This document shows, in pieces, positions 1 to 64,000 of a DNA stretch of 64,000 nt; within the stretch, counting starts at the first letter, position 1, and the number at the start of each line of letters is the position of its first letter. Made by a program: the position numbers and the translations under genes. The stretch lies in IMG/VR virus record IMGVR_UViG_3300030390_001781, positions 1 through 64,000 of that record. One strand, 5' to 3'. The notes below the pieces were generated by a model that made no database searches, had not been told where the DNA came from, and saw only the letters and a program-made list of their open reading frames with translations. The DNA is from a virus.

Positions 1-40
1 ATAGCTCGCTAGGAAGACATTGTGAAACGCTATCGAACAT
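1..40 (-). CDS. 5' end of an unidentified minus-strand gene, cut by the left edge
   Basis: On the minus strand an ATG at 40-38 opens a frame that stays open to the edge and reads MFDSVSQCLPSEL. Only 13 codons are visible, so the product cannot be named. The start is supported by a copy of the 14-base motif at 62-75, which precedes at least seven other minus-strand genes at a similar distance. If the genome is circular, this gene would lie at the start of the minus block that leaves the window on the right. Confidence 0.4.
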   Translation of the reverse strand, partial: MFDSVSQCLPSEL

Positions 41-272
41 AGAGAATTGCTGAATGTCAATCAAACCACATTGGGAAACAATAACAACAGAGAACTTAAA
101 GGGGGGTATAAAGAAAAATTATTTTTTTAATTTTTATTTTATTAACAGACCTCCCGTTCGGAAGCCACAAAGAAAATCATTGTAGTCATTGTAGTGTATG
201 GGGGGCTTTGTTGTTAAAAAAGATAGACTAGTGGGGTATGTTGTGTGCTAAAAAATAATTATATTAGAGTAC
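41..272. other. Non-coding control region between gene blocks
   Basis: I see no convincing gene in this stretch. It holds the motif copy at 62-75, a degenerate second copy near 162-175, a pure A/T tract around 115-145, a short CCGTTCGG palindrome near 154, and runs of six G near 102-107 and 200-206. G-runs are rare elsewhere in this AT-rich sequence. The mix of A/T tract, G-runs and inverted repeats between divergent units would fit an origin or a regulatory hub, but nothing proves it. Confidence 0.4.
62..75 (-). promoter_or_regulatory. Conserved 14-base early-gene motif, copy 0
   Basis: CAAACCACATTGGG on the plus strand, 13 of 14 bases matching the consensus CAARNCACAANGGG. Read on the minus strand it precedes the ATG at position 40 by about 21 bases. 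The hairpin partner arm is weak in this copy. Confidence 0.5.
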
Positions 273-422
273 ATGGAAGATATGTCTGTGTCGTATGTTA
301 TAGTAGAGGACAGTAACAATAGTTATATAGAAGAATATGAATGTTTGGATATGGAGTTAGGTCATGTACCTGGTTACAGTGAAGAGCATGAAAGTGTTTT
401 AATCCCTAATAAGGAGGTTTAG
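273..422 (+). CDS. Small acidic protein, 49 aa, unknown function
   Basis: ATG at 273 opens a 49-codon frame ending with TAG at 420-422. The product is acidic, with many Glu and Asp residues, and has no recognisable domain. An intrinsic terminator starts 11 bases after the stop, on the same strand, which shows that something on the plus strand is transcribed here. It is the only plus-strand unit to the left of the divergent promoter region. A small regulatory RNA is the alternative reading. Confidence 0.45.
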   Translation: MEDMSVSYVIVEDSNNSYIEEYECLDMELGHVPGYSEEHESVLIPNKEV

Positions 423-432
423 TTGATGGTTG

Positions 433-464
433 GAGTCTTGCGTGGTGGCAAGGCTCTTTTTATT
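433..464 (+). terminator. Intrinsic terminator
   Basis: GAGTCTTGC (433-441), loop GTGGTG, GCAAGGCTC (448-456): a 9-bp stem with one G-U pair, followed by TTTTTATTT. It ends the small plus-strand transcript and sits head-on against the 3' end of the minus-strand gene at 460-816. Confidence 0.8.
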
Positions 465-816
465 TACTAAAGAATGAGTCTACAACGGAGAAGCAGTATT
501 GAGTTATGTATGCTTCTGTTTCCTCGTCTAATAGTTTTACACCTGATATCCTCATAACAGCTTTAGCCATGTGTACAGATTCGTGTACAAGTATTGAGGT
601 GTTGTAGTTTTCGGTAAGTAATAGTACTACATAAGATCCTTCGTGTTTATTATCTAGCTGAATAGTCTTAGCAAATTCCATTGGATTCATAATGTTGTAT
701 CTATCAATGCCAGTACTATCTTTAAATACTGTACGCATATCTTTAGTCTGTGCTTTAATGACTTTTACTAGCACACCGTATATAGGAACTTTAAATTGGA
801 AACTATCTTTATTCAT
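460..816 (-). CDS. Small zincin-like protein with HExxH motif
   Basis: Start chosen at MNKDSFQF (816), one base after the stop of the upstream gene; a longer frame from 900 would overlap that gene by 83 bases. The 118-aa product carries HESVH at residues 78-82 and an acidic stretch DEETEAY at 97-103, whose E101 could be the third metal ligand, as in gluzincin-type peptidases. Phage proteins of this size with HExxH are common and mostly uncharacterised. No signal peptide. It forms a two-gene unit with 818-1180, probably transcribed from the promoter at 1261-1291. A catalytic role is inference; the fold may only bind metal. Confidence 0.6.
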   Translation of the reverse strand: MNKDSFQFKVPIYGVLVKVIKAQTKDMRTVFKDSTGIDRYNIMNPMEFAKTIQLDNKHEGSYVVLLLTENYNTSILVHESVHMAKAVMRISGVKLLDEETEAYITQYCFSVVDSFFSK

Positions 817-817
817 A

Positions 818-1180
818 CTAATCTTTATTATGTACTGTGTATGTTGCTTTGCTGTGTGAGTGTATTTTAAGATTCCTAAGCAAGTAGGTGTTGTCTTCAC
901 TATACTTTATATTCCTTCTACCGAGAACACGCCTTAGATGACTTAATTTTAAATCGTTATTTACAAACTGACTATCATCATTAAGTAATATACTTTCTTT
1001 TAGTACATGTATAGACTTTACAAACTTACTAGCATAAGCCTTTTCTTTATCTGTTCCTAAAAGCTTTTGCTTATACTTTGTCGGAAAGTACTTTATTGTA
1101 TAATCAGCAATACATACGTTAGGCTTATAACCTTTACTATAATGCTTATCATTGTTGTTATTGTTTATCATTGCTTTCAA
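818..1180 (-). CDS. Hypothetical protein, 120 aa, basic
   Basis: Frame from 1180 to 818; a second ATG lies three codons in, just before a run of five Asn codons. The product is lysine-rich with no domain I recognise. It lies directly downstream of the best promoter in the window and runs into the HExxH gene with one base between stop and start, so the two are probably co-transcribed. The reading could also start at the second Met. Confidence 0.55.
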   Translation of the reverse strand: MKAMINNNNNDKHYSKGYKPNVCIADYTIKYFPTKYKQKLLGTDKEKAYASKFVKSIHVLKESILLNDDSQFVNNDLKLSHLRRVLGRRNIKYSEDNTYLLRNLKIHSHSKATYTVHNKD

Positions 1181-1370
1181 CTAGTAGGATTTCCATAGGA
1201 AATCAGTTTAGATTAAACTTGTTTGTTAATGACGACCCTTACCCCCCTATATCCCCCCAGCAAATATATGTATTGTATTTCTGTTACACAAGCATTAATT
1301 TGATTAATGTAATATTATTTTACATAATTATTTTTTTTGTATATTTACATTAAACGAAACAACTTAACTT
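1181..1370. other. Divergent intergenic region upstream of the plus block
   Basis: 190 bases between minus gene 818-1180 and plus gene 1371-1751. It contains the minus promoter at 1261-1291 and two C-runs near 1234-1258, which are G-runs in the leader of the minus transcript. A T-rich stretch lies before 1371, where TATATTTA near 1340 could be part of a plus-strand -7 box without a clear -33 partner. A 60-codon plus frame here (1171-1353) covers the promoter and looks spurious. Confidence 0.5.
1261..1291 (-). promoter_or_regulatory. Bacteroidota-type sigma promoter
   Basis: On the minus strand: TTG (1291-1289), 20 bases, then TATATTTG (1268-1261), an exact match to TAnnTTTG with near-consensus spacing. 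Transcription would start near 1254, giving a leader of about 75 nt containing two runs of six G before the ATG at 1180. This is the clearest host-type promoter in the window and supports a Bacteroidota host. Confidence 0.65.
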
Positions 1371-1751
1371 ATGCTACTCGAAATGGACTTAACAGAATTC
1401 TCAGAAAAAATACACGAGGGTAATAAAGAGAAAGGCTTTTACAATGGAGAAAAGAAACAGCTTGGAACAATGCTTATGCTTGTAGTTTCTGAACTAGGAG
1501 AAGCTTTAGAAGCCGATAGGCATTCTCTAAAAGCTGATTTAAACTACTACGAAAACATTCTAAGTACTAAGCATGATTTTCAAATAGCATTTAAAGAAGC
1601 AATTAAAGATACAGTTGAAGATGAAATAGCTGATTCTATAATTAGACTTTTAGATATGTGTGGTTACTTTCATATTGACATACAGAAGCATATTGATTTA
1701 AAATTAAAGTATAACAAGAATAGAGGTTACAGACATGGCAAAAAATATTAA
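1371..1751 (+). CDS. MazG-like nucleotide pyrophosphohydrolase
   Basis: A 126-aa all-alpha protein with the MazG/NTP-PPase signature: SELGEALEAD in the first half (the ExxE-type metal site) and VEDEIADSIIRLLD in the second (the ExxD-type site), ending with a Tyr- and Lys-rich tail. The family hydrolyses nucleoside triphosphates to monophosphate and pyrophosphate; in phages it may adjust nucleotide pools or alarmone-like signals. It is the first gene of the plus block. An in-frame ATG four codons downstream (MDLTEF) is an equally good start. Confidence 0.75.
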   Translation: MLLEMDLTEFSEKIHEGNKEKGFYNGEKKQLGTMLMLVVSELGEALEADRHSLKADLNYYENILSTKHDFQIAFKEAIKDTVEDEIADSIIRLLDMCGYFHIDIQKHIDLKLKYNKNRGYRHGKKY

Positions 1752-2058
1752 GGAACAAGTAGAAAGCAACTCACCGTACAAGAAGACTAATGAAGTTATA
1801 AAGTACAATGAGCTAAGTGCTATTATATCCATGAAAGATAGTGGTAGAGATTTGTATATGTTTTTATTAGATAACAAGGATAAGTTTTTAGCACACAATG
1901 GTATTGCTTATATAAACCCAATCGAGTTAGTTTTCTTTCTTGATGTTACTAGAAAAACAATATACAATGGTATTAACTCTATGATTTCTTCTAACATATT
2001 AAAAAGATGCAACGTAGTAGGAGAGTATTATTATAACTTTAAATATTTCCCAGAATGA
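1735..2058 (+). CDS. Winged-helix DNA-binding protein
   Basis: A 107-aa protein overlapping the MazG-like gene by 17 bases. Residues from about 28 on (RDLYMFLLDN, then an INPIELVFFLDVTRKTIY stretch, SSNILKR, YYYNFKYF) follow the helix-helix-helix-wing pattern of replication-initiator or MarR-like winged helices. Its place ahead of the packaging genes suggests a transcription or replication regulator, or a DNA-recognition protein for packaging. The target is unknown. Confidence 0.5.
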   Translation: MAKNIKEQVESNSPYKKTNEVIKYNELSAIISMKDSGRDLYMFLLDNKDKFLAHNGIAYINPIELVFFLDVTRKTIYNGINSMISSNILKRCNVVGEYYYNFKYFPE

Positions 2059-2297
2059 TAGTAAAAAGAATAACAGAGTCTTCTGTATATGTTGGTGGTG
2101 AATTATTATTCTTACGTAATGATGGGCTATATGGTACAAAAGAACAAAGAGAAAAGCCTAGGCTTGTTAGTTACGTACTAAAGCTTTTAATGGCAGAGGT
2201 AGCTACTGATGAAGGTCAGTACGTTAATCAAATAAACGAATTGCTTAAACAAAATAAAATAATAGGTTCACTAGGAATATGTTTGGAACTCTCATAG
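2055..2297 (+). CDS. Hypothetical protein, 80 aa
   Basis: Starts inside the stop region of the previous gene (ATGATAG overlap at 2055) and overlaps the next by 19 bases, so it belongs to a tightly coupled unit. No recognisable domain. The first half looks like two beta-hairpins, the second is helical. Confidence 0.6.
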   Translation: MIVKRITESSVYVGGELLFLRNDGLYGTKEQREKPRLVSYVLKLLMAEVATDEGQYVNQINELLKQNKIIGSLGICLELS

Positions 2298-2821
2298 ATA
2301 TTGACACAGAAGGTAATATTCTTATGAAAGATAAGGGTATTGCTCTTTTACCTAACTTGTTTAAAGTGTACAAGGATAAATACCTTGGCAGTAAAGCAGT
2401 TAAATGGATTGTAGCTATGCACGACTATCGTTCTCCGTATAGGTCTTTGCCTAAAGGTCAAAGAGAAACTATGATTAACAATATGTTCTTAGAAAAAGAC
2501 AAATGTACTTTTAAAGAAAAACCTTTAGTTGTAGATGCTATTAAAGAATACAAAGCTATAAGCTATGACCCTGACTATGAAGAATACCGTTCAATGGTAG
2601 ATAAGTCTTCAGAAGTAATACAAGTGTTTAAAGAATTAAAAGTTGATGCAGAAAACATTAGTACTATAAATGATCTACAAGTAGAGATGGGTAAAGCTGC
2701 TAAGTCAAGAAGAGAACTTAAAAATGCTATTATAAAAGAAATAGAGAGTGGTAATAAAATGTCAGGTGTTGGAGGTGATGATGATTTATCTATTTTTGAA
2801 CAAGAAGAAATGTTTAAATAA
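2279..2821 (+). CDS. Hypothetical protein immediately before TerL; small-terminase candidate by position
   Basis: A 180-aa protein ending one base into the TerL start. The N-terminal half is globular; from about residue 100 it is helical and charged, ending in a Gly/Asp-rich segment and an acidic tail (IFEQEEMFK). Small terminase subunits often lie here and carry helical oligomerisation regions, but I do not recognise the DNA-binding fold, so the assignment rests on position alone. Confidence 0.45.
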   Translation: MFGTLIDIDTEGNILMKDKGIALLPNLFKVYKDKYLGSKAVKWIVAMHDYRSPYRSLPKGQRETMINNMFLEKDKCTFKEKPLVVDAIKEYKAISYDPDYEEYRSMVDKSSEVIQVFKELKVDAENISTINDLQVEMGKAAKSRRELKNAIIKEIESGNKMSGVGGDDDLSIFEQEEMFK

Positions 2822-4755
2822 TGATTGAAGGGAATAAGTATAAGCCAGTTATATTTGACAAGAACTTAAAGAATTATAAAAAGTTCAAGCCTGATACTTT
2901 AGAGTATGCTCATTTTTGGAAAGAACAAAGGAAAAGAATTTTAAATGGTTACAAACCAACAGGAGGTGTATGGATTCCTGGCAACTATTATTTTTATCTA
3001 AATTTTTCTAAGATACATGGACTTGCACCTAACGCTAAACGTAAAGGAATGATTAGTCCTGTTTATCGTGACCAAGACCATGAGTATTTTAGTTCAGTAC
3101 ATCATGCAAAAGAAAATGGATATGGACTAATTGTTTTAAAAGCAAGAAGGAAAGGATTTTCTTTTATGAACGCAAACCTATTATTACATGAGTGGGTTTG
3201 TTATAGCCATTCGGAAAATGGAATAGGTTCTCAGAAAGAAGATTACGTACTCGATTTTAAAAAGAAAATGATGCTCTCATATAATGAGCTTCCTAAACAA
3301 CTAAGACCTAAGATACTTAGAGATAATGAAGATATCCTTATGTCAGGATATAAAGTAAAAGAAGACGGTGTATGGGTAGACAAAGGAATGAAGTCTATGG
3401 TACACTTTAGAGTTATGGACAATCCTGGTGCATTTAGAGGTACTTCTCTTAACTACATGGTATTTGAAGAAGCAGGAGAATTTCTAAAGCTTAAAAAAGG
3501 TTATCAAGCAAATGAAGAATGTTTTAGAGATGGAGCGATTCAGTTTGGTACACCAATTATTGGAGGAACTTCTAACCAAATGGAAATAGAGTCTGACGAT
3601 TATATGGACATGTTTATTAATGCAGATAAGTATAATTTAAAGCCATTGTTTATTCCTGCAGCTAAAGTATATCCTGGTTATTTTGATATTAAGTTTGGAA
3701 TAAGTGATGTTGTAGGAGCAACAAAAGATATTGAGAATAGAGCCGAAAGAAAAAGGCAGTCAGGAGATATTTCTGACCTATATGCTTTTAGACAAGAAAT
3801 GCCTTTAAAAGTAGAGCATGCTTTTTTAAGAACAGGTGGTTCACCATTTAGATTAGACTTATTAAATAAACAAATAGGAAACATTAAAACAAATAATAAG
3901 TTTGATATAGTAAGAAGAGGAAGATTAGAATGGCAGAAAAATGAAAGTGGTAAAGAAATATTTGGTAGTTATCCTATATGGGTAGAAGACTTAGGAAATA
4001 AAGATGACTATGATAATGACAGCAATCCATTTCCATTTGAGATTGTTGATATGCCTTTAACTGATTTAAAAAATGCAGATGTAGCTGCAGTTGACCCTTA
4101 TCACATTGATGATGATTTAGAAGAAATAAAAAAGAATGGAAAGGTAGGCAACAAAAGGTCGAAAGGTTGTATGTGTGTTTACAGAAGATTTATTGGGGTA
4201 GAAACTCCTGGTGAGTACCCTGTTGCATTTTATACGGATAGACCTGAAAGCAAGCAAGCATTTTATGAAAACTGTTTGAAATTAGCTATCTTTTACGACA
4301 GTAAAATATTAGTAGAATATAACGACGATAACTTTTTTAAATTCTTTATTAATAATAAAGTTTTTAGGTATTTAAAAGAAAGACCTAGAAGTGCTGATAG
4401 CCCATATAGTACTGTAACTAATAAATACGGTATTCATATGAAGACACATCAGAAAAAAATGATAACAGAATTTTTAGATGAATATGTTAAACATCATTGG
4501 GAAGATATTTACTTCTTACCTTTGTTGAATGAACTGTGTGTTTATGGAACAGCCAATACAGATAGAGCGATGGCTTTTGGTATGGCTTTAATGCACGATG
4601 CTGACAATTTAAGAACGGTAAAAGCAAAAGAAAAGAATGATGGGGATAACAAGTTATTTATACCTCATTTTAAAAATGTAAATGGTAATATTGTATCAGT
4701 TAATGGTATTGAAGGTTCAAGCAATGCACCAACCTACGATTATAAATTTGATTAA
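2821..4755 (+). CDS. terL: Large terminase subunit (TerL)
   Basis: A 644-aa packaging motor. The N-terminal ATPase has a Walker-A-like KARRKGFSF at residues 107-115 and a Walker B with catalytic Glu, MVFEEAGE, at 213-220. The C-terminal RNase H-fold nuclease shows an acidic triad: D425 in AAVDPY, E499 in ILVEYND, and D593/D595 in MHDADNLR. The family translocates DNA into the prohead using ATP and cuts concatemers. The portal gene follows after seven bases. The sequence style fits crAss-like TerL. Confidence 0.93.
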   Translation: MIEGNKYKPVIFDKNLKNYKKFKPDTLEYAHFWKEQRKRILNGYKPTGGVWIPGNYYFYLNFSKIHGLAPNAKRKGMISPVYRDQDHEYFSSVHHAKENGYGLIVLKARRKGFSFMNANLLLHEWVCYSHSENGIGSQKEDYVLDFKKKMMLSYNELPKQLRPKILRDNEDILMSGYKVKEDGVWVDKGMKSMVHFRVMDNPGAFRGTSLNYMVFEEAGEFLKLKKGYQANEECFRDGAIQFGTPIIGGTSNQMEIESDDYMDMFINADKYNLKPLFIPAAKVYPGYFDIKFGISDVVGATKDIENRAERKRQSGDISDLYAFRQEMPLKVEHAFLRTGGSPFRLDLLNKQIGNIKTNNKFDIVRRGRLEWQKNESGKEIFGSYPIWVEDLGNKDDYDNDSNPFPFEIVDMPLTDLKNADVAAVDPYHIDDDLEEIKKNGKVGNKRSKGCMCVYRRFIGVETPGEYPVAFYTDRPESKQAFYENCLKLAIFYDSKILVEYNDDNFFKFFINNKVFRYLKERPRSADSPYSTVTNKYGIHMKTHQKKMITEFLDEYVKHHWEDIYFLPLLNELCVYGTANTDRAMAFGMALMHDADNLRTVKAKEKNDGDNKLFIPHFKNVNGNIVSVNGIEGSSNAPTYDYKFD

Positions 4756-4762
4756 TAGATAA

Positions 4763-6988
4763 ATGAAGTTTCCAAAACAGAATATTCCAGAAGAAAAGAA
4801 AACAGAAGAATGGCACAAAGCTTGCCTAGATGCTGTACTACAAAATCACAAAGGTTCTAATAAGTTTACCGAAGAAAGGGTAAAAGATTATGAGAATTAT
4901 TTATTAGTCCATGGACAGTTTGATGCTAAACAATTTAAGTACGTTACAGATATGTACGGTATTACTGCGCCAGCTAGACTAGTAAACTATCCTATAATAA
5001 TGCCTAAGATTGATTTGTTAGTAGGTGAGGTAGTTAGTCAACCTTTAAGATGGAGTGTTAATGTAGTAAACAAAAATGCTATTAGAAGAAAGAACGAAAA
5101 GAAAGTTCAAATAGCTGCAGAAGTTTTACTTAGACCACATAGAAGAGAAATTGAAAAAGTTTTAGGTTCTGAAATTTCTGACCAAGAAGTTGGAGCAGAA
5201 GTACCTAAAGATATAGAGTCTTTTCAAAACATGAAATTTCGTGATGCTGTAGAAGAACAAGTTCATGTAGGACTACAGTACATAGCTCAAAAACAAAAAT
5301 TAAAATCCATATTTAAAAGAGGTTTTTATGATTTAGCAATTACAGGTAAAGAATTTTATAGAGTAATAGTTAAAAACAGAGATCCTTTTATCGAGCGTAT
5401 TGACCCACGAACTGTTATATACGATATTGATAGCGATAAGGAAACTTTACAAGATTGTAAATACGCTGGTTTAGATAATTGGTACACAGTAAATGAAATT
5501 GTAGATAGATTTCAATTAGAAGGTTCTGTAATAGATGAACTAGAAAAATTGGAAAATATGGAAGCAGACCAAGTTTTAGAATTTAATTCTGCATATGATG
5601 CTTATATGACTAGTGATAGTAAGGCATTAAAAATAAGAGTAGTAGAAATAGAATGGAAGTCTTTAAAAACTATTAAGTATAAAGTATCACCTAACAAGTA
5701 CGACGAAGAAATAGACTATTACAAAATGGTTAAAGACGACTACGTACCAAAAGATGGTGAAAATGTAGTTAAGAGAGTTATCAATGACGTAAGATACTGC
5801 ATACAAGTTGGACATAAGATAATATTAAAATTTGGTAGAAGACCAAATATTATAAGGCATGAAGACAATTACGCTAATTGTAAACTAAGCTTCTTTGGTG
5901 TTATTAGAAATGCTTTTAATCAATCAACACTTTCTGTAGTTGACAGTTTAAAAAACATACAACTACTTTACAATATAGTAAATTATCATATAGAATTAGC
6001 ATTAGCTCGTTCAGGAGGTAAGGCGTTAGTGTATGATGTAGCACAAAAACCTAAAGGAATGAAGCTTAACGATGTTCTTTATCATTTAAAGAATAGTGGT
6101 TTAGCTGTAATTAACACTAACGAAGAAGGTATGCAGACTCGTTCGTTCAATCAGTTTCAACAAGTAGATTTAACACTATCACAATCGGTAGGACAGTTAA
6201 TAAACTTAAAAGTAATGCTTGAGCAAACTGCTGACCAACTAACAGGTATTACTGCAAGTAGAGCAGGTATTACTAAGTCTAGTGATGCTGTAGGTGTTAA
6301 CGAAAGAAGTGTGATGCAATCAACTTTAATTACTGCACCTTTATTTGATATTCATTATGAACTAATTGGAGATACATTAAATGCTGCTGCTAATTTATTT
6401 AGATACTGTTGGGCTGATGATGATAGAATGATGAACATATTTGGAGATATGGGTATTGAAGTTTTTAAATGGGAAAAAACTTCTGCATTAGACGAGATAG
6501 GATTGTTTGTAGAAAACTCTGCTAAAGAATTATCTAAGAAACAGTCTATGTACTCTATGATGGATAGAATGGCTTCTACGGGTAGTCTTGACCCATTGTC
6601 TACTATGAAAGCATTAAATGCTGAAAGTGCCGTTGAAGTTGAAAAGATACTTACAGAAGGTATTGAGGTAATGCAACAGAAAGAACAAGCTAATCAAGAA
6701 TCTATGCAACAAATTGAATCTCAGAAAAATGAGATTGAAGCACAGAAAATGCAAGTTCCTATTGAGGTTGCTAAGATTAATTCAGAAACAGATATTAGAG
6801 TTGCTGAAATGAAAATTAATGCAGACCAAGGAAAATTAGACCAAGAGCAAGAATTTAATTCTGATTCTCAAAGTGTTCAGCAACAAAATGAATTAGATAA
6901 AATGATGTTACAAAACTCTAATACTGAAGAAGAACAAATGATGCAACAAGGTATGCAACAAGGCATGCCAGAAGAAGGTGAGGCATAA
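4763..6988 (+). CDS. Portal protein
   Basis: A 741-aa protein between TerL and the scaffold/MCP pair, the size of crAss-like portals. The central part contains the clip- and stem-like segment with GITASRAGITKSSDAVGVNE, typical of portals of this group. From about residue 635 it becomes a Gln/Glu-rich coiled coil (repeated QQ and MQQ), ending in GMQQGMPEEGEA. Twelve copies would form the ring at the unique vertex through which TerL pumps DNA. The low-complexity tail could form the barrel or an assembly handle. Confidence 0.9.
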   Translation: MKFPKQNIPEEKKTEEWHKACLDAVLQNHKGSNKFTEERVKDYENYLLVHGQFDAKQFKYVTDMYGITAPARLVNYPIIMPKIDLLVGEVVSQPLRWSVNVVNKNAIRRKNEKKVQIAAEVLLRPHRREIEKVLGSEISDQEVGAEVPKDIESFQNMKFRDAVEEQVHVGLQYIAQKQKLKSIFKRGFYDLAITGKEFYRVIVKNRDPFIERIDPRTVIYDIDSDKETLQDCKYAGLDNWYTVNEIVDRFQLEGSVIDELEKLENMEADQVLEFNSAYDAYMTSDSKALKIRVVEIEWKSLKTIKYKVSPNKYDEEIDYYKMVKDDYVPKDGENVVKRVINDVRYCIQVGHKIILKFGRRPNIIRHEDNYANCKLSFFGVIRNAFNQSTLSVVDSLKNIQLLYNIVNYHIELALARSGGKALVYDVAQKPKGMKLNDVLYHLKNSGLAVINTNEEGMQTRSFNQFQQVDLTLSQSVGQLINLKVMLEQTADQLTGITASRAGITKSSDAVGVNERSVMQSTLITAPLFDIHYELIGDTLNAAANLFRYCWADDDRMMNIFGDMGIEVFKWEKTSALDEIGLFVENSAKELSKKQSMYSMMDRMASTGSLDPLSTMKALNAESAVEVEKILTEGIEVMQQKEQANQESMQQIESQKNEIEAQKMQVPIEVAKINSETDIRVAEMKINADQGKLDQEQEFNSDSQSVQQQNELDKMMLQNSNTEEEQMMQQGMQQGMPEEGEA

Positions 6989-7017
6989 TAACAATTTTTT
7001 TTATAAATTTATAACCA

Positions 7018-8076
7018 ATGAACGAAGAGGAAAAAGTAAACGAAACAGAAGTAGTGCAAGAATCTACAACTGAACAAGAAACAACTGAGTCAAATGAAGA
7101 AGTAGAATACGCATTTAATCCTGATGCTTTTTTTACAGAACAAAATGAAACAGTTACAGAAGAAAACAATAATGAACCAACCAACGTACAAAACAACAAC
7201 GCTACTGAAGAAAGTAACGATAATGATTTTAGTTGGGATAAAGGTTTAGAGTATTTAAAAGAAGATGGGAAACAAGAAGGGAGCGACTCTAACAGTAGCA
7301 ATAGTGATAACGATAGCAATGATATTCAAGTTGCTGATAGAAGCATAGAACCTAGCTTTGAAGACTTTTTCAAAGAAGTAGGTGTAGAGGTAAAAACAAA
7401 AGAAGAATTTAAAGAATATTATAAATCTTTACAGGAAGAGAACGAACTTTTGAAAAAAAGTTATCCAGAAAAGAATGAAAAGATTGATAATTTCCAAAAT
7501 CTTATTAAATTAGAGGACAAAGAACTTGTTGAGCGAAGTTTAATCGCTGATGGATTTGAAGGAGTAGAACTAGAAAATGCAATGGAAAGAATGTTGGATA
7601 ACGACATGGTTGACATTGAAGCAAAGAAAGTCCGCAACACATTAAATAAGGCTATAGCTTCTGAAAGGGAAGTTATTATAGACTCAAAACGAACTGAAAC
7701 TGCAAAGCAAGAAAAAGATCGTGAAGACTCTATTAAAAGTCTTAATGACTATTTAAATTCAACAGAAAAAATGTTTGGGTTTAAAATAGCTAGTACTCCT
7801 GAAAAGACTAACGAAATTCGTAAGAGTCATCAAGAGTATATTGTTAGCGGGAAATTCTTACAAAATATTACTCAATCAGAAAAAAATCTAGCAGATTGTG
7901 CTTGGCTTTGGGCTAACAAAGACGTTATCTTAAAAGCAATGCAAACAAAAGGTTTTAATAGTGGGAGAAAAGATGTGTTAAATCAAATCGGAAACCCTGA
8001 TGTTAATGCTAATTCTAGAACGTTTGCAGACCCTAAAGGTAATGGTGAGTTTAATCCTAACAAGTTTAACATGTAA
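7018..8076 (+). CDS. Scaffolding protein candidate
   Basis: A 352-aa, very acidic protein between portal and major capsid protein, the usual place of a scaffold. The first 110 residues are disordered and rich in Glu, Thr, Asn and Ser; from about 115 on it is predicted helical and charged; the C-terminal 50 residues end in a polar GNGEFNPNKFNM. No enzyme motif. Scaffolds evolve quickly, so the call rests on position and composition. Confidence 0.65.
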   Translation: MNEEEKVNETEVVQESTTEQETTESNEEVEYAFNPDAFFTEQNETVTEENNNEPTNVQNNNATEESNDNDFSWDKGLEYLKEDGKQEGSDSNSSNSDNDSNDIQVADRSIEPSFEDFFKEVGVEVKTKEEFKEYYKSLQEENELLKKSYPEKNEKIDNFQNLIKLEDKELVERSLIADGFEGVELENAMERMLDNDMVDIEAKKVRNTLNKAIASEREVIIDSKRTETAKQEKDREDSIKSLNDYLNSTEKMFGFKIASTPEKTNEIRKSHQEYIVSGKFLQNITQSEKNLADCAWLWANKDVILKAMQTKGFNSGRKDVLNQIGNPDVNANSRTFADPKGNGEFNPNKFNM

Positions 8077-8108
8077 AACAAATTTTTATAAATTAAATAA
8101 AAAAGCAA

Positions 8109-9479
8109 ATGAAATATCACAAAGGTTCATACGGTAAAGAAACCGTACAGTCAAACGCTTTAGTAACTAACTTACTAAAGTACCCAGAAATAGCAAAAAC
8201 ATTAATTAGACAATACCCACAGTATTCTTTAAATTACTTTGTAGATGGTACGTCACGTTTTGCTAAAGAAGAAGTTATTGGAGACAACTCATTTAAGTGG
8301 GCAGTTTTAGGTCGTACAAACAGACCTTCTACTCTTACAGGTGCTTCTACAGGTAACGGTGTAGCAAATGGTACATTTACTTTTGATACAGAAGAAAACT
8401 TTATAAATCCAAATGATATTGTAAGATTCCAAGATGGAACTTCTGCAATTATTATTGGAGAGCCAACAATTGTTGTTGGAGGTTATAGATTTTCTGCAAA
8501 GCTACAAACTAATGATGCAACTAAAACAATAGCTGCAGCAAACTTTACTGCAGGTAAAACTGTTAACGCTGCTGGTTCTGCATTTACAGAAGGTTCTGAA
8601 AGAGGTTACGAAAACTCTGTTTACCCTGATTGGTATGTTAACTATACTAAGATTAGTAGAAAAGCAAAATCTATTACAGGTTCAGCTTTAACTGATATTA
8701 CTTGGATAGAAAACAACGGAGAAAAACTTTGGTTCTTTACAGAACAAAAAATCATGGAAGAAGATTTCTTGTATGAGAGAGAAGTTTCTGATTGGTATTC
8801 TCAATCAACAATGGACGTTAATGGAAACGCTAAAGTTTTTGATAGCAACGGAAAACCTATTATCAGTGGTGATGGTATTTTGAAGCAAATTGATTCTGCT
8901 AACGTTGATACTTATAGTGGTACTCTTACAGAAGAAAGAATTACTGATTTCTTAGCTCAGTTATCTCTGAACACAGGAGAAATGAACTCTCATTGGATTG
9001 TTTACACTGGTACTGCAGGTAAAGTAGCTTTCCATAAAGCAATGAAAGAATTAGTATATCCTTCAGGTAACTTAGTATATGATGCTAAAGTTGGAATGGA
9101 AACTGAGATTGGAGTTAACTTTACAACTTACAATGCGTTAGGAAGTAGATTAACACTTGCTCATTGTCCTATCTTTGATGATCCAAACTTACATACTGAC
9201 ATTGACCCTCAGTCTGGTTATTTAAAAGAATCATTTAGAATGGTATTCTTAAACTTTGGACAAACTGATGGTGTTTCAAACATCGAAAGAAAAGTTAAAG
9301 GTGCAGGAGGAATTAATCGTTCTATGATTATTAAATATTTGCCTGGAATGGTTGACCCATTCAATCAAGCGCAAATGATGGCTGTAAATTCAAGAGATAG
9401 TTTCTCTATGGAAATACTTTCAGAATCAGGAATGGTAGTTAGAAACCCATTATCTTGTGGACAATTAATTTTTGCATAA
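8109..9479 (+). CDS. Major capsid protein, HK97 fold
   Basis: A 456-aa protein after the scaffold candidate. The N-terminal region (MKYHKGSYGKETVQ..., then FAKEEVIGDNSFKWAVLGR near 55-73) matches my memory of crAss-like major capsid proteins. The remaining residues have the mixed alpha/beta pattern of the HK97 fold, with an insertion around 80-165. It would be one of the most abundant virion proteins. The start follows an A-rich leader with no Shine-Dalgarno. Confidence 0.88.
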   Translation: MKYHKGSYGKETVQSNALVTNLLKYPEIAKTLIRQYPQYSLNYFVDGTSRFAKEEVIGDNSFKWAVLGRTNRPSTLTGASTGNGVANGTFTFDTEENFINPNDIVRFQDGTSAIIIGEPTIVVGGYRFSAKLQTNDATKTIAAANFTAGKTVNAAGSAFTEGSERGYENSVYPDWYVNYTKISRKAKSITGSALTDITWIENNGEKLWFFTEQKIMEEDFLYEREVSDWYSQSTMDVNGNAKVFDSNGKPIISGDGILKQIDSANVDTYSGTLTEERITDFLAQLSLNTGEMNSHWIVYTGTAGKVAFHKAMKELVYPSGNLVYDAKVGMETEIGVNFTTYNALGSRLTLAHCPIFDDPNLHTDIDPQSGYLKESFRMVFLNFGQTDGVSNIERKVKGAGGINRSMIIKYLPGMVDPFNQAQMMAVNSRDSFSMEILSESGMVVRNPLSCGQLIFA

Positions 9480-9505
9480 CAAGTTAAAAACGAAAGAAAA
9501 AGAAA

Positions 9506-10231
9506 ATGGAAAAGTTAGCAAAAGCAGAAGTAAAAAATTTGACAAAAGGTTTACCTATATCAGGAGTAGTCGAAGTACGTTTAGTTGACCCTAAACGTAC
9601 GGGTACTATTACCGTAAGAAGTTGTAATCAAGTTGACGATTTTGGTAATCATACTTGGCGACCATTTGTTGATTCAAATGGAAGTGAGAGAGTAGAAAAG
9701 ATTACTAGAAAAAGAATATTAAGACTTACTAATGAAAATGATAGACTGTTATACGGTCAATTAATACATCATCCTCATTATGTTAATAGTCCTACTTCTG
9801 TCATAAAGTTGGTTAATTTAGAAGAAGGTGCAGTTGATTTTATTAATAAACGAGAGTTTAAAAATAAAGCTGAAACTATTATTTCTAAATCATCTGACAA
9901 AGAATTGATTTCACTTGTTAGGGTTCTCAAAATTAACATTAAGCCTAATAGTAGTTTTAATGTTATTAAAAGAGAGATTTATGAATTTATTGATAACTAC
10001 GATAGCACAAAACGTAAAAGTAATGCAGAGTTATTATTAGAGGAATATAATTCACCTGATTACCCTATTAAAGTTCTTTTAAGAAATGCAATAGCACAAA
10101 AGACTGTAATTGACTCATTGAATCGAATGATGTTTGGTTCTGTAAACATGGGTACTACATTTGAAACTGCTGCAATATTTTTAAAAAACAATAAAGACAT
10201 TGCAAACGAATTAGAAAAAGCTGTAGAATAA
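9506..10231 (+). CDS. Virion-associated protein downstream of MCP, function unknown
   Basis: A 241-aa protein, 26 bases after the MCP and directly joined to the next gene. The first 110 residues look like a beta-rich domain (LPISGVVEVRLVDPKRTG, RKRILRLTNEND); the rest is helical and could bind a partner. In crAss-like phages the genes after MCP encode auxiliary head or neck proteins; I cannot say which this is. Confidence 0.5.
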   Translation: MEKLAKAEVKNLTKGLPISGVVEVRLVDPKRTGTITVRSCNQVDDFGNHTWRPFVDSNGSERVEKITRKRILRLTNENDRLLYGQLIHHPHYVNSPTSVIKLVNLEEGAVDFINKREFKNKAETIISKSSDKELISLVRVLKINIKPNSSFNVIKREIYEFIDNYDSTKRKSNAELLLEEYNSPDYPIKVLLRNAIAQKTVIDSLNRMMFGSVNMGTTFETAAIFLKNNKDIANELEKAVE

Positions 10232-10885
10232 ATGACTATTATAGAAATGCACAAACTAGCCGATTTGCTTATTGATAAAGCAGATGCTCCTTGGTTTACT
10301 TCGGAGGAAAAGGATATGTTTATTAATCTAGCTATCAAACAAATTGTTGATGTAAATTATCGAGAGTTTGAAAAAGATGAAGAGGTTCGTGCAAAACTTA
10401 ATACAATAGTTAGAACTACAAACTTAGGTTCTGTTGCTCAAGTTAATTTAACTGCAATAACTGATTTTAGATATACACTAGCATTAAAAGGTACTGCTCC
10501 TGATAATTGTGGCAAATTAGTTTCTAGAAAAATATCTCCTGTACAATGGGATGATGAAGCTGGAAATCAAAATGACCCATTTAATAAGAACAGTGATACA
10601 AACCTTGGATATGTACAAGAGAACATTGTTGGTACAGGCGACGTATTAAATATATTAAGTGATACGACACCTACTAATGTAATCTTAGTTTTTCTAAAGA
10701 CACCAGTTGATGTATTTAATGATACTGTCAATCCTGCTAACAATGTAAATTGTGAGTTGCCTGATAGTGTACATGAAGAAGTTGTTAATTTAGCTGTAAG
10801 AAAAATGTTAGTTACTACCGAAAGTCAAATTCAATATCAAACTCAAGCTAATGAGATTGCAAGTGAAAATGAAAATAAAAGATAA
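10232..10885 (+). CDS. Head-to-tail connector/adaptor candidate
   Basis: A 217-aa protein. The helical start (IIEMHKLADLLIDKADAPWF, FINLAIKQIVDVNY), a beta-rich middle, and the helical end with ELPDSVHEEVVNLAVRKML resemble the gp4/gp11-type adaptors that bind the portal in podoviruses: an N-terminal helix bundle counting residues and a C-terminal helix closing the ring. This is a pattern call, not a firm homology. Confidence 0.5.
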   Translation: MTIIEMHKLADLLIDKADAPWFTSEEKDMFINLAIKQIVDVNYREFEKDEEVRAKLNTIVRTTNLGSVAQVNLTAITDFRYTLALKGTAPDNCGKLVSRKISPVQWDDEAGNQNDPFNKNSDTNLGYVQENIVGTGDVLNILSDTTPTNVILVFLKTPVDVFNDTVNPANNVNCELPDSVHEEVVNLAVRKMLVTTESQIQYQTQANEIASENENKR

Positions 10886-10926
10886 AAAAACAATTTAAAA
10901 AAAAACAATAATTAAAATTTATTACA

Positions 10927-11661
10927 ATGGCAAGAGAAACATTCGCAATCGTAACAGGAGCATTACCAACTAAAATAGTTGGTACTGATATTTTTCAACT
11001 TTCACCTGGTTATTCTATTAGTGGTGAATCATTAAGAAATGTAACTGCAATTAATATAATAGCAGCAACGGGAACTGCAGGTTCAGATTCAATTATTTTT
11101 TCAGGAACTTATGAAGTTGGAGATCAAGTTAAAGTAACAATTTCTTCAAACTTAACAGCAAGTCAAAAATACAGAAAGACTTATACTGTTGATGTAAGTA
11201 AGTCTATTAAAAAATCTACAAACACACTTACTAACAGAGCAATAGCTGACGCTTTTGAAGCAAAGTTTGAAAGTGAAGTTAATGCTGGACTTATTGATTA
11301 TCCAATAGCATCTGCTGTAGCATCTACAGTTGGAGCAACAGGTAAATTACTTATTACTCAAAAAGGAGCTGACAAGAAAGGTCTTGAAACATTTGTTTAC
11401 GCAAGTTCTGCTGCTGGTGTAGTTGCTTCAACTATTTCACAGACAGTTTACTCAGAAGGTCAGCCTGCTGATTTAAAAGAAGCGGGAATTGCTGCAGACG
11501 AAATTACTGCAGCTACATATACAACAACACTTGTAACTCTTAATATTGATGTTGCACAACCTTTTATTGATTCAAAAGGAACTGTTGTAAAAGATTTAAA
11601 AATCTTTTCTAGTACTGCTGGATATACTGCTGCTTTGCAAGTATTAATTAATGCTTTATAA
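10927..11661 (+). CDS. Abundant virion protein candidate (tail-tube, ring or decoration)
   Basis: A 244-aa protein rich in Ala, Thr, Ser, Val and Ile, with the strand-turn pattern of a beta-sandwich structural protein and almost no Cys or Trp. It is the last gene before a very strong terminator, which is usual for highly expressed head or tail genes. No catalytic motif. Confidence 0.5.
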   Translation: MARETFAIVTGALPTKIVGTDIFQLSPGYSISGESLRNVTAINIIAATGTAGSDSIIFSGTYEVGDQVKVTISSNLTASQKYRKTYTVDVSKSIKKSTNTLTNRAIADAFEAKFESEVNAGLIDYPIASAVASTVGATGKLLITQKGADKKGLETFVYASSAAGVVASTISQTVYSEGQPADLKEAGIAADEITAATYTTTLVTLNIDVAQPFIDSKGTVVKDLKIFSSTAGYTAALQVLINAL

Positions 11662-11695
11662 GAGTAGCTTTTAAACAATAATTTAATATTAATTT

Positions 11696-11731
11696 AAAAA
11701 AAGCTCGCAAGTTTATTGCGAGCTTTTTTTT
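11696..11731 (+). terminator. Strong intrinsic terminator inside the structural operon
   Basis: A 15-bp perfect stem (11696-11710 with 11716-11730), GC-rich core GCTCGCAA/TTGCGAGC, five-base loop GTTTA, and a run of eight T. The A-run on the other arm would let it work on the minus strand as well. It separates the MCP transcript from the neck and tail genes. Confidence 0.9.
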
Positions 11732-11733
11732 AT

Positions 11734-11741
11734 TAAATTTG
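11734..11741 (+). promoter_or_regulatory. Possible -7 box restarting transcription after the terminator
   Basis: TAAATTTG, an exact TAnnTTTG, starts three bases after the terminator and ends five bases before the ATG at 11747. The -33 element is weak: a TTG at 11716-11718 gives only 15 bases of spacing and lies in the terminator arm. If used, the mRNA would be almost leaderless. Confidence 0.3.
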
Positions 11742-11746
11742 AAAGC

Positions 11747-12445
11747 ATGGCAACATTAAATGAATTAGCATATAATATTAGAAATATAGCTAGGAGTGGT
11801 CAAGGTAATTCTGATGATGACCGTTTAACTATTGCACAAATAAAATTTTGGATAGGTTATTACAGAGCAGAAGGTGTTTTACAGACTACTAATTACGGAA
11901 AAGATATACACCCACAAATGGTACAAGACTTAGGTATTGTTCCATTAGTAGAAGTTGATGCAACTGATTCAGATTGCCCTACAGTACAATGGGGTTGTAC
12001 AATAAAAAAAGTAGTTGTTCCAAAATTTGTAGACTTTCCTAAAGATAGAGCGATAGTATTTGTTGGAAAAATTGATAAAAGAGAACCATTTATTTTAGGT
12101 AATGCTGATACTGATTATTTTAAATCAGCTACTCAGTTTGGAAAAATGATGTCAAGAGTAACTGCTATTGGAAACAATATGTATTTTCAATTAAATAACA
12201 AAGATTTAGATTTAGAGTATGTTAACATTAGGGGTGTATTTGAAGACCCTACAAAAGTAGACCAATACGCTACAAGTGGTTGTAAGCCAGTTTGTTTTGA
12301 TGATGCTACAAGTGAATACCCTATGCCTTTAAATCTTTACGTTTATGTTTTAACAAACATATTACAAAAAGAATTGCAATTTAATGAAGCTGCTGTAAAT
12401 GACGAATTAAACAATGCAAGAAAAGACAATCAAAAGATGGGATAG
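11747..12445 (+). CDS. Neck/ring protein candidate of crAss-like type
   Basis: A 232-aa protein: helical N-terminus (LNELAYNIRNIAR, LTIAQIKFWIGYYR), then a beta domain, and a helical end with PLNLYVYVLTNILQKELQF. This arrangement recurs in the ring proteins between portal and tail hub of crAss-like phages. It overlaps the next gene by 32 bases. Confidence 0.5.
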   Translation: MATLNELAYNIRNIARSGQGNSDDDRLTIAQIKFWIGYYRAEGVLQTTNYGKDIHPQMVQDLGIVPLVEVDATDSDCPTVQWGCTIKKVVVPKFVDFPKDRAIVFVGKIDKREPFILGNADTDYFKSATQFGKMMSRVTAIGNNMYFQLNNKDLDLEYVNIRGVFEDPTKVDQYATSGCKPVCFDDATSEYPMPLNLYVYVLTNILQKELQFNEAAVNDELNNARKDNQKMG

Positions 12446-12857
12446 TAAAGGTCGTATAACTTTAATAGGTGTGTACGAAGAAGCTAAAAAAGAGATAGAA
12501 AGAGAACTTGCTAAAAGACCATATTTAAATAAACGTACAATAACGTTTAGAGAATTTAGAAGTGTAGTGAAACCTTATTTAAGTTTCATAATAAACTATA
12601 CAATGATGGGTTTTGAATATAAGTTGCCTAATAAATTTGGAAGTTTAAGAATTATTAAAAAGAAAAACAACAAAAGGCAAAGGTATTACAAAGCTGATAG
12701 TGTTGATGATTTTTATACAAAAGGATATTGGCACGAATTGTATTGGTTTAGACCTGATAAATGGAAAGATATTAACGTGAAGTTAAGTCCTACTCAAACC
12801 AAAAAAATGATGAAACAAATCAATAGAGGTTATGAGTATGCTGACTTTACAGAATAA
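12414..12857 (+). CDS. Basic hypothetical protein, 147 aa, in the neck region
   Basis: Very Lys/Arg-rich (for example RIIKKKNNKRQRYYK near 82). It has no other Met near the N-terminus, so the 32-base overlap with the previous gene is accepted, although a non-ATG start further in is possible. Size and charge would fit a DNA-contacting neck or minor capsid protein. No family recognised. Confidence 0.5.
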   Translation: MQEKTIKRWDSKGRITLIGVYEEAKKEIERELAKRPYLNKRTITFREFRSVVKPYLSFIINYTMMGFEYKLPNKFGSLRIIKKKNNKRQRYYKADSVDDFYTKGYWHELYWFRPDKWKDINVKLSPTQTKKMMKQINRGYEYADFTE

Positions 12858-12865
12858 ATAAAGAT

Positions 12866-13585
12866 ATGAATAGCGACAAAGTTTCTATAAGAAGAATTAT
12901 TGGTGATGTAGCTGGTAACTTAGGTTTAAAAAATGTTAATCAGTACATAGATGACTTTGCAAGGTGGTCTGTTGAAGCTGAAAACTTAATTGGAACAGAT
13001 AACTCATATACACACAAAGAGTGCTTGTTGAAGGTTAAAAATATGAAGGCTACTTTGCCTGATGATTTAATTACTCTTAGTGGTTTAAAATATAACAATA
13101 CTGAAATAGAGTTTAGTGATAAAAACTTTGCTATGTTTAATAAGAGTGCTTCTAACGGAGGTTCAGTACACTTAGCTAACATATCAGCAGCAAAGTTAAA
13201 TAACGCCAACACAAGACAAGAGAGTGCTGGTAGTACTTACAATCTTGTATTTACTTTAAAGAATAGATACATATACGTTAACAGTAAAGACATTACTGAA
13301 TTTGGAATTAGTTACGAAGGTGTATCTATAGACGATGAAGGATTTCCTTTAATAGCTAAGAGTCATGAGTTAGCTGTATCTCATTATTTAATGTGGAAGT
13401 GTAAGTCTGTAGACTATTATAATGGTAAGATACCTAATCATATTTATAAAGAACTTGAATCAAGATGGTATTACTTATGCGCGCAAGCAAGAGGTAATGA
13501 TGAAATGCCTAATCCTGCAAAGCTAGAGTATCTTGCAAATATGTTTAATCAGTTACTTCCTTTACCAAATAAAAAATACTTTTAA
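12866..13585 (+). CDS. Tail adaptor/ring protein candidate
   Basis: A 239-aa protein ending one base into the next start. It has a helical start (IRRIIGDVAGNLG), the phrase KATLPDDLITLSGLKYN typical of gp11/gp4-like tail adaptors of podoviruses, a beta-rich middle, and a helical end (HELAVSHYLMWKCKS). It probably forms one of the stacked rings between portal and nozzle. Confidence 0.55.
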   Translation: MNSDKVSIRRIIGDVAGNLGLKNVNQYIDDFARWSVEAENLIGTDNSYTHKECLLKVKNMKATLPDDLITLSGLKYNNTEIEFSDKNFAMFNKSASNGGSVHLANISAAKLNNANTRQESAGSTYNLVFTLKNRYIYVNSKDITEFGISYEGVSIDDEGFPLIAKSHELAVSHYLMWKCKSVDYYNGKIPNHIYKELESRWYYLCAQARGNDEMPNPAKLEYLANMFNQLLPLPNKKYF

Positions 13586-16500
13586 TGACACAGATTAGTA
13601 AAAATATTTTTAGCAAAGGTTTAAATCGAGATTACGACCCAACTAATGTTAGTGCTACTTCAATGGTAGATAACATTAATGGTAAGTTAATGTTTAACAA
13701 ACGTGGTACACTTGATTGGGTAGAGGATAACGGTAACAAGTTGTCATTTACTTTAAACGGTAATAGTGGTGCTGATTTAAACAGATATGTACCAATAGGT
13801 TATGCTGGTAATGGTAATATAAAAATTATTTTTTCAGTTAGACAGAATTTATCTTTTTCTGAAATAGGAATTTTAGGAACTGATTTAGAAGGTAACGGAA
13901 CTTATGCTACATTGTTTAACGATGCTAATGATCCAAACAATCAAAAATTAAATTTTAAAACTACAAACCAAATATGTGCTAGATTTCTTTATGAAAATAA
14001 TGAAACAATAAGAGTGTATTGGGTTGATGGTGTAGAAACAGACAGTAATCCTCCTAGAGTATTTACTATAAAATATAATATTGCATTAGAAAAAAATGAT
14101 GTAACAGCATATAGCATTGTAACAAACTCTGTACACAGTATTAATAGTCAGTCTGAATTTAATATAGGTATAATAAAATATAACAAAAGATTATCAGGAA
14201 GTATTTTAACAGGTGTATATCAATACACCTATAGACTTTTAACAGATGACGGTTATGCTACTGGATGGGTTACTCCTACAAATAAAGTATTTGTAACTAG
14301 TGATAATTATAACACTACAAACTCAAATCTTTATGAGATGGAAGGTAGTGGTATTGATTCAGGCAAAGGAAATAGAATAGAAATAAAAGGTGTAGACGAT
14401 AGATACAATAGAATACAAGTAGCTTATTTGTATTCAAAAACAAAAGCTATTGTCGATGAATCTAATATATTTTCTGACACAGCAATTATTTCTGGTACAA
14501 CAACTATGTCTTTTGACCATGTTGCTAATGTTGGAGAACCACTTATAACTGATACTATAGCTCAAAGATTTCAAGGAATAGTAGCTGCTAAAACATTAGA
14601 AGTAAAAGATAGTGTTTTATATTATGGTAATATAATTGAAAATTTATTAAAAATAACTTCTGCAGAATTAGAAACAATTTTATCAGGATTAGCAATAACT
14701 CCTAAGTTTAGAGATATGCGTTCTGATACTATAGGTCTTACTAGAAATACTACTCCTTTAGTTAATGCAGAGGGTGTAGCCCAAGGAACTATAAATAAAC
14801 AAATGTATAATGGACAGCAAGAGCCATATAATGTTACAAATGATTATATAAACTATAAAGGAACACAAACAGAGCATTTATTTACAGGTTATTTTAGAGG
14901 GGAAACATATAGGTTTGCAATAGTATTTTATGACAAATTAGGTTATCCGTATTTTGCTTTTCATTTAGCAGATTTTACTTTTCCTGACCAATACGATACT
15001 ACTTATAAATGGAACAGATTAAAATTAGATGGAACTACTACAGGCGTAACAACAGCTAATTTAACTATTGCTGCTTCAACTACTAACGATTATCACCACA
15101 CACCTTTAGTTGGAGAACCAGTATTACTTAATGACCCTTTGCACAATGATACTTATTCTCATTTAAGAATAATGGGTATTGATGTAAGTGGTATAGATAT
15201 AACTACTATAAAAGATAAAATAAGTGGTTTTAGTATTGTTAGAACTGATAGAGATGCTACAATTATTAATCAAGGTTTAATAATGCCTACTTTAGTAGAT
15301 GCAACAACTAATACAATAACAAGACCACATTTAACAAGTTTTCATAGATGGGATAATACAAATCCTACACAGGCTAATCTTTCTAGAACTTTATTTAATC
15401 TGCATGAATATAATGGTTCTGTAAATAACAAATACAAAAGTAGACCAAATCAATCTGTTTTTTACTGTCCTGATTATGATTTTGATGAAACTACAATACC
15501 TACAGTACAAACTAGCGATACATTAAAAATAGTAGGTTCATGTTATAAAGCTCCAAATGAAACTTATGTTCAAGATTCAGGTGGTTCGTATAATGGCGCT
15601 CACATGACTTACATTGCTCAATTGCAAAGTTCTCCAAGAGAAAGTCCATGTGTTATTAGTAAATGGTATAGATCATATAATCCATATCACGAAAGTCCTG
15701 CTGACTATTTTCCTCAATATGGTAGAAATGTAAATGGTATAGAATATCAAGTAAGATTAGGTTTTCGTTCAACAGTAACAGCTTATGAAGGAAATTTAGA
15801 TTTTCATAATGCTATACAATATAAAACAGGCTCTGCTCCAACTACTGAAGGTTTAATTGCTCAATTAACTAGTTATTGGGGTTACGGAAAGAAAAACACC
15901 TTGTTGTACAAGCATGGAAATTTTACTGGAAATCAATCTGTAAGTCCATTTTTTAATTACTCAGGAGGTACTAGTTCTTTAAATAGAAATACAGGTGGTG
16001 GTTCTTTAATAGCTAATTACGTAAAACAAAATACAACTGTTTATGGTGGATTGACTATTAGTTCAATGCAACAAACAATTTTTTATTCTACAGGTCATTT
16101 TCAGCCAATAGGTAATTCAGATTTTCCTGAAGCAACAAATGATTTGTACAATAACATTGAAGTTTACGGTGGAGATTGTTATTTAGATTATTTTGGTTTT
16201 TTAAGAATATATGGTAGGTATGAAACTAATAATAGTGGTGATGATGTTTCTTATGGAGTAGTATTTCCATACGAAAGTACTATTAACCACACAATGCGTC
16301 AAGCTTCGTCATCGACAGAGCCTATGTACCCAAATGTTGGTCATAGAGGTTATAATAGTTTTAACTCACAAGCAGCAAATGTTTTTGGAGGTTCTATTTT
16401 TGCTTCAGGTTTGTTTTATGATATTGTATCAGGAAATGCTTTATTTGAAGAGTTTAACTATAACGATGTGTTAACTTTTTCAGAGTTAACTAAATTTTTT

Positions 16501-17928
16501 AACACTCAACCATTTGCTTTTCAAAATGTAAATGAATATCCTATAAGATGGCGACATACATTAAATAAATATTATGGAGACCCTATAGACTCATGGAGGC
16601 AATTTGAAATTAATTCTTTTGAAGATTTAATGGGTGTTTATGGCGTAATAACAAGTTCGTCATTTTTATTTAATCAAATATATTCTTTTCAAGAAACAGG
16701 CTTTGGTAGACTAAGAGCATTTGATAGAGCAGCATTAGAAAGCGAAACAACACAATCTTTAACAACAGGTGTAGGTCCAGCATTAGATGGAATAGATTAT
16801 ATATCTACTTCTGTAGGTAATCAGCATCAATGGTCATTGGTAAATACAGGAAAAGCTTTTTATTGGATAGACGTATTTAATGGAAAAGCTATGCGTTTTG
16901 CTCAAGATGGTTTAGCATACCTTTCTGATTTAAGAGGAATGCACTCATATTTTGAAAAAGAATCAAGTTTTTTTATAAACAAAGATAACCCTGCTTTAAA
17001 TAATGGAATACTTGGAGCTTGGAACTCAAAAGATAGAGATGTTTATTGGACTTTTAACAGAGATGAATACATTACTTATAATGTTAATTTTTATATTATT
17101 AACGATGTTATTGATGCGTCAAGTTATTATGGAAACAATGAAACTGTTTTTGTTAATTGGACTGGCTTAACTACTGTAGGTAATGGTTTGTTTTTACCTG
17201 TTGGTAATTCTACAAGTGGTAATAATTCCAATGTAATACAATATGTTAGTTTGTCAGGAACTTCTAACAACATGTTTGTTAACCAAAATAAAAACGGTGT
17301 AATTACAGGCTTAGTACAAATGCAAGCAAGTCAAAATTATATCTTTTTTAGAGAATCAGAAAATGATGATTGGCAGTTTACTTCTTTTGGTACTGATAAG
17401 AGCAAAATAACGCCATTTAGAGCAACTGTAGTTTATTCTGAATACATAACTCAGTTTACACAATTTCATAGCTTTAAACCAAACTTTTACATTTGTCATA
17501 ATAAGTTTATTTTAAGTGAACAAGCTAGTATAGTTTCTAAAGAGTTTTATGTTCATGGACAAAATTTACTACACGCTAATTATTACGGTAAAGACAATAA
17601 AACAAGTTTAACAGTTACAGTAAGTGATAAAGGTGAGTTTGCAAAGTTGTTTGATAATATAAGAGTTGCAATAAACAAACAAGGTGTTTCTAAAATGGAT
17701 AAGTTTATTTTTTCTACAGAACAACAGAAAAGATTTTATAACGTACAATCAGACACAAGAGTTAGATTTTTAGAAGATAACTTTAGACTCCCTATTAGAA
17801 CCATGAAGCAACAAGACCGTATGAGAGGTAGGTGGTTGTCTATGATTTTTGAATTTGATAATAATACAAACTATCCAATTAAAATTGATAACTTAATAAA
17901 TCATTATAGACTTTCTAACAGAAGATAA
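13585..17928 (+). CDS. Tail stabilisation/hub protein, very large
   Basis: A 1447-aa beta-rich protein. The N-terminus (SKNIFSKGLNRDYDP, then a NINGKLMFNKRG stretch) is the conserved opening of crAss-like stabilisation proteins. The remainder alternates strand and turn with many Gly, Asn and Tyr and ends in a basic LINHYRLSNRR. By position after the adaptors it should build the tail nozzle or hub, perhaps with appendages attached. No enzymatic motif seen. It is long for the family, so extra domains are likely in the middle. Confidence 0.7.
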   Translation: MTQISKNIFSKGLNRDYDPTNVSATSMVDNINGKLMFNKRGTLDWVEDNGNKLSFTLNGNSGADLNRYVPIGYAGNGNIKIIFSVRQNLSFSEIGILGTDLEGNGTYATLFNDANDPNNQKLNFKTTNQICARFLYENNETIRVYWVDGVETDSNPPRVFTIKYNIALEKNDVTAYSIVTNSVHSINSQSEFNIGIIKYNKRLSGSILTGVYQYTYRLLTDDGYATGWVTPTNKVFVTSDNYNTTNSNLYEMEGSGIDSGKGNRIEIKGVDDRYNRIQVAYLYSKTKAIVDESNIFSDTAIISGTTTMSFDHVANVGEPLITDTIAQRFQGIVAAKTLEVKDSVLYYGNIIENLLKITSAELETILSGLAITPKFRDMRSDTIGLTRNTTPLVNAEGVAQGTINKQMYNGQQEPYNVTNDYINYKGTQTEHLFTGYFRGETYRFAIVFYDKLGYPYFAFHLADFTFPDQYDTTYKWNRLKLDGTTTGVTTANLTIAASTTNDYHHTPLVGEPVLLNDPLHNDTYSHLRIMGIDVSGIDITTIKDKISGFSIVRTDRDATIINQGLIMPTLVDATTNTITRPHLTSFHRWDNTNPTQANLSRTLFNLHEYNGSVNNKYKSRPNQSVFYCPDYDFDETTIPTVQTSDTLKIVGSCYKAPNETYVQDSGGSYNGAHMTYIAQLQSSPRESPCVISKWYRSYNPYHESPADYFPQYGRNVNGIEYQVRLGFRSTVTAYEGNLDFHNAIQYKTGSAPTTEGLIAQLTSYWGYGKKNTLLYKHGNFTGNQSVSPFFNYSGGTSSLNRNTGGGSLIANYVKQNTTVYGGLTISSMQQTIFYSTGHFQPIGNSDFPEATNDLYNNIEVYGGDCYLDYFGFLRIYGRYETNNSGDDVSYGVVFPYESTINHTMRQASSSTEPMYPNVGHRGYNSFNSQAANVFGGSIFASGLFYDIVSGNALFEEFNYNDVLTFSELTKFFNTQPFAFQNVNEYPIRWRHTLNKYYGDPIDSWRQFEINSFEDLMGVYGVITSSSFLFNQIYSFQETGFGRLRAFDRAALESETTQSLTTGVGPALDGIDYISTSVGNQHQWSLVNTGKAFYWIDVFNGKAMRFAQDGLAYLSDLRGMHSYFEKESSFFINKDNPALNNGILGAWNSKDRDVYWTFNRDEYITYNVNFYIINDVIDASSYYGNNETVFVNWTGLTTVGNGLFLPVGNSTSGNNSNVIQYVSLSGTSNNMFVNQNKNGVITGLVQMQASQNYIFFRESENDDWQFTSFGTDKSKITPFRATVVYSEYITQFTQFHSFKPNFYICHNKFILSEQASIVSKEFYVHGQNLLHANYYGKDNKTSLTVTVSDKGEFAKLFDNIRVAINKQGVSKMDKFIFSTEQQKRFYNVQSDTRVRFLEDNFRLPIRTMKQQDRMRGRWLSMIFEFDNNTNYPIKIDNLINHYRLSNRR

Positions 17929-17930
17929 TT

Positions 17931-18788
17931 ATGGCAATATTTGAAGACAATAGAGAATTATCTACCCAAAAAAAGCATGTTGGAATGGATAAGGTAAAAG
18001 GATTTAAAAAAACTCTTTTATCTGTAATGGGTTACAAAGATACAGGAGAAAGAAATGCTTGGGGAAGAACAGGAATAGCTGGAACTCTTGGTATGGCTAC
18101 AGCAGGTGGCAGTAGGCTTTTAGCTAAAGGTCTTGCAAAAGGAAGTGATGCCCATCAAGTTATGAAAGAAACAGATGATGAATATTTAAGTGCAGGATTA
18201 GCTAAAGGTAAATTCTTATACGAAAGTGGTAAAGCTGTTGCATCATTAATAGTACCTGGTGCTGAAGGTGCTGAAAGTTTAATGAAAGGTGGCAAAACAT
18301 CAACTACTCCTGACTTAGCTACAACTCCTATTAATAAAACAAGTAATATAGCAGATAGTACTGCTGGTCAAAATCTTGCTAACATGATTACTCAACAAAG
18401 TAATCAAGATACTCAAGATGTTGTAAGTTCTAATGTTGATAGTATAATAGGAAAAAAATCTGATTCAGAACTACTTAAATCTATGGGTGATAACTATATG
18501 CTTGATGATAGTGGGGAAAAAATATATAAAGACGGATTTGGAGGTATCGTAGAAGATATGACTCAAGAAGAGTATGATGCTAAAACGTTAGCTGATAAAC
18601 AAGCTAAACGTAAAAAACAACAAGAACAAACTTCAAACCTTTTAGATAAAATACCTGTAATTGGTGGTGTTGCTAGTAGTGGTTTGGAATTAGTTGCTGC
18701 TCAAAAAAATTACACACAAGAAGCTGAAAAAGAAGCAATGAAGTTTAAAAGAAAAACTGCGTCAGAAACAGCATTTAATTTATTATAG
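17931..18788 (+). CDS. Virion cargo/internal protein candidate
   Basis: A 285-aa protein with small-residue-rich segments near 45-120 (TGIAGTLGMATAGGSRLL; GKAVASLIVPGAEGAESLM) that could insert in membranes, a disordered Thr/Asn/Gln middle, and a charged end. It opens the cargo section (17931-37326). Ejection proteins of podoviruses share this mix. Family not recognised. Confidence 0.45.
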   Translation: MAIFEDNRELSTQKKHVGMDKVKGFKKTLLSVMGYKDTGERNAWGRTGIAGTLGMATAGGSRLLAKGLAKGSDAHQVMKETDDEYLSAGLAKGKFLYESGKAVASLIVPGAEGAESLMKGGKTSTTPDLATTPINKTSNIADSTAGQNLANMITQQSNQDTQDVVSSNVDSIIGKKSDSELLKSMGDNYMLDDSGEKIYKDGFGGIVEDMTQEEYDAKTLADKQAKRKKQQEQTSNLLDKIPVIGGVASSGLELVAAQKNYTQEAEKEAMKFKRKTASETAFNLL

Positions 18789-18790
18789 AC

Positions 18791-21625
18791 ATGGGAAAAA
18801 TAGAAGAACAAAAAGAAATAGAAGGAGTAGATTATGAATTAGTTGTAATAGATGATGAAGGTAATACAGAAAAACAATATCTAATAGACGGTATTCCAGT
18901 TGCAGGTGTTACTGCTGAACAATACCGTTTAAGAAAATATGAAAATATAGATATAGAAGGTATAGACTATATTATAAAAACAGATGAATCAGGAGATTCT
19001 TATAGAGAGTCAACAGTAATTACACCTGGTGGTGTTACAGCAGTAACAGAAATGGCTGATGGAGATCCTGATATGGTTGAATATTATATAAACAAAAAAA
19101 TAGAAAATAGAGAAAAGTTTAAATACAAGCCAAAAGTAATAGATGAATATAAGGATATTTTAAATAGTAATAATCTTCCAAAAGAAGGAATAGACTATAG
19201 GGTAGATAGTACTTATGCAGAAAATGAATTATTTACAAAAAGAATACCATTAGTAAATGGATTTGAAATTGATTCTCTTGAAGCAGAAGACGCTAGAATA
19301 GAAGAACAAAAAAAATATAGAGAAGCTTATATAGAAAAAAGAAAAAAACAATCACAAGGTGTTAATAATGGACTTTTTGGAAAAGAAGGAAAAGATTGGG
19401 AATGGAGAGATATAGGTGGAAAAATTGTAAGAAAAGCAATTGGAACTGCTGATAATGAAAAAGATTGGTCAGAGCGTGCTTTTGAAAATACAAGAGGGAA
19501 AAATGGTGTAGAAGGTATTGATTATGTAAACCATGTTGACTTGATGGGTATTTATTATAAAGATAGTTATTATAAAGATACATTTAGATCGGAGTTTGAT
19601 AAAAAAATAAATGATTCAAAAGAAAAATTTATTGTAAAAAACGAAGAAGACAAAATAAAAGCTAAAAAAATTGCTGATGAAAAAGCAAAAAAGCAAGCTA
19701 TAATAGACAAAGAAAATGCTAAAAAGAAAGCTGTAGCAGACAAAGAAAAAGCTGAAAAGAAAGCTGTAGCAGATAAAATAAAAGCTGAAAAAGAAGCTGC
19801 AATAAATAAAGCAAAAGCTGATGCTATACAATTAGAAAATGAAAAACTTGATGCTGCAAGAGAACAATTTAAAGATGAAGAAATAACAGCAGAAAAAAGT
19901 GCAATAGTTTATAATACTGACGGTACAATAAAAAATTATGAAACAACTATTACTACTGACTCAGGAAGAACTCAAGTTATTACTAGCGACAAACCAGGTA
20001 AATTAAAAACTGCTTTTGGAGATACTTTTTTAACAATAGAAGACAGTCCTGATAGTTATAAAATTGACAAAGGAAATTTAGAAACAAAAAAATTACTAGA
20101 TAAAGATATAGCAAAAAATAAATTTGAAGAATTAATTAATTTATCAAAAACTAATAACGGTTTAAGTACTGATGAAATAAAATTAGCTGAAAAAGTTTAT
20201 GATGTAAGAAAATTTCAACTTAAACAAGACAAACTTTTAGCCGAAAAAACTTATGAAAAATCAGACAAAGATAGTGATGAAGAAAAAATTGAAAATATTG
20301 AATCAGATGAAAATAGTTTAAAAAATATATTTGATTATGAAATCTTATTAAGAGAAGCTAGAAAAAGATTTGATGCACAAGGGGTAACTGCAAATAAATT
20401 ATATAAACAAGCTAAAGAAGATTTAGAGTCTGGTGAAATTACATCTGAAGAATTTGAAAAAAGAGAAAACGCATATAACCAATGGGATAAGATACACGAT
20501 AAACAAGGTGGAGCAATTAGTAGTCGTGAATCAGCTAGAGATAATGCTGCTAAATATGACGCAAACCCAAGTACAATAAAAAAAATGGGTTCTGAAACAA
20601 TGCGATTATATATGAAAGCATTTGGTTCTGATGATGAATTTTTAAATGATTATTTAACTAATCAATCTGTTTCAGCAGATGAAAATGAAATTGTTGCTGA
20701 AAACGAAACTATTGAAGAAATAAAACCTCTAAAATCATTAGATAAAAAGAATACAAGAAAAAGTTCTTCAAATAGTATAGGTGTAAATAAAACAAGTAAT
20801 CAAGTAGTTGATGAAAATGAAATAGTTAATGATTTCACAAATCAAAGTACATATACTGATAATTCATATTATGATGAACAAATAGCTGAAATAGATGAAC
20901 AGTTAAACAGTATGAATACTGCCGAAGAGTTTACTCCTGATTTATCAAGTCTTGAAAATAAAGATAAATATGGTAATTTAATATCTATGGCTGCTGATTT
21001 AGGAACTGGTTACATGGGCTTAAAAGGAGCTATGGAAGAAGTTCCTGAGTATCAAAAAGGAGAAATGTTTAATGCTTATACAGATGAAGCGTATAGGCAA
21101 AGAAACATGGGATTGTCTTCTGAAGAAATGGGATTGCGTAAACAATTAGCAGAGCGTGGTTTTGGATATGATGTTAAAAATATTAGAAGATTATCAGGAG
21201 GTTCTGCTGGTGTTGCTTTAGGAAATTTAGGTAGAGCGTCAGGAACTCTACAAAATAGATATGCACAAATGGCAGCAGAAGATTCAGCTACTAGAAGATT
21301 AAATCAACAAAGATTTGATAGGGCGGCTTTATCAGATGAAAATTTTAACAGAAGGAAGTTTGAGGATAGTTTTAAAACAACTATGTTAAATAAAGAAATG
21401 GGTGCTCAACTTGTTCGTGATAAAATAAAAAACATGAATGAGCGTGCTGATTACGAAAAACAATTTGGTGAAGGAAGTATGTATAATGAACTTTCAAAAG
21501 AAATGTTAAAAGGTAAGCAGTATAATAATCAAGCTTTAAAAATGTCACAAGAATATCAAAAAGAAAAACAAGAAAGTTTCTTAAAAGATAGAAGAAAAAG
21601 GCTTGAAGATAACAAAACTAAATAG
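18791..21625 (+). CDS. Large coiled-coil cargo protein with EGIDY repeats
   Basis: A 944-aa protein. Four modules headed by EG[VI]DY (near residues 13, 55, 132 and 237) occupy the first 260 residues. From 275 to 350 lies an almost uninterrupted Ala/Lys/Glu coiled coil with 11-residue periodicity. After an acidic disordered stretch (about 640-720), the C-terminal 220 residues form a more globular part with LAERGFGYDVKNIRRLSGGS and Gly/Ala-rich segments. It starts two bases after the previous stop. It is probably an internal or ejected virion protein; function unknown. Confidence 0.55.
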   Translation: MGKIEEQKEIEGVDYELVVIDDEGNTEKQYLIDGIPVAGVTAEQYRLRKYENIDIEGIDYIIKTDESGDSYRESTVITPGGVTAVTEMADGDPDMVEYYINKKIENREKFKYKPKVIDEYKDILNSNNLPKEGIDYRVDSTYAENELFTKRIPLVNGFEIDSLEAEDARIEEQKKYREAYIEKRKKQSQGVNNGLFGKEGKDWEWRDIGGKIVRKAIGTADNEKDWSERAFENTRGKNGVEGIDYVNHVDLMGIYYKDSYYKDTFRSEFDKKINDSKEKFIVKNEEDKIKAKKIADEKAKKQAIIDKENAKKKAVADKEKAEKKAVADKIKAEKEAAINKAKADAIQLENEKLDAAREQFKDEEITAEKSAIVYNTDGTIKNYETTITTDSGRTQVITSDKPGKLKTAFGDTFLTIEDSPDSYKIDKGNLETKKLLDKDIAKNKFEELINLSKTNNGLSTDEIKLAEKVYDVRKFQLKQDKLLAEKTYEKSDKDSDEEKIENIESDENSLKNIFDYEILLREARKRFDAQGVTANKLYKQAKEDLESGEITSEEFEKRENAYNQWDKIHDKQGGAISSRESARDNAAKYDANPSTIKKMGSETMRLYMKAFGSDDEFLNDYLTNQSVSADENEIVAENETIEEIKPLKSLDKKNTRKSSSNSIGVNKTSNQVVDENEIVNDFTNQSTYTDNSYYDEQIAEIDEQLNSMNTAEEFTPDLSSLENKDKYGNLISMAADLGTGYMGLKGAMEEVPEYQKGEMFNAYTDEAYRQRNMGLSSEEMGLRKQLAERGFGYDVKNIRRLSGGSAGVALGNLGRASGTLQNRYAQMAAEDSATRRLNQQRFDRAALSDENFNRRKFEDSFKTTMLNKEMGAQLVRDKIKNMNERADYEKQFGEGSMYNELSKEMLKGKQYNNQALKMSQEYQKEKQESFLKDRRKRLEDNKTK

Positions 21626-21627
21626 AT

Positions 21628-21783
21628 ATGGCTACTAAAAAAGGATTGTATGCAAACATACATGCAAAGAGAAAAAGAATAAAAAACGGTTCTGGAGAAA
21701 GTATGCGTAAACCAGGAAGTAAAGGTGCGCCGTCTGCAGCTAATTTTAAAAGAGCAAAAAAAACAGTTAAAAAAAGAAAGTAA
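21628..21783 (+). CDS. Small basic phage protein (KGLYANIHAKR type), 51 aa
   Basis: ATG at 21628, stop TAA at 21781-21783. The product begins MATKKGLYANIHAKRKRI and contains MRKPGSKGAPSAANFKRA, a short basic protein widespread in aquatic tailed phages and never characterised as far as I know. About a third of the residues are Lys or Arg. It lies between two cargo genes with spacings of two bases on each side, so it may be packaged and bind DNA. Confidence 0.75.
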   Translation: MATKKGLYANIHAKRKRIKNGSGESMRKPGSKGAPSAANFKRAKKTVKKRK

Positions 21784-21785
21784 TT

Positions 21786-21983
21786 ATGAAAGGCGTTAAA
21801 CATTACAAAAGAGATGGAACTGAACACAAAGGTAGTACGCACAAAATGTCTAATGGCACTTTACATTCAAATAAATCTCACACTAAAACAAGTGTTAAAT
21901 TATTTCATTTTAAAGAACTAAGCAAGACAGCTAAAAAGAAAGCTGAAAATTCAGTTAAGAAAAAAAAAGCTACTAGTAAATAA
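21786..21983 (+). CDS. Small basic phage protein (HYKRDGTEHKGSTHK type), 65 aa
   Basis: Begins MKGVKHYKRDGTEHKGSTHK and continues with NGTLHSNKSHTKTSVKLFHF, a short conserved phage protein often found next to the preceding type. The last 20 residues are mostly Lys, Ala and Ser, like a histone H1 tail. His-rich pairs could bind metal. A likely DNA- or capsid-binding accessory; function unknown. Confidence 0.75.
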   Translation: MKGVKHYKRDGTEHKGSTHKMSNGTLHSNKSHTKTSVKLFHFKELSKTAKKKAENSVKKKKATSK

Positions 21984-21995
21984 AATAAAAAAACA

Positions 21996-23576
21996 ATGGG
22001 AGATTTCGGATTATACGCTGCATTATCAGGAACAGATAATTGGGCTCAAAAACGTCAAGACAAGGCTTCTAACTTAATGATGTTAGGACAAATGGAGCAA
22101 CGTTCTCAACAAGAAGTTGCTGCACAAATGCAAGCTGAACAAGGTATTCAAGAGCAGTTAGATAAAATAAATGAATTTGATGTATTACCTGAAGATAAAA
22201 AAGATATTGAAGAAGCAGAGCAAAGGTCAAGACTAGGTATAATTAAAGGTATAACTAAGTTTAATGGCGACCTTAGAAAATATATGGCTTCAGGTGGTTT
22301 AACTGATTTAGGAGAGTATAGAAGAGGTATTCTAAATTCTAGTGAAATGAAAAACGCTGTACATAATAAAGGTCAATATGCACAGTATCTTGATGCTAAA
22401 CAAAAAGATATGTTTGTTGGCTCTTCTGAAATTGAAGTTCCTGTTTTTGATTCTAAAGGAAATCCAAAAATGAAAGATGGTGAAATAGTTAGAGAAAGAA
22501 AAAGATTAACTATGGATCAACAATTAGCATTGAAAAAAAGAGGTATGCTTGATAGAATTAATGTTGGAATGATTGAAAAGAAAGGAAACGTTAATCCACA
22601 ATTTTTTAAATCTAATTTTAAAGATGCTAGAAAGCCTTGGTCAAAAGATAATATAGTTACTGAAATGGACGTAAGAGAAGCTTTAAAATTACAAGGAATA
22701 AGTGATGAACAAGCAGATAAAATGTCTAGTGAGTATGGTAGAGGTTTGACTAATGAAAATGCTCTTAAATGGAAAGCAATGAACTACCTTGATTTAGAAC
22801 TTACAAAGTCTAAAATAGCAGCACAAAAAGCAGCAGCAGCTAAATCACGAGCAGGTACTCGTTCAGCTAAAACTAGAATAACTAATACTATTCCTACTCA
22901 ATATGCAAGACTAGAAGAAAGACCTAGCCGTATGTTGCCCAAGCATGGAAGAATGGGGAAAACAAATGCAAGAGGTGCTTCTTTATCTATAACTGCTGAT
23001 GAAAATAAATTTTTTCAAGAAGCTATTAAAAGATTAAATCCACAAGCATTTGACGCACACTTTGAAGGAATGAGACCTGAAGACCAACAAGACGGACATG
23101 GTACATTTGATTTGCGTAATTCTAGAATAAATTTAAGAGAAAAAGTTTCTGTTTATAATCCAATTACAAAACAGAATGAAGCAATGATACAAGCTGAAGT
23201 TTTTTATGATCTAAAAAATGCTACTGAATATATGAACTCTGTACAAAACAATTGGAAAGAACATACATATCAAATTAAAGATGTTTGGAATAAACAAGAT
23301 GAAGAGTTTGAAACACGAACAATAGAAGGTTTTATTGGAAAAGTTTATATACCTATAGATAACCTTGTAAAAGATAAAGGTATGATGACTGAATTGTCTA
23401 AAGATTTAAATAGAGGAACTAACATTGACAACTACCAACAAGGGGCAACAAATCAAAGTGTGAATGTAAACAATCAACAAAATATAAATGAGATGATTCA
23501 GTTTTTACAAACTGAAAAAGGAATTAGCTATGAAAAAGCTCAACAAATAGTGTATCAAAGATTAAGTAATAATTAA
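21996..23576 (+). CDS. Virion cargo protein, 526 aa
   Basis: Starts MGDFGLYAALSGTDNWAQKR with an alpha-helical, Gln/Glu-rich first 60 residues, then a helical domain, a basic Ala-rich segment (AAQKAAAAKSRAGTRSAKTR near 275-295) and a beta domain around 340-450, ending in an Asn/Gln-rich stretch and a short UBA-like helix pair. It lies directly upstream of the giant RNA-polymerase-like gene and resembles the cargo proteins of crAss-like virions. Not assigned to a family. Confidence 0.5.
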   Translation: MGDFGLYAALSGTDNWAQKRQDKASNLMMLGQMEQRSQQEVAAQMQAEQGIQEQLDKINEFDVLPEDKKDIEEAEQRSRLGIIKGITKFNGDLRKYMASGGLTDLGEYRRGILNSSEMKNAVHNKGQYAQYLDAKQKDMFVGSSEIEVPVFDSKGNPKMKDGEIVRERKRLTMDQQLALKKRGMLDRINVGMIEKKGNVNPQFFKSNFKDARKPWSKDNIVTEMDVREALKLQGISDEQADKMSSEYGRGLTNENALKWKAMNYLDLELTKSKIAAQKAAAAKSRAGTRSAKTRITNTIPTQYARLEERPSRMLPKHGRMGKTNARGASLSITADENKFFQEAIKRLNPQAFDAHFEGMRPEDQQDGHGTFDLRNSRINLREKVSVYNPITKQNEAMIQAEVFYDLKNATEYMNSVQNNWKEHTYQIKDVWNKQDEEFETRTIEGFIGKVYIPIDNLVKDKGMMTELSKDLNRGTNIDNYQQGATNQSVNVNNQQNINEMIQFLQTEKGISYEKAQQIVYQRLSNN

Positions 23577-23589
23577 TAAAATACTATAG

Positions 23590-23597
23590 TATATTTG
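23590..23597 (+). promoter_or_regulatory. Possible -7 box for the giant cargo gene
   Basis: TATATTTG, an exact TAnnTTTG, lies in the 41-base gap before the ATG at 23618. No TTTG-like -33 element is seen at the expected distance, so this may be chance in AT-rich DNA. Confidence 0.25.
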
Positions 23598-23617
23598 TTA
23601 TATATAAAAAACATCAA

Positions 23618-26600
23618 ATGGGAGAAACTAATAACTCTAATAACGCAACTTCTGAAAATCAAAGAGAAATAAATAATGAAGAGTATGCAGATGCGTTTAA
23701 ATCGTTAGACGAAAATTTCAATATCCCTGATATAGCTCAATCTTTTTCAGACACACAAGAACAAATAGACCCATTTAATGCTGGAATTGCTTTTCAAGAA
23801 GAATCACCAACTTTTACAGAGTTTGACCAAGGAGTTTTAGGAGATTTTATTAGTGGAGTATATAATACTTTAATTGTTGGTTCAGTAGAAGGTATGATTA
23901 ATTTAGCTCCTACTATATCTAATGCAATTACAGAAACAGAAGTTGCAAACAATTGGATAGATAGTGTTAGTAAGTTTGCATATGAATTTGAACTTGGTTA
24001 CTCTGATGATTTTTATAAGCCAATAGAGAAATTTGATGACATTAATGCTACTCATTTTACTGCAGGATTAGGAAATGGAATTGGATTTGTTATAGGTATT
24101 GGAAAGTTTGCTAAAGCAGGTCAGTTACTTTCAAAATCAGGAAGATTAATAAGAAAAGGTGAGAAGTTACTTGAAGGAACAAGTAAAGCTTTTAAATCTG
24201 GTGCTAAAGCAAGAAATAGTATTGATGATATTGTAAAAGCAATATTTAAAAAAGGTAAAACATCAAAATTAAAAAAAGTACCAAAATTTAAAGAAGGCTT
24301 AAAAGGAAAGAAACGAGTTGACATGTTAAACAAGTTAAAAAAACTTGAACAAACAGGAGAAAGCTCATTAAAAAATTCAGCTCGTTTTGGTAGTTTTATG
24401 GGTGGAACTACTATGATGTATGGTATGGTTCAAGAAGAGGCTTTAGCAGCAGGCTTAGACCGTACTGATGCAGCAAGATTTGCTTTGACTGTAGCTGGTG
24501 TAGTTTCTTTAACAGAAGGTGCGGCTCTTGAAGCTGTTGGAGCAATACCTGCTTTAGCTGCTAAAAGACAAATAGTAAAAGCAGCAGCACAAAAAAGTTT
24601 TAAAGGGATGGCTGGAAAGCCTCCAAGCAAAATATTAGAAGCTTTTTTACCTAAATATTCAAACGCTTTAAAAGCTGCAGATATAGCTAAGGGTGTAATG
24701 GTAGAATCTTTTCAAGAATTTACACAAACATATATTGAAGAAGGTGCTAAACAATTTTACGATGTAGTTTTTGCAGATAAAGATGCTAAAGTAGGTAAAG
24801 GTAAATTTGGTCAAGAAGTATTTGATTTAGATGCTGATTCTTTTGGTGATTTCTTTTTAGACGGTGAAGATGCTACAAGAACTTTTACTAATAGTGTATT
24901 TGCAGGAATACTTGGTGGTATTATTGGTGGTGGAATGGCTGGTTTGCAACTTAATGCAATTGGAGGTGAAAGAAATATTGGTAACGAAAGTGCTTTTAAT
25001 TTAATTGCAGATGATGTTATAAATAAAAAAACAAAAAATAGAGATAAAATAAATCAAGCTTTAACTAAGGCTTACAACGACGATAATATTTCTAAGCAAG
25101 ATATTGATGCAACAAACGAAATCTTAGACGAGATGGAAGCTTTTGTTCAAAAAAACAATCTTGTAAAACAAGTTGAAGATCCTATTGCTCAATATCAAAT
25201 GTTTAATCTTTTTAAAGCTGGTAAAGTTGTAGAGAGTAAAACAAAAACTAAAGAACAATTAGAAAAAGAACTACAAGGTGAACTTGATAAAACTATAGAA
25301 GAAAGACTTATAGACCAAGAAAATAAAAATAGTTTATTTGATTTAATTTCAAGTGCTATTAATATAAATTACGAAGAAATATACAGAACAGAAAAAGCTG
25401 AAACTAAAGACCCAGATGAATTTAATGATAAGGTTTTAGCTTATCAGTATTTAGCTGAACAAGTTGATGGTAATGTTTTTACAACAGAAGAAGAAGTATT
25501 AGCTGAACTTGATAAAATATATAGTAGTGAATTTAAAAAACAATATCAAACTATAGAAAAAACTGTTAAGGAACAATTAGAAAAACAAGAAGAAAGAGGT
25601 GATTTCTTAAATGAAGTTGAAGAAGAAGAGTTTAACGAATTTAAAGATAATGGTAACATATCTAAAAAAAGAATAAACTACTTAGCTCAAAAGTTAAAGA
25701 ACAAAAAAGACTTTAATGAGTATGAGCAAAAAATGTATGATGCTAAAAAATCTGAAGTTGAACAAGCTCGTGATTTCTTTATAAAAGAAGAAAAGGAAGC
25801 TAAAGCTGAACAAGAAAAAGCTAAGGAAGAAAATAAGTTTAAACCTAATGAGGGAGAAAGAAAAAAAGAAGAAAAAGGAGAAAAAGAGGAAAATAAAGAA
25901 AAACCTTTTAATGAAGAAGAATATAAAAAGTATTTAGAAACATTAACTGAAGAGCAATTAAAGGAAGAGTTTGATAATGTAGTTACTAAATCTGATAGTA
26001 ATGTAAAAGAAAAATTAGATTCTATAAATAAAGAAGATACAAGAAGAATAAAAAACAAAAAGCCTACAGGTAAAACTAAGGAAGAGATAAAAGCTGAGAA
26101 AGAAGAAGCTAAAAAGAAAGCTAAAGAAAAGACAATAAAAGACAAAATAAATGATATCCTTAATATAGGGAAATCTAAAAAAAGTGGTAAAAACTATTCT
26201 AAAAAATCAGCTAAAGATGTAGGTCAAGACCTTTTTTCTGCAGTATTAGGAGCAATGAAATCAGCACCTAATTATAATTCAGAAGAAGCTAAAACACTTT
26301 TTAAAGAATACGCTAAAACTGTACACCCTGATAAAAACAATCAAACTTCAGAAAGAGAAGCTTTAGCTACTGCAATTCTTTCGGCAATGACAGAAGCTAG
26401 GGATAAGGGGCGTGTAGATGTGTTAAAAAAATTAAAAGAACTTTTTGATACAGAAATAGCTAAACTTCCTAAAGCAGAAAAAGAAACTAAAAAGAAAGAA
26501 GAGCAAAAGAAGAAAGAAAGAGAAGCTAAAGAGCAAGAAGAAGAACAAGAAAACAAGGAAAAAGAAGAAAGAGAAGAAGATAAATTAATTGAGGCTATAA

Positions 26601-29600
26601 AAAAAGAATCCAATTTTATATCCAAAAGTTATGAAAAGATAAAGATAATAGAAAAGGACTATGAGAATTCTTTTTTCTTTAAAAGATATAATAAGGAAGA
26701 TGTAAAGTCTTTAGAAGAAGAAATAAAAGAAGCAAATGAAAGGATTGCATATTATAAAGAAGAACAAAAAAAGAGAGCAGGAACTTCTACTACAACTGAT
26801 ACAACTACTGAACAAAAAACAGGAGAAGACGTAGAGGAAGAAACTACACCTACTAAGAAAAAGAAAATTGATTTAAGTAAATTGACCTCTGTAGATAAAG
26901 ACCAATTAACACCTCCTGATGATCCTACCAATACTAATCCTAGCAATAATCCTAATGGCAATACTCAAACTGATGAGGAAATAGAAAAAGAAACATTAGC
27001 AACACAAAAAGCAAACAAAAATGAAAAAACCGCAGATAAAGTTATCCCTAAAATTAATAACTTACCTAGTGGTGATATAAATTTAGAACAAAGAAAAAAT
27101 ATAACTTCTGAGATTAATGATTCACAAAAAATAATTGATAACAATGAACTTTTTGAAAACATAAAAGAACATTTTAAAAAAATGTTTCCTAAAATACCTG
27201 TTCAATTAGTTGATAAATTATTTAATAAATACGGAGTAGAAATATTAGGTCAAGTATCTAAAGACGGAATTACTATTTCAGAAGAAGCTTATCAGAATAC
27301 CTTAGTACACGAATTTGCACACGTTTATATAGATTTAATAGCAGATAAAGAAATTGTTAAAAATGCTTTAGAATGGATTAAAACTACAAAGTTTTTTCAA
27401 TTAGCTAAACAGGCATATCCTAGTTATACAACGGAAAAACAAGCTATGGAAGCTTTAGTTCAAGCTATGTCTGAAAACTCTATACCTAAGCTTGAAGGTA
27501 TGTTTTCTAATAGTCAATTAACTAAATGGGGTTCAATTGCTAAAAAGCTTTGGAGAACAATTAAGAGAATGTTTACTGGTGTTAATAAAAGAAACTATAT
27601 TGATTTTTTATCAGATAGTTTAATTTATAATAGTAAGCCTATAATGGTTGAAACAAACTATTTAGAAAACAATGCTCTTGAACAAAGAAAAGCTATAGGG
27701 GTTGATGTTGCAAACTTTAATAATAATTTTTTATCTAGAAAAACTAAACAGTTTGTAATTAATTCTTTATTAAATGAAGATAAAAACATTACAGCCGTTA
27801 AGGTGTTATCTAATTTACGTATTGCTTTAATAAGCATAATGAATGATAACGAACAAACTTTTCCAACAGTAGCTTTAAACGCTAAGTACAATGAGCTAAT
27901 AGATAGTGATAATAAAGTTATTGGTTACGATGTTAAATATAACGAGCTTTCTGATAGTAAAAAAATAAGTGTATTATTAGAACAAACAGTTTATGAGTCA
28001 GGAGTTTCTTATTTAGAACATATGGCTTATGTTACAGAGCAGTTAGTTAAATTACCTACAGAGGTAAAAGAAGATTTTATAGACGAACAGATAAATAGAG
28101 ATCAAAATAAAGAAGAAGATACTGGAAAAGTAGAAAAAGAAAATATTAAAGGAGATAAAAAGATGACTAGTAGTATCGCTTCTTTAATAGGTACACTAGT
28201 TGATTCTGATGGTAAAAAAATACATGAAGATTTAGTTTTTTCATATATAGCAAAAGTTGCACAAAATAGTGTTACAAATCAAGAAGTTGTTACAAAAATT
28301 AAAAATGATTCTAAGAAAGGTAATAATATTGCAAATGCTTTGCTTTCTACTTTAATGGCTGCAAAACAATACGATAACAGTCAGAAAACAAATGTTTATC
28401 AAACTTTATTAATTGAAGTATTATCACAACAATCTGTAGTTTATAAATCTATTAATATAAAAACAGAAAGTACAGGAGATAATAAAGTTGAAGTTTACAA
28501 AACAAGTGCTTCAAGAATAAAAGCAAACAGAACAAGAGAGTTTAAAAAAAGAATACTTGACCCAAGATTTATATCACAGATTATTACTCGTGTTGGGAAA
28601 GGTGGAATGAATATCCAAGAAATAATAAATGAACGAATTAAAACAGGCAAAGGATATTTCTTACATAATCAATTAGGTACTTTTGATGTTCAGCAAGTAG
28701 ATGCTATTGGAGAGTTATTATTTGGTTTAAACGAAGGAGAATTTGATGCTGTTCATTATGTAAATTGGTTAATTAAATCAAAACAAAACGAAACAAGAAA
28801 TAAAACAACTGGTGATTTAATTATTAGGGCTAGAGAATTAAATACAATTAATAATATTTCAGACCCAAAAGCTAAAAAACAAGCTGCTTCTAATTTCTTT
28901 ATGGTTGAAATTTTAAACACATTTGGTGAGCAACAACAAAAGAAAAAAAATAAAGCAAACAAATCTAAAAACACTAGTGATGTTATTATGTCTGGTGGTG
29001 CTGTTAGTTCTTTAATGTCATTTGCAGCATTCCAATACGATGGTGATATACATAATGCAAATATGTTTATTAACTCTTCAGGTAACTCTATAAGCACAAC
29101 TAGATTAGGTTCATATTTAAATAGAGCCTTTACTAATATTGCAAAAAAGACAGAAGAAGCAAAAAAGAAAAACAATAAACAAATTACTGTAGAAGGTTTA
29201 GATGGTAGAAATAAAAAAGTGTTTTTGTTTAGAAACAATCCTGTCTTTGCAAAATTAATGAATGACGGAATTGTAAATCAATTTATAGACGATGCTGTAA
29301 ACTACGTAGGGGAAAAAGCAACTGAGCATGGGCAACAAAATGAAATTGATTTACTAATAACTCAATTAGCTTATTTTGCTACAAATCAAAATCGTGATTC
29401 CTACGACCAAAAGTTAATGATTAATGACCGTTCACATTCAAACTGGTTAAGTGTAAATAGATTAGATGCTAATCAAGCAAATACAGTTTTACTTCAACAA
29501 AGAAATGTTGACCAATCATTATTAAATGAAAACTATAAACTTCTTGATAAAGCAGGAAAGAAAAAATACTTAGAAGAGTTTAATAAAATTTCTTTAAACT

Positions 29601-32600
29601 ATGCTTATGATGAAAAAGGAAAAGTTAAAGTTATAGCTTTTAAAACTGATTTTATTAATAAAAAATTTCCTAGTGATTTTACTAAAAATCAAGTAGAAGG
29701 TTTTAACAAAAAAATAAAATCTATAGAGCAAGAGAAAAAAACAATAATTGACACTTTAAATAAAACAAAATTAACCAAAGCTTTTTCTAAAGACCATGTA
29801 GGAAATAAAAAACTTTATACAACTTTAGATAAATTAATAACTGCTTTTACTATTAACGATAGAATAAATAGGTTAGCTATTAATGACATTGTTTCAGAAC
29901 CAATAGCATATAGATTAGTAAAAGGAAAGTATAATAAAAAGAAAGGTAAAACAGTTTACACAGTAGATTCTTCTAACGTTATTAAGCGTAATAGTGGTTT
30001 TGATTCATTAGGAACTAAAGTTAATTTAAGTCATCAAAACACAAATAAAACTGTTAAGACTATTGTGTTTGAAATGAAAGATGACCAAGGAGAAGATATT
30101 TCCAATTCATTTTTATTTAGAGGAAGTCAAATGACTAAAGAAATACAAAAACAACTAGGAGAAAGAAAGCTAAATAAAATTGGAGATAACTCTAAAGATG
30201 GTGAATACATGATAACTGAAGATGGTAGAAACATTTATCATAAAAACTCTTCTATAAACTCTATGGAAAATGAAGAGGGTGAAAACAATCTTATTGCAAT
30301 GGCAAAAGGTAGTATGGGTGAAAACTACAAAGAAAGTAGATTTTACAAAATGTATGAAATGCTTCAAATGTTAGAAGAAGAGTATGGAGATGAATATCAC
30401 ATTCAAGTTATTGATGTAGAGTCAACTAAAGGTTCTAAGTTATACGATACACCTTCATCTATTGATAATTTATATAAAAACATAAAAGATAAAAATTGGA
30501 AAGCAATAGATAAATCTAGTTACATCTATGACAGTGAAAACTTTTACATACCATTTGATGAAAATAAAAAACTTTCAAAGAAAGAGTTAGCATTTCAAGA
30601 AGCAAGATTTGCTACACAGCTTGTAAAAATATTAACAAACTTTACTAATTCTGATATTGCTAAAGAAAACAGTCAAGAGTTAGAACAATTAATGGTTGAA
30701 TTGCTAGAAGAGCAAATTGGATTAAATGAAAATTCTAATAATTACAAAGACTCTGTGTTAGGAAATGTTTTATTTCAAACAAATTCTATACTAATAGGTT
30801 TAAAAGATTCTATTGACCAATTGCAAGACCCTGATACAATTCAGATGCTTGACGAAATGATTGCATACAATAAATCAGAAGGTAAAAAACTAGATAAGGC
30901 AAGAAAAACAATTAAAAGACTTTCAGAAATTGAAGAAGGTTTAAGTAAGGAACAGCAAGAAGCTTTAACAAAAGCTGAAGATATTGTTAATAATAAAAAA
31001 ACAATTAACAAAATTGATCACCCTGCTATGTTGCAACAGCTTAAACAAGTTATTATCTCTAAGATAAAATCTAAAGGTGTTGATTTAAGACTTCCAGGTG
31101 CTTATTTAAAAATGGTTCCTGATATTGATGGCAGATTAAAAAGTGAAAGTTTAGGTGATAATGAAAATGAAATATTACTTCCTTGGAGTATGTTTGGAAA
31201 AACAAAAGAACAAGCTGAGAAGTTCTTAAAAGAACAAAATGAAAAAGGAGGTGTCTTTGTTCCTGGTGTTAGAGTTCCTGCGTCAGATGCAATCTCTACG
31301 CTTAATGCAAGAGTTGTAGGGTTTATAGATGATGCAAATATGGCTGTTCTTCCACATGGTTTTACAGTAAAATCTGATGCTGACCACGATGGAGATAAAG
31401 TGTTTATTTACAGAATGGATTTACAAACTAAAGAAGGTAAGACTGTTATAAAAGAAAATTCTAAAAAGAATAAGATTTATAATTTGATGAATGAATTAAT
31501 GCAGACTGATGATTATAAAAAAAGAATTAAAGATGGTAGTATTAATCTTGATGTTTTTGAAAAGCAAGTAAAAGACATTAATGATGAATTAAAAGATTCA
31601 GGTCGAAAAGGTTTAAGAGAAGATTTTAATTTCGGAAGTGCTACTGAAATGAATGAAACAGATGCTCGTTTATCTTTTGGTGAAAAAGCTGTTGGTATTT
31701 TAGCTGTTGCTGGTAAGCTTAATGCTGCTTTGTATCAAGCAGGAGTTGTCTTTAAAGGTAATCCAAAGGTTACTATAATGGGTCAAGAAATAGATTTAGA
31801 AGAGATAGATGCTCCTAAGACTGCAAATGATATTGCAATGCTTTTACAAGCTGCTTTAGATATATCTAAGAAACCTGTTTTATTAACTGCAGGTATTAAT
31901 GCAAGTAATATTAATGTTGTTGTAGCAATGCTTATAAGTGGTATTAAATTAAAAAATGTTATTAAGTTTATTAACCAAGACAATATTATAGATTTTTATA
32001 CAACTGATAACACGTCAGATAATTCTTACAACAAAAAGAAAAATAAAGACCAATTAAAAATTAATTTAAAAGACCGAATAATAAACGAAAAAAATACAGC
32101 TATACAAAAAGAGTTAGAAACTTTAATGTATTTTACAGAGTTAGGTAATGAGCTAAATACAGTAACTTCTATTGCTCAGTTAGATGGTAAAATACCTAAT
32201 GACGGTTATTTATTAAGAGATGTTAAATCTGCTTTTAATTTAATTAAGAATAAAAACAGTAAAACTAAATTAAGATATAATGAGTTAGCTAATAAACCTT
32301 TAAATCAACATTATGAAAAATTAGTAGATTTTGCTTTAGATACTTTATCTCATCATTTTATTACAGAAAACGAAAGTTATTATAAAGAAATTGAACAAGT
32401 AAAGAAAAGTAGAGAAGCTTATGGCGTTAAAGAGTTTGATATGAAAACTGAAAAACGTAGAATAGATGATATGTTTGCTTTAATGGTATCTCAAAAATTA
32501 GATATTGAAGAAGAAATATCTGCTTTAGAATATGGTGATTCTGATTCTCTACTAATAAGGTTAGCCTCTATGGTTGCTTTTTCTCAAAAAGCTAAATTTC

Positions 32601-33700
32601 AAAATGTTAGTAATACAGAAAACGTATTACAAAAAAAATACATTAAAGCTCAAAAAGAATTAGTTCCTCAAGATAATACTTCTCAAAATAATGAACAGTA
32701 TGAATTAGAAATGGCGTTCCGTAGTCTATCTATGAAAATAGAAGGTTTTAATGAAACTTTTGGTAACATGATTTCTAATGAAGTTAAACAAGCAACATGG
32801 AATGAAAAAGGACAAACAACAGAAGGTATAACTAAAAAACAATATGTTAAGCAATATATTAAATCATTACAAGACCAAAACTTAGTAATACCTGTAACAG
32901 AAAATATGTTACCAAAATTAATAGACGTTGCTATTAAGTATGACGAATATTTAGATAGTAATATGTCTGAAATGAATCGTTCTAAAGAAAGTGCTAAAAA
33001 TAAGTTTTTACAATTACTGCAATTAACAACAGAAACAAATCCTTTAACAGACGTAGAAGAAAGGATATTAACTGGTAAAAATGATATACGTTATTTAACT
33101 ACTACAGAAAAAAGATTGGCTAAAGAAGATTTTTTAAAACTTCCTTTAGAAACACAAAAAGACTTTAAGGCTTATCAAATGTTAAAGTTTGGTTTAAGTA
33201 ATAAACTAGGAAGTTTAATCAGTATTATGCCTAGTGATTTTACGGTTGAGTATTTAAAATATATTTCAAATATTAAATCAGACGGTGTTAAAGAAAATAA
33301 AATTTATGAATTAAATGATTTAGAAATTGCTGAAAATTATAATGATTTATATTACCCATTAAAAAAGTATAAGAGTGCAAATAAATTAGTTGATAATGAA
33401 GGTCAGATATTAAAAGACATTAAAGATGTTAAAGAAAATAATGTTGTTTTCTTAAAAACTGAGTTAACTAAAAATAATGTAAAAACGTATCAAACAGTAA
33501 AAGGTAAACCTGGTGTTAGATTTGAAATTGAAGGAGATTCGAACATTTATGAATTTCAACAATATAATAAAGATGAAAGCATTGTATCAATAATAGACAA
33601 AGATTCAATGGCGAAAAAAACAAATGAATATACTACTTTTAGAACAGAGTCTTTATCAGAAGCTAGTGATGTTGCTGATAATTTAGACGAAGCTTGTTAA
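23618..33700 (+). CDS. Giant virion protein: J-domain, HExxH peptidase and RNA-polymerase-like DxDxDGD region
   Basis: A 3360-aa protein. Residues 1-450 hold small-residue hydrophobic stretches (near 152, 275-310 and 423-445) that could cross a membrane during ejection. Residues 480-1150 are mostly charged coiled coil, interrupted by a J-domain-like helix pair with HPDK at 903-906. HEFAH at 1231-1235 starts a zincin-like module. At 2587-2593 lies DADHDGD, preceded about 37 residues earlier by GVRVPASDAI: the same order as the RxP...NADFDGD region of multisubunit RNA polymerases, and the DxDGD type known from YonO and crAss-like virion polymerases. This suggests an ejected polymerase for early genes. 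The second barrel was not located; fusion with a peptidase suggests self-processing, which is inference. Confidence 0.75.
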   Translation: MGETNNSNNATSENQREINNEEYADAFKSLDENFNIPDIAQSFSDTQEQIDPFNAGIAFQEESPTFTEFDQGVLGDFISGVYNTLIVGSVEGMINLAPTISNAITETEVANNWIDSVSKFAYEFELGYSDDFYKPIEKFDDINATHFTAGLGNGIGFVIGIGKFAKAGQLLSKSGRLIRKGEKLLEGTSKAFKSGAKARNSIDDIVKAIFKKGKTSKLKKVPKFKEGLKGKKRVDMLNKLKKLEQTGESSLKNSARFGSFMGGTTMMYGMVQEEALAAGLDRTDAARFALTVAGVVSLTEGAALEAVGAIPALAAKRQIVKAAAQKSFKGMAGKPPSKILEAFLPKYSNALKAADIAKGVMVESFQEFTQTYIEEGAKQFYDVVFADKDAKVGKGKFGQEVFDLDADSFGDFFLDGEDATRTFTNSVFAGILGGIIGGGMAGLQLNAIGGERNIGNESAFNLIADDVINKKTKNRDKINQALTKAYNDDNISKQDIDATNEILDEMEAFVQKNNLVKQVEDPIAQYQMFNLFKAGKVVESKTKTKEQLEKELQGELDKTIEERLIDQENKNSLFDLISSAININYEEIYRTEKAETKDPDEFNDKVLAYQYLAEQVDGNVFTTEEEVLAELDKIYSSEFKKQYQTIEKTVKEQLEKQEERGDFLNEVEEEEFNEFKDNGNISKKRINYLAQKLKNKKDFNEYEQKMYDAKKSEVEQARDFFIKEEKEAKAEQEKAKEENKFKPNEGERKKEEKGEKEENKEKPFNEEEYKKYLETLTEEQLKEEFDNVVTKSDSNVKEKLDSINKEDTRRIKNKKPTGKTKEEIKAEKEEAKKKAKEKTIKDKINDILNIGKSKKSGKNYSKKSAKDVGQDLFSAVLGAMKSAPNYNSEEAKTLFKEYAKTVHPDKNNQTSEREALATAILSAMTEARDKGRVDVLKKLKELFDTEIAKLPKAEKETKKKEEQKKKEREAKEQEEEQENKEKEEREEDKLIEAIKKESNFISKSYEKIKIIEKDYENSFFFKRYNKEDVKSLEEEIKEANERIAYYKEEQKKRAGTSTTTDTTTEQKTGEDVEEETTPTKKKKIDLSKLTSVDKDQLTPPDDPTNTNPSNNPNGNTQTDEEIEKETLATQKANKNEKTADKVIPKINNLPSGDINLEQRKNITSEINDSQKIIDNNELFENIKEHFKKMFPKIPVQLVDKLFNKYGVEILGQVSKDGITISEEAYQNTLVHEFAHVYIDLIADKEIVKNALEWIKTTKFFQLAKQAYPSYTTEKQAMEALVQAMSENSIPKLEGMFSNSQLTKWGSIAKKLWRTIKRMFTGVNKRNYIDFLSDSLIYNSKPIMVETNYLENNALEQRKAIGVDVANFNNNFLSRKTKQFVINSLLNEDKNITAVKVLSNLRIALISIMNDNEQTFPTVALNAKYNELIDSDNKVIGYDVKYNELSDSKKISVLLEQTVYESGVSYLEHMAYVTEQLVKLPTEVKEDFIDEQINRDQNKEEDTGKVEKENIKGDKKMTSSIASLIGTLVDSDGKKIHEDLVFSYIAKVAQNSVTNQEVVTKIKNDSKKGNNIANALLSTLMAAKQYDNSQKTNVYQTLLIEVLSQQSVVYKSINIKTESTGDNKVEVYKTSASRIKANRTREFKKRILDPRFISQIITRVGKGGMNIQEIINERIKTGKGYFLHNQLGTFDVQQVDAIGELLFGLNEGEFDAVHYVNWLIKSKQNETRNKTTGDLIIRARELNTINNISDPKAKKQAASNFFMVEILNTFGEQQQKKKNKANKSKNTSDVIMSGGAVSSLMSFAAFQYDGDIHNANMFINSSGNSISTTRLGSYLNRAFTNIAKKTEEAKKKNNKQITVEGLDGRNKKVFLFRNNPVFAKLMNDGIVNQFIDDAVNYVGEKATEHGQQNEIDLLITQLAYFATNQNRDSYDQKLMINDRSHSNWLSVNRLDANQANTVLLQQRNVDQSLLNENYKLLDKAGKKKYLEEFNKISLNYAYDEKGKVKVIAFKTDFINKKFPSDFTKNQVEGFNKKIKSIEQEKKTIIDTLNKTKLTKAFSKDHVGNKKLYTTLDKLITAFTINDRINRLAINDIVSEPIAYRLVKGKYNKKKGKTVYTVDSSNVIKRNSGFDSLGTKVNLSHQNTNKTVKTIVFEMKDDQGEDISNSFLFRGSQMTKEIQKQLGERKLNKIGDNSKDGEYMITEDGRNIYHKNSSINSMENEEGENNLIAMAKGSMGENYKESRFYKMYEMLQMLEEEYGDEYHIQVIDVESTKGSKLYDTPSSIDNLYKNIKDKNWKAIDKSSYIYDSENFYIPFDENKKLSKKELAFQEARFATQLVKILTNFTNSDIAKENSQELEQLMVELLEEQIGLNENSNNYKDSVLGNVLFQTNSILIGLKDSIDQLQDPDTIQMLDEMIAYNKSEGKKLDKARKTIKRLSEIEEGLSKEQQEALTKAEDIVNNKKTINKIDHPAMLQQLKQVIISKIKSKGVDLRLPGAYLKMVPDIDGRLKSESLGDNENEILLPWSMFGKTKEQAEKFLKEQNEKGGVFVPGVRVPASDAISTLNARVVGFIDDANMAVLPHGFTVKSDADHDGDKVFIYRMDLQTKEGKTVIKENSKKNKIYNLMNELMQTDDYKKRIKDGSINLDVFEKQVKDINDELKDSGRKGLREDFNFGSATEMNETDARLSFGEKAVGILAVAGKLNAALYQAGVVFKGNPKVTIMGQEIDLEEIDAPKTANDIAMLLQAALDISKKPVLLTAGINASNINVVVAMLISGIKLKNVIKFINQDNIIDFYTTDNTSDNSYNKKKNKDQLKINLKDRIINEKNTAIQKELETLMYFTELGNELNTVTSIAQLDGKIPNDGYLLRDVKSAFNLIKNKNSKTKLRYNELANKPLNQHYEKLVDFALDTLSHHFITENESYYKEIEQVKKSREAYGVKEFDMKTEKRRIDDMFALMVSQKLDIEEEISALEYGDSDSLLIRLASMVAFSQKAKFQNVSNTENVLQKKYIKAQKELVPQDNTSQNNEQYELEMAFRSLSMKIEGFNETFGNMISNEVKQATWNEKGQTTEGITKKQYVKQYIKSLQDQNLVIPVTENMLPKLIDVAIKYDEYLDSNMSEMNRSKESAKNKFLQLLQLTTETNPLTDVEERILTGKNDIRYLTTTEKRLAKEDFLKLPLETQKDFKAYQMLKFGLSNKLGSLISIMPSDFTVEYLKYISNIKSDGVKENKIYELNDLEIAENYNDLYYPLKKYKSANKLVDNEGQILKDIKDVKENNVVFLKTELTKNNVKTYQTVKGKPGVRFEIEGDSNIYEFQQYNKDESIVSIIDKDSMAKKTNEYTTFRTESLSEASDVADNLDEAC

Positions 33701-33726
33701 AGGTTAGAATTTAGTAAATTAGCAAT

Positions 33727-36700
33727 ATGAATTGTCCTATACCTACTAACCCACAATGGAAAGCCTTAGTTAAAAAGAACGGAAGGAAAAAAGCTATGCA
33801 AATATATGTAGCTAATAACTATCAAGTTCCTGATGTAAAGAGCATACCTAAAACTATGTTTGATGTTATTAAAGGATTTGCAGTTTCTCAAAGTTCTACT
33901 CTTCAAAGATTAAAAGACGACCCTGAATTAACTAGTAAGGTAATTAATGATTTAAAAAAAGCAATGCCTAATGTTATAATTAACAAGGAAGGTATTATAA
34001 AAGAAGATCGAACATTTGTACCATTAAAAGCTGGTGAGATGGGAGAGAGTATTAGAAACTCTTTACACTCTATGGTTGCTTGGGCTAATGACGCTTATTT
34101 AGAAACTCCACCACATGAGTATGCACACATATACATAGATATGTATCGTAATGCTCCAATGGTAAAAGAAGCTATTGAAAAATATGGAGAAGAAAAATTA
34201 GTTGAAAAAATTGGTAGATACTATACAGAACAATATACTGCACCTGGTTTTAAAAAGTGGGTACAGAAGTTTTGGAATATGTTAAGAGCAATGTTTGGAC
34301 AACCTAACATTAGATACGAGTTATTTAAGTCTTTTAAAGACAATAAGCAACTCTCTACTGACACAACAAGAGGAACTGATATAGTTAGGTATCAAAAAAT
34401 TAAAACTCCTTATAAAAGAAATGATACTGCTTATGTTGAAAATGAACAATTAAAAGCTCAAGTAGATTTTGATTCTCAACAGGCATATAATTATAAAAAT
34501 GATACAAAGGGAATACAAAAGAAAGTAGCTTTAAAAAAGCTAGTTTTTGATTTAATGAATAGTGATTATTATTCAAATAATAAAAATTATAATAAAATTA
34601 CTTTAGACTCTTTAGTTCCTGGCGAACTAGCTTTTACTTTTGCCAACTTAGATAAATCAGCAATAAAAGAATCTTTAATAGGTTTAAGAGAATTTTACAA
34701 TAAGAAAATAGAAGACTTAAAAGAAGTTGATAAAGACCAAAGTAGTAAGTATAAAGAAGTAAACTTTTTTGACACAAATGATTTAAATAATATAAAGAAT
34801 AGTTATTCTGTTGCAAATACTACTAATAGTGATGCAATACTTGCTTGGTCAATGTTTACATTATTAAAATTAGACAATCAAGGTGATAGGAATTTGTTAC
34901 AACAATTTCAATGGGAAAAGTTTGGTATAAAAGAAGGAAGTAAAAAAGCTACAAATGTTATAACAGAAGGAACTAAGTTAGCTAGAAATATTTACGATAT
35001 ACAAAAAAGAATAGAAAGAGTAAAGTGGCAAAAAAAGAATTTAGTATTACCTAATGGTAAGTCAATAAGTATTGAAGCTGCTTCAAAAATATCTGAAAAC
35101 GAAATTGAAAGTGCTTCAAAACAAAGAGAAGATTTTTGGTATAATAAAGGATTTATTGGTCAAAACCCAGCATTAAAAAAGTTTTTTAAAGTTATAGTAC
35201 AATTGTTAAATACTTATTTAAGTAACGCAAGACTGCAATCTAAATTTTTAAGTGGTCAATCAGACAGTGCTATTCAACAAATGCTTTATGAAGAGTTTGA
35301 GCATGCAAATCACGCTAAGTTAAAAATTAAACAAGCTGCATTATTATCTTTTAACCAAGTGATAAAAAATAGTAAAAATTTAGATGGTAGTTTTTTTAAA
35401 AATCAAACTCAAGATATAAATCAATTATCTACAGTAGAAGTTGACCTTGGAGGAAAGAAGGTTAAATTAACAGAAGCTGAACTACTTAATCTTTATTTAA
35501 TGATAAGGATGGATAGTTCTAAAGATGATTCAAGAAGTACAAAGGATCAGATTTTAGAAGACGGTATAGTTTTACAAAATGTTATTGAAGGTAGAGATTT
35601 AGCTACTAGAAAGTTTTTGCCAACATTAACTGATTTAAATAATATAAAATCTAAAATAGAGTCTAATGAAAGAATGAAAAAAAATGTTGCGTTAATTGAT
35701 ACAACTATGAGTTTTCTATATGAAAAACTTAATAAAGCTCATGTAGATGAATTAGGTGTAGAGTTAAAAAACGTAAAAAATTATTTTCCAGTTTCTTACG
35801 GTTTGAAATCTGAAACCGATGTAAGAAACCGAAAGTCTATGGTAGATTTTATTGGTGCAAGATATGATAAGAAGACAGATAGGCAGCCTGTAAGAATAAG
35901 AGATACTTATCAAGTCGTAGAAAATTATACAGAAAGCGCAAGTCATTATTCAGCGTATGTTTTACCTATTACAAATGCAAGAAAATTAATTAAAAGTTTA
36001 AAACGTAAATATGAAAAAAACGTTTCAAGAAAAGATTATAAAACAATAAATGATTTAATAACTGCTTTAGAAGGTAACGTAAATAATCTAGAAGATAATT
36101 CAATACTTTATAGTTCTCAAGGTGCTAAAAAATCAGCAAAATTTTTTAATAAAATAATGTCTAATTTTAGTACTTCTGTATTAGCATTAAACGTACCTAC
36201 TATGTTTAAGCAACCTATTTCATATCAAGCAGCAGCAGAAGTTATTGATGTTAAATTTTTGCAAATGGCTGGATGGGGAAAAGGAATGATTGCAGGTATA
36301 GGATATCAAGAAGTGTTTAATCAAATACATAAAAAAAAAATAGGAGACAATAACTCTATGTTTCCAATAGAGTTTAGAATGGACGATAGTAATCCATTAT
36401 ATGCAATAATGAAAAAATACTCTCCAATATTTGCAGAAAGATTTGAAGGAGCTATAAGTAAAGAAACAGGAGAAGCTTTAATGGATAGCAGAATAGGAGA
36501 TGACCTTATTAATATACCTTTTACAAAAGGTTTAAGAAAAGTTTTAGTAAATTCATTTGGCTTTAAAGAAGGTGGTAATTTAGCAATATCTAAAAATGCT
36601 GCTATGAGTGGTATTAAAGCTTTTGATATTGCTACAGTTAGTTCTATATGGCAAGCAGTACAATTTGAAGCAGAAGAAGTGTTAGGTTTAACTAAAGCTG

Positions 36701-37326
36701 ATGGTGATGCTTTTTATGAACACGTAGCAAGAAGAGCAGAAGAAATAGTAAAAAAAACACAACCTACTTTTGATACAAACAATAGGTCAGGTTTATCTAA
36801 TGACAAAACATCTTTAGCTAGGTTTATAACTATGTTTGGTTCAGCTCGTAGTAAATTAGCAATGTTAATGATTGAAGGTGCTGTAGATTTAATGAACAAT
36901 CCTACTACAGAAAATAAACATAAATTTGTAAAACGTTCTGTAAATATAATGGTATTGTCTGCTGCTGCTGTAGTTGTTGTTGACATTTTAAAAACATTAA
37001 CATTGGGTACTGGCTTTGATGACCCTGAAGAAGATATACCTGAGTTTGCTGCATACAAAATGATAAGTACAGTTTTAGGTAACTTTTATGGAATAAGTCA
37101 AATTGCTGATGTTGTTATTTCAAATATAGATGACGAGCCTTGGAGAAGACAAATACAAGACCCTTTCTCAGCTTTAGCACAAGATGCTTCTGCTGTAATT
37201 TGGAATACATTTAATGGTGATTTTGACAAAGCTGCTTTAAAAGCTTTAGAAACAACAATGAAAGCTACAGGAGCTCCTTTATCTCCTTACTTAATAATTA
37301 AGAATATTGTAAAAAGAACAAATTAA
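33727..37326 (+). CDS. Large virion protein with second HExxH metallopeptidase-like module
   Basis: A 1199-aa protein opening MNCPIPTNPQWKALVKKN. HEYAH at 130-134 begins a module (YIDMYRNAPMVKEAIE, later KFWNMLRAMFGQPN) matching one in the preceding giant protein. The middle is helical. The last 250 residues contain Ala/Val-rich hydrophobic helices (VLSAAAVVVVDILKTL) and AGTGFD-like turns. It is probably another ejected cargo protein. Metal ligands are complete for HExxH; the third ligand is unclear. Helper roles for membrane passage or peptidoglycan are open. Confidence 0.6.
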   Translation: MNCPIPTNPQWKALVKKNGRKKAMQIYVANNYQVPDVKSIPKTMFDVIKGFAVSQSSTLQRLKDDPELTSKVINDLKKAMPNVIINKEGIIKEDRTFVPLKAGEMGESIRNSLHSMVAWANDAYLETPPHEYAHIYIDMYRNAPMVKEAIEKYGEEKLVEKIGRYYTEQYTAPGFKKWVQKFWNMLRAMFGQPNIRYELFKSFKDNKQLSTDTTRGTDIVRYQKIKTPYKRNDTAYVENEQLKAQVDFDSQQAYNYKNDTKGIQKKVALKKLVFDLMNSDYYSNNKNYNKITLDSLVPGELAFTFANLDKSAIKESLIGLREFYNKKIEDLKEVDKDQSSKYKEVNFFDTNDLNNIKNSYSVANTTNSDAILAWSMFTLLKLDNQGDRNLLQQFQWEKFGIKEGSKKATNVITEGTKLARNIYDIQKRIERVKWQKKNLVLPNGKSISIEAASKISENEIESASKQREDFWYNKGFIGQNPALKKFFKVIVQLLNTYLSNARLQSKFLSGQSDSAIQQMLYEEFEHANHAKLKIKQAALLSFNQVIKNSKNLDGSFFKNQTQDINQLSTVEVDLGGKKVKLTEAELLNLYLMIRMDSSKDDSRSTKDQILEDGIVLQNVIEGRDLATRKFLPTLTDLNNIKSKIESNERMKKNVALIDTTMSFLYEKLNKAHVDELGVELKNVKNYFPVSYGLKSETDVRNRKSMVDFIGARYDKKTDRQPVRIRDTYQVVENYTESASHYSAYVLPITNARKLIKSLKRKYEKNVSRKDYKTINDLITALEGNVNNLEDNSILYSSQGAKKSAKFFNKIMSNFSTSVLALNVPTMFKQPISYQAAAEVIDVKFLQMAGWGKGMIAGIGYQEVFNQIHKKKIGDNNSMFPIEFRMDDSNPLYAIMKKYSPIFAERFEGAISKETGEALMDSRIGDDLINIPFTKGLRKVLVNSFGFKEGGNLAISKNAAMSGIKAFDIATVSSIWQAVQFEAEEVLGLTKADGDAFYEHVARRAEEIVKKTQPTFDTNNRSGLSNDKTSLARFITMFGSARSKLAMLMIEGAVDLMNNPTTENKHKFVKRSVNIMVLSAAAVVVVDILKTLTLGTGFDDPEEDIPEFAAYKMISTVLGNFYGISQIADVVISNIDDEPWRRQIQDPFSALAQDASAVIWNTFNGDFDKAALKALETTMKATGAPLSPYLIIKNIVKRTN

Positions 37327-37336
37327 ATAAATAGAG

Positions 37337-38245
37337 ATGAAACTAGATTTTACTATAAGCAATGTAACTTGTTGTAGCAAGTATAAATTTTGCGATACAA
37401 CTTGTGAAACAGAACCATGTGAAACTACAGCTTGTACTGATGGTTACGGTATAGGTACTAATATTACTAAATATCAAATAGGTAAAACAAGATTTAATGT
37501 AAAGTTTCCTGATGGAACTACGTATAGTGATGTAGATTTAAGTTTTGTACCAGCTACTAAAGCATATGGTGAGTTCGCTCTTGCAAGTGGTAATCAAGGT
37601 ACTGTTGTTGTAGATATAAACGGTGTAATTGTTTCTAATGTTATTTTTACAACTGACATAGAAACGACTGTAGATTTACTAGTTAATACTGCTAACGGTA
37701 AAGCTCAAGACACAGGTTGGTACATGGAAAAAATAGGTACTAACAGAATTAAAGTTATATCTATGATTCCAGGAACTACTTATAACGGACTTGACCTTAA
37801 CGTAGGTTTAAGTGGAAACTTAACTGTAGTAATGTATGACGTTTTAACTGCTTATGGAGTAGGAACTTCAAACTGTTTTGAATTTGGTATAGCTGATTTA
37901 TATACAACCAACACACCACCTGTTAATAATAGTGGTCCTGATTTTCAAGATGGTGTATATGAATTTACGTATATTATATATGATTCTAACAACCTAGAAA
38001 TAGGAAGAGTAACAAAATGTATTCTTTTTGATTGTAATGTTAAGAGATGCGTTAAAGAGTCTATAATAAAACTAGCAGACGATTGTTGTAGTGATTGTAG
38101 TGAAGAGTTGACAGAAAAAGTTTTGTTAATTAAATCTAAAATTGAACAAGCAAAAGCACAAATTGAAAAAGGTTTAGGTGATTGTGCTAATAAAACTATT
38201 AAATCTGCTAATAAAATATGTACTAATATTTGTTTAGATTGTTAA
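37337..38245 (+). CDS. Cys-rich tail-appendage protein, 302 aa
   Basis: The N-terminus carries six Cys within 40 residues (TCCSKYKFC, TTCETEPC), a beta-sandwich follows, and the C-terminus has a conserved-looking Cys cluster (LFDCNVKRC, DDCCSDCSEE) around a helical hairpin, ending NICLDC. Proteins with this C-terminal pattern occur after the cargo genes in crAss-like phages. The Cys pairs could bind metal or form disulphides in the mature virion. Starts 11 bases after the previous stop. Confidence 0.55.
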   Translation: MKLDFTISNVTCCSKYKFCDTTCETEPCETTACTDGYGIGTNITKYQIGKTRFNVKFPDGTTYSDVDLSFVPATKAYGEFALASGNQGTVVVDINGVIVSNVIFTTDIETTVDLLVNTANGKAQDTGWYMEKIGTNRIKVISMIPGTTYNGLDLNVGLSGNLTVVMYDVLTAYGVGTSNCFEFGIADLYTTNTPPVNNSGPDFQDGVYEFTYIIYDSNNLEIGRVTKCILFDCNVKRCVKESIIKLADDCCSDCSEELTEKVLLIKSKIEQAKAQIEKGLGDCANKTIKSANKICTNICLDC

Positions 38246-38246
38246 T

Positions 38247-39716
38247 ATGGGAATTTACGTAATTACAATACCTTCTGCTGCTAATCTTCCTGCTAGATTA
38301 ACAGAAACATCACGTTTAAAATTAGCTGTTGATAATACTTATTCAGTAGGTAATGAATATAGAAATCAAGAGTTATTTCTTTCTGATAGTACTACTACTG
38401 ACCTTACAGTTCTTAATGGTACTATAATTTATAGTATTAAAAACTCTTTATATTATTGGATAGGTTGGTCATTTGGTGGTTTAAATAGATTGTTTACTCT
38501 TGAAAAAGAAAGTGATTCTTGGAATTTTGTTAAAACTGTATCTAATCATCCAAGAATGACAGGAAACCCTAATGCTTTTATTTACGCAAGTAAAGCTGAT
38601 AAATATTATGCAATGGGTAGTGCAATTGGTGAGTATGATAATAATTTTGTACCAACTCAAAAAGGTTATAATTTTGCTTTAGCAGATAGTTCATACGCTT
38701 ATGATTCAAAAAGAAATTACATTATTTGTAATTCAGTTAGACCTGATGGTGGTGGAAATAGATGGTTAACTCAGTTACTTTTAGATTCTCCTACAACTGA
38801 TGAAGGTCCTCTTTTAAATCAGTTTGCTAGAAATCATTTAGCTTTAATGACTAACAATAGAATTAAGTTTTTAACTTATAGTTCATTTGATGATAATTAT
38901 TATTTTACAGATGTATTTTCTATTGTAAGAATTAGTGCTGAAACTGGTGGTGGTCAAGCTGTAGTTCAAAAAGGAACTAATATGCTTGGTTTAATGATTG
39001 AAGAAGGTAGTTCTTTTGGTTATTATGCTTATCAAGATGTTAATGATGTAAAGATTTCAAAATTTCATTTAACAAATTACTCTGATGTATATCCTATAGT
39101 AAACTTAGGAAACATTAGTAATTTTGTTTTTCTATATGTAGGTAAAGTAGTTTTAATAAATTATAAGAAAACTGATTTAGATGTTCATTGGTCAACTATA
39201 GCTTACAATACAGATTTAACTTTAGATTTAACTTACGAAAAAAATCTTTATCATGTTAAAACTGGAACAACTTCATATCATTCAAGAGTTGCTCACAACA
39301 TGTATCAATCATTAACCTCTCCTACTAAGTATTATATAAATAGTAATCCTTCACAAGTTGTAAGACCTTTAAGTAATGATGAAGTTAACATACATATTCC
39401 TGTACAAATAGGTGGCTTAGGTAATCCATTTCGTACAACTTCTCATATGCAGAATATAAATCCTGTTACTCCATATCCTACTGTAACTACACCTGCTGCT
39501 TTAGTAGATTGTTGTTTAGATGAACTTAAATGTGATATAAACACTAAGTTAGCGAGTAAGAGTTGTGAAGTAACTAACAGAGCAATAGTAGGTAAGCACT
39601 ATGGTGGAATGGCTGACGATTCAGAATTATTAGAAGCATTACTTTGGATAACAACTTTTGACTGTTTAACTTGTGATGAAATAGAAAAACTTAGATGTAT
39701 AACTTCAAAAATATAA
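38247..39716 (+). CDS. Tail-appendage protein, beta-propeller-like, with C-terminal Cys domain
   Basis: A 489-aa protein. Residues 30-400 are strand-rich with repeated Tyr/Trp/Asp turns, as in a propeller or beta-sheet receptor-binding domain. The last 75 residues form a separate helical Cys domain (VDCCLDELKC, TFDCLTCDEIEKLRC) like that of its neighbours. It starts one base after the previous stop. A role in host recognition or as an adaptor for fibres is likely but unproven. Confidence 0.5.
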   Translation: MGIYVITIPSAANLPARLTETSRLKLAVDNTYSVGNEYRNQELFLSDSTTTDLTVLNGTIIYSIKNSLYYWIGWSFGGLNRLFTLEKESDSWNFVKTVSNHPRMTGNPNAFIYASKADKYYAMGSAIGEYDNNFVPTQKGYNFALADSSYAYDSKRNYIICNSVRPDGGGNRWLTQLLLDSPTTDEGPLLNQFARNHLALMTNNRIKFLTYSSFDDNYYFTDVFSIVRISAETGGGQAVVQKGTNMLGLMIEEGSSFGYYAYQDVNDVKISKFHLTNYSDVYPIVNLGNISNFVFLYVGKVVLINYKKTDLDVHWSTIAYNTDLTLDLTYEKNLYHVKTGTTSYHSRVAHNMYQSLTSPTKYYINSNPSQVVRPLSNDEVNIHIPVQIGGLGNPFRTTSHMQNINPVTPYPTVTTPAALVDCCLDELKCDINTKLASKSCEVTNRAIVGKHYGGMADDSELLEALLWITTFDCLTCDEIEKLRCITSKI

Positions 39717-39720
39717 AACA

Positions 39721-40437
39721 ATGAGTGACTGCGGATGCGGATGCAATGGGGCTGGAAATTGCACAGATAATTTAAACAGCAATACAAAAAATGCACAACT
39801 AACAGGAAACATTAATTATGATGGTTCTGCTATATCTTGTACAAGCGATACTAGTATTAATGTAGCAAACGGAGAAGGTTTAAATTCTGTTTTACAAAAA
39901 GTACTTACTGCTTTGTGTCCAATAACTCAAGGAAATCAAAGTTATTTAGCTCACACTAGTGTAGACAACAACCTTACTGCTGCTATTAACACTCCTCAAA
40001 CATTAAATTCTTTTGAGTTTGACGGTGTAAATAATATTAAGGACAATGAAATGATTAAAATTAAATACTCAGGAAGTCTTAGTACTGTAGCTTCTACGGG
40101 TGGTTTAACTATAAACTTTACTATTTTTGGAAAAGATTCTTCAGGTGCTACTACAACTCCTGTAAATTTTATTAGTGCAAATGTTCCTGCAGGTCAAACA
40201 ATAACAGATCAATTTGTTTATTCTGTAGAAATAATTAAAATTTCTAATACTATTTTACATTTTTCTGTAAATGGTAAAACAAGATTAGCTTCTATACCTA
40301 TTAATATTAGCAATAATAATATTGGAATGGCTAACTTATCTGTATATGATTTAGTTATTAATGCTACTGCATCAAGAAATAATATTGGTGATGTTTTTAA
40401 TCTAGATTATGTAAGCATGGAACACCTTAGACCTTAA
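39721..40437 (+). CDS. Fibre-type protein with CGCGC N-terminus
   Basis: A 238-aa protein beginning MSDCGCGCNGAGNC, then an Asn/Ser/Thr-rich beta region that ends in a jelly-roll-like pattern (LDYVSMEHLRP). The N-terminal Cys cluster resembles the Cys domains in the two upstream proteins, so it may dock onto them. Likely part of the same appendage. Confidence 0.5.
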   Translation: MSDCGCGCNGAGNCTDNLNSNTKNAQLTGNINYDGSAISCTSDTSINVANGEGLNSVLQKVLTALCPITQGNQSYLAHTSVDNNLTAAINTPQTLNSFEFDGVNNIKDNEMIKIKYSGSLSTVASTGGLTINFTIFGKDSSGATTTPVNFISANVPAGQTITDQFVYSVEIIKISNTILHFSVNGKTRLASIPINISNNNIGMANLSVYDLVINATASRNNIGDVFNLDYVSMEHLRP

Positions 40438-40487
40438 TTATTTTTTAGTATTTTAGCTATATAACAATTTTATAAAAGAAAAAGAAA

Positions 40488-40946
40488 ATGGAAGCAATTG
40501 CAGAAGCACAGTTAGTGCAAGAAGAACAAAAGGTAACAAATGAAATCGTTTTAATTTTAGGTAAAGCAATTATTGATTTATTAGAATCAACTCCTACAGT
40601 AAATGGGAAAATGCTTTATGCTTTAGGTAAGAATGAATCTAAGTTTGAGTCTATAGCTAAACAGTATAGACAGTATCAATTTGAATTGTTAGAAAAGTAC
40701 GTTGAAAAAAATGAAGATAATTCTTTTAAAATTTTAACAGAAGAAGAAGCTAACGGAAATCCTAATAGGTTTGTTTTTAAAGGAGAAGATGAAGAGCAAA
40801 AGTATGAAAGTAAAATGACTGAATACTTAAAAGCTCCAATTGAAATTGAATTACACAAAGTTGATAAAGCTTTATTTGAAATTTTAAATATCAATCCACA
40901 AAAAAATAGAAGCTTTACTATAATGGTAGATTTTTTATCAAAATAA
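40488..40946 (+). CDS. Hypothetical protein, 152 aa, before the endolysin
   Basis: Acidic, helical protein (QEEQKVTNEIVLILGKAIID; KYVEKNEDNSFKIL; IEIELHKVDKALFEILNIN). The pattern of a helical start and a short beta hairpin before a helical end recalls DUF1617-type phage proteins, but I am not sure. Three bases separate it from the endolysin. Confidence 0.5.
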   Translation: MEAIAEAQLVQEEQKVTNEIVLILGKAIIDLLESTPTVNGKMLYALGKNESKFESIAKQYRQYQFELLEKYVEKNEDNSFKILTEEEANGNPNRFVFKGEDEEQKYESKMTEYLKAPIEIELHKVDKALFEILNINPQKNRSFTIMVDFLSK

Positions 40947-40949
40947 AAA

Positions 40950-41768
40950 ATGGAAGAGTTACTAAATAGAACTGATTACTTGCTTGAGTTAAAACCTCCA
41001 AAGAAAATTTTGGAAGTTGGAACTAAAAAAGATGGCTGGGCTAAAAAAGTTCAAGAGTGGTTAAATCTACATAGGTTTCATACTACTAAATTTAGTACTC
41101 GTGTTGACATAGATGATTGGTACGGAAACGCTACAGCATCAGCTGTAAAAGAGTTTCAGTCAATTAAAGGTATAGAGCAAACAGGTCAAGTAGATATGAC
41201 TACTTGGCTTCGTTTGGTCGCCCCTATGAGAAGGGCTTTTAGAGAAGTAAAAGGTGAAGTTGATGTAAAGCTTAGATTAGTTGAATACATGCAACAGTTT
41301 TGTGAAGAACACCCTACAGAGATACACGCTAATAGTGGTCCTTGGGTAAGAGCCTTTATGAAGGGTAATGAAGGTGATTGGGCTGCTTGGTGTAATGGAG
41401 TTGTATCTACGGCATTAGATCATTCATGCGCTTCTTTAGGTATAGATATGCAAGACATTATGAAGTGGTCATGGTCTTGTGAAGAAACTAAACAGTATGC
41501 TATAAAAGATAGTACTACTGCAACATATTACTCTCCTGAACAGTTAAAGAAAGGAGAAGCATCTCCAGAATTAGGAGATTTATTTTTGGTTATTAGAAAA
41601 TCTGATAACCGAGCAAGGCACATTGGTGTTATAGAAAAAGTAGAAGAAAGTATTGCATCTTGTATAGAGGGTAATACAAATGACGAAGGTAGCCGAGAAG
41701 GTTATGAACTTTGTAAAAGAAAACGAAATTTATCCAATGGCAATTACGGTATAATTAAATTAAAATAA
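40950..41768 (+). CDS. Endolysin: peptidoglycan-binding domain plus CHAP-like peptidase
   Basis: A 272-aa protein. Residues 20-92 form a PG_binding_1 domain (KKVQEWLNLH, TASAVKEFQSIKGIEQTGQVD). Residues 105-270 look like a CHAP/NlpC-type cysteine peptidase or amidase with C148 in WAAWCNG, H224 in RHIGVIE and N242 in IEGNTND as the likely triad. No signal peptide, so release would depend on a holin; candidates lie at 46413-47190. The domain order, binding module first, is usual for phages of Gram-negative hosts. It would cut peptide bonds in murein at lysis. Confidence 0.85.
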   Translation: MEELLNRTDYLLELKPPKKILEVGTKKDGWAKKVQEWLNLHRFHTTKFSTRVDIDDWYGNATASAVKEFQSIKGIEQTGQVDMTTWLRLVAPMRRAFREVKGEVDVKLRLVEYMQQFCEEHPTEIHANSGPWVRAFMKGNEGDWAAWCNGVVSTALDHSCASLGIDMQDIMKWSWSCEETKQYAIKDSTTATYYSPEQLKKGEASPELGDLFLVIRKSDNRARHIGVIEKVEESIASCIEGNTNDEGSREGYELCKRKRNLSNGNYGIIKLK

Positions 41769-41777
41769 ATTGCTATT

Positions 41778-42137
41778 ATGGGAAATCTAGACCCTAGAAA
41801 TACTACAGAGTTTTTACTACAAGAAAACAATCGACTAGTTACAAATCTTATTAGTGTATCAGGTGGAGGTTCAGCAAGTACTTCTGCTACAAGTAGTGTA
41901 TCTTCTAGCGCAACTTCTGTACAACTTTTAGCAGCTAATACAAGTAGAGTAGAAGGTGTTATTACAAACGAAAGTACAGCTATTCTTTATGTTAAGTTAG
42001 GAACTGGTGCAACTACTACAGATTATAGTATTAGTGTAAGTCCTAGTGAAACATTAATTATTGATAAATACAACGGTGTTATACATGGTGTGTGGTCTGC
42101 TGTAAATGGTAATGCAAGAATAACAGAAACTTCATAA
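41778..42137 (+). CDS. Small Ser/Thr/Gly-rich structural protein, 119 aa
   Basis: A flexible SGGGSASTSATSSVSSS linker near 30-50 is followed by a compact beta domain (VEGVITNESTAILYVKLGTG, YNGVIHGVWSAVNGNARI). This shape is common in small head-decoration or fibre-base proteins. It precedes the long fibre gene by nine bases. Confidence 0.55.
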   Translation: MGNLDPRNTTEFLLQENNRLVTNLISVSGGGSASTSATSSVSSSATSVQLLAANTSRVEGVITNESTAILYVKLGTGATTTDYSISVSPSETLIIDKYNGVIHGVWSAVNGNARITETS

Positions 42138-42146
42138 AAACTAGCT

Positions 42147-44984
42147 ATGTACAAATTAGGAGATTATATTTCAAAATCACAAAAAGGTGTAGCTGATGGT
42201 ATTGCTACGCTTGATAATACAGGTAATGTTCCTGCTTCTCAATTAACTAATGCTTCAGCAGCAGATTCAATTTACACAGCAAACGGGACAACGGGAGCGA
42301 GAACGGTTACAAGTACGGGAGATTTAACTTTTGCAACGGGTACGAATGATTTTATTATTGATAATAATTCTCTTTTTAAAATACACGAAACGGGTTACAT
42401 TCAAAATATTTCAGTTGATGGTATTAATTTACTTAATTTAAGTAACACAGCAGGAACAAGAGAACTTTCATTAGCAGGTAATACTTTTACAGTTAAAGCA
42501 GTTGAAACTAATTTTTGGAATCAAAACACAACTACTCGTTTAAGAATTGAACACCTTCGACCTAAAGTTGAATGGATTTTAAATGGTAGCATTGTTCATA
42601 CTATAAGTGGTCAATACCGAACTAAATTTTATGTTGACGGATATACAAATGCGAGTCAATTTTTTATAATTGGTGCTAACGATTTAGTAGGAAGTGAAGA
42701 TATTTCTTTGCAAGGTGAAACTATTATAAAAGGACAAGGAACTTCAACGGGTTCAACTTTGGCACTTTATGACAATGATTCAACGCCTAATAAAACTTGG
42801 GAATGGCTCGATAATGGAAATGTAAACATTGGTCAAAATAGTATTGTTGATTTAGACAATAAAAAAATAACTTTTGATGCAGGTACTTTAGCAAGTGGAA
42901 CGAGTAATGATTTAGGATTAATTATTGATGGTTCAAATATTACTAGAACGGGTTCTACTTCATCACCATTGTTAAGAGTAGATGGAGATTTAGGTACAGT
43001 TTTTACCGTTAATAGTGGGGGGTATTTTAACACTGTTTCGGATTATACCGATTTTATTGCTCTAATGAAAAACAGAGCAGGCACAAGAGGTTTTTTACTA
43101 AAGGGTACTTTATGCGATTTAGCGTCGACAAATTTCAGACACGTTGGGGCTTTAAACAATACGGCAAACAGAATTGACCAATATGTATCAAGTAACTTCC
43201 AACAGTGGGCAATGGTTGATAATAACGTCACTAATCATTGGATAAGAAACGGCGATTCATTTGCACAAGCATCTTTTTTTATAGAAGGAATAACGGGAAG
43301 GGGTTTCAATGTTGGGGGAGGTTTACCAATAGGAACGGAAGATATTAGCTTACAAGGTGAAACGCTTATATCTAAAAAATTAGAACTATCTACTACAACA
43401 GATGGTTTTCTAATGCCTAGGCTAACAACTGCTCAAAAAAATGCAATAAGTTCTCCCGATACCAACTTAATGTTATTTGATACGGACTTAAATAGTTTAC
43501 AAAGGTATAATGGTTCAGCTTGGGTTGATGTTTCTAGTGGAGGCGATTCAATTTATACGGCAGACGGAACATTGTCAGGAAATCGAGTACTTGATATAAA
43601 CAACAAAACCCTTGAATTTAAAAACGGTTCAACAGAGTTATACGCTACTAATGACCACGGTTCACACGTTTTTGACGGTGACGGAGGGGTGAACAATTTT
43701 TTGTTTTTTAGAAAAGGAGGAACGGATATATTTAGGTTAGGAGCAGGAAGTCAAGGAGTGGTAAATACAAATTTATTTGCTTTTCGTAATGGTGCGGTAA
43801 GCACTAATGATAGAATGGAAATAAACTTGGCTGAAGATAATCACTTCGGTTGGTTCAATAGTTCAGACACGGAAGGACATAGAATAAGATACGGAAGTTT
43901 TAACCACGTAGGTTTTTTTCTTGATGGGGCTTTTGGGTGGAAAGGTTTTACAGTTGGGGGTGTAAATAGGGTAGCAAGTGAGGATATTTCTTTGCAAGGC
44001 TCAACATTAATCAAAGGTCAAGGTACTTCTACGGGTACAACTTTAGCACTTTATAACAACGATTCAACACCAAGTAAGACTTGGGAATGGTTGGATAATG
44101 GAAATGTAAACATTGAGCAAGATAGTACAGTTGATTTAGACGGAAACAAATTAACTTTTGATTGTGGCGACAATGTGGACGGGGGGTTATTAATTGATGC
44201 TTCGGCATATACGGGAGCAGACGACCCCGTTTTAAAAATAAACGGAGTTAGCAATAGTTTTACAATAACCGAAAAAGGCTATATGTCTAACACTTCTATT
44301 CAAGGAAGTAACTGTTTTTTATTTAATAACTCATCGGGAACGGCAGGAATACAAATTGGGGCAAACGGGCATTTATACGCAAGTAGTAACTTTCTTTTTC
44401 AAGCAGGGGCAACGGCTACAAATAGAATTAAATTGTATCAAGGGCGAACCATTCAAATGGAAGAAGGTTCGGGGAGTACATTAGTTCATTGGTTAAGGGT
44501 TGGAGATTCAAGGGCAGCACATTTTTTTAGAAATGGAGTAGTTGACAATGGTTTTATTGTTGGGGCAAGTGCAAAAATTGGAACGGAAGATATTAGTTTA
44601 CAAGGTGCAACATTAATAAATGATACTTTGGATATGAATAACAACCGTATATTAAATGCAGTTGTTAATCCATCAGTCCAAGAAACAACAAGTTCGGCAA
44701 CCTTTACAATAAATTCAGACCAACAAAGTGATGGTGTTTTAACAGCTATGGCAGCAGCTACAACAATAGCAGCTCCAACTGGTACACCTGTACAAAGTCA
44801 AAGTTTAATATTTAGATTTAAAGACAATGGAACGGCTAGAGCAATTACTTGGAACGCTATTTTTAGAGCGATTGGAATTACTTTACCAACTACAACAACA
44901 GCAAGTAAATTACTTTACGTAGGCTGTAAATACAATTATACAGATACTAAATGGGATGTTGTAAGCGTACAAGAAGAAGCATAA
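42147..44984 (+). CDS. Long tail fibre with internal repeats
   Basis: A 945-aa fibre. It starts with a short helical attachment segment (YKLGDYISKSQKGVADGIAT), then repeated beta-helical modules. The phrase EDISLQG occurs four times, and a block of about 65 residues (KGQGTSTG... KTWEWLDNGNVNI) is duplicated. TDGFLMPRLTTAQKNAISSP near 415 is a motif seen in many Bacteroidota fibre and surface proteins. Codon choice (frequent ACG, GGG) differs visibly from neighbours, which suggests acquisition from another source. No S74-type chaperone is seen at the end. Confidence 0.75.
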   Translation: MYKLGDYISKSQKGVADGIATLDNTGNVPASQLTNASAADSIYTANGTTGARTVTSTGDLTFATGTNDFIIDNNSLFKIHETGYIQNISVDGINLLNLSNTAGTRELSLAGNTFTVKAVETNFWNQNTTTRLRIEHLRPKVEWILNGSIVHTISGQYRTKFYVDGYTNASQFFIIGANDLVGSEDISLQGETIIKGQGTSTGSTLALYDNDSTPNKTWEWLDNGNVNIGQNSIVDLDNKKITFDAGTLASGTSNDLGLIIDGSNITRTGSTSSPLLRVDGDLGTVFTVNSGGYFNTVSDYTDFIALMKNRAGTRGFLLKGTLCDLASTNFRHVGALNNTANRIDQYVSSNFQQWAMVDNNVTNHWIRNGDSFAQASFFIEGITGRGFNVGGGLPIGTEDISLQGETLISKKLELSTTTDGFLMPRLTTAQKNAISSPDTNLMLFDTDLNSLQRYNGSAWVDVSSGGDSIYTADGTLSGNRVLDINNKTLEFKNGSTELYATNDHGSHVFDGDGGVNNFLFFRKGGTDIFRLGAGSQGVVNTNLFAFRNGAVSTNDRMEINLAEDNHFGWFNSSDTEGHRIRYGSFNHVGFFLDGAFGWKGFTVGGVNRVASEDISLQGSTLIKGQGTSTGTTLALYNNDSTPSKTWEWLDNGNVNIEQDSTVDLDGNKLTFDCGDNVDGGLLIDASAYTGADDPVLKINGVSNSFTITEKGYMSNTSIQGSNCFLFNNSSGTAGIQIGANGHLYASSNFLFQAGATATNRIKLYQGRTIQMEEGSGSTLVHWLRVGDSRAAHFFRNGVVDNGFIVGASAKIGTEDISLQGATLINDTLDMNNNRILNAVVNPSVQETTSSATFTINSDQQSDGVLTAMAAATTIAAPTGTPVQSQSLIFRFKDNGTARAITWNAIFRAIGITLPTTTTASKLLYVGCKYNYTDTKWDVVSVQEEA
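42688..42882 (+). repeat. Internal fibre repeat, copy A
   Basis: Segment encoding EDISLQGETIIKGQG ... KTWEWLDNGNVNIGQ. It matches 43970-44165 along its full length, with changes mostly at third positions. This points to an older duplication kept by selection or by recombination. Confidence 0.7.
43970..44165 (+). repeat. Internal fibre repeat, copy B
   Basis: Second copy of the fibre module (EDISLQGSTLIKGQG ... KTWEWLDNGNVNIEQ). Two shorter copies of the EDISLQG phrase occur near 43336 and 44586. Confidence 0.7.
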
Positions 44985-45008
44985 ATAAATAAATAAATAA
45001 GTAAATAA
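44982..45008. repeat. TAAA tetranucleotide tract in the leader of 45015
   Basis: Five TAAA units, one G interruption and two further units fill the 30-base gap between the fibre stop and the ATG at 45015. The stop codon of the fibre is the first unit. Slippage here would alter only leader length. Confidence 0.6.
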
Positions 45009-45014
45009 AAAGCT

Positions 45015-45371
45015 ATGATTAAGAATAAAATACATTATCAGATTACAGGAGATTTAGTTGCTGATTACGGAGTAACAGTAAGCAATCCAATTATTAAAAT
45101 AGCAGTATCAGACAGAGGAGTGATTTCTGATGGATTGTTAAAATGTGAATACAATATTTACATTTCTAATGAATCTTATTCAAGTGGTAAATACTTTTTT
45201 AAGGCTGAGAAGGAAGGAGAAAGATTAATTAATTTTAACTTTCCAATTGCTGATGTACCAAATTGGGGTATTCAAAGCTATAAAGAAGATCAGAGAAAGA
45301 TTATTGCTGATACTTTTGGATTTGATGTTGCAAGTGTTGTATTGGTTGAAGAGCCAGAAGAAACAGAATAA
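45015..45371 (+). CDS. Hypothetical protein, 118 aa, fibre cluster
   Basis: A compact alpha/beta protein with an acidic end (VEEPEETE). No recognised family. It lies between fibre genes and is followed two bases later by the next, so it may be a fibre chaperone or a small virion part. Confidence 0.5.
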   Translation: MIKNKIHYQITGDLVADYGVTVSNPIIKIAVSDRGVISDGLLKCEYNIYISNESYSSGKYFFKAEKEGERLINFNFPIADVPNWGIQSYKEDQRKIIADTFGFDVASVVLVEEPEETE

Positions 45372-45373
45372 TT

Positions 45374-45655
45374 ATGATAACAATAATTAGTAAAATAGAA
45401 CTAGAAGGTTCTGATTATCTAAAATATACAGATATCGGTCATACTCAAGACGTTAATATTATTAATCAAATTAACGAAGATTATGATGCTTCATTAGGTT
45501 TGTTTTTAGGAGAAAACAGAACAAAGCTTGAACTTGGAATTGTAAGTGTAAGTGCTTTTTTTGCTAACACTCCTTTTGTAACTGAAGCTAGAACTCAAGT
45601 AGAAGATACAGAAAGTTTAGGTTTAATTGAAGTAACTGATATAAATCAATTATAA
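45374..45655 (+). CDS. Hypothetical protein, 93 aa, fibre cluster
   Basis: Acidic, mostly beta-patterned first half (MITIISKIELEG) and helical centre. No motif recognised. Its stop overlaps the next start by one base, so the two are translationally coupled. Confidence 0.5.
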   Translation: MITIISKIELEGSDYLKYTDIGHTQDVNIINQINEDYDASLGLFLGENRTKLELGIVSVSAFFANTPFVTEARTQVEDTESLGLIEVTDINQL

Positions 45656-46320
45656 TGGCTGTACCAACTAAAGGAAATACAACAAACTCTAGTTCTACTC
45701 CTGGTGCTAATTTTAAAAACTACACTCATAATCAAAATTCAGGTAGTAATGGTTTAGTTGTAGTTCAACTATCTATGACTAATAGTAGAACTTTTACAAC
45801 AGCTACTTATGGTGGTCAATCTATGACTTTGTTATATCAAATTAACAGAAGTGGATTAGGTCAAAGAATGGCTTTTTTTTACTTAGAAAACCCTCCAACT
45901 GGAAGTAACACTTTAAGAGTTAATTTTAATAATTCAGTTTGGAATGGTGTAAGTGTACATATTAGAAGCTTTACAGATAGTGGTGGTATTGGTGCATCTG
46001 TTAGAACAGGAGGAAGTTCAACTCCTCACACTCAAAGTTTAACTGTTGAACAAGATTCTTTAATAATGATAACTTCTTGTTGTGTAAATGTTATTTTAAC
46101 TCAGCAGATACCAACAGGAACAAATCAAAGTTTTACTACACACAATGTTAATAGACAAGTAGCAACAGGAGCTATATCTTCTAATGCAGGTCATAGTGCA
46201 GGAGCTATATCGTTAAGAGCAACATCAGGAAGTGGTAATTTAACTTTAGATAGAACAGAAATAAAAGGACTAGGAGGAGGTGGTGGCACAAATAATGGCA
46301 ACTTCTTTTTAGTTATGTAA
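45655..46320 (+). CDS. Fibre or adhesin-like protein, jelly-roll pattern, 221 aa
   Basis: Ser/Thr/Asn-rich beta protein (NGLVVVQLSMTNSRTF; MAFFYLENPPTGSNTLRVNF; WNGVSVHIRSF). It has the strand spacing of carbohydrate-binding or concanavalin-like domains and ends in a Gly-rich loop (GLGGGGGTNNGN) before a hydrophobic FFLVM. Probably a distal receptor-binding component. The single CC pair is unusual for an exposed adhesin. Confidence 0.55.
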   Translation: MAVPTKGNTTNSSSTPGANFKNYTHNQNSGSNGLVVVQLSMTNSRTFTTATYGGQSMTLLYQINRSGLGQRMAFFYLENPPTGSNTLRVNFNNSVWNGVSVHIRSFTDSGGIGASVRTGGSSTPHTQSLTVEQDSLIMITSCCVNVILTQQIPTGTNQSFTTHNVNRQVATGAISSNAGHSAGAISLRATSGSGNLTLDRTEIKGLGGGGGTNNGNFFLVM

Positions 46321-46365
46321 AAACAATATAATATTATTAACGTAGAAATAATAAATAGATTTCAC

Positions 46366-46397
46366 TTTGTAGTAATAGTATAAAAAACTTATTTTTA
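46366..46397 (+). promoter_or_regulatory. Possible Bacteroidota-type promoter before the lysis genes
   Basis: TTTG (46366-46369), 20 bases, TATTTTTA (46390-46397; one mismatch to TAnnTTTG). It lies in the 92-base gap before the ATG at 46413 and inside an 8-base inverted repeat (TTTCACTT at 46360-46367, AAGTGAAA at 46406-46413). The repeat could be an operator for late control of lysis. Confidence 0.35.
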
Positions 46398-46412
46398 GTA
46401 AAACCAAGTGAA

Positions 46413-46769
46413 ATGAATTTATTTCTGCTCAATGCAAAAGCTAATGTTTCGGTTACAGATGTTGATTTACCGATTATGGTTGTCGCTCAATTGGTTATTT
46501 TTGTAGGATCGCTTGTTGGTTTTTGGTTTAATATAAAAAACAAAACAGCTATGAATACAAGGTTAAATAAAGAATTAAAAGAAAAACTAACTGAGCATAT
46601 GGCTGAATCAGTTAAAAAAATAGACTCTTATAGACATGATTGTAACGAAGCTTATACAAAGCTAGAAACTAAAATGTGTGTAATGGAAAAGCAAGTAAAT
46701 AACATAACTGTAGGAATAGCTAATATTGAAGGCTACATGAAAGCAATGTGTGACAAAAATAAAAAATAA
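46413..46769 (+). CDS. Holin or spanin-like membrane protein
   Basis: A 118-aa protein with one strong transmembrane helix at about residues 22-41 (LPIMVVAQLVIFVGSLVGFW), then a basic turn and a helical coiled tail (LNKELKEKLTEHMAESVKKI, TKLETKMCVMEKQVNNI). One helix plus a long periplasmic or cytoplasmic coiled coil fits an inner-membrane spanin or a class III holin. It lies in the late region with the endolysin and another membrane protein. Confidence 0.6.
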   Translation: MNLFLLNAKANVSVTDVDLPIMVVAQLVIFVGSLVGFWFNIKNKTAMNTRLNKELKEKLTEHMAESVKKIDSYRHDCNEAYTKLETKMCVMEKQVNNITVGIANIEGYMKAMCDKNKK

Positions 46770-46773
46770 TATT

Positions 46774-46836
46774 ATGGCAAAGAAAAAAGTAAAAAAACCA
46801 AAAAAACCTAAAACAAAAACAAAAACAGGTTATTAA
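46774..46836 (+). CDS. Very small basic peptide, 20 aa
   Basis: ATG at 46774, stop TAA at 46834-46836. The product is MAKKKVKKPKKPKTKTKTGY: more than half Lys. Short Lys/Pro-rich peptides of this sort recur in phages between lysis genes, but a gene this small needs expression data. Spacing of four bases from the previous stop argues for translation. Confidence 0.45.
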   Translation: MAKKKVKKPKKPKTKTKTGY

Positions 46837-46865
46837 ATAAATTGTTAATTTTTAAATTTTAAATC

Positions 46866-46976
46866 ATGGGTTACGGAGGAAGTAAAAAACCAGTAAAAGG
46901 ATTAGTAGTATTAACTAAGCCAAAAAGTTACGGAGGAACTAAGAACAATACATATATTAGACCTCAACCAAAATAA
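46866..46976 (+). CDS. Small Gly/Lys-rich protein, 36 aa
   Basis: ATG at 46866, stop TAA at 46974-46976. It begins MGYGGSKKPVKGLVVLTKP and repeats the motif YGG later (KSYGGTKNNTY). The tail is basic. Good spacing to both neighbours, and a coherent composition not expected of random sequence. Function unknown. Confidence 0.5.
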   Translation: MGYGGSKKPVKGLVVLTKPKSYGGTKNNTYIRPQPK

Positions 46977-46983
46977 TCAAACA

Positions 46984-47190
46984 ATGAAAAAATTGTTAGG
47001 ATTAGCCAAAATGTTTTTCTTTAAAGAAGGAGCAGTAGAAAAAACTGTTGATGGTATTGAAAAGATTGGCAAATTAAGGCTTGATAGAAAGAAAGTTACT
47101 TTGTGTATCGTTATTGTACTAGCTATATTAACAATATTCGGTGTTATCAGCGAAGAAACTTTTATAGAATTATTTAAAGACGTTAATTAA
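46984..47190 (+). CDS. Holin candidate, 68 aa
   Basis: A short protein with a basic amphipathic N-terminal half, a Lys/Arg cluster (LRLDRKKV), a single hydrophobic helix (TLCIVIVLAILTIFGVI, about 39-55) and an acidic end. This layout is common for single-pass holins or for small inner-membrane phage proteins near the endolysin. Which of the two membrane proteins in this region forms the lesion cannot be told. Confidence 0.55.
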   Translation: MKKLLGLAKMFFFKEGAVEKTVDGIEKIGKLRLDRKKVTLCIVIVLAILTIFGVISEETFIELFKDVN

Positions 47191-47203
47191 TTTTAACGTC
47201 TTT
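47176..47203 (+). terminator. Perfect hairpin over the stop codon of 46984-47190
   Basis: AAAGACGTTAA, loop TTAATT, TTAACGTCTTT: 11 bp with no mismatch, covering the TAA stop. The following bases (AATTAGATAG) are not a T-run, so it may stabilise the mRNA or end transcription only partly. A further small gene follows. Confidence 0.45.
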
Positions 47204-47222
47204 AATTAGATAGAAAAAGAAA

Positions 47223-47444
47223 ATGACTGAAATAATTGAGGTAAAAGTAGTAAATAAGAAAGGCGACTCACAAGATTACGTTATCAATAAAGATAAAGTA
47301 ACTTACTTTAGAGGCTATGTCGAAACTAGCTTTGAGGTAAAGAGTCAACCTAAACTTAAAACTGCTGTATATCTAATGGGAAGTACTAAAGCTTTGATAT
47401 TAGATATAAGTTATGACGAATTTAAAAGGAAATTTCAGTTATAA
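47223..47444 (+). CDS. Hypothetical protein, 73 aa, last gene of the plus block
   Basis: Beta-rich small protein (IIEVKVVNKKGDSQDYVI; KTAVYLMGSTKALILDISYD) resembling a small PH-like or LytTR-like barrel, ending in a helix. It faces the minus block; only 34 bases separate the two convergent 3' ends. No strong terminator is visible there. Confidence 0.5.
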   Translation: MTEIIEVKVVNKKGDSQDYVINKDKVTYFRGYVETSFEVKSQPKLKTAVYLMGSTKALILDISYDEFKRKFQL

Positions 47445-47478
47445 AAACCATTCCTCAAGCATAAAAGCTTAAAAAATT

Positions 47479-48078
47479 TTATTCTTCTAGCATTATTTTT
47501 GAATTAGGATTGTCTTGATACGAATAATAAAATTCGTGGTTCTTGTATATTTCATTTATTAACTCGTCGAACATTTCTATTTCTACTGACAATTCATTTT
47601 CATTGTTTTGCAACTCTTCTATTTTAAATATAAAATTTTCATAAAAAAACTGTGGATTGCAATTTTCTTTTTTGTGAATTTTCTTATAGAAGTTTCTAAG
47701 CATTTCTACTTTATTAGCAATTTCTTTTTTCTTGTCTTTAAGCTTCATCATCATTTTGTTTAACTCTCCGATAACATCGCTTAATGTTTGAAATTGTGAT
47801 TCAGTAATAACATTTACTATCAGTCCTTCAAAAACAGATTTAAAATATTCTATTTTTATCTTTTCAGTAATCTCTGTAGTACTTCCAGTAATATCATAAG
47901 TTTGTCTACGCTTAGAATTAGACAACACATTATAAGCTTCTTTAATAGCCTTAAATTCTTTTTCTTTACCTTTTATTAAGTCAGGGTGATTGAGTTTAAC
48001 TAGCCGTTTATAGGCTAGTTTAATCTCTTTATCAGTAGCTTTTTTATCTACTTCTAATAATTCATATAAGTCTTTCAT
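47479..48078 (-). CDS. J-domain (DnaJ-like) co-chaperone
   Basis: A 199-aa protein with an N-terminal J-domain (residues 2-60: DLYELLEVDKKATDKEIKLA, HPD at 31-33, FKAIKEAYNVLS, RRQTYD) and a helical, Lys/Glu-rich C-terminal part that may bind a partner. J-domains stimulate the ATPase of host DnaK; phages use them to redirect the chaperone for replication or assembly. Its start overlaps the stop of the YopX gene. A second HPDK-bearing region lies in the giant cargo protein. Confidence 0.9.
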   Translation of the reverse strand: MKDLYELLEVDKKATDKEIKLAYKRLVKLNHPDLIKGKEKEFKAIKEAYNVLSNSKRRQTYDITGSTTEITEKIKIEYFKSVFEGLIVNVITESQFQTLSDVIGELNKMMMKLKDKKKEIANKVEMLRNFYKKIHKKENCNPQFFYENFIFKIEELQNNENELSVEIEMFDELINEIYKNHEFYYSYQDNPNSKIMLEE

Positions 48079-48455
48079 TATTTTGAATCTTTAATATTAC
48101 CAATTATAACTGCTCTTTCGTTTAATGGAAACAACATACGTTCTCCATGACCTTCGTACATTTTAAGTCTAAACATTCCCATTATCTTATTAAAACAAAC
48201 TACCCATTTTTTAGGAGTTTCGTCTTCATAATTTATTTCAATAATATCATTTTCAAAAATCTCATTAGACATAGAGTCTTTTAAAAATGTATTTTGACAT
48301 ATACTTCTTTGCTTAATGTTATAAGCATTACCTGAATTATCAATAACTTCTGTTAGTTTTAATCCTTCTTTTCCTTCCCAAGAATACTTAGGAGCGCCTA
48401 TAACCCATTCTCTAGGAATATCATCTCTACGCGCTTTAACTAAAATATTTTTCAT
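48078..48455 (-). CDS. YopX-family protein
   Basis: Start chosen at MKNILVKARRDD (48455); the longer frame from 48485 would run through the terminator at 48464-48500. The 125-aa product has the YopX arrangement: an N-terminal strand pair, SICQNTFLKDSMSNEIFEND in the middle (the usual GLKDKNGKEIYEGD stretch) and a C-terminal RAVIIGNIKDS. YopX proteins are common in phages of Firmicutes and Bacteroidota; their role is unknown. Coupled to the J-domain gene. Confidence 0.75.
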   Translation of the reverse strand: MKNILVKARRDDIPREWVIGAPKYSWEGKEGLKLTEVIDNSGNAYNIKQRSICQNTFLKDSMSNEIFENDIIEINYEDETPKKWVVCFNKIMGMFRLKMYEGHGERMLFPLNERAVIIGNIKDSK

Positions 48456-48463
48456 AATTAATT

Positions 48464-48500
48464 TTAAAAAAAGTAGCAACAGCATTACGCTATTGCTACT
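48464..48500 (-). terminator. Intrinsic terminator on the minus strand
   Basis: Minus-strand stem AGTAGCAATAGC / GCTGTTGCTACT with loop GTAAT, 12 bp with one G-U pair, followed by seven T. It ends the recombination operon after 48506-48784 and leaves the YopX and J-domain genes to read-through or to an unseen promoter. Confidence 0.8.
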
Positions 48501-48505
48501 TATGG

Positions 48506-48784
48506 TTACTTAATATCAGCTACACTTGCTCTAGTTCTAAATACGTTAGAATTAAATTCTTTCATAAACTTACGACTGTAGTATGGCTTATAATCATTAT
48601 TAATCTTAAAATCTTCACCACGTGTTTCTATGGTTGTGTACCATCTTATTTGATTAAAGATAGCTTCTGCTGAATACTTTTGATAACCAGCATTCATTAC
48701 TTGTTTAGTAAAATAACAAAACAATCTAAAAACTTCAGGATTGTTAGCGTGATACTCTTCAAATTCCTCTCTAGTTTTTGCCAT
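48506..48784 (-). CDS. Conserved phage protein, 92 aa, next to the exonuclease
   Basis: Contains YSAEAIFNQIRWYT followed by a FKINNDYKPYYSRKF stretch, a combination I have seen in hypothetical phage proteins near recombination genes. Helical start, basic end. It starts one base after the stop of the exonuclease gene. Confidence 0.6.
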   Translation of the reverse strand: MAKTREEFEEYHANNPEVFRLFCYFTKQVMNAGYQKYSAEAIFNQIRWYTTIETRGEDFKINNDYKPYYSRKFMKEFNSNVFRTRASVADIK

Positions 48785-48785
48785 T

Positions 48786-49643
48786 TTAATACAATGTTTG
48801 ACTAATGAATTTTCTACTTACATCTAAATCAGGATTAGACAAATGATAAGTCAAGTCTTTTAAACCTTGAGTGTATTTTTCTCTACCTCTGTCTAAAAAT
48901 GAACTGTCTGCTTTAAATACACCTACATTATAAGGGTACATAGTTTCTACTACAACAAAGTAATAGTCTTTAACATCAACAATATCACAATATAATGCAG
49001 CAGCTTGATCATAGTCATACATTCTACAACTTTTAGCAAATTCCATTGCATTAGAACTTGTAGTCTTTAAATCAACGACAAAGTTATCAAACTTTATACC
49101 ATCAACTTTACACTTAACTTTAGTTCCGTTAAAATCATTAGTATAAATGTTTTCTACTAAATCACAAGCTTTAATTAAATTTGTTGCTTCATCTATTTTA
49201 GAAAATGATGCAAACATTTTATCTAAGTTGTTCATTTCATCTCTCGATAAAATAGTCATTCCTTCAGCAGATGGCTTAATTTCTTCTTCATACCATTGCT
49301 TATACTTTTTAGTCATTCTAGGTTTTTTACCACCTATCTCTTCGCACATTTCTTCATCGTCAAATACAAAATATCTAATACCAAATTCTTCTGGTTCTAA
49401 AACCATACAATGAAACGCACTACCAATATCAAAAGCCTTTGATGACTTTTTAAGTTCTCCATTTAGGTAACACATATAATTTCTTATACCACCTTTTTGG
49501 AATTGTTTTAGCATTGAATTGGATATATAGTCCTTTTCATCAAAATACCAACTGTCGTCCTTATCAATTCTTCTTTTTTGATTTGGGTCGGTTTTTTTCA
49601 AATGCTCTAAATAATCTTTTGCTTGTTCGCTACTTGTTATCAT
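48786..49643 (-). CDS. PD-(D/E)XK exonuclease, RecE/exodeoxyribonuclease VIII-like
   Basis: A 285-aa nuclease with the features of the DUF3799/RecE-like group: ISNSMLKQFQKGG near 41, FDIGSAFHCMVLEPEEF near 71-87, KVDGIKF and FVVDLKTTSS near 180-197 (the D...DxK metal site), and YDYDQAAALY near 209. It would resect 5' ends for annealing by a recombinase. The RecA-like ATPase at 52443 and the SSB candidate at 51764 lie in the same operon. The start overlaps the previous gene by 14 bases. Confidence 0.8.
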   Translation of the reverse strand: MITSSEQAKDYLEHLKKTDPNQKRRIDKDDSWYFDEKDYISNSMLKQFQKGGIRNYMCYLNGELKKSSKAFDIGSAFHCMVLEPEEFGIRYFVFDDEEMCEEIGGKKPRMTKKYKQWYEEEIKPSAEGMTILSRDEMNNLDKMFASFSKIDEATNLIKACDLVENIYTNDFNGTKVKCKVDGIKFDNFVVDLKTTSSNAMEFAKSCRMYDYDQAAALYCDIVDVKDYYFVVVETMYPYNVGVFKADSSFLDRGREKYTQGLKDLTYHLSNPDLDVSRKFISQTLY

Positions 49644-50121
49644 TTACCTTTACTTTTTCAATTAAACTTTTTACTTCTTCTATTAACTGTTCTGTTTGTT
49701 GCTCTAACTTTATTGCTTCAAACTTTAATGCGTTTTTACTCATATACTCCAACGGAATTTCTTCTTTTGGATTTATTCGTGGTTTTTTCTTTTTTGGAAA
49801 TAAATTATTAATAGCATCAATATCTATAATTTCCCAATCAATTTGTTTTTGTTTAACAAATTCAATTAATAAATCAGCGTCTAATAAGACATCTCTAATT
49901 TCAGAAAGACTAATTGGTATTGTATCAACACTTTCTTTGTCTTTATAAAATTCTACAATTTCATCAACAAAAGCTTTAGGAATTTCTTCTTTAGCTTTTA
50001 GTTTATCCACTAACTTGTTTAGTGAATATTTGCTGTACTTAAATTTTGTTACTGCTGTACTAACATACTCATTTGATTGATTGTGTAAAATCACATAACC
50101 TCTGTCGAAGCTATCAATCAT
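49630..50121 (-). CDS. Hypothetical protein, 163 aa, recombination operon
   Basis: Start taken at MIDSFDRGYVILH (50121), overlapping the upstream stop by eight bases; the frame extends to 50199 but that would overlap by 86 bases. A beta-hairpin N-terminus is followed by helices and a Lys/Pro-rich segment (FPKKKKPRINPKEEIP), ending in a coiled coil (LEQQTEQLIEEVKSLIEKV). No family recognised. Confidence 0.55.
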   Translation of the reverse strand: MIDSFDRGYVILHNQSNEYVSTAVTKFKYSKYSLNKLVDKLKAKEEIPKAFVDEIVEFYKDKESVDTIPISLSEIRDVLLDADLLIEFVKQKQIDWEIIDIDAINNLFPKKKKPRINPKEEIPLEYMSKNALKFEAIKLEQQTEQLIEEVKSLIEKVKVNDNK

Positions 50122-50740
50122 TATGTGTTTTTGCTTGTACCTCATTAACAAACTGTTCCAGGTTTCTAACTTTAAATTTGATTTTTCTGAGTTTTGCACT
50201 TTTATCGGTTATTAAAAATCGAGTTGGCACAAAGTACTTTTTAAATAAGCTTGGTAATTTAACGAGATTAACAAATACTGCTTCTCGTTGAAAAAGCCAA
50301 TTCATTTTTACTTTAGTGTACCTAGTCATGTTATTTTGGTCAAAATCAGGTTTAACTTCAAAGACAGTAATTACATCAATGCCTCTAATTGTTCCTATAA
50401 ACATAGTTTGTGATTGACCTTTCATCAACTTATCCTTAGTGTTTAATGTTTCTACAAAAACACCTAAAGCTTTTTGTGTCCAATGGACTACAAAATCAGG
50501 AGTATAAACCAATCCTTTTTGAATTGTTTCCTCTCCTTTGGTTGTTTTTAATTTTGTTTTTAATTGCTCTTGTTTTACAAATGACTTTGTAACTGCATCA
50601 GACAACTCGTAAGTGTACGGTTCGTATAAAACATTACTTACATAGCCAGCATTGTAAAGGTCTACTAAAAACCAATAAAAAAACCTTTCTTCTTTCGACT
50701 GAAAATCATTAGTATTAACTCTTGGAAATAAATCGTTCAT
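50114..50740 (-). CDS. PD-(D/E)XK nuclease, possibly Holliday-junction or T7 endonuclease I-like
   Basis: Start at MNDLFPRVNT (50740), nine bases after motif copy 7. The 208-aa product shows a helical N-terminus with EERFFYWFL, then VYTPDFVVHW (D82) and IDVITVFEVKPDFD (E128, K130), the D...ExK metal-binding core. Fold topology suggests structure-specific nuclease; substrate unknown. It lies among recombination genes. Confidence 0.6.
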   Translation of the reverse strand: MNDLFPRVNTNDFQSKEERFFYWFLVDLYNAGYVSNVLYEPYTYELSDAVTKSFVKQEQLKTKLKTTKGEETIQKGLVYTPDFVVHWTQKALGVFVETLNTKDKLMKGQSQTMFIGTIRGIDVITVFEVKPDFDQNNMTRYTKVKMNWLFQREAVFVNLVKLPSLFKKYFVPTRFLITDKSAKLRKIKFKVRNLEQFVNEVQAKTHND

Positions 50741-50749
50741 AATAAAAAT

Positions 50750-50779
50750 CAAAGAGCAAAGGGAAAACCAATGCTCTTT
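50750..50779 (-). promoter_or_regulatory. Conserved early-gene motif with hairpin, copy 7
   Basis: CAAAGAGCAAAGGG at 50750-50763, 12 of 14 bases matching the consensus. AAAGAGC (50751-50757) pairs with GCTCTTT (50773-50779). The two deviant bases of the motif keep pairing with the other arm. It lies between 50786-51169 and 50114-50740. Confidence 0.55.
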
Positions 50780-50785
50780 ATAAAT

Positions 50786-51169
50786 TTAATGGTTTGCAAT
50801 AACTTTTTTCATAACCTCACTAAATCTTTCTTCATATTCTTCAGTACCGTACATATTGTTTATGTCATCAAATAACTTCTTTAAAAAGAATAAATTATAT
50901 AACATATCTTCTCCATGTATAGGTTCTAAGTTTATAGTTAAAACTGTAAAACAATCATCGTTATAAATACAATCCCAACTAGAAACTATATAATTAATAG
51001 ATTTAAATAACACAATAAATTCTTCATGTATTACGTCTTCAAATTCTTCTTTTAATACTTCAAAAGAAACTTTAAATTTTATTTCTTTGCTATTAATACC
51101 AAAGTTATTAGGTAGTTTAATTTTCTTAAACTCCTCTATTAGCTTTCCACGCTTCGTAAATGTTAACAT
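50786..51169 (-). CDS. Hypothetical protein, 127 aa
   Basis: Acidic alpha/beta protein (EIKFKVSFEVLKEEFEDVI; CFTVLTINLEPIHGEDML). It has only one Met near the start, so it overlaps the small ORF 51126-51290 by 44 bases. No family recognised. Confidence 0.5.
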   Translation of the reverse strand: MLTFTKRGKLIEEFKKIKLPNNFGINSKEIKFKVSFEVLKEEFEDVIHEEFIVLFKSINYIVSSWDCIYNDDCFTVLTINLEPIHGEDMLYNLFFLKKLFDDINNMYGTEEYEERFSEVMKKVIANH

Positions 51170-51290
51170 TATCTTCTATTTTATTAAATATTTCTTCTAT
51201 CCTGTCTTCAAAAGGATAAAACTTTTCTAAATCAAATTTTAATTCAACATTATCAGCAATCTCTTCTATTTTTTCTTCTATGCTTAACAT
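51126..51290 (-). CDS. Small acidic helical protein, 54 aa
   Basis: ATG at 51290 overlaps the NinB stop by seven bases; stop at 51126-51128. The product starts MLSIEEKIEEIADNVEL and repeats IEEI/IED helices, as a small coiled-coil adaptor might. Without this ORF there would be a gap of 114 bases in an otherwise tight operon. Confidence 0.5.
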   Translation of the reverse strand: MLSIEEKIEEIADNVELKFDLEKFYPFEDRIEEIFNKIEDNVNIYEAWKANRGV

Positions 51291-51724
51291 ATTTGATTAA
51301 TAAAATTATCTTGGTTTGGGTCTGGTATTATAATATCTTTTTCTGCAAAAGCATTTTGTAATCTTTTGTAAAACTCGTTAAACTCCTCTACAGTCATGTC
51401 AGAAGTTCTTTTTTGCTTTACTTCTAAAACATTATGTCCAAACAACATTTTAGATTCTAACTTAATACCATCAGTTATATTCAAAGCTAATGCGTGAGCA
51501 GTATCTTTTGCTAACACTTCACCACTTTGTTGCTCTATGCCTTTTATAATCGTTGGAATAGCAACTCCCCAATACCATCTATTCTGTCTATCACTACGTT
51601 TTCTTACAAGTTTTTGTATTCTAACAGAAACATTTTTACCTTCTAAACTTTGTACTTGTAATTCTAATATTTCTCTGTTAAAGAAAATTATTTGTCCTTG
51701 TTCTACTTTTGCTATATACTCCAT
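51284..51724 (-). CDS. ninB: NinB-family recombination protein
   Basis: A 146-aa protein with the NinB/lambda Orf features: RKRSDRQNRWYWGVAIPTII near 41-60 (family: RSxxQNxxYW), a helical middle, and KRTSDMTVEEFNEFYKRLQN with a IIIPDPNQ ending. Lambda Orf is a mediator that helps recombinases load onto SSB-covered DNA. Its neighbours (SSB candidate, RecA-like ATPase, two nucleases) support that role. Confidence 0.8.
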   Translation of the reverse strand: MEYIAKVEQGQIIFFNREILELQVQSLEGKNVSVRIQKLVRKRSDRQNRWYWGVAIPTIIKGIEQQSGEVLAKDTAHALALNITDGIKLESKMLFGHNVLEVKQKRTSDMTVEEFNEFYKRLQNAFAEKDIIIPDPNQDNFINQIC

Positions 51725-51757
51725 AAAAAAGAAAAGGAAGCTTTTACACTTCCTTTT
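51724..51757 (-). terminator. Intrinsic terminator between SSB and ninB
   Basis: Minus strand AAAAGGAAG, loop TGTAAAAG, CTTCCTTTT, then CTTTTTT up to the ATG at 51724. A 9-bp stem with a U-rich tail. It touches the ninB start, so it may also act as a leader hairpin with partial read-through, raising SSB mRNA relative to ninB. Confidence 0.65.
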
Positions 51758-51763
51758 TTGTAT

Positions 51764-52420
51764 TTACATTATTGAATCAAAAGGATCACTACTTTCTTTA
51801 GTTAAGAAATCCTCTTCTTTTTCTACTCCTCCATGTAATTTATCCCAATAAGACTTAGCATCGTCATATGCTTTTCTTCTTTTAGGATTTAATGGAATGA
51901 TTTTTTGAATGTCATTCATACTTTTGTTAATTGTATTGTTAGGGTGTTCTACAATGCTAACTTTAGTAAAGTTCTTTAATAAAGGTTCTTTACTATCTCT
52001 ATCAACTATAAAAGCTTCTTCTAATACTATAACAATTTTAACTTGTTTACTTAGTAAATCAGCACATAGCTTTTGTCTATTTGCTTTATAACTAGGATAA
52101 TCAGTTGCTTCACAACTTTCGCATAATCTTTTAAAGATTGAACCTTTAACTTCATTTGCTTTTTCATTAAAACTAGGGTGTGGCAAAACTGCTTTATACC
52201 TAATAATATCACCAGCATTTTCAGCTGATTTAGCTTTGTTTTGACTTGCTGTTGTAAGCAATCTAAAAACAATATCAAACATTTCTGCATCAGGTGTTTT
52301 ACCAAATGCTCCTTGTTTATAATCTACACTTTCTATTACTGCTAAAGCAATGTCAGGGTGTTGTGCGTAACTTGGAGTTGACTTCAACTCTGATTTTTGA
52401 ACTAAATCGAATGCATCCAT
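51764..52420 (-). CDS. Single-stranded DNA-binding protein candidate
   Basis: A 218-aa protein with a beta-rich body (residues 20-170, including DIALAVIESVDYKQ and MFDIVFRLLTTA), a helical linker and an acidic SSB-type C-terminus, SSDPFDSIM. Such a tail recruits partner proteins in SSBs. It follows the RecA-like ATPase and precedes ninB. The body does not clearly match classic SSB, so it may be one of the phage-specific OB-fold families. Confidence 0.6.
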   Translation of the reverse strand: MDAFDLVQKSELKSTPSYAQHPDIALAVIESVDYKQGAFGKTPDAEMFDIVFRLLTTASQNKAKSAENAGDIIRYKAVLPHPSFNEKANEVKGSIFKRLCESCEATDYPSYKANRQKLCADLLSKQVKIVIVLEEAFIVDRDSKEPLLKNFTKVSIVEHPNNTINKSMNDIQKIIPLNPKRRKAYDDAKSYWDKLHGGVEKEEDFLTKESSDPFDSIM

Positions 52421-52442
52421 TTTTACTACTTTTTAAATTTTA

Positions 52443-53129
52443 CTATAAATAATTATCAATACTAGGTAACTCTTCATTTGTCTCAAAATACTTTTCACAA
52501 CGTTCTTGAAATAAGTTTAAATCGTTTGGAATGTACTCAGGTGCTAAACCTAAAGGTGTCTTAGCTGAAACTGTACTGTATTTAGAATTTTTGTTTGTTA
52601 AAAATACATACTTAAACTCTGAATCTTGTTCTTCAACAGTTGAGTACAATACATTTACAAACTCTTTTTCAATAGACTTTTTCCATCTATTACCTTGTAC
52701 TACAGCATATCTTTCAGATATACCTTCAGCACTTTCAATAACTTGGTCAATAGAAATCATAGCAACATACTTATCTAAAGAAGATTTTGACTTCTTAAAT
52801 ACTTCAGATAAAGTTTGATTGTATAAATTCCATTTGTCAAAACCACCTCCCGTTACACGTTCAGCGTGTTCATCAATCATTTCTATCAAAGACGTTAATG
52901 ACTCAACTACTATATGAGTTATTTTATCGCTTTTTAAAGCCTTTTCAAAAGCTTTGTCAAACTGTGGATAGTTATGTATCGCAAAGTTCATTTTAAAATC
53001 TTTACCTTCTCTAAACGGCAACGTTTTTCTCTCTGTATTAAAGATAATTGTTGTGTCTTTGGGTAAATTTCTGATACTAGAAGATTTTCCTGTACCAGAT
53101 GGTCCTAGAATTAGCGTGTTTGGCTTCAT
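52443..53129 (-). CDS. RecA-like ATPase (Sak4/AAA_24 type)
   Basis: A 228-aa single-domain ATPase with Walker A GPSGTGKS at residues 9-16, a strand and Walker-B-like end HIVVESLTSLIEMI near 82, and sensor-like region VAMISIDQVIE. Phage Sak4 proteins of this size cooperate with SSB in single-strand annealing. The SSB candidate lies next to it, 22 bases away, which supports the pairing. Confidence 0.75.
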   Translation of the reverse strand: MKPNTLILGPSGTGKSSSIRNLPKDTTIIFNTERKTLPFREGKDFKMNFAIHNYPQFDKAFEKALKSDKITHIVVESLTSLIEMIDEHAERVTGGGFDKWNLYNQTLSEVFKKSKSSLDKYVAMISIDQVIESAEGISERYAVVQGNRWKKSIEKEFVNVLYSTVEEQDSEFKYVFLTNKNSKYSTVSAKTPLGLAPEYIPNDLNLFQERCEKYFETNEELPSIDNYL

Positions 53130-53130
53130 G

Positions 53131-53373
53131 TTAATTTAAAAATAAAAGTTGATAATCGTCGTTTTCTTGTGCGAATTTTAATTGTTCTTTTGTTTCTACT
53201 TTTTGTAAAAAACCTGTTTCTAAATGATACCATAAAGCAGGTTTTAAAAGTTTTTCCTTGTCGTTTAATGTTTTTATTCCCAACTCTATCAGCTGCCTAC
53301 AAACTTTTTCAAAGTCATTACTGTTCTCAATAACGCTTTTTTTAATTATAAGTCTAAACATATCTCCTACCAT
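53131..53373 (-). CDS. Hypothetical protein, 80 aa
   Basis: Small alpha/beta protein (MFRLIIKKSVIENSNDFEKV; LLKPALWYHLETGFLQKVET). No family recognised. Upstream, TACATTTG (53385-53378) is an exact TAnnTTTG box directly before the start, without a good -33 element. One base separates its stop from the RecA-like gene start. Confidence 0.5.
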   Translation of the reverse strand: MVGDMFRLIIKKSVIENSNDFEKVCRQLIELGIKTLNDKEKLLKPALWYHLETGFLQKVETKEQLKFAQENDDYQLLFLN

Positions 53374-53409
53374 ACAAATGTAATTAATTTACAATAAAAT
53401 TCATAACTT

Positions 53410-53589
53410 TTAGTTCTCTTTTTTTTTCAAAAACATGAAATAACCTTTGAAATTTATTTCACGTTTTTGTTTTAATAATTTTCTTACAGAGTTCCAAAAA
53501 GCTTTGATTATTATCGTTACTATAACTGCTTTAAGTTTAGTGTTTTTGCACACTAATTGCTGAATTTGCCAATATTTGGATTTTTGCAT
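53410..53589 (-). CDS. Small basic protein, 59 aa, overlapping the 3' end of dnaB
   Basis: ATG at 53589 lies inside dnaB in another frame; the ORF continues 127 bases past the dnaB stop and ends at 53410. The product is basic (LVCKNTKLKAVIVTIIIKAF; VRKLLKQKREINFKGYF; MFLKKKEN) with a hydrophobic helix near 20-31. It fills a gap that would otherwise be unusually long for this operon. Start uncertain: a GTG at 53550 would also do. Confidence 0.45.
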   Translation of the reverse strand: MQKSKYWQIQQLVCKNTKLKAVIVTIIIKAFWNSVRKLLKQKREINFKGYFMFLKKKEN

Positions 53590-54937
53590 TTTCTTTAAAA
53601 TCGCTTATGAATTTAACATACTTACTAACGTAGTTTGCATAAACAGTTCCAACGCCAGTACTTCTACCCTTTGCAATAATAATCTCAACATCAGTTTCTA
53701 ACTCAGGTATTCCTCTTTCTTGCATTTCATAATAAGCAGGTCTATATGGAAATATAACCATGTCTGCGTCTTGTTCTATTGCACCCGACTCACGTAAATC
53801 TGAAAGCATAGGTCTTTTGTTTGGTCTAGCATTAACTTGTCGATTTAACTGACTTAACGCTATAACTACAATCTTTAACTCTGCTGCAACTTCTTTCAAC
53901 GACCTAGATATAGAAGCAATTTCTTGCTCTCTGTTACCAGATTTAGACTTAAATGATATTAACTGCAAGTAATCTATAATAACTAGCTTAGAACCATGTC
54001 TAATGACTTGTTTTCTAATCTGATTAATAATTTTACCTAGTTTTCTTGAAGTATCATCTATAAAATAATTTCTAGATTTAAACGTATTTACGGTTTTTTG
54101 TACTTGACCTTTATCAATACTATCTAAAGATTTATCTCTAAACTTATACATTTCAATACAACTATATGAACTAATTAATCTCTTAGTTAATTCTAAATCT
54201 GTCATTTCTAAACTAAAGAAAAGAGGATTAACGTTGTCAAACATGATGTTGTTTTTAAATATCTCTAATGCAAATGCTGTTTTACCCATTGAAGGTGCGC
54301 CAGCTATAATTATTAGATTATTTAAATCAAACTGATAAATAAATGAATCTAAACAAGGTATGCCACTTCTGACTCCTAGTGAAACTTCACTTTCTAAATC
54401 ATTAATAAAATTAATCATAGATTTCTCTACGTTAAAATCTTCAACTTCTGCTAATTCTTGAATATCTAATAGACTTTTATGTATAGATTGTATAATTTCT
54501 ATACCGTCTTGACTATCATTACACATTTCGCTAATATTTCTCGATAATGAGAATAATTCTCGTCTTTGTGTATAACCATTCAATATTTTAACATGATCTT
54601 TTATGTTTTTATCAGTATCAGCTTTATCACATATCATTTCTAAATAACTAATGAGATTGATTTCGCTTTTTACATTTGATAAAATGACATATTTTTTTCT
54701 AATTAGCATATCTGTAACAGTAGTAATATCTATTTTAGATACTTTACTTAAATCAGATATAGCAGCATAGATTAATCTTGTTTCAGTAGTTGAAAAGTCT
54801 TTCACAGAAACACTATCAGATAATAAATAGTAAGTATCTCCGTAATTAATAAAAGTGCCTAAAACAGCTTCTTCTATCTCTACATTCGTTTGCCCAATAA
54901 AATTCGGTAAGTTGTCAAAACTTAACTGTTCTCCCAT
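53537..54937 (-). CDS. dnaB: Replicative DnaB-type helicase
   Basis: Start at MGEQLSFDN (54937), directly after motif copy 6; the frame extends to a GTG at 54967 inside that motif. The 466-aa protein has the N-terminal helical domain (residues 15-110), a linker, and the RecA-fold domain with Walker A GAPSMGKT at 213-220, Walker B KLVIIDYLQLI, then NREQEIASISRSLKEVA with the arginine-finger region further on. It unwinds DNA at the fork with 5'-3' polarity. It follows the PRTRC cassette. No DNA polymerase or primase is in the window. Confidence 0.93.
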   Translation of the reverse strand: MGEQLSFDNLPNFIGQTNVEIEEAVLGTFINYGDTYYLLSDSVSVKDFSTTETRLIYAAISDLSKVSKIDITTVTDMLIRKKYVILSNVKSEINLISYLEMICDKADTDKNIKDHVKILNGYTQRRELFSLSRNISEMCNDSQDGIEIIQSIHKSLLDIQELAEVEDFNVEKSMINFINDLESEVSLGVRSGIPCLDSFIYQFDLNNLIIIAGAPSMGKTAFALEIFKNNIMFDNVNPLFFSLEMTDLELTKRLISSYSCIEMYKFRDKSLDSIDKGQVQKTVNTFKSRNYFIDDTSRKLGKIINQIRKQVIRHGSKLVIIDYLQLISFKSKSGNREQEIASISRSLKEVAAELKIVVIALSQLNRQVNARPNKRPMLSDLRESGAIEQDADMVIFPYRPAYYEMQERGIPELETDVEIIIAKGRSTGVGTVYANYVSKYVKFISDFKENAKIQILANSAISVQKH

Positions 54938-54959
54938 AATAAATAATGAATTAAATAAC

Positions 54960-55001
54960 CAAGCCACAAAGGGAAAACCAAACTAATGTTCGGTTTCCTT
55001 T
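54960..55001 (-). promoter_or_regulatory. Conserved early-gene motif with hairpin, copy 6 (before dnaB)
   Basis: CAAGCCACAAAGGG at 54960-54973 matches all 14 consensus positions. On the minus strand it follows a hairpin AAAGGAAACCGAAC / GTTTGGTTTTCCCTTT with loop ATTA (54968-55001), which contains the stop codon of the small gene 54983-55147. The dnaB ATG lies 22 bases further. Confidence 0.65.
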
Positions 55002-55147
55002 ATGTCTTTACAATTACTTTCAACTGATTTTGAATTTTTCTCACAGTTTTTAATTTTTACAATTGATACAACTGATATTCCTATAGTTGTTATTGCTATT
55101 GTAAAAAGTAGTAGAAATAAATTTCTTCTAAATTTAATCAATTCCAT
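54983..55147 (-). CDS. Small single-pass membrane protein, 54 aa
   Basis: ATG at 55147 overlaps the stop of the ThiF-like gene by ten bases; stop at 54983-54985 in the hairpin before dnaB. The product has a basic start (MELIKFRRNL), one membrane helix (FLLLFTIAITTIGISVVSIV, 11-30) and a polar tail with two Cys. It may be a membrane anchor or toxin-like part of the PRTRC unit. No family recognised. Confidence 0.55.
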   Translation of the reverse strand: MELIKFRRNLFLLLFTIAITTIGISVVSIVKIKNCEKNSKSVESNCKDIKETEH

Positions 55148-55884
55148 TGAATACTTTTTGAAGATAATGTTTCTAATGAAACATAAATACCTTTGTAAAT
55201 CATTTGTTCTTTTGTTAATAGCTCGTCTAAAAGATTAAGTCCATGACTAGCAAGTAAAGGATTCATAAACAACTTTTGTTTTGATATAGCTTCTGCTATA
55301 GAGCAACTAGGTTCATTTAAATCTTCTTTAGTTTTTAAATAATCTTTAGGAAAACCATAACTAGCTGTTTCTGTTTTAACATTTTTTCCAGGAACGTAAC
55401 TAACATATACTTGTCCGTAATCATAACTGTTACCAAAATCAACAATATAAACACCTTCTCCGTAATTTATATCTTGTCCTTTTATTTTATGAGAAACATA
55501 GTTGTAAACTTGTTTTCTTACTTTCATGTTATCAGGACACAATATAATTACTTGTGTTTCTTTGATTTTTTTAACATCATATTCATCTTCATAAGCATTC
55601 CAATCAAAGCCATAATTTCTGTTAATATTACTAACAATAGTTTTAGCTTTACTTTCTCCTATTTCATCGTCGTTATATAGTTGTCTTACTGTGTTAGACT
55701 CACTTATAACGTCAGGGTCATAAACATTTACATTTATGCCTTGACTATTCATTACAACTTCATTATGTACTAAATTTAGTTTTGCTAAACCTTGTAAAAC
55801 ATAAGAACCTGTACCTCCAACGCCTATTAAGTCTATCTTAATAGGCGATAAAGGATTAGAGAGAAACCTTTTTGTTAAGTGCAT
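55138..55884 (-). CDS. PRTRC system ThiF-family (E1-like) adenylating enzyme
   Basis: A 248-aa E1-fold protein. GVGGTGS at 21-27 is the nucleotide-binding loop; D56 in NVYDPD binds ribose; N64, R67 and Q68 (SNTVRQ) and K79 complete the ATP site; CPDN at 116-119 holds the Mg-binding D118. C194 in EPSCSIAEA is the likely thioester Cys. The family activates the C-terminal Gly of a ubiquitin-like protein. It overlaps the E2-like gene by 29 bases. It is compact, with no extra ubiquitin-fold domain, as usual for PRTRC ThiF proteins. Confidence 0.85.
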   Translation of the reverse strand: MHLTKRFLSNPLSPIKIDLIGVGGTGSYVLQGLAKLNLVHNEVVMNSQGINVNVYDPDVISESNTVRQLYNDDEIGESKAKTIVSNINRNYGFDWNAYEDEYDVKKIKETQVIILCPDNMKVRKQVYNYVSHKIKGQDINYGEGVYIVDFGNSYDYGQVYVSYVPGKNVKTETASYGFPKDYLKTKEDLNEPSCSIAEAISKQKLFMNPLLASHGLNLLDELLTKEQMIYKGIYVSLETLSSKSIQWN

Positions 55885-56560
55885 TTAATACGTTTTTAAT
55901 TTTTTTACCACTATCAATATGATTTTGACTTTGTTCTTTTTCAGTCATTTCATAAAATAAGTTTGTATCAAATTGTAAACCTGACTGCAAATGATTGTTG
56001 AAATTAGAGTTCCAAAATAAATCATGAAGATTAGTTTTAAGCATTCTTAAACTTTTAAAAACATAATCTCTTCCTTTTAAAGAATTTCCCCAACATATTT
56101 TACCATCGTCATAAACATTAGGAGTAGCTAATCTATAAAGTTTAGTTTCTAAATGTCTAAATTTCTTATAAGCATAAACATAAACTTCATTACCGTCATA
56201 TACCCAAAAAGTACTAGGACAATAATAAATTTCATTTTTAGTACCCATAGAAATTATTCTTTTACTAGGTTTGTCTGTCCACGCTATTAAAGTGTTTTCA
56301 GGAGAATTATCTAGCCAAAAAAATGTATTAGGCTTACAGTCTACATTAATTGCAATGTTTGTACCTTTTTCAACAACTAAATCTTTTAAGAAATTAATTG
56401 TTTTTATGCTAGCAGGCTTACCTACTAGCATTTTACCATTTTTATCTATATCTCTTACTTCTACATAATCATTACCTTCATTATTATTATAAAAAATCAT
56501 TGTTTTTTTAGGTAATAAATTTTGTATTGGTTTAAATACAGCGTTTTCTAAATCTGCCAT
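55856..56560 (-). CDS. PRTRC system protein B, prokaryotic E2-like conjugating enzyme
   Basis: A 234-aa protein. Residues 144-159 read LATPNVYDDGKICWGN, almost the canonical E2 signature HPN-[VI]-Y-xxG-xIC: Pro147, Asn148 and the catalytic-type Cys156 are in place and only the His of HPN is Thr146. The preceding beta strands (EIYYCPSTFWVY, VYVYAYKKF) fit the E2 sheet, and the C-terminal part is helical. I recall this family as Prok-E2_D / PRTRC-B. It would accept the ubiquitin-like PRTRC-C from the ThiF protein and pass it to a target. A basic or acidic target is unknown. Confidence 0.85.
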   Translation of the reverse strand: MADLENAVFKPIQNLLPKKTMIFYNNNEGNDYVEVRDIDKNGKMLVGKPASIKTINFLKDLVVEKGTNIAINVDCKPNTFFWLDNSPENTLIAWTDKPSKRIISMGTKNEIYYCPSTFWVYDGNEVYVYAYKKFRHLETKLYRLATPNVYDDGKICWGNSLKGRDYVFKSLRMLKTNLHDLFWNSNFNNHLQSGLQFDTNLFYEMTEKEQSQNHIDSGKKIKNVLNALNKKVSL

Positions 56561-57558
56561 AAGTAATCTATTAATTTTTTAATGTATTGAACTGTTTTAA
56601 ATTGTTTTGTAGTATTTACAATTCCATCTAAAGAGTACTCTTTTTTATAAATTAGTCTTTCAAATTCATAGTTATTCCAGTAGTCGTTTAAATGATGCTC
56701 ATACTCTTTAAAAATCTCATCATCTTTAGGTAAAAGACACATATAATTTTGAAAAGGAATAATTTCTTCGTTTTCAATATCTTCTATTTTTGTAACTAAA
56801 TCAGAGAATTTAAAATCATTACAACTATAACTGTTGTAATGATTAATCATTTTTAACATGATTTTTGCTTGAGGACAATGATTAGGATTTTCCATTATGT
56901 AATCGTAATGCCAATCATTATTCCCTTTAACAAATTCATTTATACACTGCTGTAATTTTTTATCATATTCTGCAATGTAATCAGATTCATTTATTTCTAA
57001 ATCTAAATCTTCATTTTCATCACTAAGACAGTATTCTAAAGTCATACGAAAAGTAACATTAGTATTAATAGTTGGATAGTCATACTTAATAACTAAACTT
57101 CCAATTACATACCTTATTATCTTTTTAAGATTTTCGTCTTCTACATTATCAATACAATCAAAAGTAAAACAATTGCCAACCTCTGGTTCCTCATGATATA
57201 AAATAATTGATTTACCGTCAAAAGTTATATTGTCATAATTGAAATATTCTTTTTCTGATTTTAATAAATCATTTAAATTAGAGTTTAAAAAGTTGATTAA
57301 CTGTTCTTGGTTAAAATTTGAAATACATTTTAAGTCTATATCAGTATATTTGTGTAACACACTTAATAAAGACAATAGAAGATTCTCAATTTTATCAATT
57401 CTAAATTTGTCTAATACAGAAATTACAGGGTAAAACGTGAGGTTCCTTTCGGAACCTTTATACGTTTTTCTTCTTTTGACTCGTTTAGGATTCTTGAGCA
57501 CATTTTTGTATGTAACGCATTGTCCAACATAACGCATCTTTTCTTTTCTTTTTTGCAT
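56548..57558 (-). CDS. PRTRC system protein F candidate
   Basis: A 336-aa acidic alpha/beta protein with no motif I know. The call rests on its place between PRTRC-C and PRTRC-B, where other cassettes carry protein F. The first 48 residues are strongly basic (MQKRKEKMRYVGQ, KNPKRVKRRKTYKG) and overlap the 67-aa ORF by 136 bases, so the true start may be further in, or the two frames may be joined by frameshifting at the hairpin 57432-57468. It ends 13 bases into the E2-like gene. Confidence 0.5.
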   Translation of the reverse strand: MQKRKEKMRYVGQCVTYKNVLKNPKRVKRRKTYKGSERNLTFYPVISVLDKFRIDKIENLLLSLLSVLHKYTDIDLKCISNFNQEQLINFLNSNLNDLLKSEKEYFNYDNITFDGKSIILYHEEPEVGNCFTFDCIDNVEDENLKKIIRYVIGSLVIKYDYPTINTNVTFRMTLEYCLSDENEDLDLEINESDYIAEYDKKLQQCINEFVKGNNDWHYDYIMENPNHCPQAKIMLKMINHYNSYSCNDFKFSDLVTKIEDIENEEIIPFQNYMCLLPKDDEIFKEYEHHLNDYWNNYEFERLIYKKEYSLDGIVNTTKQFKTVQYIKKLIDYLWQI

Positions 57559-57626
57559 ATCTCTAATACTTTTTCAACTACCCTTTTAGGTAATGATTCG
57601 TAAACCTTGTTAATTAAACTTTTCAT
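57423..57626 (-). CDS. Small basic protein in the PRTRC cassette, 67 aa
   Basis: Starts with ATGA overlap on the PRTRC-C stop (57626), so translation is probably coupled. The product is Lys-rich and helical (MKSLINKVYESLPKRVVEKV, LEICKKEKKRC). Its last 45 codons share DNA with the start of the PRTRC-F-position gene. A stem-loop sits 7-43 bases before its stop. It could be an independent small subunit or the true N-terminus of the next protein. Confidence 0.5.
   Translation of the reverse strand: MKSLINKVYESLPKRVVEKVLEICKKEKKRCVMLDNALHTKMCSRILNESKEEKRIKVPKGTSRFTL
57432..57468 (-). promoter_or_regulatory. Stable GAAA-tetraloop hairpin in the overlap of two PRTRC reading frames
   Basis: Minus strand: AAAACGT - ATAAA - GGTTCC - GAAA - GGAACC - TC - ACGTTTT. 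A 6-bp GC-rich stem closed by a GNRA tetraloop and an outer 7-bp stem across an internal loop. It ends seven bases before the stop of the 67-aa ORF. It may control translation or frameshifting, or slow the ribosome. No canonical slippery heptamer in frame was found. Confidence 0.6.
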
Positions 57627-57829
57627 CCTTTTGTTCCTATTTTAGTTTCAAACGTATATTCAATTTTGTTGTTCACTACGTTAGGTTCAGATAAATGAGA
57701 GTTTACTAACTCTGGATAAGAGTTTGCATAAAAATCCAAAACTTGTTTTAAAGTAAAGTTTTGATTAGGATCTGAAAGCATAAGTTCTTTGAACTTAAAT
57801 ACTCTTTCTAGTCTTTCTGTTTTAGCCAT
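57623..57829 (-). CDS. PRTRC system protein C, ubiquitin-like modifier candidate
   Basis: A 68-aa protein with the usual PRTRC-C length and layout: strand (ERVFKFKELML), the helix FTLKQVLDFYANSYPELV with the family's VxDFYAxxYPEL pattern, and strands (KIEYTFETKIGTKG). It ends in a Gly, as needed for adenylation by the ThiF protein. I recall the family as Prok_Ub in Pfam. If it is a modifier, no C-terminal processing is needed. It starts eight bases before the stop of PRTRC-E. Confidence 0.85.
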   Translation of the reverse strand: MAKTERLERVFKFKELMLSDPNQNFTLKQVLDFYANSYPELVNSHLSEPNVVNNKIEYTFETKIGTKG

Positions 57830-58430
57830 TAAAATTAATTTTTTTGTATCTATCTTCCATCATTGATTCAATTTGCTCAGGAGTTAATTGTTTAGATTCA
57901 ATAACTTTAGGCTCTGCTGGTGCTGTGTAAGCTTGTTCTTGAAATAAACCAACACTTTTGTTGTTGTCATCAAGTTTTTGCTTACAAGACTTAGCTAAGG
58001 AGCTTTCTGAGTCAATCTTTAAAGCTTCATCAATTAACTTTTGTGCTTCTTTAAAAGATTTTTCTTCAATTAGTTTATCAATACCTTCTAATTTCTTTTT
58101 CACTTTTTCGTTAAGAGTTTTTTGTTTTTTCTTCTTCTCTTCTGCCATTTTTGACTCTGCTTTCATCTTTTCTGCCGAATTGATAAAATCATTCATGTTG
58201 GTTGTTACTTGTGAAATTTTAGGTAATTGATTTTCTAAAGATTTACTTAACTCTTCTAATACACTTTGAACATCTGTACCTGTAACAATAAACGGTACAA
58301 TTAACTTCGCACTTTCGTCTGAAGTTTTTGGCTTTGGCAATACTGAAACAGTAAATTCATCGCCAATTTTCTTGAATGCTACAACAACATCAATGTTGTC
58401 TAGCTTTTCTAAAATTTGTGTAAATATCAT
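57822..58430 (-). CDS. PRTRC system protein E
   Basis: A 202-aa protein. The N-terminal 80 residues match the PRTRC-E opening: FKKIGDEFTVSVLPKPK, then LIVPFIVTGTDVQSVLEEL. A charged coiled coil (KAESKMAEEKKKKQKTLNEK), a TPR-like helix pair (EEKSFKEAQKLIDEALKI) and a C-terminal helix (LTPEQIESMMEDRYKKINF) follow. Its role in the cassette is unknown. Start at 58430 lies after motif copy 5. Confidence 0.8.
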   Translation of the reverse strand: MIFTQILEKLDNIDVVVAFKKIGDEFTVSVLPKPKTSDESAKLIVPFIVTGTDVQSVLEELSKSLENQLPKISQVTTNMNDFINSAEKMKAESKMAEEKKKKQKTLNEKVKKKLEGIDKLIEEKSFKEAQKLIDEALKIDSESSLAKSCKQKLDDNNKSVGLFQEQAYTAPAEPKVIESKQLTPEQIESMMEDRYKKINFNG

Positions 58431-58443
58431 AGTTTTAAATTTT

Positions 58444-58490
58444 AATTATCAAGCCACAATGGGATATACCCACTGTAGCTTTTGATAATT
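58444..58490 (-). promoter_or_regulatory. Conserved early-gene motif with long hairpin, copy 5 (before the PRTRC cassette)
   Basis: CAAGCCACAATGGG at 58450-58463, a full consensus match. AATTATCAA (58444-58452) pairs with TTGATAATT (58482-58490) and the inner GCCACAATGGG partly with CCCACTGTAGC. The PRTRC-E ATG is 19 bases downstream of the motif. The right arm overlaps the stop of the DUF932 gene. Confidence 0.65.
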
Positions 58491-59385
58491 AAGCGTAAAC
58501 TAATTTAGAAATTTCACTAAATGCTTTGTTGTCTAATTTTTGACCTGAACCAATCATTTTACTTTCCATTAAATCTTTATTTCCAGGTAAATCTCTATTA
58601 GTATAAGAGGTTACTCCTGAAAATAATCCCCATAAAGTTTGACCTTTTTGAGAAGATTCTTCAGCAATACGAAGAGTTAAATTCTTTGCTTTGTTTATAG
58701 AATTTGTAGAATACTTTTCTCTCGCTTCTTCGCTAGTCATTTCTACATCAACACCTACTAAGCTTTTGATTAAGCGCTTAATATCGTTAGGTTTAGATTC
58801 TATATCATTCATTCTTGTAAAGGTTTCGTAAAGGCTTAATTCTGACTCTTTAAAGTCATCAATACCAAACATAATAGTGTCTATTTTTTCACGCATAGTT
58901 TTAGTATGTCTTACTTTATGAGCTAAATCTCTATAAGCTTTATGAAAAATATTACTACAGCTAATAGTTTTGTTAGTCATTCCTAATCCTACTCCTGAAC
59001 TACCATCATGACTATTTGTTATAGTTATGTATTTATCAATTTGATCGTTGTTAAGACCAATATTCTTGATAGAGCCGCTATCAATTTGCATAAATACTTT
59101 ACGACCATCTTGTAAAGCACCTCCTTTTACAATATCTCCACCTAATTTTGTGGCAATTTCGTGAGTTAATTCTGCTAAATCCCAATTCTGAAATATTTCA
59201 TAACTGTCTTTACAAGTCATAAACTCTTTGTCAATATCTGACCTACGAATAGATAAATAATTTGATTCAATCCCTTCTCTAGTGAAAAGATTTTCTTTTT
59301 TGACTTCCCAAAAAAGATTGTGTTGTTCTAACAAGTCCATTACCATTTGTCCTTTGTTTTCAACTTCGTTAATTTGATTTTCCAT
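58489..59385 (-). CDS. DUF932 (phage/plasmid-like TIGR03299) protein
   Basis: A 298-aa protein with the DUF932 core: IDKYITITNSHDGSSGVGLG near 136-155, then TISCSNIF and KVRHTKTMREKI, and a helical C-terminal half with EAREKYS and LWGLFSGVTSYTNR. Proteins of this family accompany PRTRC genes in Bacteroidota mobile elements and occur in many phages; no activity is established. It lies directly before PRTRC-E and has its own motif copy upstream. Confidence 0.75.
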   Translation of the reverse strand: MENQINEVENKGQMVMDLLEQHNLFWEVKKENLFTREGIESNYLSIRRSDIDKEFMTCKDSYEIFQNWDLAELTHEIATKLGGDIVKGGALQDGRKVFMQIDSGSIKNIGLNNDQIDKYITITNSHDGSSGVGLGMTNKTISCSNIFHKAYRDLAHKVRHTKTMREKIDTIMFGIDDFKESELSLYETFTRMNDIESKPNDIKRLIKSLVGVDVEMTSEEAREKYSTNSINKAKNLTLRIAEESSQKGQTLWGLFSGVTSYTNRDLPGNKDLMESKMIGSGQKLDNKAFSEISKLVYA

Positions 59386-59406
59386 AATAAATTAAATTTT
59401 AAATAA

Positions 59407-59436
59407 CCAAAACACAAGGGGAAACAAGTGTTTTGG
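59407..59436 (-). promoter_or_regulatory. Conserved early-gene motif with hairpin, copy 4
   Basis: CAAAACACAAGGGG at 59408-59421, a full consensus match. CCAAAACAC (59407-59415) pairs with GTGTTTTGG (59428-59436). The DUF932 ATG at 59385 lies 22 bases downstream on the minus strand. Confidence 0.65.
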
Positions 59437-59445
59437 TAAAAAAAA

Positions 59446-59625
59446 CTAAATGATTTTTAAAATTAAATCCCTAATTAAAGATGAAACATGAATATTATTA
59501 TCATTACAATAATCTTTAAGTTTTTTTGATTCAGACTTAGTTAAATAAGTAAGTGTTCTTTTACTTTTTTGTTCTTCTTCATCTATTTTTTGAAAACCTT
59601 TTAAACCTTTTTTAGTAAATCCCAT
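59446..59625 (-). CDS. Ribbon-helix-helix-like DNA-binding protein, 59 aa
   Basis: ATG at 59625, one base after the stop of the upstream gene; stop TAG at 59446-59448. After a basic start (MGFTKKGLKGF) it reads KRTLTYLTKSESKKLKDYCN then VSSLIRDLILKII: a strand followed by two helices, with the RxLIxxxI end typical of CopG/MetJ-type repressors. It lies just before motif copy 4 and the PRTRC unit, so it could regulate them. Function inferred from pattern. Confidence 0.6.
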   Translation of the reverse strand: MGFTKKGLKGFQKIDEEEQKSKRTLTYLTKSESKKLKDYCNDNNIHVSSLIRDLILKII

Positions 59626-59626
59626 T

Positions 59627-59878
59627 TTAAATTATTTTTTTAGTTTTTTTATCAAATCTAATTTCTTTTAGTATTTCATTATCAACACTAAATTTAAAAA
59701 TGATTTCGTTATCAACTTCTCTTCTAGTTGTACATATTTGTGCAATTTCATGAGAGTTTTTTGCACTTGTACCTACCATAATAGTTTGTGTACTCGTGTC
59801 TTTTGCTCCAAAAGATTTATCTGACTTGTAAATACAAGCTTCTACTTTTGTCCATATTGGGTAACTTCTACTTGCCAT
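59627..59878 (-). CDS. Hypothetical protein, 83 aa
   Basis: Beta-rich protein (YPIWTKVEACIYKSDKSFGA; VGTSAKNSHEIAQI; EIIFKFSVDNEILKEIRF). It sits two bases after the radical-SAM gene, so it may belong with it. No family recognised. Confidence 0.5.
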   Translation of the reverse strand: MASRSYPIWTKVEACIYKSDKSFGAKDTSTQTIMVGTSAKNSHEIAQICTTRREVDNEIIFKFSVDNEILKEIRFDKKTKKII

Positions 59879-59880
59879 AA

Positions 59881-60741
59881 TTAAAATATATATCTGATTT
59901 TATTCCATTTAATAATGCTATCATGAAGTTTTATAAACGATTGAATATAATCACGTTTTAAATTGTGTTCATATCTAATGTTTGTACCTCCATAGCTAGA
60001 AACTTTGCTTTCTTGGTTTTCTGGTGTCCATAACAAACTTTCTCCTTTTTTGTCGTTTGTAACATTTTTATAATGTTTTTTTTCGTTGTGAGTTAAAAAG
60101 ATTACTTCGCATTTTACTTGGTCTTTGTAATCAATATAATCATTACAAAGTTGAAATAAATACTTATAGTCTTTTAACCAATCAGGATAAACAACAACAG
60201 GACTAAAGTTTAAATGAACATCATATCCTGCATCAATAAAAGCGTTTACAGCTTTTATTCTATCAATAATTTTAGGTGTGCCTGGCTCAAGATAATCTGA
60301 AATCTTTTGAGGCATTAAGCTAAATCTAATTCTTACTTTACCATTTGGGTTATAATTAATAAACTCAATAGGTATAATTTTAGTGGCTAGAGTAGCCATA
60401 GCTATAGGATGATTTTTAAAGAAATCAAAAATCTTTTCCCAATCGTGATACTTTCTATGCAAAGCAAAATCTTCATTACAAGCTATATCGTATGTCATAT
60501 AGCTTTCATGAGTTTGATTAGGTTTGCTAGCATTAGCTACAAAGTAAGAATGATTGTTAATTTCACTTAAAATCTGATTAACGTTTTTAGAAACAGTTAA
60601 ACCTTTTTCTAAATGTCGTTTCATATAACAATAAGTACAGTCTAATAAACAACCATAACCAAAAGAAGGAGTAATATAATCACTACTCCTTCCTGATTCT
60701 CTTATTGTCATAGTCTTTCGGTCTACATATCCAACTATCAT
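59881..60741 (-). CDS. Radical SAM protein, spore photoproduct lyase-like
   Basis: A 286-aa protein with the SPL arrangement of the iron-sulphur motif, CLLDCTYC (C31, C35, C38; C-x3-C-x2-C), preceded by YITPSFGYG and followed by a TIM-barrel pattern with RIRFSLMPQKI and VHLNFSPVVVYP. Radical SAM enzymes use a 4Fe-4S cluster and S-adenosylmethionine; SPL repairs thymine dimers. A phage copy could repair UV damage in its own DNA, or do another radical reaction. It begins with ATGA overlap on the 65-aa gene. Confidence 0.85.
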   Translation of the reverse strand: MIVGYVDRKTMTIRESGRSSDYITPSFGYGCLLDCTYCYMKRHLEKGLTVSKNVNQILSEINNHSYFVANASKPNQTHESYMTYDIACNEDFALHRKYHDWEKIFDFFKNHPIAMATLATKIIPIEFINYNPNGKVRIRFSLMPQKISDYLEPGTPKIIDRIKAVNAFIDAGYDVHLNFSPVVVYPDWLKDYKYLFQLCNDYIDYKDQVKCEVIFLTHNEKKHYKNVTNDKKGESLLWTPENQESKVSSYGGTNIRYEHNLKRDYIQSFIKLHDSIIKWNKIRYIF

Positions 60742-60935
60742 TTTTTAGATAAAACATATTCATTATAACCTACTTGAAAAAATATTTTATCATATTTCCT
60801 AATAGCTGTTCCATATTGATTACGGTATTTATAATAAAACCTTGGAACACCACCAATTATCCATTCTTCACTATCTTGTGACGGAGAAATAGAATTTAAA
60901 TATTCTTCGTATTCTTTTTTTGTTGTCTTTTTCAT
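60738..60935 (-). CDS. Conserved small phage protein, 65 aa
   Basis: Contains YGTAIRKYDKIFFQVGYNEY, a phrase common in short phage proteins of unknown role. Overlaps the stop of the upstream gene and the start of the radical-SAM gene by four bases each, so all three are coupled. Confidence 0.6.
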   Translation of the reverse strand: MKKTTKKEYEEYLNSISPSQDSEEWIIGGVPRFYYKYRNQYGTAIRKYDKIFFQVGYNEYVLSKK

Positions 60936-61336
60936 ATCCCTTCCATTAATAAATGTTTTTTGTAATCTCTGTGTTCTTGTTCTTCGATTAAATTATTAAT
61001 TGCATCACGACAAATATGAATACCTTTATTTTGAAAGTATTCAAGATATTTCAGTACTCTATCTTCAAGTACCTCTATAGCTTGCTCATATCTTTTCTGA
61101 GAGCGTCTTTTACAAGGCAATAAAGTATCTCCAAAGCCTGTAAATGCAGTAAATGATTCTATTTTAAAATCACCTTTGTCTTCAATTTCAACAGGAACTA
61201 CGTTAACTCTATAACCTGTTTCTCTACGTTCATTTGTAGCCCAATTAATACTTTCGCTAGGTTTTAAGTAACTAATACTAAATTTAATTTTTACAGACGG
61301 CTTGTCTGTATCAACATACATTTTGTAATTTTCCAT
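60932..61336 (-). CDS. Conserved phage protein, 134 aa
   Basis: Beta-rich N-terminus (VKIKFSISYLKPSESINW; RVNVVPVEIED), then FTAFTGFGDTLLPCKRRSQK and a helix with many Glu. I have seen this FTAFTG...L.CKR layout in hypothetical phage proteins. Start at 61336 is preceded by motif copy 3. Confidence 0.6.
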   Translation of the reverse strand: MENYKMYVDTDKPSVKIKFSISYLKPSESINWATNERRETGYRVNVVPVEIEDKGDFKIESFTAFTGFGDTLLPCKRRSQKRYEQAIEVLEDRVLKYLEYFQNKGIHICRDAINNLIEEQEHRDYKKHLLMEGI

Positions 61337-61360
61337 AATTTATTTTTTAAAGTTAAACAT

Positions 61361-61391
61361 CAAGGCACAACGGGTAATCCCATTGTGCCTT
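61361..61391 (-). promoter_or_regulatory. Conserved early-gene motif with near-perfect hairpin, copy 3
   Basis: CAAGGCACAACGGG at 61361-61374, a full consensus match. AAGGCACAA(C)GGG pairs with CCC(A)TTGTGCCTT (61379-61391), leaving one mismatch and loop TAAT. This is the best-formed hairpin of the eight copies. The ATG at 61336 lies 24 bases downstream. Confidence 0.7.
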
Positions 61392-61465
61392 AACTGAACT
61401 TTAAAAAACTACTAATGCTTAACTAGTAATGCCTTAAATTCTCCATTAGCTTGGAGAGTTTTATT
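61392..61465. other. Gap with weak inverted repeats
   Basis: No gene seen. On the minus strand CTCC(n8)GGAG (near 61440-61456) and TACTA(n9)TAGTA followed by six T (near 61405-61428) form short AT-rich hairpins. The second could be a weak terminator after the DpnD-like gene. Confidence 0.3.
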
Positions 61466-61633
61466 TTAATCTTTTAAAACTTTAAATTCTGTAGATATGT
61501 GATCTGAAGAATCTAAAATAATATCTTCATCATGATATCTTTGACTTAAGATAACATTAGCTTCGGCTTCACTATTAGCTTCTACTTCAATAACTTTAGA
61601 TAAAGTTTCAATTATTTCTACACTAAATTTCAT
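61466..61633 (-). CDS. DpnD/PcfM-like small protein, 55 aa
   Basis: ATG at 61633 overlaps the upstream stop by 11 bases; stop TAA at 61466-61468. The sequence FSVEIIETLSKVIEVEANSE followed by EAEANVIL and DEDIILDSSD matches the short DpnD/PcfM-like family (ITETLxRxVEVEAxSxEEA...IVLDxxDF). The family occurs in phages and mobile elements; function unknown. Confidence 0.7.
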   Translation of the reverse strand: MKFSVEIIETLSKVIEVEANSEAEANVILSQRYHDEDIILDSSDHISTEFKVLKD

Positions 61634-61964
61634 CTAACAAATTTGTTTGATAAAATTTATTAACTAACGCTTTTACTTTTTGAGATTGCATCTTTTTAAG
61701 ATAAGCACCTCTAAGTATAGTTACAAGTAATTTTTCAAGATTTTGTTTTCTGTCATCACCTGTATGAAAAGATATCCATTTGTTTCCAGTATCAAATTCT
61801 TCATAGTTACTAATACATTCTTGAATAATTATATGTTCTTGAACTTCATAAGTATTTATACCAAGAGCCATATCTAATTCACGAATAAATTCATCTACAA
61901 TATCATCGATTTGCTTTTTACATCGATCTAAAATTGCTTTTTCTAAATCTTTTACGTTATTCAT
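61623..61964 (-). CDS. Hypothetical helical protein, 113 aa
   Basis: All-alpha acidic protein (LEKAILDRCKKQIDDIVDEF; LEKLLVTILRGAYLKKM). No family recognised. It lies five bases after the upstream stop. Confidence 0.5.
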   Translation of the reverse strand: MNNVKDLEKAILDRCKKQIDDIVDEFIRELDMALGINTYEVQEHIIIQECISNYEEFDTGNKWISFHTGDDRKQNLEKLLVTILRGAYLKKMQSQKVKALVNKFYQTNLLDEI

Positions 61965-61969
61965 AATTA

Positions 61970-62176
61970 TTAATTTATACAGATTTCATCAGCTTCATCT
62001 AAATCATAAGCTGAACTTCTTGAATCACCAATCTTAGTTATCATAGTTGGACTACTAATAGTGTAATGCCAATTATTACCTTCAGGATCGCTAGCGTAGA
62101 CTACAGGTAGTTCTTTAGCTTCTGGATTAGCTTTTAAAAAGTCATTTAAGCCTTCTACGTATTCTTCTAAATTCAT
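61970..62176 (-). CDS. Conserved small phage protein, 68 aa
   Basis: MNLEEYVEGLNDFLKANPEA then ELPVVYASDPEGNNWHY: the LxxxPEAxxxPVVYAxDxEGNxxH phrase is common in short phage proteins. Acidic end. Overlaps the upstream stop by four bases. Confidence 0.65.
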   Translation of the reverse strand: MNLEEYVEGLNDFLKANPEAKELPVVYASDPEGNNWHYTISSPTMITKIGDSRSSAYDLDEADEICIN

Positions 62177-62436
62177 AGCTTACCATTTTTAAGTTCTACA
62201 GAATCACATTCCTTATCAGCAAATTTCTTTAGTTTCCATAATAATCCATGATTAATTATACTTTCAAAATAATTTGCTCCCATAAAAGGTGTTTTTCCTT
62301 TAGCTTCTAAAGCTTTAACATCTTCCTTGTGTTTTTCATTAGCAATTTTTAATCCTTCTATAAGAATAAAAACTTCTAATCCATTAAGTAAGTCATTTTG
62401 TTCTAAAACAACTTCTTCATTTTTTTCTTTTACCAT
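62173..62436 (-). CDS. Hypothetical protein, 87 aa
   Basis: Start moved to MVKEKNEEVV (62436) because the sequence before it (ACTATTTATTATGG) repeats the initiation context of other genes of this block, and the frame upstream lies in motif copy 2. Helical acidic protein with a GKTPFMGANYFES turn. No family recognised. Confidence 0.55.
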   Translation of the reverse strand: MVKEKNEEVVLEQNDLLNGLEVFILIEGLKIANEKHKEDVKALEAKGKTPFMGANYFESIINHGLLWKLKKFADKECDSVELKNGKL

Positions 62437-62454
62437 AATAAATAGTTTTAAATT

Positions 62455-62468
62455 CAAAACACAAAGGG
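62455..62468 (-). promoter_or_regulatory. Conserved early-gene motif, copy 2
   Basis: CAAAACACAAAGGG, a full consensus match, 18 bases before the ATG at 62436. No clear pairing arm directly next to it, but a separate hairpin lies at 62504-62537. Confidence 0.6.
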
Positions 62469-62503
62469 AAAAAGGCAGTCTTTAGCATAAGAGGTGATAA
62501 AAT

Positions 62504-62537
62504 GTAGGGCAATAGACATATCTGCCTATCACCCTAC
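62504..62537 (-). terminator. Stem-loop downstream of 62559-62846
   Basis: GTAGGG (62504-62509) pairs with CCCTAC (62532-62537), with ATAG/CTAT inside, and on the minus strand is followed by ATTTTATC. GGTGATA near 62493 could pair instead with TATCACC near 62526-62532, so two structures compete. A weak terminator or an attenuator-like element. Confidence 0.4.
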
Positions 62538-62558
62538 TACTATTTACTATGGTTAAAA

Positions 62559-62846
62559 TTATTTATACTTTTCTAAATAAAAATTATATGACTTATCTCC
62601 ATAAATCATATAATAATATTCATAATTGTAATGTTTCTTGAATTGACTGTGAGTTAGTTTTCCAGAAAAATATTTATATTCATTCACAAAAAACATAGAG
62701 AAAAACATACATAAAGTTGATACAATAAAAAATATAAAACTTATTGTATATTCTTCTATTAATAATGCTTTCCAACTACTTATGTGCAAAACAATAAATA
62801 ATATAAATGCTGATATTGCTGTATATATTGAAAATTGCTTTTTCAT
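62559..62846 (-). CDS. Two-helix membrane protein, 95 aa
   Basis: Two hydrophobic segments, about 5-24 (FSIYTAISAFILFIVLHISS) and 33-54 (YTISFIFFIVSTLCMFFSMF), joined by a short acidic loop, then a Tyr-rich polar tail. Early membrane proteins of this kind can affect host physiology or superinfection. No family recognised. Confidence 0.6.
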   Translation of the reverse strand: MKKQFSIYTAISAFILFIVLHISSWKALLIEEYTISFIFFIVSTLCMFFSMFFVNEYKYFSGKLTHSQFKKHYNYEYYYMIYGDKSYNFYLEKYK

Positions 62847-63163
62847 AATCTGTTTATTGAAGGAATGTAAATATCCATGTTAACTACTTGTTTGCCGAAT
62901 TTACTACAAGTACACATTAATTTATCTCCTTTGATAAATATTTTGTGTTTTAAAGGTATTCCTGTTGCTTTATGTGTCAAAGGCTTTCCTGTCTTTGAAC
63001 TTATCATATAGAAACCGTTTACCTTTCCCTTGTCGTTAAATATCAAAGATAGGTTGTGTTTAAAGTACTCCGTTAGAAGTCTATTGAATAGAACACCTGC
63101 TCTTTTTCTATCAAAAGATACCTTAATATCTTTTAGTTCTCTTAAATCTTTTAATGTTTCCAT
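62843..63163 (-). CDS. Hypothetical protein, 106 aa
   Basis: Start moved to METLKDLREL (63163): the bases before it (TCTATTTACTATGG) repeat the initiation context of 63494 and 62436, and the frame from 63229 overlaps the upstream gene. Basic alpha/beta protein with MCTCSKFGKQ near 87. No family recognised. Overlaps the membrane-protein start by four bases. Confidence 0.5.
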   Translation of the reverse strand: METLKDLRELKDIKVSFDRKRAGVLFNRLLTEYFKHNLSLIFNDKGKVNGFYMISSKTGKPLTHKATGIPLKHKIFIKGDKLMCTCSKFGKQVVNMDIYIPSINRL

Positions 63164-63212
63164 AGTAAATAGAATTAAATGTTTAAATAAAGAATTAACC
63201 AAAATTTTGTAA

Positions 63213-63494
63213 TCAAGAGATATTATCATCGTGTTTTTCTTTTACAATTCTAATAAACTCTTTCATTTCATCAGTATCGTCAATGTTTTCAGCATGTTTG
63301 AAAATAAGATTCAACAAATCTCTTCTAAAATTGTGTACACCTATTTGTTTAGTGTAAAAATCTCTTAAAAATTCTGCATTGACTATACTATCAGCCCTAA
63401 GATTATTAATCTCTGAGTTGATTTCTTCATCTTGAGTTTCTAACCTTGTTAGAAGGTCTTTAAGCTCAAAATAATGCTTTATAAATAACTTCAT
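63213..63494 (-). CDS. Hypothetical helical protein, 93 aa
   Basis: Start at MKLFIKHYFE (63494), the first Met after motif copy 1; the frame upstream runs through the hairpin. Coiled-coil-like N-terminal half (LKDLLTRLETQDEEINSEIN) and acidic helical end. No family recognised. Confidence 0.55.
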   Translation of the reverse strand: MKLFIKHYFELKDLLTRLETQDEEINSEINNLRADSIVNAEFLRDFYTKQIGVHNFRRDLLNLIFKHAENIDDTDEMKEFIRIVKEKHDDNIS

Positions 63495-63510
63495 AGTAAA
63501 TAGTTTAAAA

Positions 63511-63546
63511 TCAAAGCACAAAGGGTAATAATCCTTTGCACTTTGA
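63511..63546 (-). promoter_or_regulatory. Conserved early-gene motif with hairpin, copy 1
   Basis: CAAAGCACAAAGGG at 63512-63525, a full consensus match. TCAAAG and CAAAGG pair with CCTTTG and CTTTGA (63533-63546) around two mismatches. The ATG at 63494 lies 17 bases downstream on the minus strand. Confidence 0.65.
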
Positions 63547-63566
63547 TACAATCCACAATTAAACAA

Positions 63567-64000
63567 TTAAATGTTGTAGCTATTTACCTTCTTTGCGTAA
63601 TTAATAAGCAAGTTTATTGCCTCTAATTGAAATTCAGGTGTACAATCTCTGACATCATATTCTAAATGAATATATTCTTCAATGATTGTATTTACTACAT
63701 CATGTAAACCTCTTTCAAGTCCTTTTTCTGACAATACTATTTGATTATCCTTGTGATTAGCATAACCTAATATTCTTGAATTAGAAAAATTACCTACAGC
63801 AATATCAAATTTGTTAGGCAATTTACATTCAGCTAAGAAATTTTCAGCCTCATGTATAGTATTCATTTGAAGTTGACTAGGTTTAGATACAACTCTGTAC
63901 TGAATACCTCTATCTTTATCAAATCTTAAATCTGCTAACTTTTCATTACTAGTTAACTTAGAACTAAGAAAAGAATAAAGACTTTCTGGAAGAAAAGTAT
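63567..64000 (-). CDS. C-terminal part of a larger protein with zincin-like EEYIH segment, cut by the right edge
   Basis: The frame stays open from the stop at 63567 to the window edge, so the Met at 63866 is internal. The visible 143 residues include DVVNTIIEEYIHLEYDVRDC followed by TPEFQ. This end resembles that of phage ATP-binding proteins annotated as rIIA-like or GHKL ATPases (IIEEYIH...TREFQ), as far as I recall. HExxH is degenerate (EEYIH), so peptidase activity is unlikely. The N-terminal domain would lie beyond 64000. Confidence 0.55.
   Translation of the reverse strand, partial: TFLPESLYSFLSSKLTSNEKLADLRFDKDRGIQYRVVSKPSQLQMNTIHEAENFLAECKLPNKFDIAVGNFSNSRILGYANHKDNQIVLSEKGLERGLHDVVNTIIEEYIHLEYDVRDCTPEFQLEAINLLINYAKKVNSYNI

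Follow-up and report, generated by a model that had tools for sequence, protein, structure and literature searches.

A protein of 3360 residues encoded in a 64 kb window of phage DNA, the whole stretch analysed here out of a virus record of 69,355 bases, raises the question of why motifs of a J-domain, a metallopeptidase and an RNA polymerase (RNAP) should occur together in one chain. The gene, P0001 (23618..33700; like all features of the window given below, on the plus strand), starts with ATG and has zero internal stops. As the first-pass annotation had claimed, HPDK (residues 903–906), HEFAH (1231–1235) and DADHDGD (2587–2593) lie in a single uninterrupted frame, and the RxP element that it placed near the DxDxDGD acids is found as RVP at 2552–2554, before the loop. 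Given the length and composition of the protein, 0.003 occurrences of HPDK, 0.014 of HExxH and 0.003 of DxDxDGD are expected by chance, counts that ignore the many other motifs a reader might have picked; conservation is the better test. Orthologues of 2967–3472 residues are present in the related contigs L003–L006, L011, L013, L027 and L035.

The window also encodes a terminase large subunit (TerL, 2821..4755; phrog_6681, E 1.7e-76), a portal protein (4763..6988; phrog_6547, E 9.5e-81), a major capsid protein (MCP, 8109..9479; phrog_11589, E 4e-46) and a crassvirus muzzle protein (13585..17928; PF25731, E 1.1e-94). By these four protein families the phage belongs to Crassvirales. The best named matches of TerL were crassviruses, at 24–29% identity; with ~29% as the upper limit, the window therefore represents a divergent lineage. 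Judging from the order Crassvirales, the host would lie in Bacteroidota. The gene order, running from the muzzle through smaller proteins to the giant protein and then a large subunit, resembles that of Cellulophaga phage phi14:2 (g071 to g065), crAss001 and cr125_1, and g065–g071 of phi14:2 are labelled as virion proteins in the annotation, from MS/MS. The large subunit of the window, a protein of 1199 residues immediately downstream (33727..37326; phrog_28077, E 4e-26), is gp65-like by position and probably RNAP-associated.

Searches with the full 3360-residue protein gave no match in PHROGs and, using phmmer, no true relative among PDB sequences. A tblastn match to the RNAP of cr8_1 was obtained (31% over 163 residues, E 4e-6), and family contigs (n = 13) were gathered from IMG/VR in several scans. 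All IMG/VR family relatives whose sequence includes the site have DxDxDGD, as DADHDGD in five distinct relatives, DADNDGD in L022, L027 and L037, and DSDHDGD in L035. Comparison of the core with phi14:2 gp66, crAss001 gp50, cr8_1 and crAss002 by hhalign gave a probability of 97.2 (E 4e-11), and the profile alignment stacks DADHDGD on DFDID and RVP on RIP. The segment from RVPAS (from residue 2552) to DADHDGD (31271..31396) is the predicted catalytic barrel segment with its metal-binding loop. The whole catalytic half aligned with the crAss RNAPs over 406 columns (probability 98.0); in this run the controls, reversed or column-shuffled, gave 0.1% or less. When nine crAss and nine family sequences were used, 941 columns were aligned and residues 1816–2878 (29063..32251), the RNAP catalytic region, were collinear with gp66 531–1766 (probability 99.1, E 4.2e-19); the reversed and shuffled controls belong to the 406-column comparison and not to this longer run. 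Aligned alone, the upstream half, which excludes the core, is collinear with gp66 531–933 but weakly (probability 50–58%, E ~1e-4).

The RNA-polymerase claim of the first-pass annotation is thus borne out by homology to gp66, which makes this an RNAP of the crAss virion type with DxDxDGD kept wherever the site is covered, and it is almost certain that the protein is an RNAP. A double-psi barrel fold is very likely in this region because it is homologous to a solved two-barrel enzyme, gp66 (PDB 6VR4). The AlphaFold model of residues 2060–2960 has a mean pLDDT of 53 and values below 50 over most of the core, and at such confidence no barrel is visible; Foldseek and VIA-align matches of this model and of the equally low-confidence model of residues 855–1360 were judged meaningless and discarded. 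A profile of the RNAP core found no true relative among PDB sequences using hmmsearch and no relative in GTDB genome contigs, and a single-sequence scan of viral contigs with the C-terminal half gave no match. An N4-type (T7-like single-subunit) polymerase was considered and rejected, as the protein is instead a homologue of the two-barrel gp66 family and no T7-type match was found in Pfam or PHROG. With gp66, crAss001 gp50, crAss002 gp33 and cr8_1 gp93 it shares the 941-column collinear homology, the metal-binding loop, the RxP element and a position beside the muzzle and cargo genes. It differs from them in the loop, which is DFDID or DFDVD in the crAss virion RNAPs and DADHDGD here, and in that an upstream cargo region and a J-like module are fused to the polymerase in one chain.

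The first part of this upstream region is a hydrophobic, Gly-rich N-terminal domain (residues 60–480, 23795..25057) that is conserved among relatives. It has two hydrophobic segments (289–313 and 427–445) and is proposed to be an ejection or membrane region. Further along the chain is a zincin-like domain (residues 1150–1340, 27065..27637) that contains HEFAH (27308–27322). This domain matched PF10263, SprT-like, at E 1.3e-3 and 19.0 bits, below the cut-off of 25.6. In a seven-row alignment H1231, E1232, H1235 and E1278 are invariant, Glu1278 being the candidate third ligand, and HExxH and E1278 fall in modelled helices (pLDDT about 64–70 and 88, respectively). A HExxH helix with a Glu in the following helix is the arrangement of the zincin-like peptidases of polyvalent proteins (PMC5512222). 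Crassvirus proteins of the gp47 type have HExxH near their end, ahead of the RNAP (HEAFH in crAss001, HEGLH in cr8_1, HEGVH in crAss002); in the cr125_1 fusion HEAFH is within the chain, and the annotation of cr11_1 gp65 reads 'putative RNAP associated protein fused to zincin protease'. The zincin-like domain of the window is weakly detectable against the gp47-type zincins (hhalign, probability 22%, E 1e-3). By these comparisons, the chain resembles a catalytic subunit to which a gp47-like cargo region has been joined. The 1199-residue subunit has its own HEYAH (residues 130–134, 34114–34128), kept in orthologues and accompanied by a WVQKFWNMLRAMF segment like one after the zincin of the giant protein. 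The two proteins, from neighbouring cargo genes, possibly contain paralogous zincins.

Between the conserved N-terminal and zincin-like domains of the giant protein is a variable slot (residues about 481–1149, 25058..27064) of K/E-rich linkers with exchangeable modules. The combined K+E fraction is 0.45–0.53 in the linkers and 0.28 at an island of 85 residues, the J-like module (residues 867–950, 26216..26467), in which HPDK occupies 26324–26335. Pfam DnaJ (PF00226) was the top match of this segment, at E 7e-4 and 20.1 bits, below the cut-off of 27.8. Only DnaJ, HscB and ActJ models matched it in NCBIfam, and in a phmmer search of PDB sequences 14 J-proteins ranked first (best E 0.024). No family relative has HPDK, and no J module was found in nine of them over the sequence available for each. 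Two of these relatives have a TerL 94–95% identical to that of the window, so the module is dispensable. A chance occurrence of HPDK was considered first, on account of the relatives without a module and of the effect of masking described below, and this view was reversed by the finding of four homologous modules. A scan with the segment gave the copy in L047, and a scan with the resulting two-sequence alignment gave those in L055, L056 and L057; the four are 42–49% identical to the window copy.

HPD is invariant in all five copies, as are the block LFKEYAK.VHPD.N and a GRVD.L segment, GRVD(I/V)L. The HPD codons differ synonymously among the copies, and dN is well below dS among four close ones. 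Every copy matched Pfam DnaJ with E no higher than 0.1 (4e-4 for the best), in each case below the gathering score, and DnaJ was the only Pfam family common to all five; similarities of the module to Pfam PilJ, designed repeats and protein G were discounted as spurious. All five loci are crassvirus-type virion RNAP (vRNAP) loci, the RNAP of the other four having been confirmed with a crAss profile (hmmsearch, E 2e-33 to 5e-67). The module is in the RNAP chain itself (window, L056, L057) or in the gene directly upstream (L047, L055), and the order J module, zincin-like site, RNAP is kept in four loci, L047 having no zincin between. Helices are predicted at ~865–881, 888–901, 910–929 and 935–948, in the order of a J-domain, with low pLDDT (about 36–56; mean 52 for the model of 855–1360). 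No match to the module was found in 50,697 annotated phage records and no relative in GTDB genome contigs, and no HPDK was found in the gp47- and gp66-type crassvirus proteins checked. The J-domain claim therefore stands in part: it is favoured by the invariance of HPD and of the helix-II block at five vRNAP loci and by DnaJ being the sole Pfam family matched by all, and weakened by scores below the Pfam threshold and by dependence on HPDK. On sequence evidence the module is probably a genuine, divergent J-domain.

Other contents of the slot and of the polymerase chain vary among relatives. A slot segment of 125 residues is common to L003, L022 and L027 (54–56% identity), and L004 shares a different slot segment with L022 and L027; the cores of distant family members are ~27% identical to that of the window. 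This pattern suggests that slot modules are exchanged horizontally among family members. The giant proteins of the window and L003 are 49% identical, though TerL is 94–95% identical (L003, L028), which suggests that the vRNAP cargo gene changes very fast or has recombined. L003 (TerL 95% identical), which has no J module, has an ART-PolyVal-like (ADP-ribosyltransferase) insert within its polymerase region, a short distance past the catalytic loop (L003:10334-10888, residues about 2606–2790 of P0003; PF18760, E 3.4e-5, under the curated threshold). A segment of L013 was also considered as ART-like, but Pfam gave no support and the idea was dropped. The RNAP subunit of L047 (2245 residues) ends with NADAR (E 8e-12) and cpYpsA SLOG (E 8.5e-11) domains, both above the curated cut-off (L047:14127-14828, residues 1904–2137), which are candidate counter-defence payloads delivered with the polymerase. 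The J-module protein of L055 also has a PD-(D/E)XK nuclease domain (L055:6855-7232; PF12705, E 7.6e-5). Judged by these domains, the vRNAP protein family acts as a chassis for delivery, a role that has been proposed for polyvalent proteins.

The reading favoured here, to which a probability of roughly 70% is given, is that the ORF is the catalytic virion RNAP of a divergent Crassvirales phage, fused to a gp47-like cargo region and containing a swappable J-like module that plausibly recruits DnaK. It is highly probable, by analogy with relatives, that the protein is virion cargo. Packaging in the virion, ejection and early transcription are inferred because they are known in those relatives: phi14:2 carries its RNAP in the virion and uses it to transcribe early genes (PMC7886860), while the crAss001 virion carries gp45–gp47, gp49 and gp50, which are modelled to unfold on ejection, gp47, gp49 and gp50 being cargo and gp45 being expected to exit N-terminus first (PMC10172136). 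The protein would according to this model be packaged as capsid cargo and would pass the tail at least partly unfolded, N-terminus first, with its hydrophobic N-terminal domain working at the envelope or close to it. Entering the cytosol before the polymerase, the J-like module would recruit host DnaK (Hsp70), and DnaK would help to hold the ~2400 residues still to come, draw them in or refold them. Transcription of early phage genes by the two-barrel polymerase would follow. Processing of the protein or, in some lineages, action on host proteins is a possible function of the zincin-like domain. Of the overall interpretation given in the first pass, a protein that is ejected, recruits DnaK, perhaps cuts itself and transcribes early genes, the RNAP type and the zincin-like domain are supported by homology and the J-domain more weakly; DnaK recruitment, refolding and proteolysis are steps that we infer.

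A role of the J-domain in the ejection or refolding of its own protein is put forward tentatively. More tentative still is the specific proposal that it lets host Hsp70 grip the incoming unfolded vRNAP and so drive its import and refolding, which would make host DnaK part of the injection machinery; the pull by DnaK is likened to the role of Hsp70 in mitochondrial protein import. The module could instead be a J-domain that acts as an effector, redirecting or sequestering host DnaK or helping other phage proteins, and would then be one payload among several (ART, NADAR, SLOG, nuclease) with no part in vRNAP entry. Such a function is in keeping with polyvalent-protein theory (PMC5512222) and with the ART-PolyVal-like, NADAR, cpYpsA and PD-(D/E)XK domains of other vRNAP proteins, and it fits a swappable slot, in which close relatives have unrelated sequence, almost as well as delivery does. 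At all five loci, however, the module precedes the RNAP, either within the vRNAP protein or directly ahead of it, which suits delivery. Because this position ahead of the RNAP is constant, a delivery role is slightly preferred and an effector role is considered rather unlikely.

It is also unlikely that the zincin is the key element and releases polymerase and payload domains by cutting the polyprotein after ejection. Processing of this kind has been proposed for the MPTases of polyvalent proteins (PMC5512222), and HExxH with its Glu is conserved here; HExxH is kept in all the family relatives seen bar L035. In L035 (HEFAE) and in two further lineages, L056 (HEVFE) and L057 (HEIGE), HExxE replaces HExxH, with loss of the second metal-binding His, which suggests degenerate or differently liganded zincins. 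As three lineages have HExxE, peptidase activity would not be universally required, and self-cleavage by the putative peptidase is doubtful. Furthermore, N4 vRNAP is packaged unprocessed despite its zincin (PMC5512222) and the 3360-residue protein has no evident cleavage site. The metallopeptidase claim of the annotation is therefore retained as far as a zincin-like domain with conserved HExxH and Glu is concerned, and is qualified by the HExxE lineages; the chances that the domain is an active peptidase appear about even.

A further alternative concerns the identity of the HPDK module, which might be a small helical domain unrelated to J-domains, with a coincidental HPDK, that binds, for example, DNA, RNAP or a host factor. 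When HPDK was masked, the Pfam DnaJ, PDB J-protein and NCBIfam matches were all lost, so the J assignment leans largely on HPDK and its immediate context. When module profiles were compared with the PDB, J-proteins were not ranked first and designed repeat proteins preceded DnaJ; helix I is not canonical, YxxLG being absent from the module, and conservation reaches past HPD to GRVD(I/V)L. Against this, HPD has stayed invariant in five divergent copies with synonymous codon differences, the invariant LFKEYAK.VHPD.N block fits J helix II, no Pfam family other than DnaJ matches all five, and the order of the predicted helices, at low confidence, suits a J-domain. An unrelated domain is thus considered improbable. 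Finally, a non-virion RNAP, made after infection and never ejected, is very improbable: some phages do have non-virion two-barrel RNAPs (PMC10770324), but the polymerase of the window is fused to a hydrophobic cargo-like N-terminal domain, adjoins the muzzle gene and has homologues among the virion proteins of phi14:2 and crAss001 (PMC10172136).

The combination of motifs is not unprecedented in kind, as crAss RNAP-associated proteins with zincins have been annotated and N4 vRNAP has a zincin (PMC5512222, PMC12633501). The Suoliviridae protein of cr125_1 (4502 residues) is likewise a single-chain fusion of cargo and RNAP with a zincin motif, and in cr11_1 gp65, of the gp47 type, the cargo region that precedes the RNAP subunit likewise has a zincin motif. 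The vRNAP of phage N4 (Schitoviridae) is also an ejected single chain of ~3500 residues with a HExxH domain, but it is of the T7-type single-subunit class, its zincin is C-terminal to the polymerase and neither of the two papers reports a J-domain (PMC12633501, PMC5512222). In gp96 of Thermus phage P23-45 a two-barrel RNAP similarly occurs in a giant chain with a metallopeptidase and membrane segments; that protein differs in belonging to a tape measure protein of a long-tailed phage, with the RNAP at its N-terminus and no J-domain described (PMC10770324). Polyvalent proteins (Iyer et al. 2017, PMC5512222) are likewise multidomain delivered proteins with a zincin hub and ART as an alternative module, and that paper mentions neither DnaJ nor J-domain. 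No paper among those searched links Crassvirales and DnaJ. A virion RNAP with an adjoining zincin is thus already known in crassviruses, and the J-like module is the new element.

Giant polymerases of crAss-like and N4-like phages have to thread a narrow tail channel and gain activity inside the cell. To the question of how they do so, a J-like module ahead of the polymerase offers a concrete candidate answer, host DnaK, which would hold for some crassviruses at least. Modules are exchanged rapidly in this protein, the J-like one as well as the ART-like, NADAR, SLOG or nuclease domains of relatives. This suggests in addition that the virion RNAP is a vehicle for early-acting domains, and so points to a place to look for counter-defence functions.
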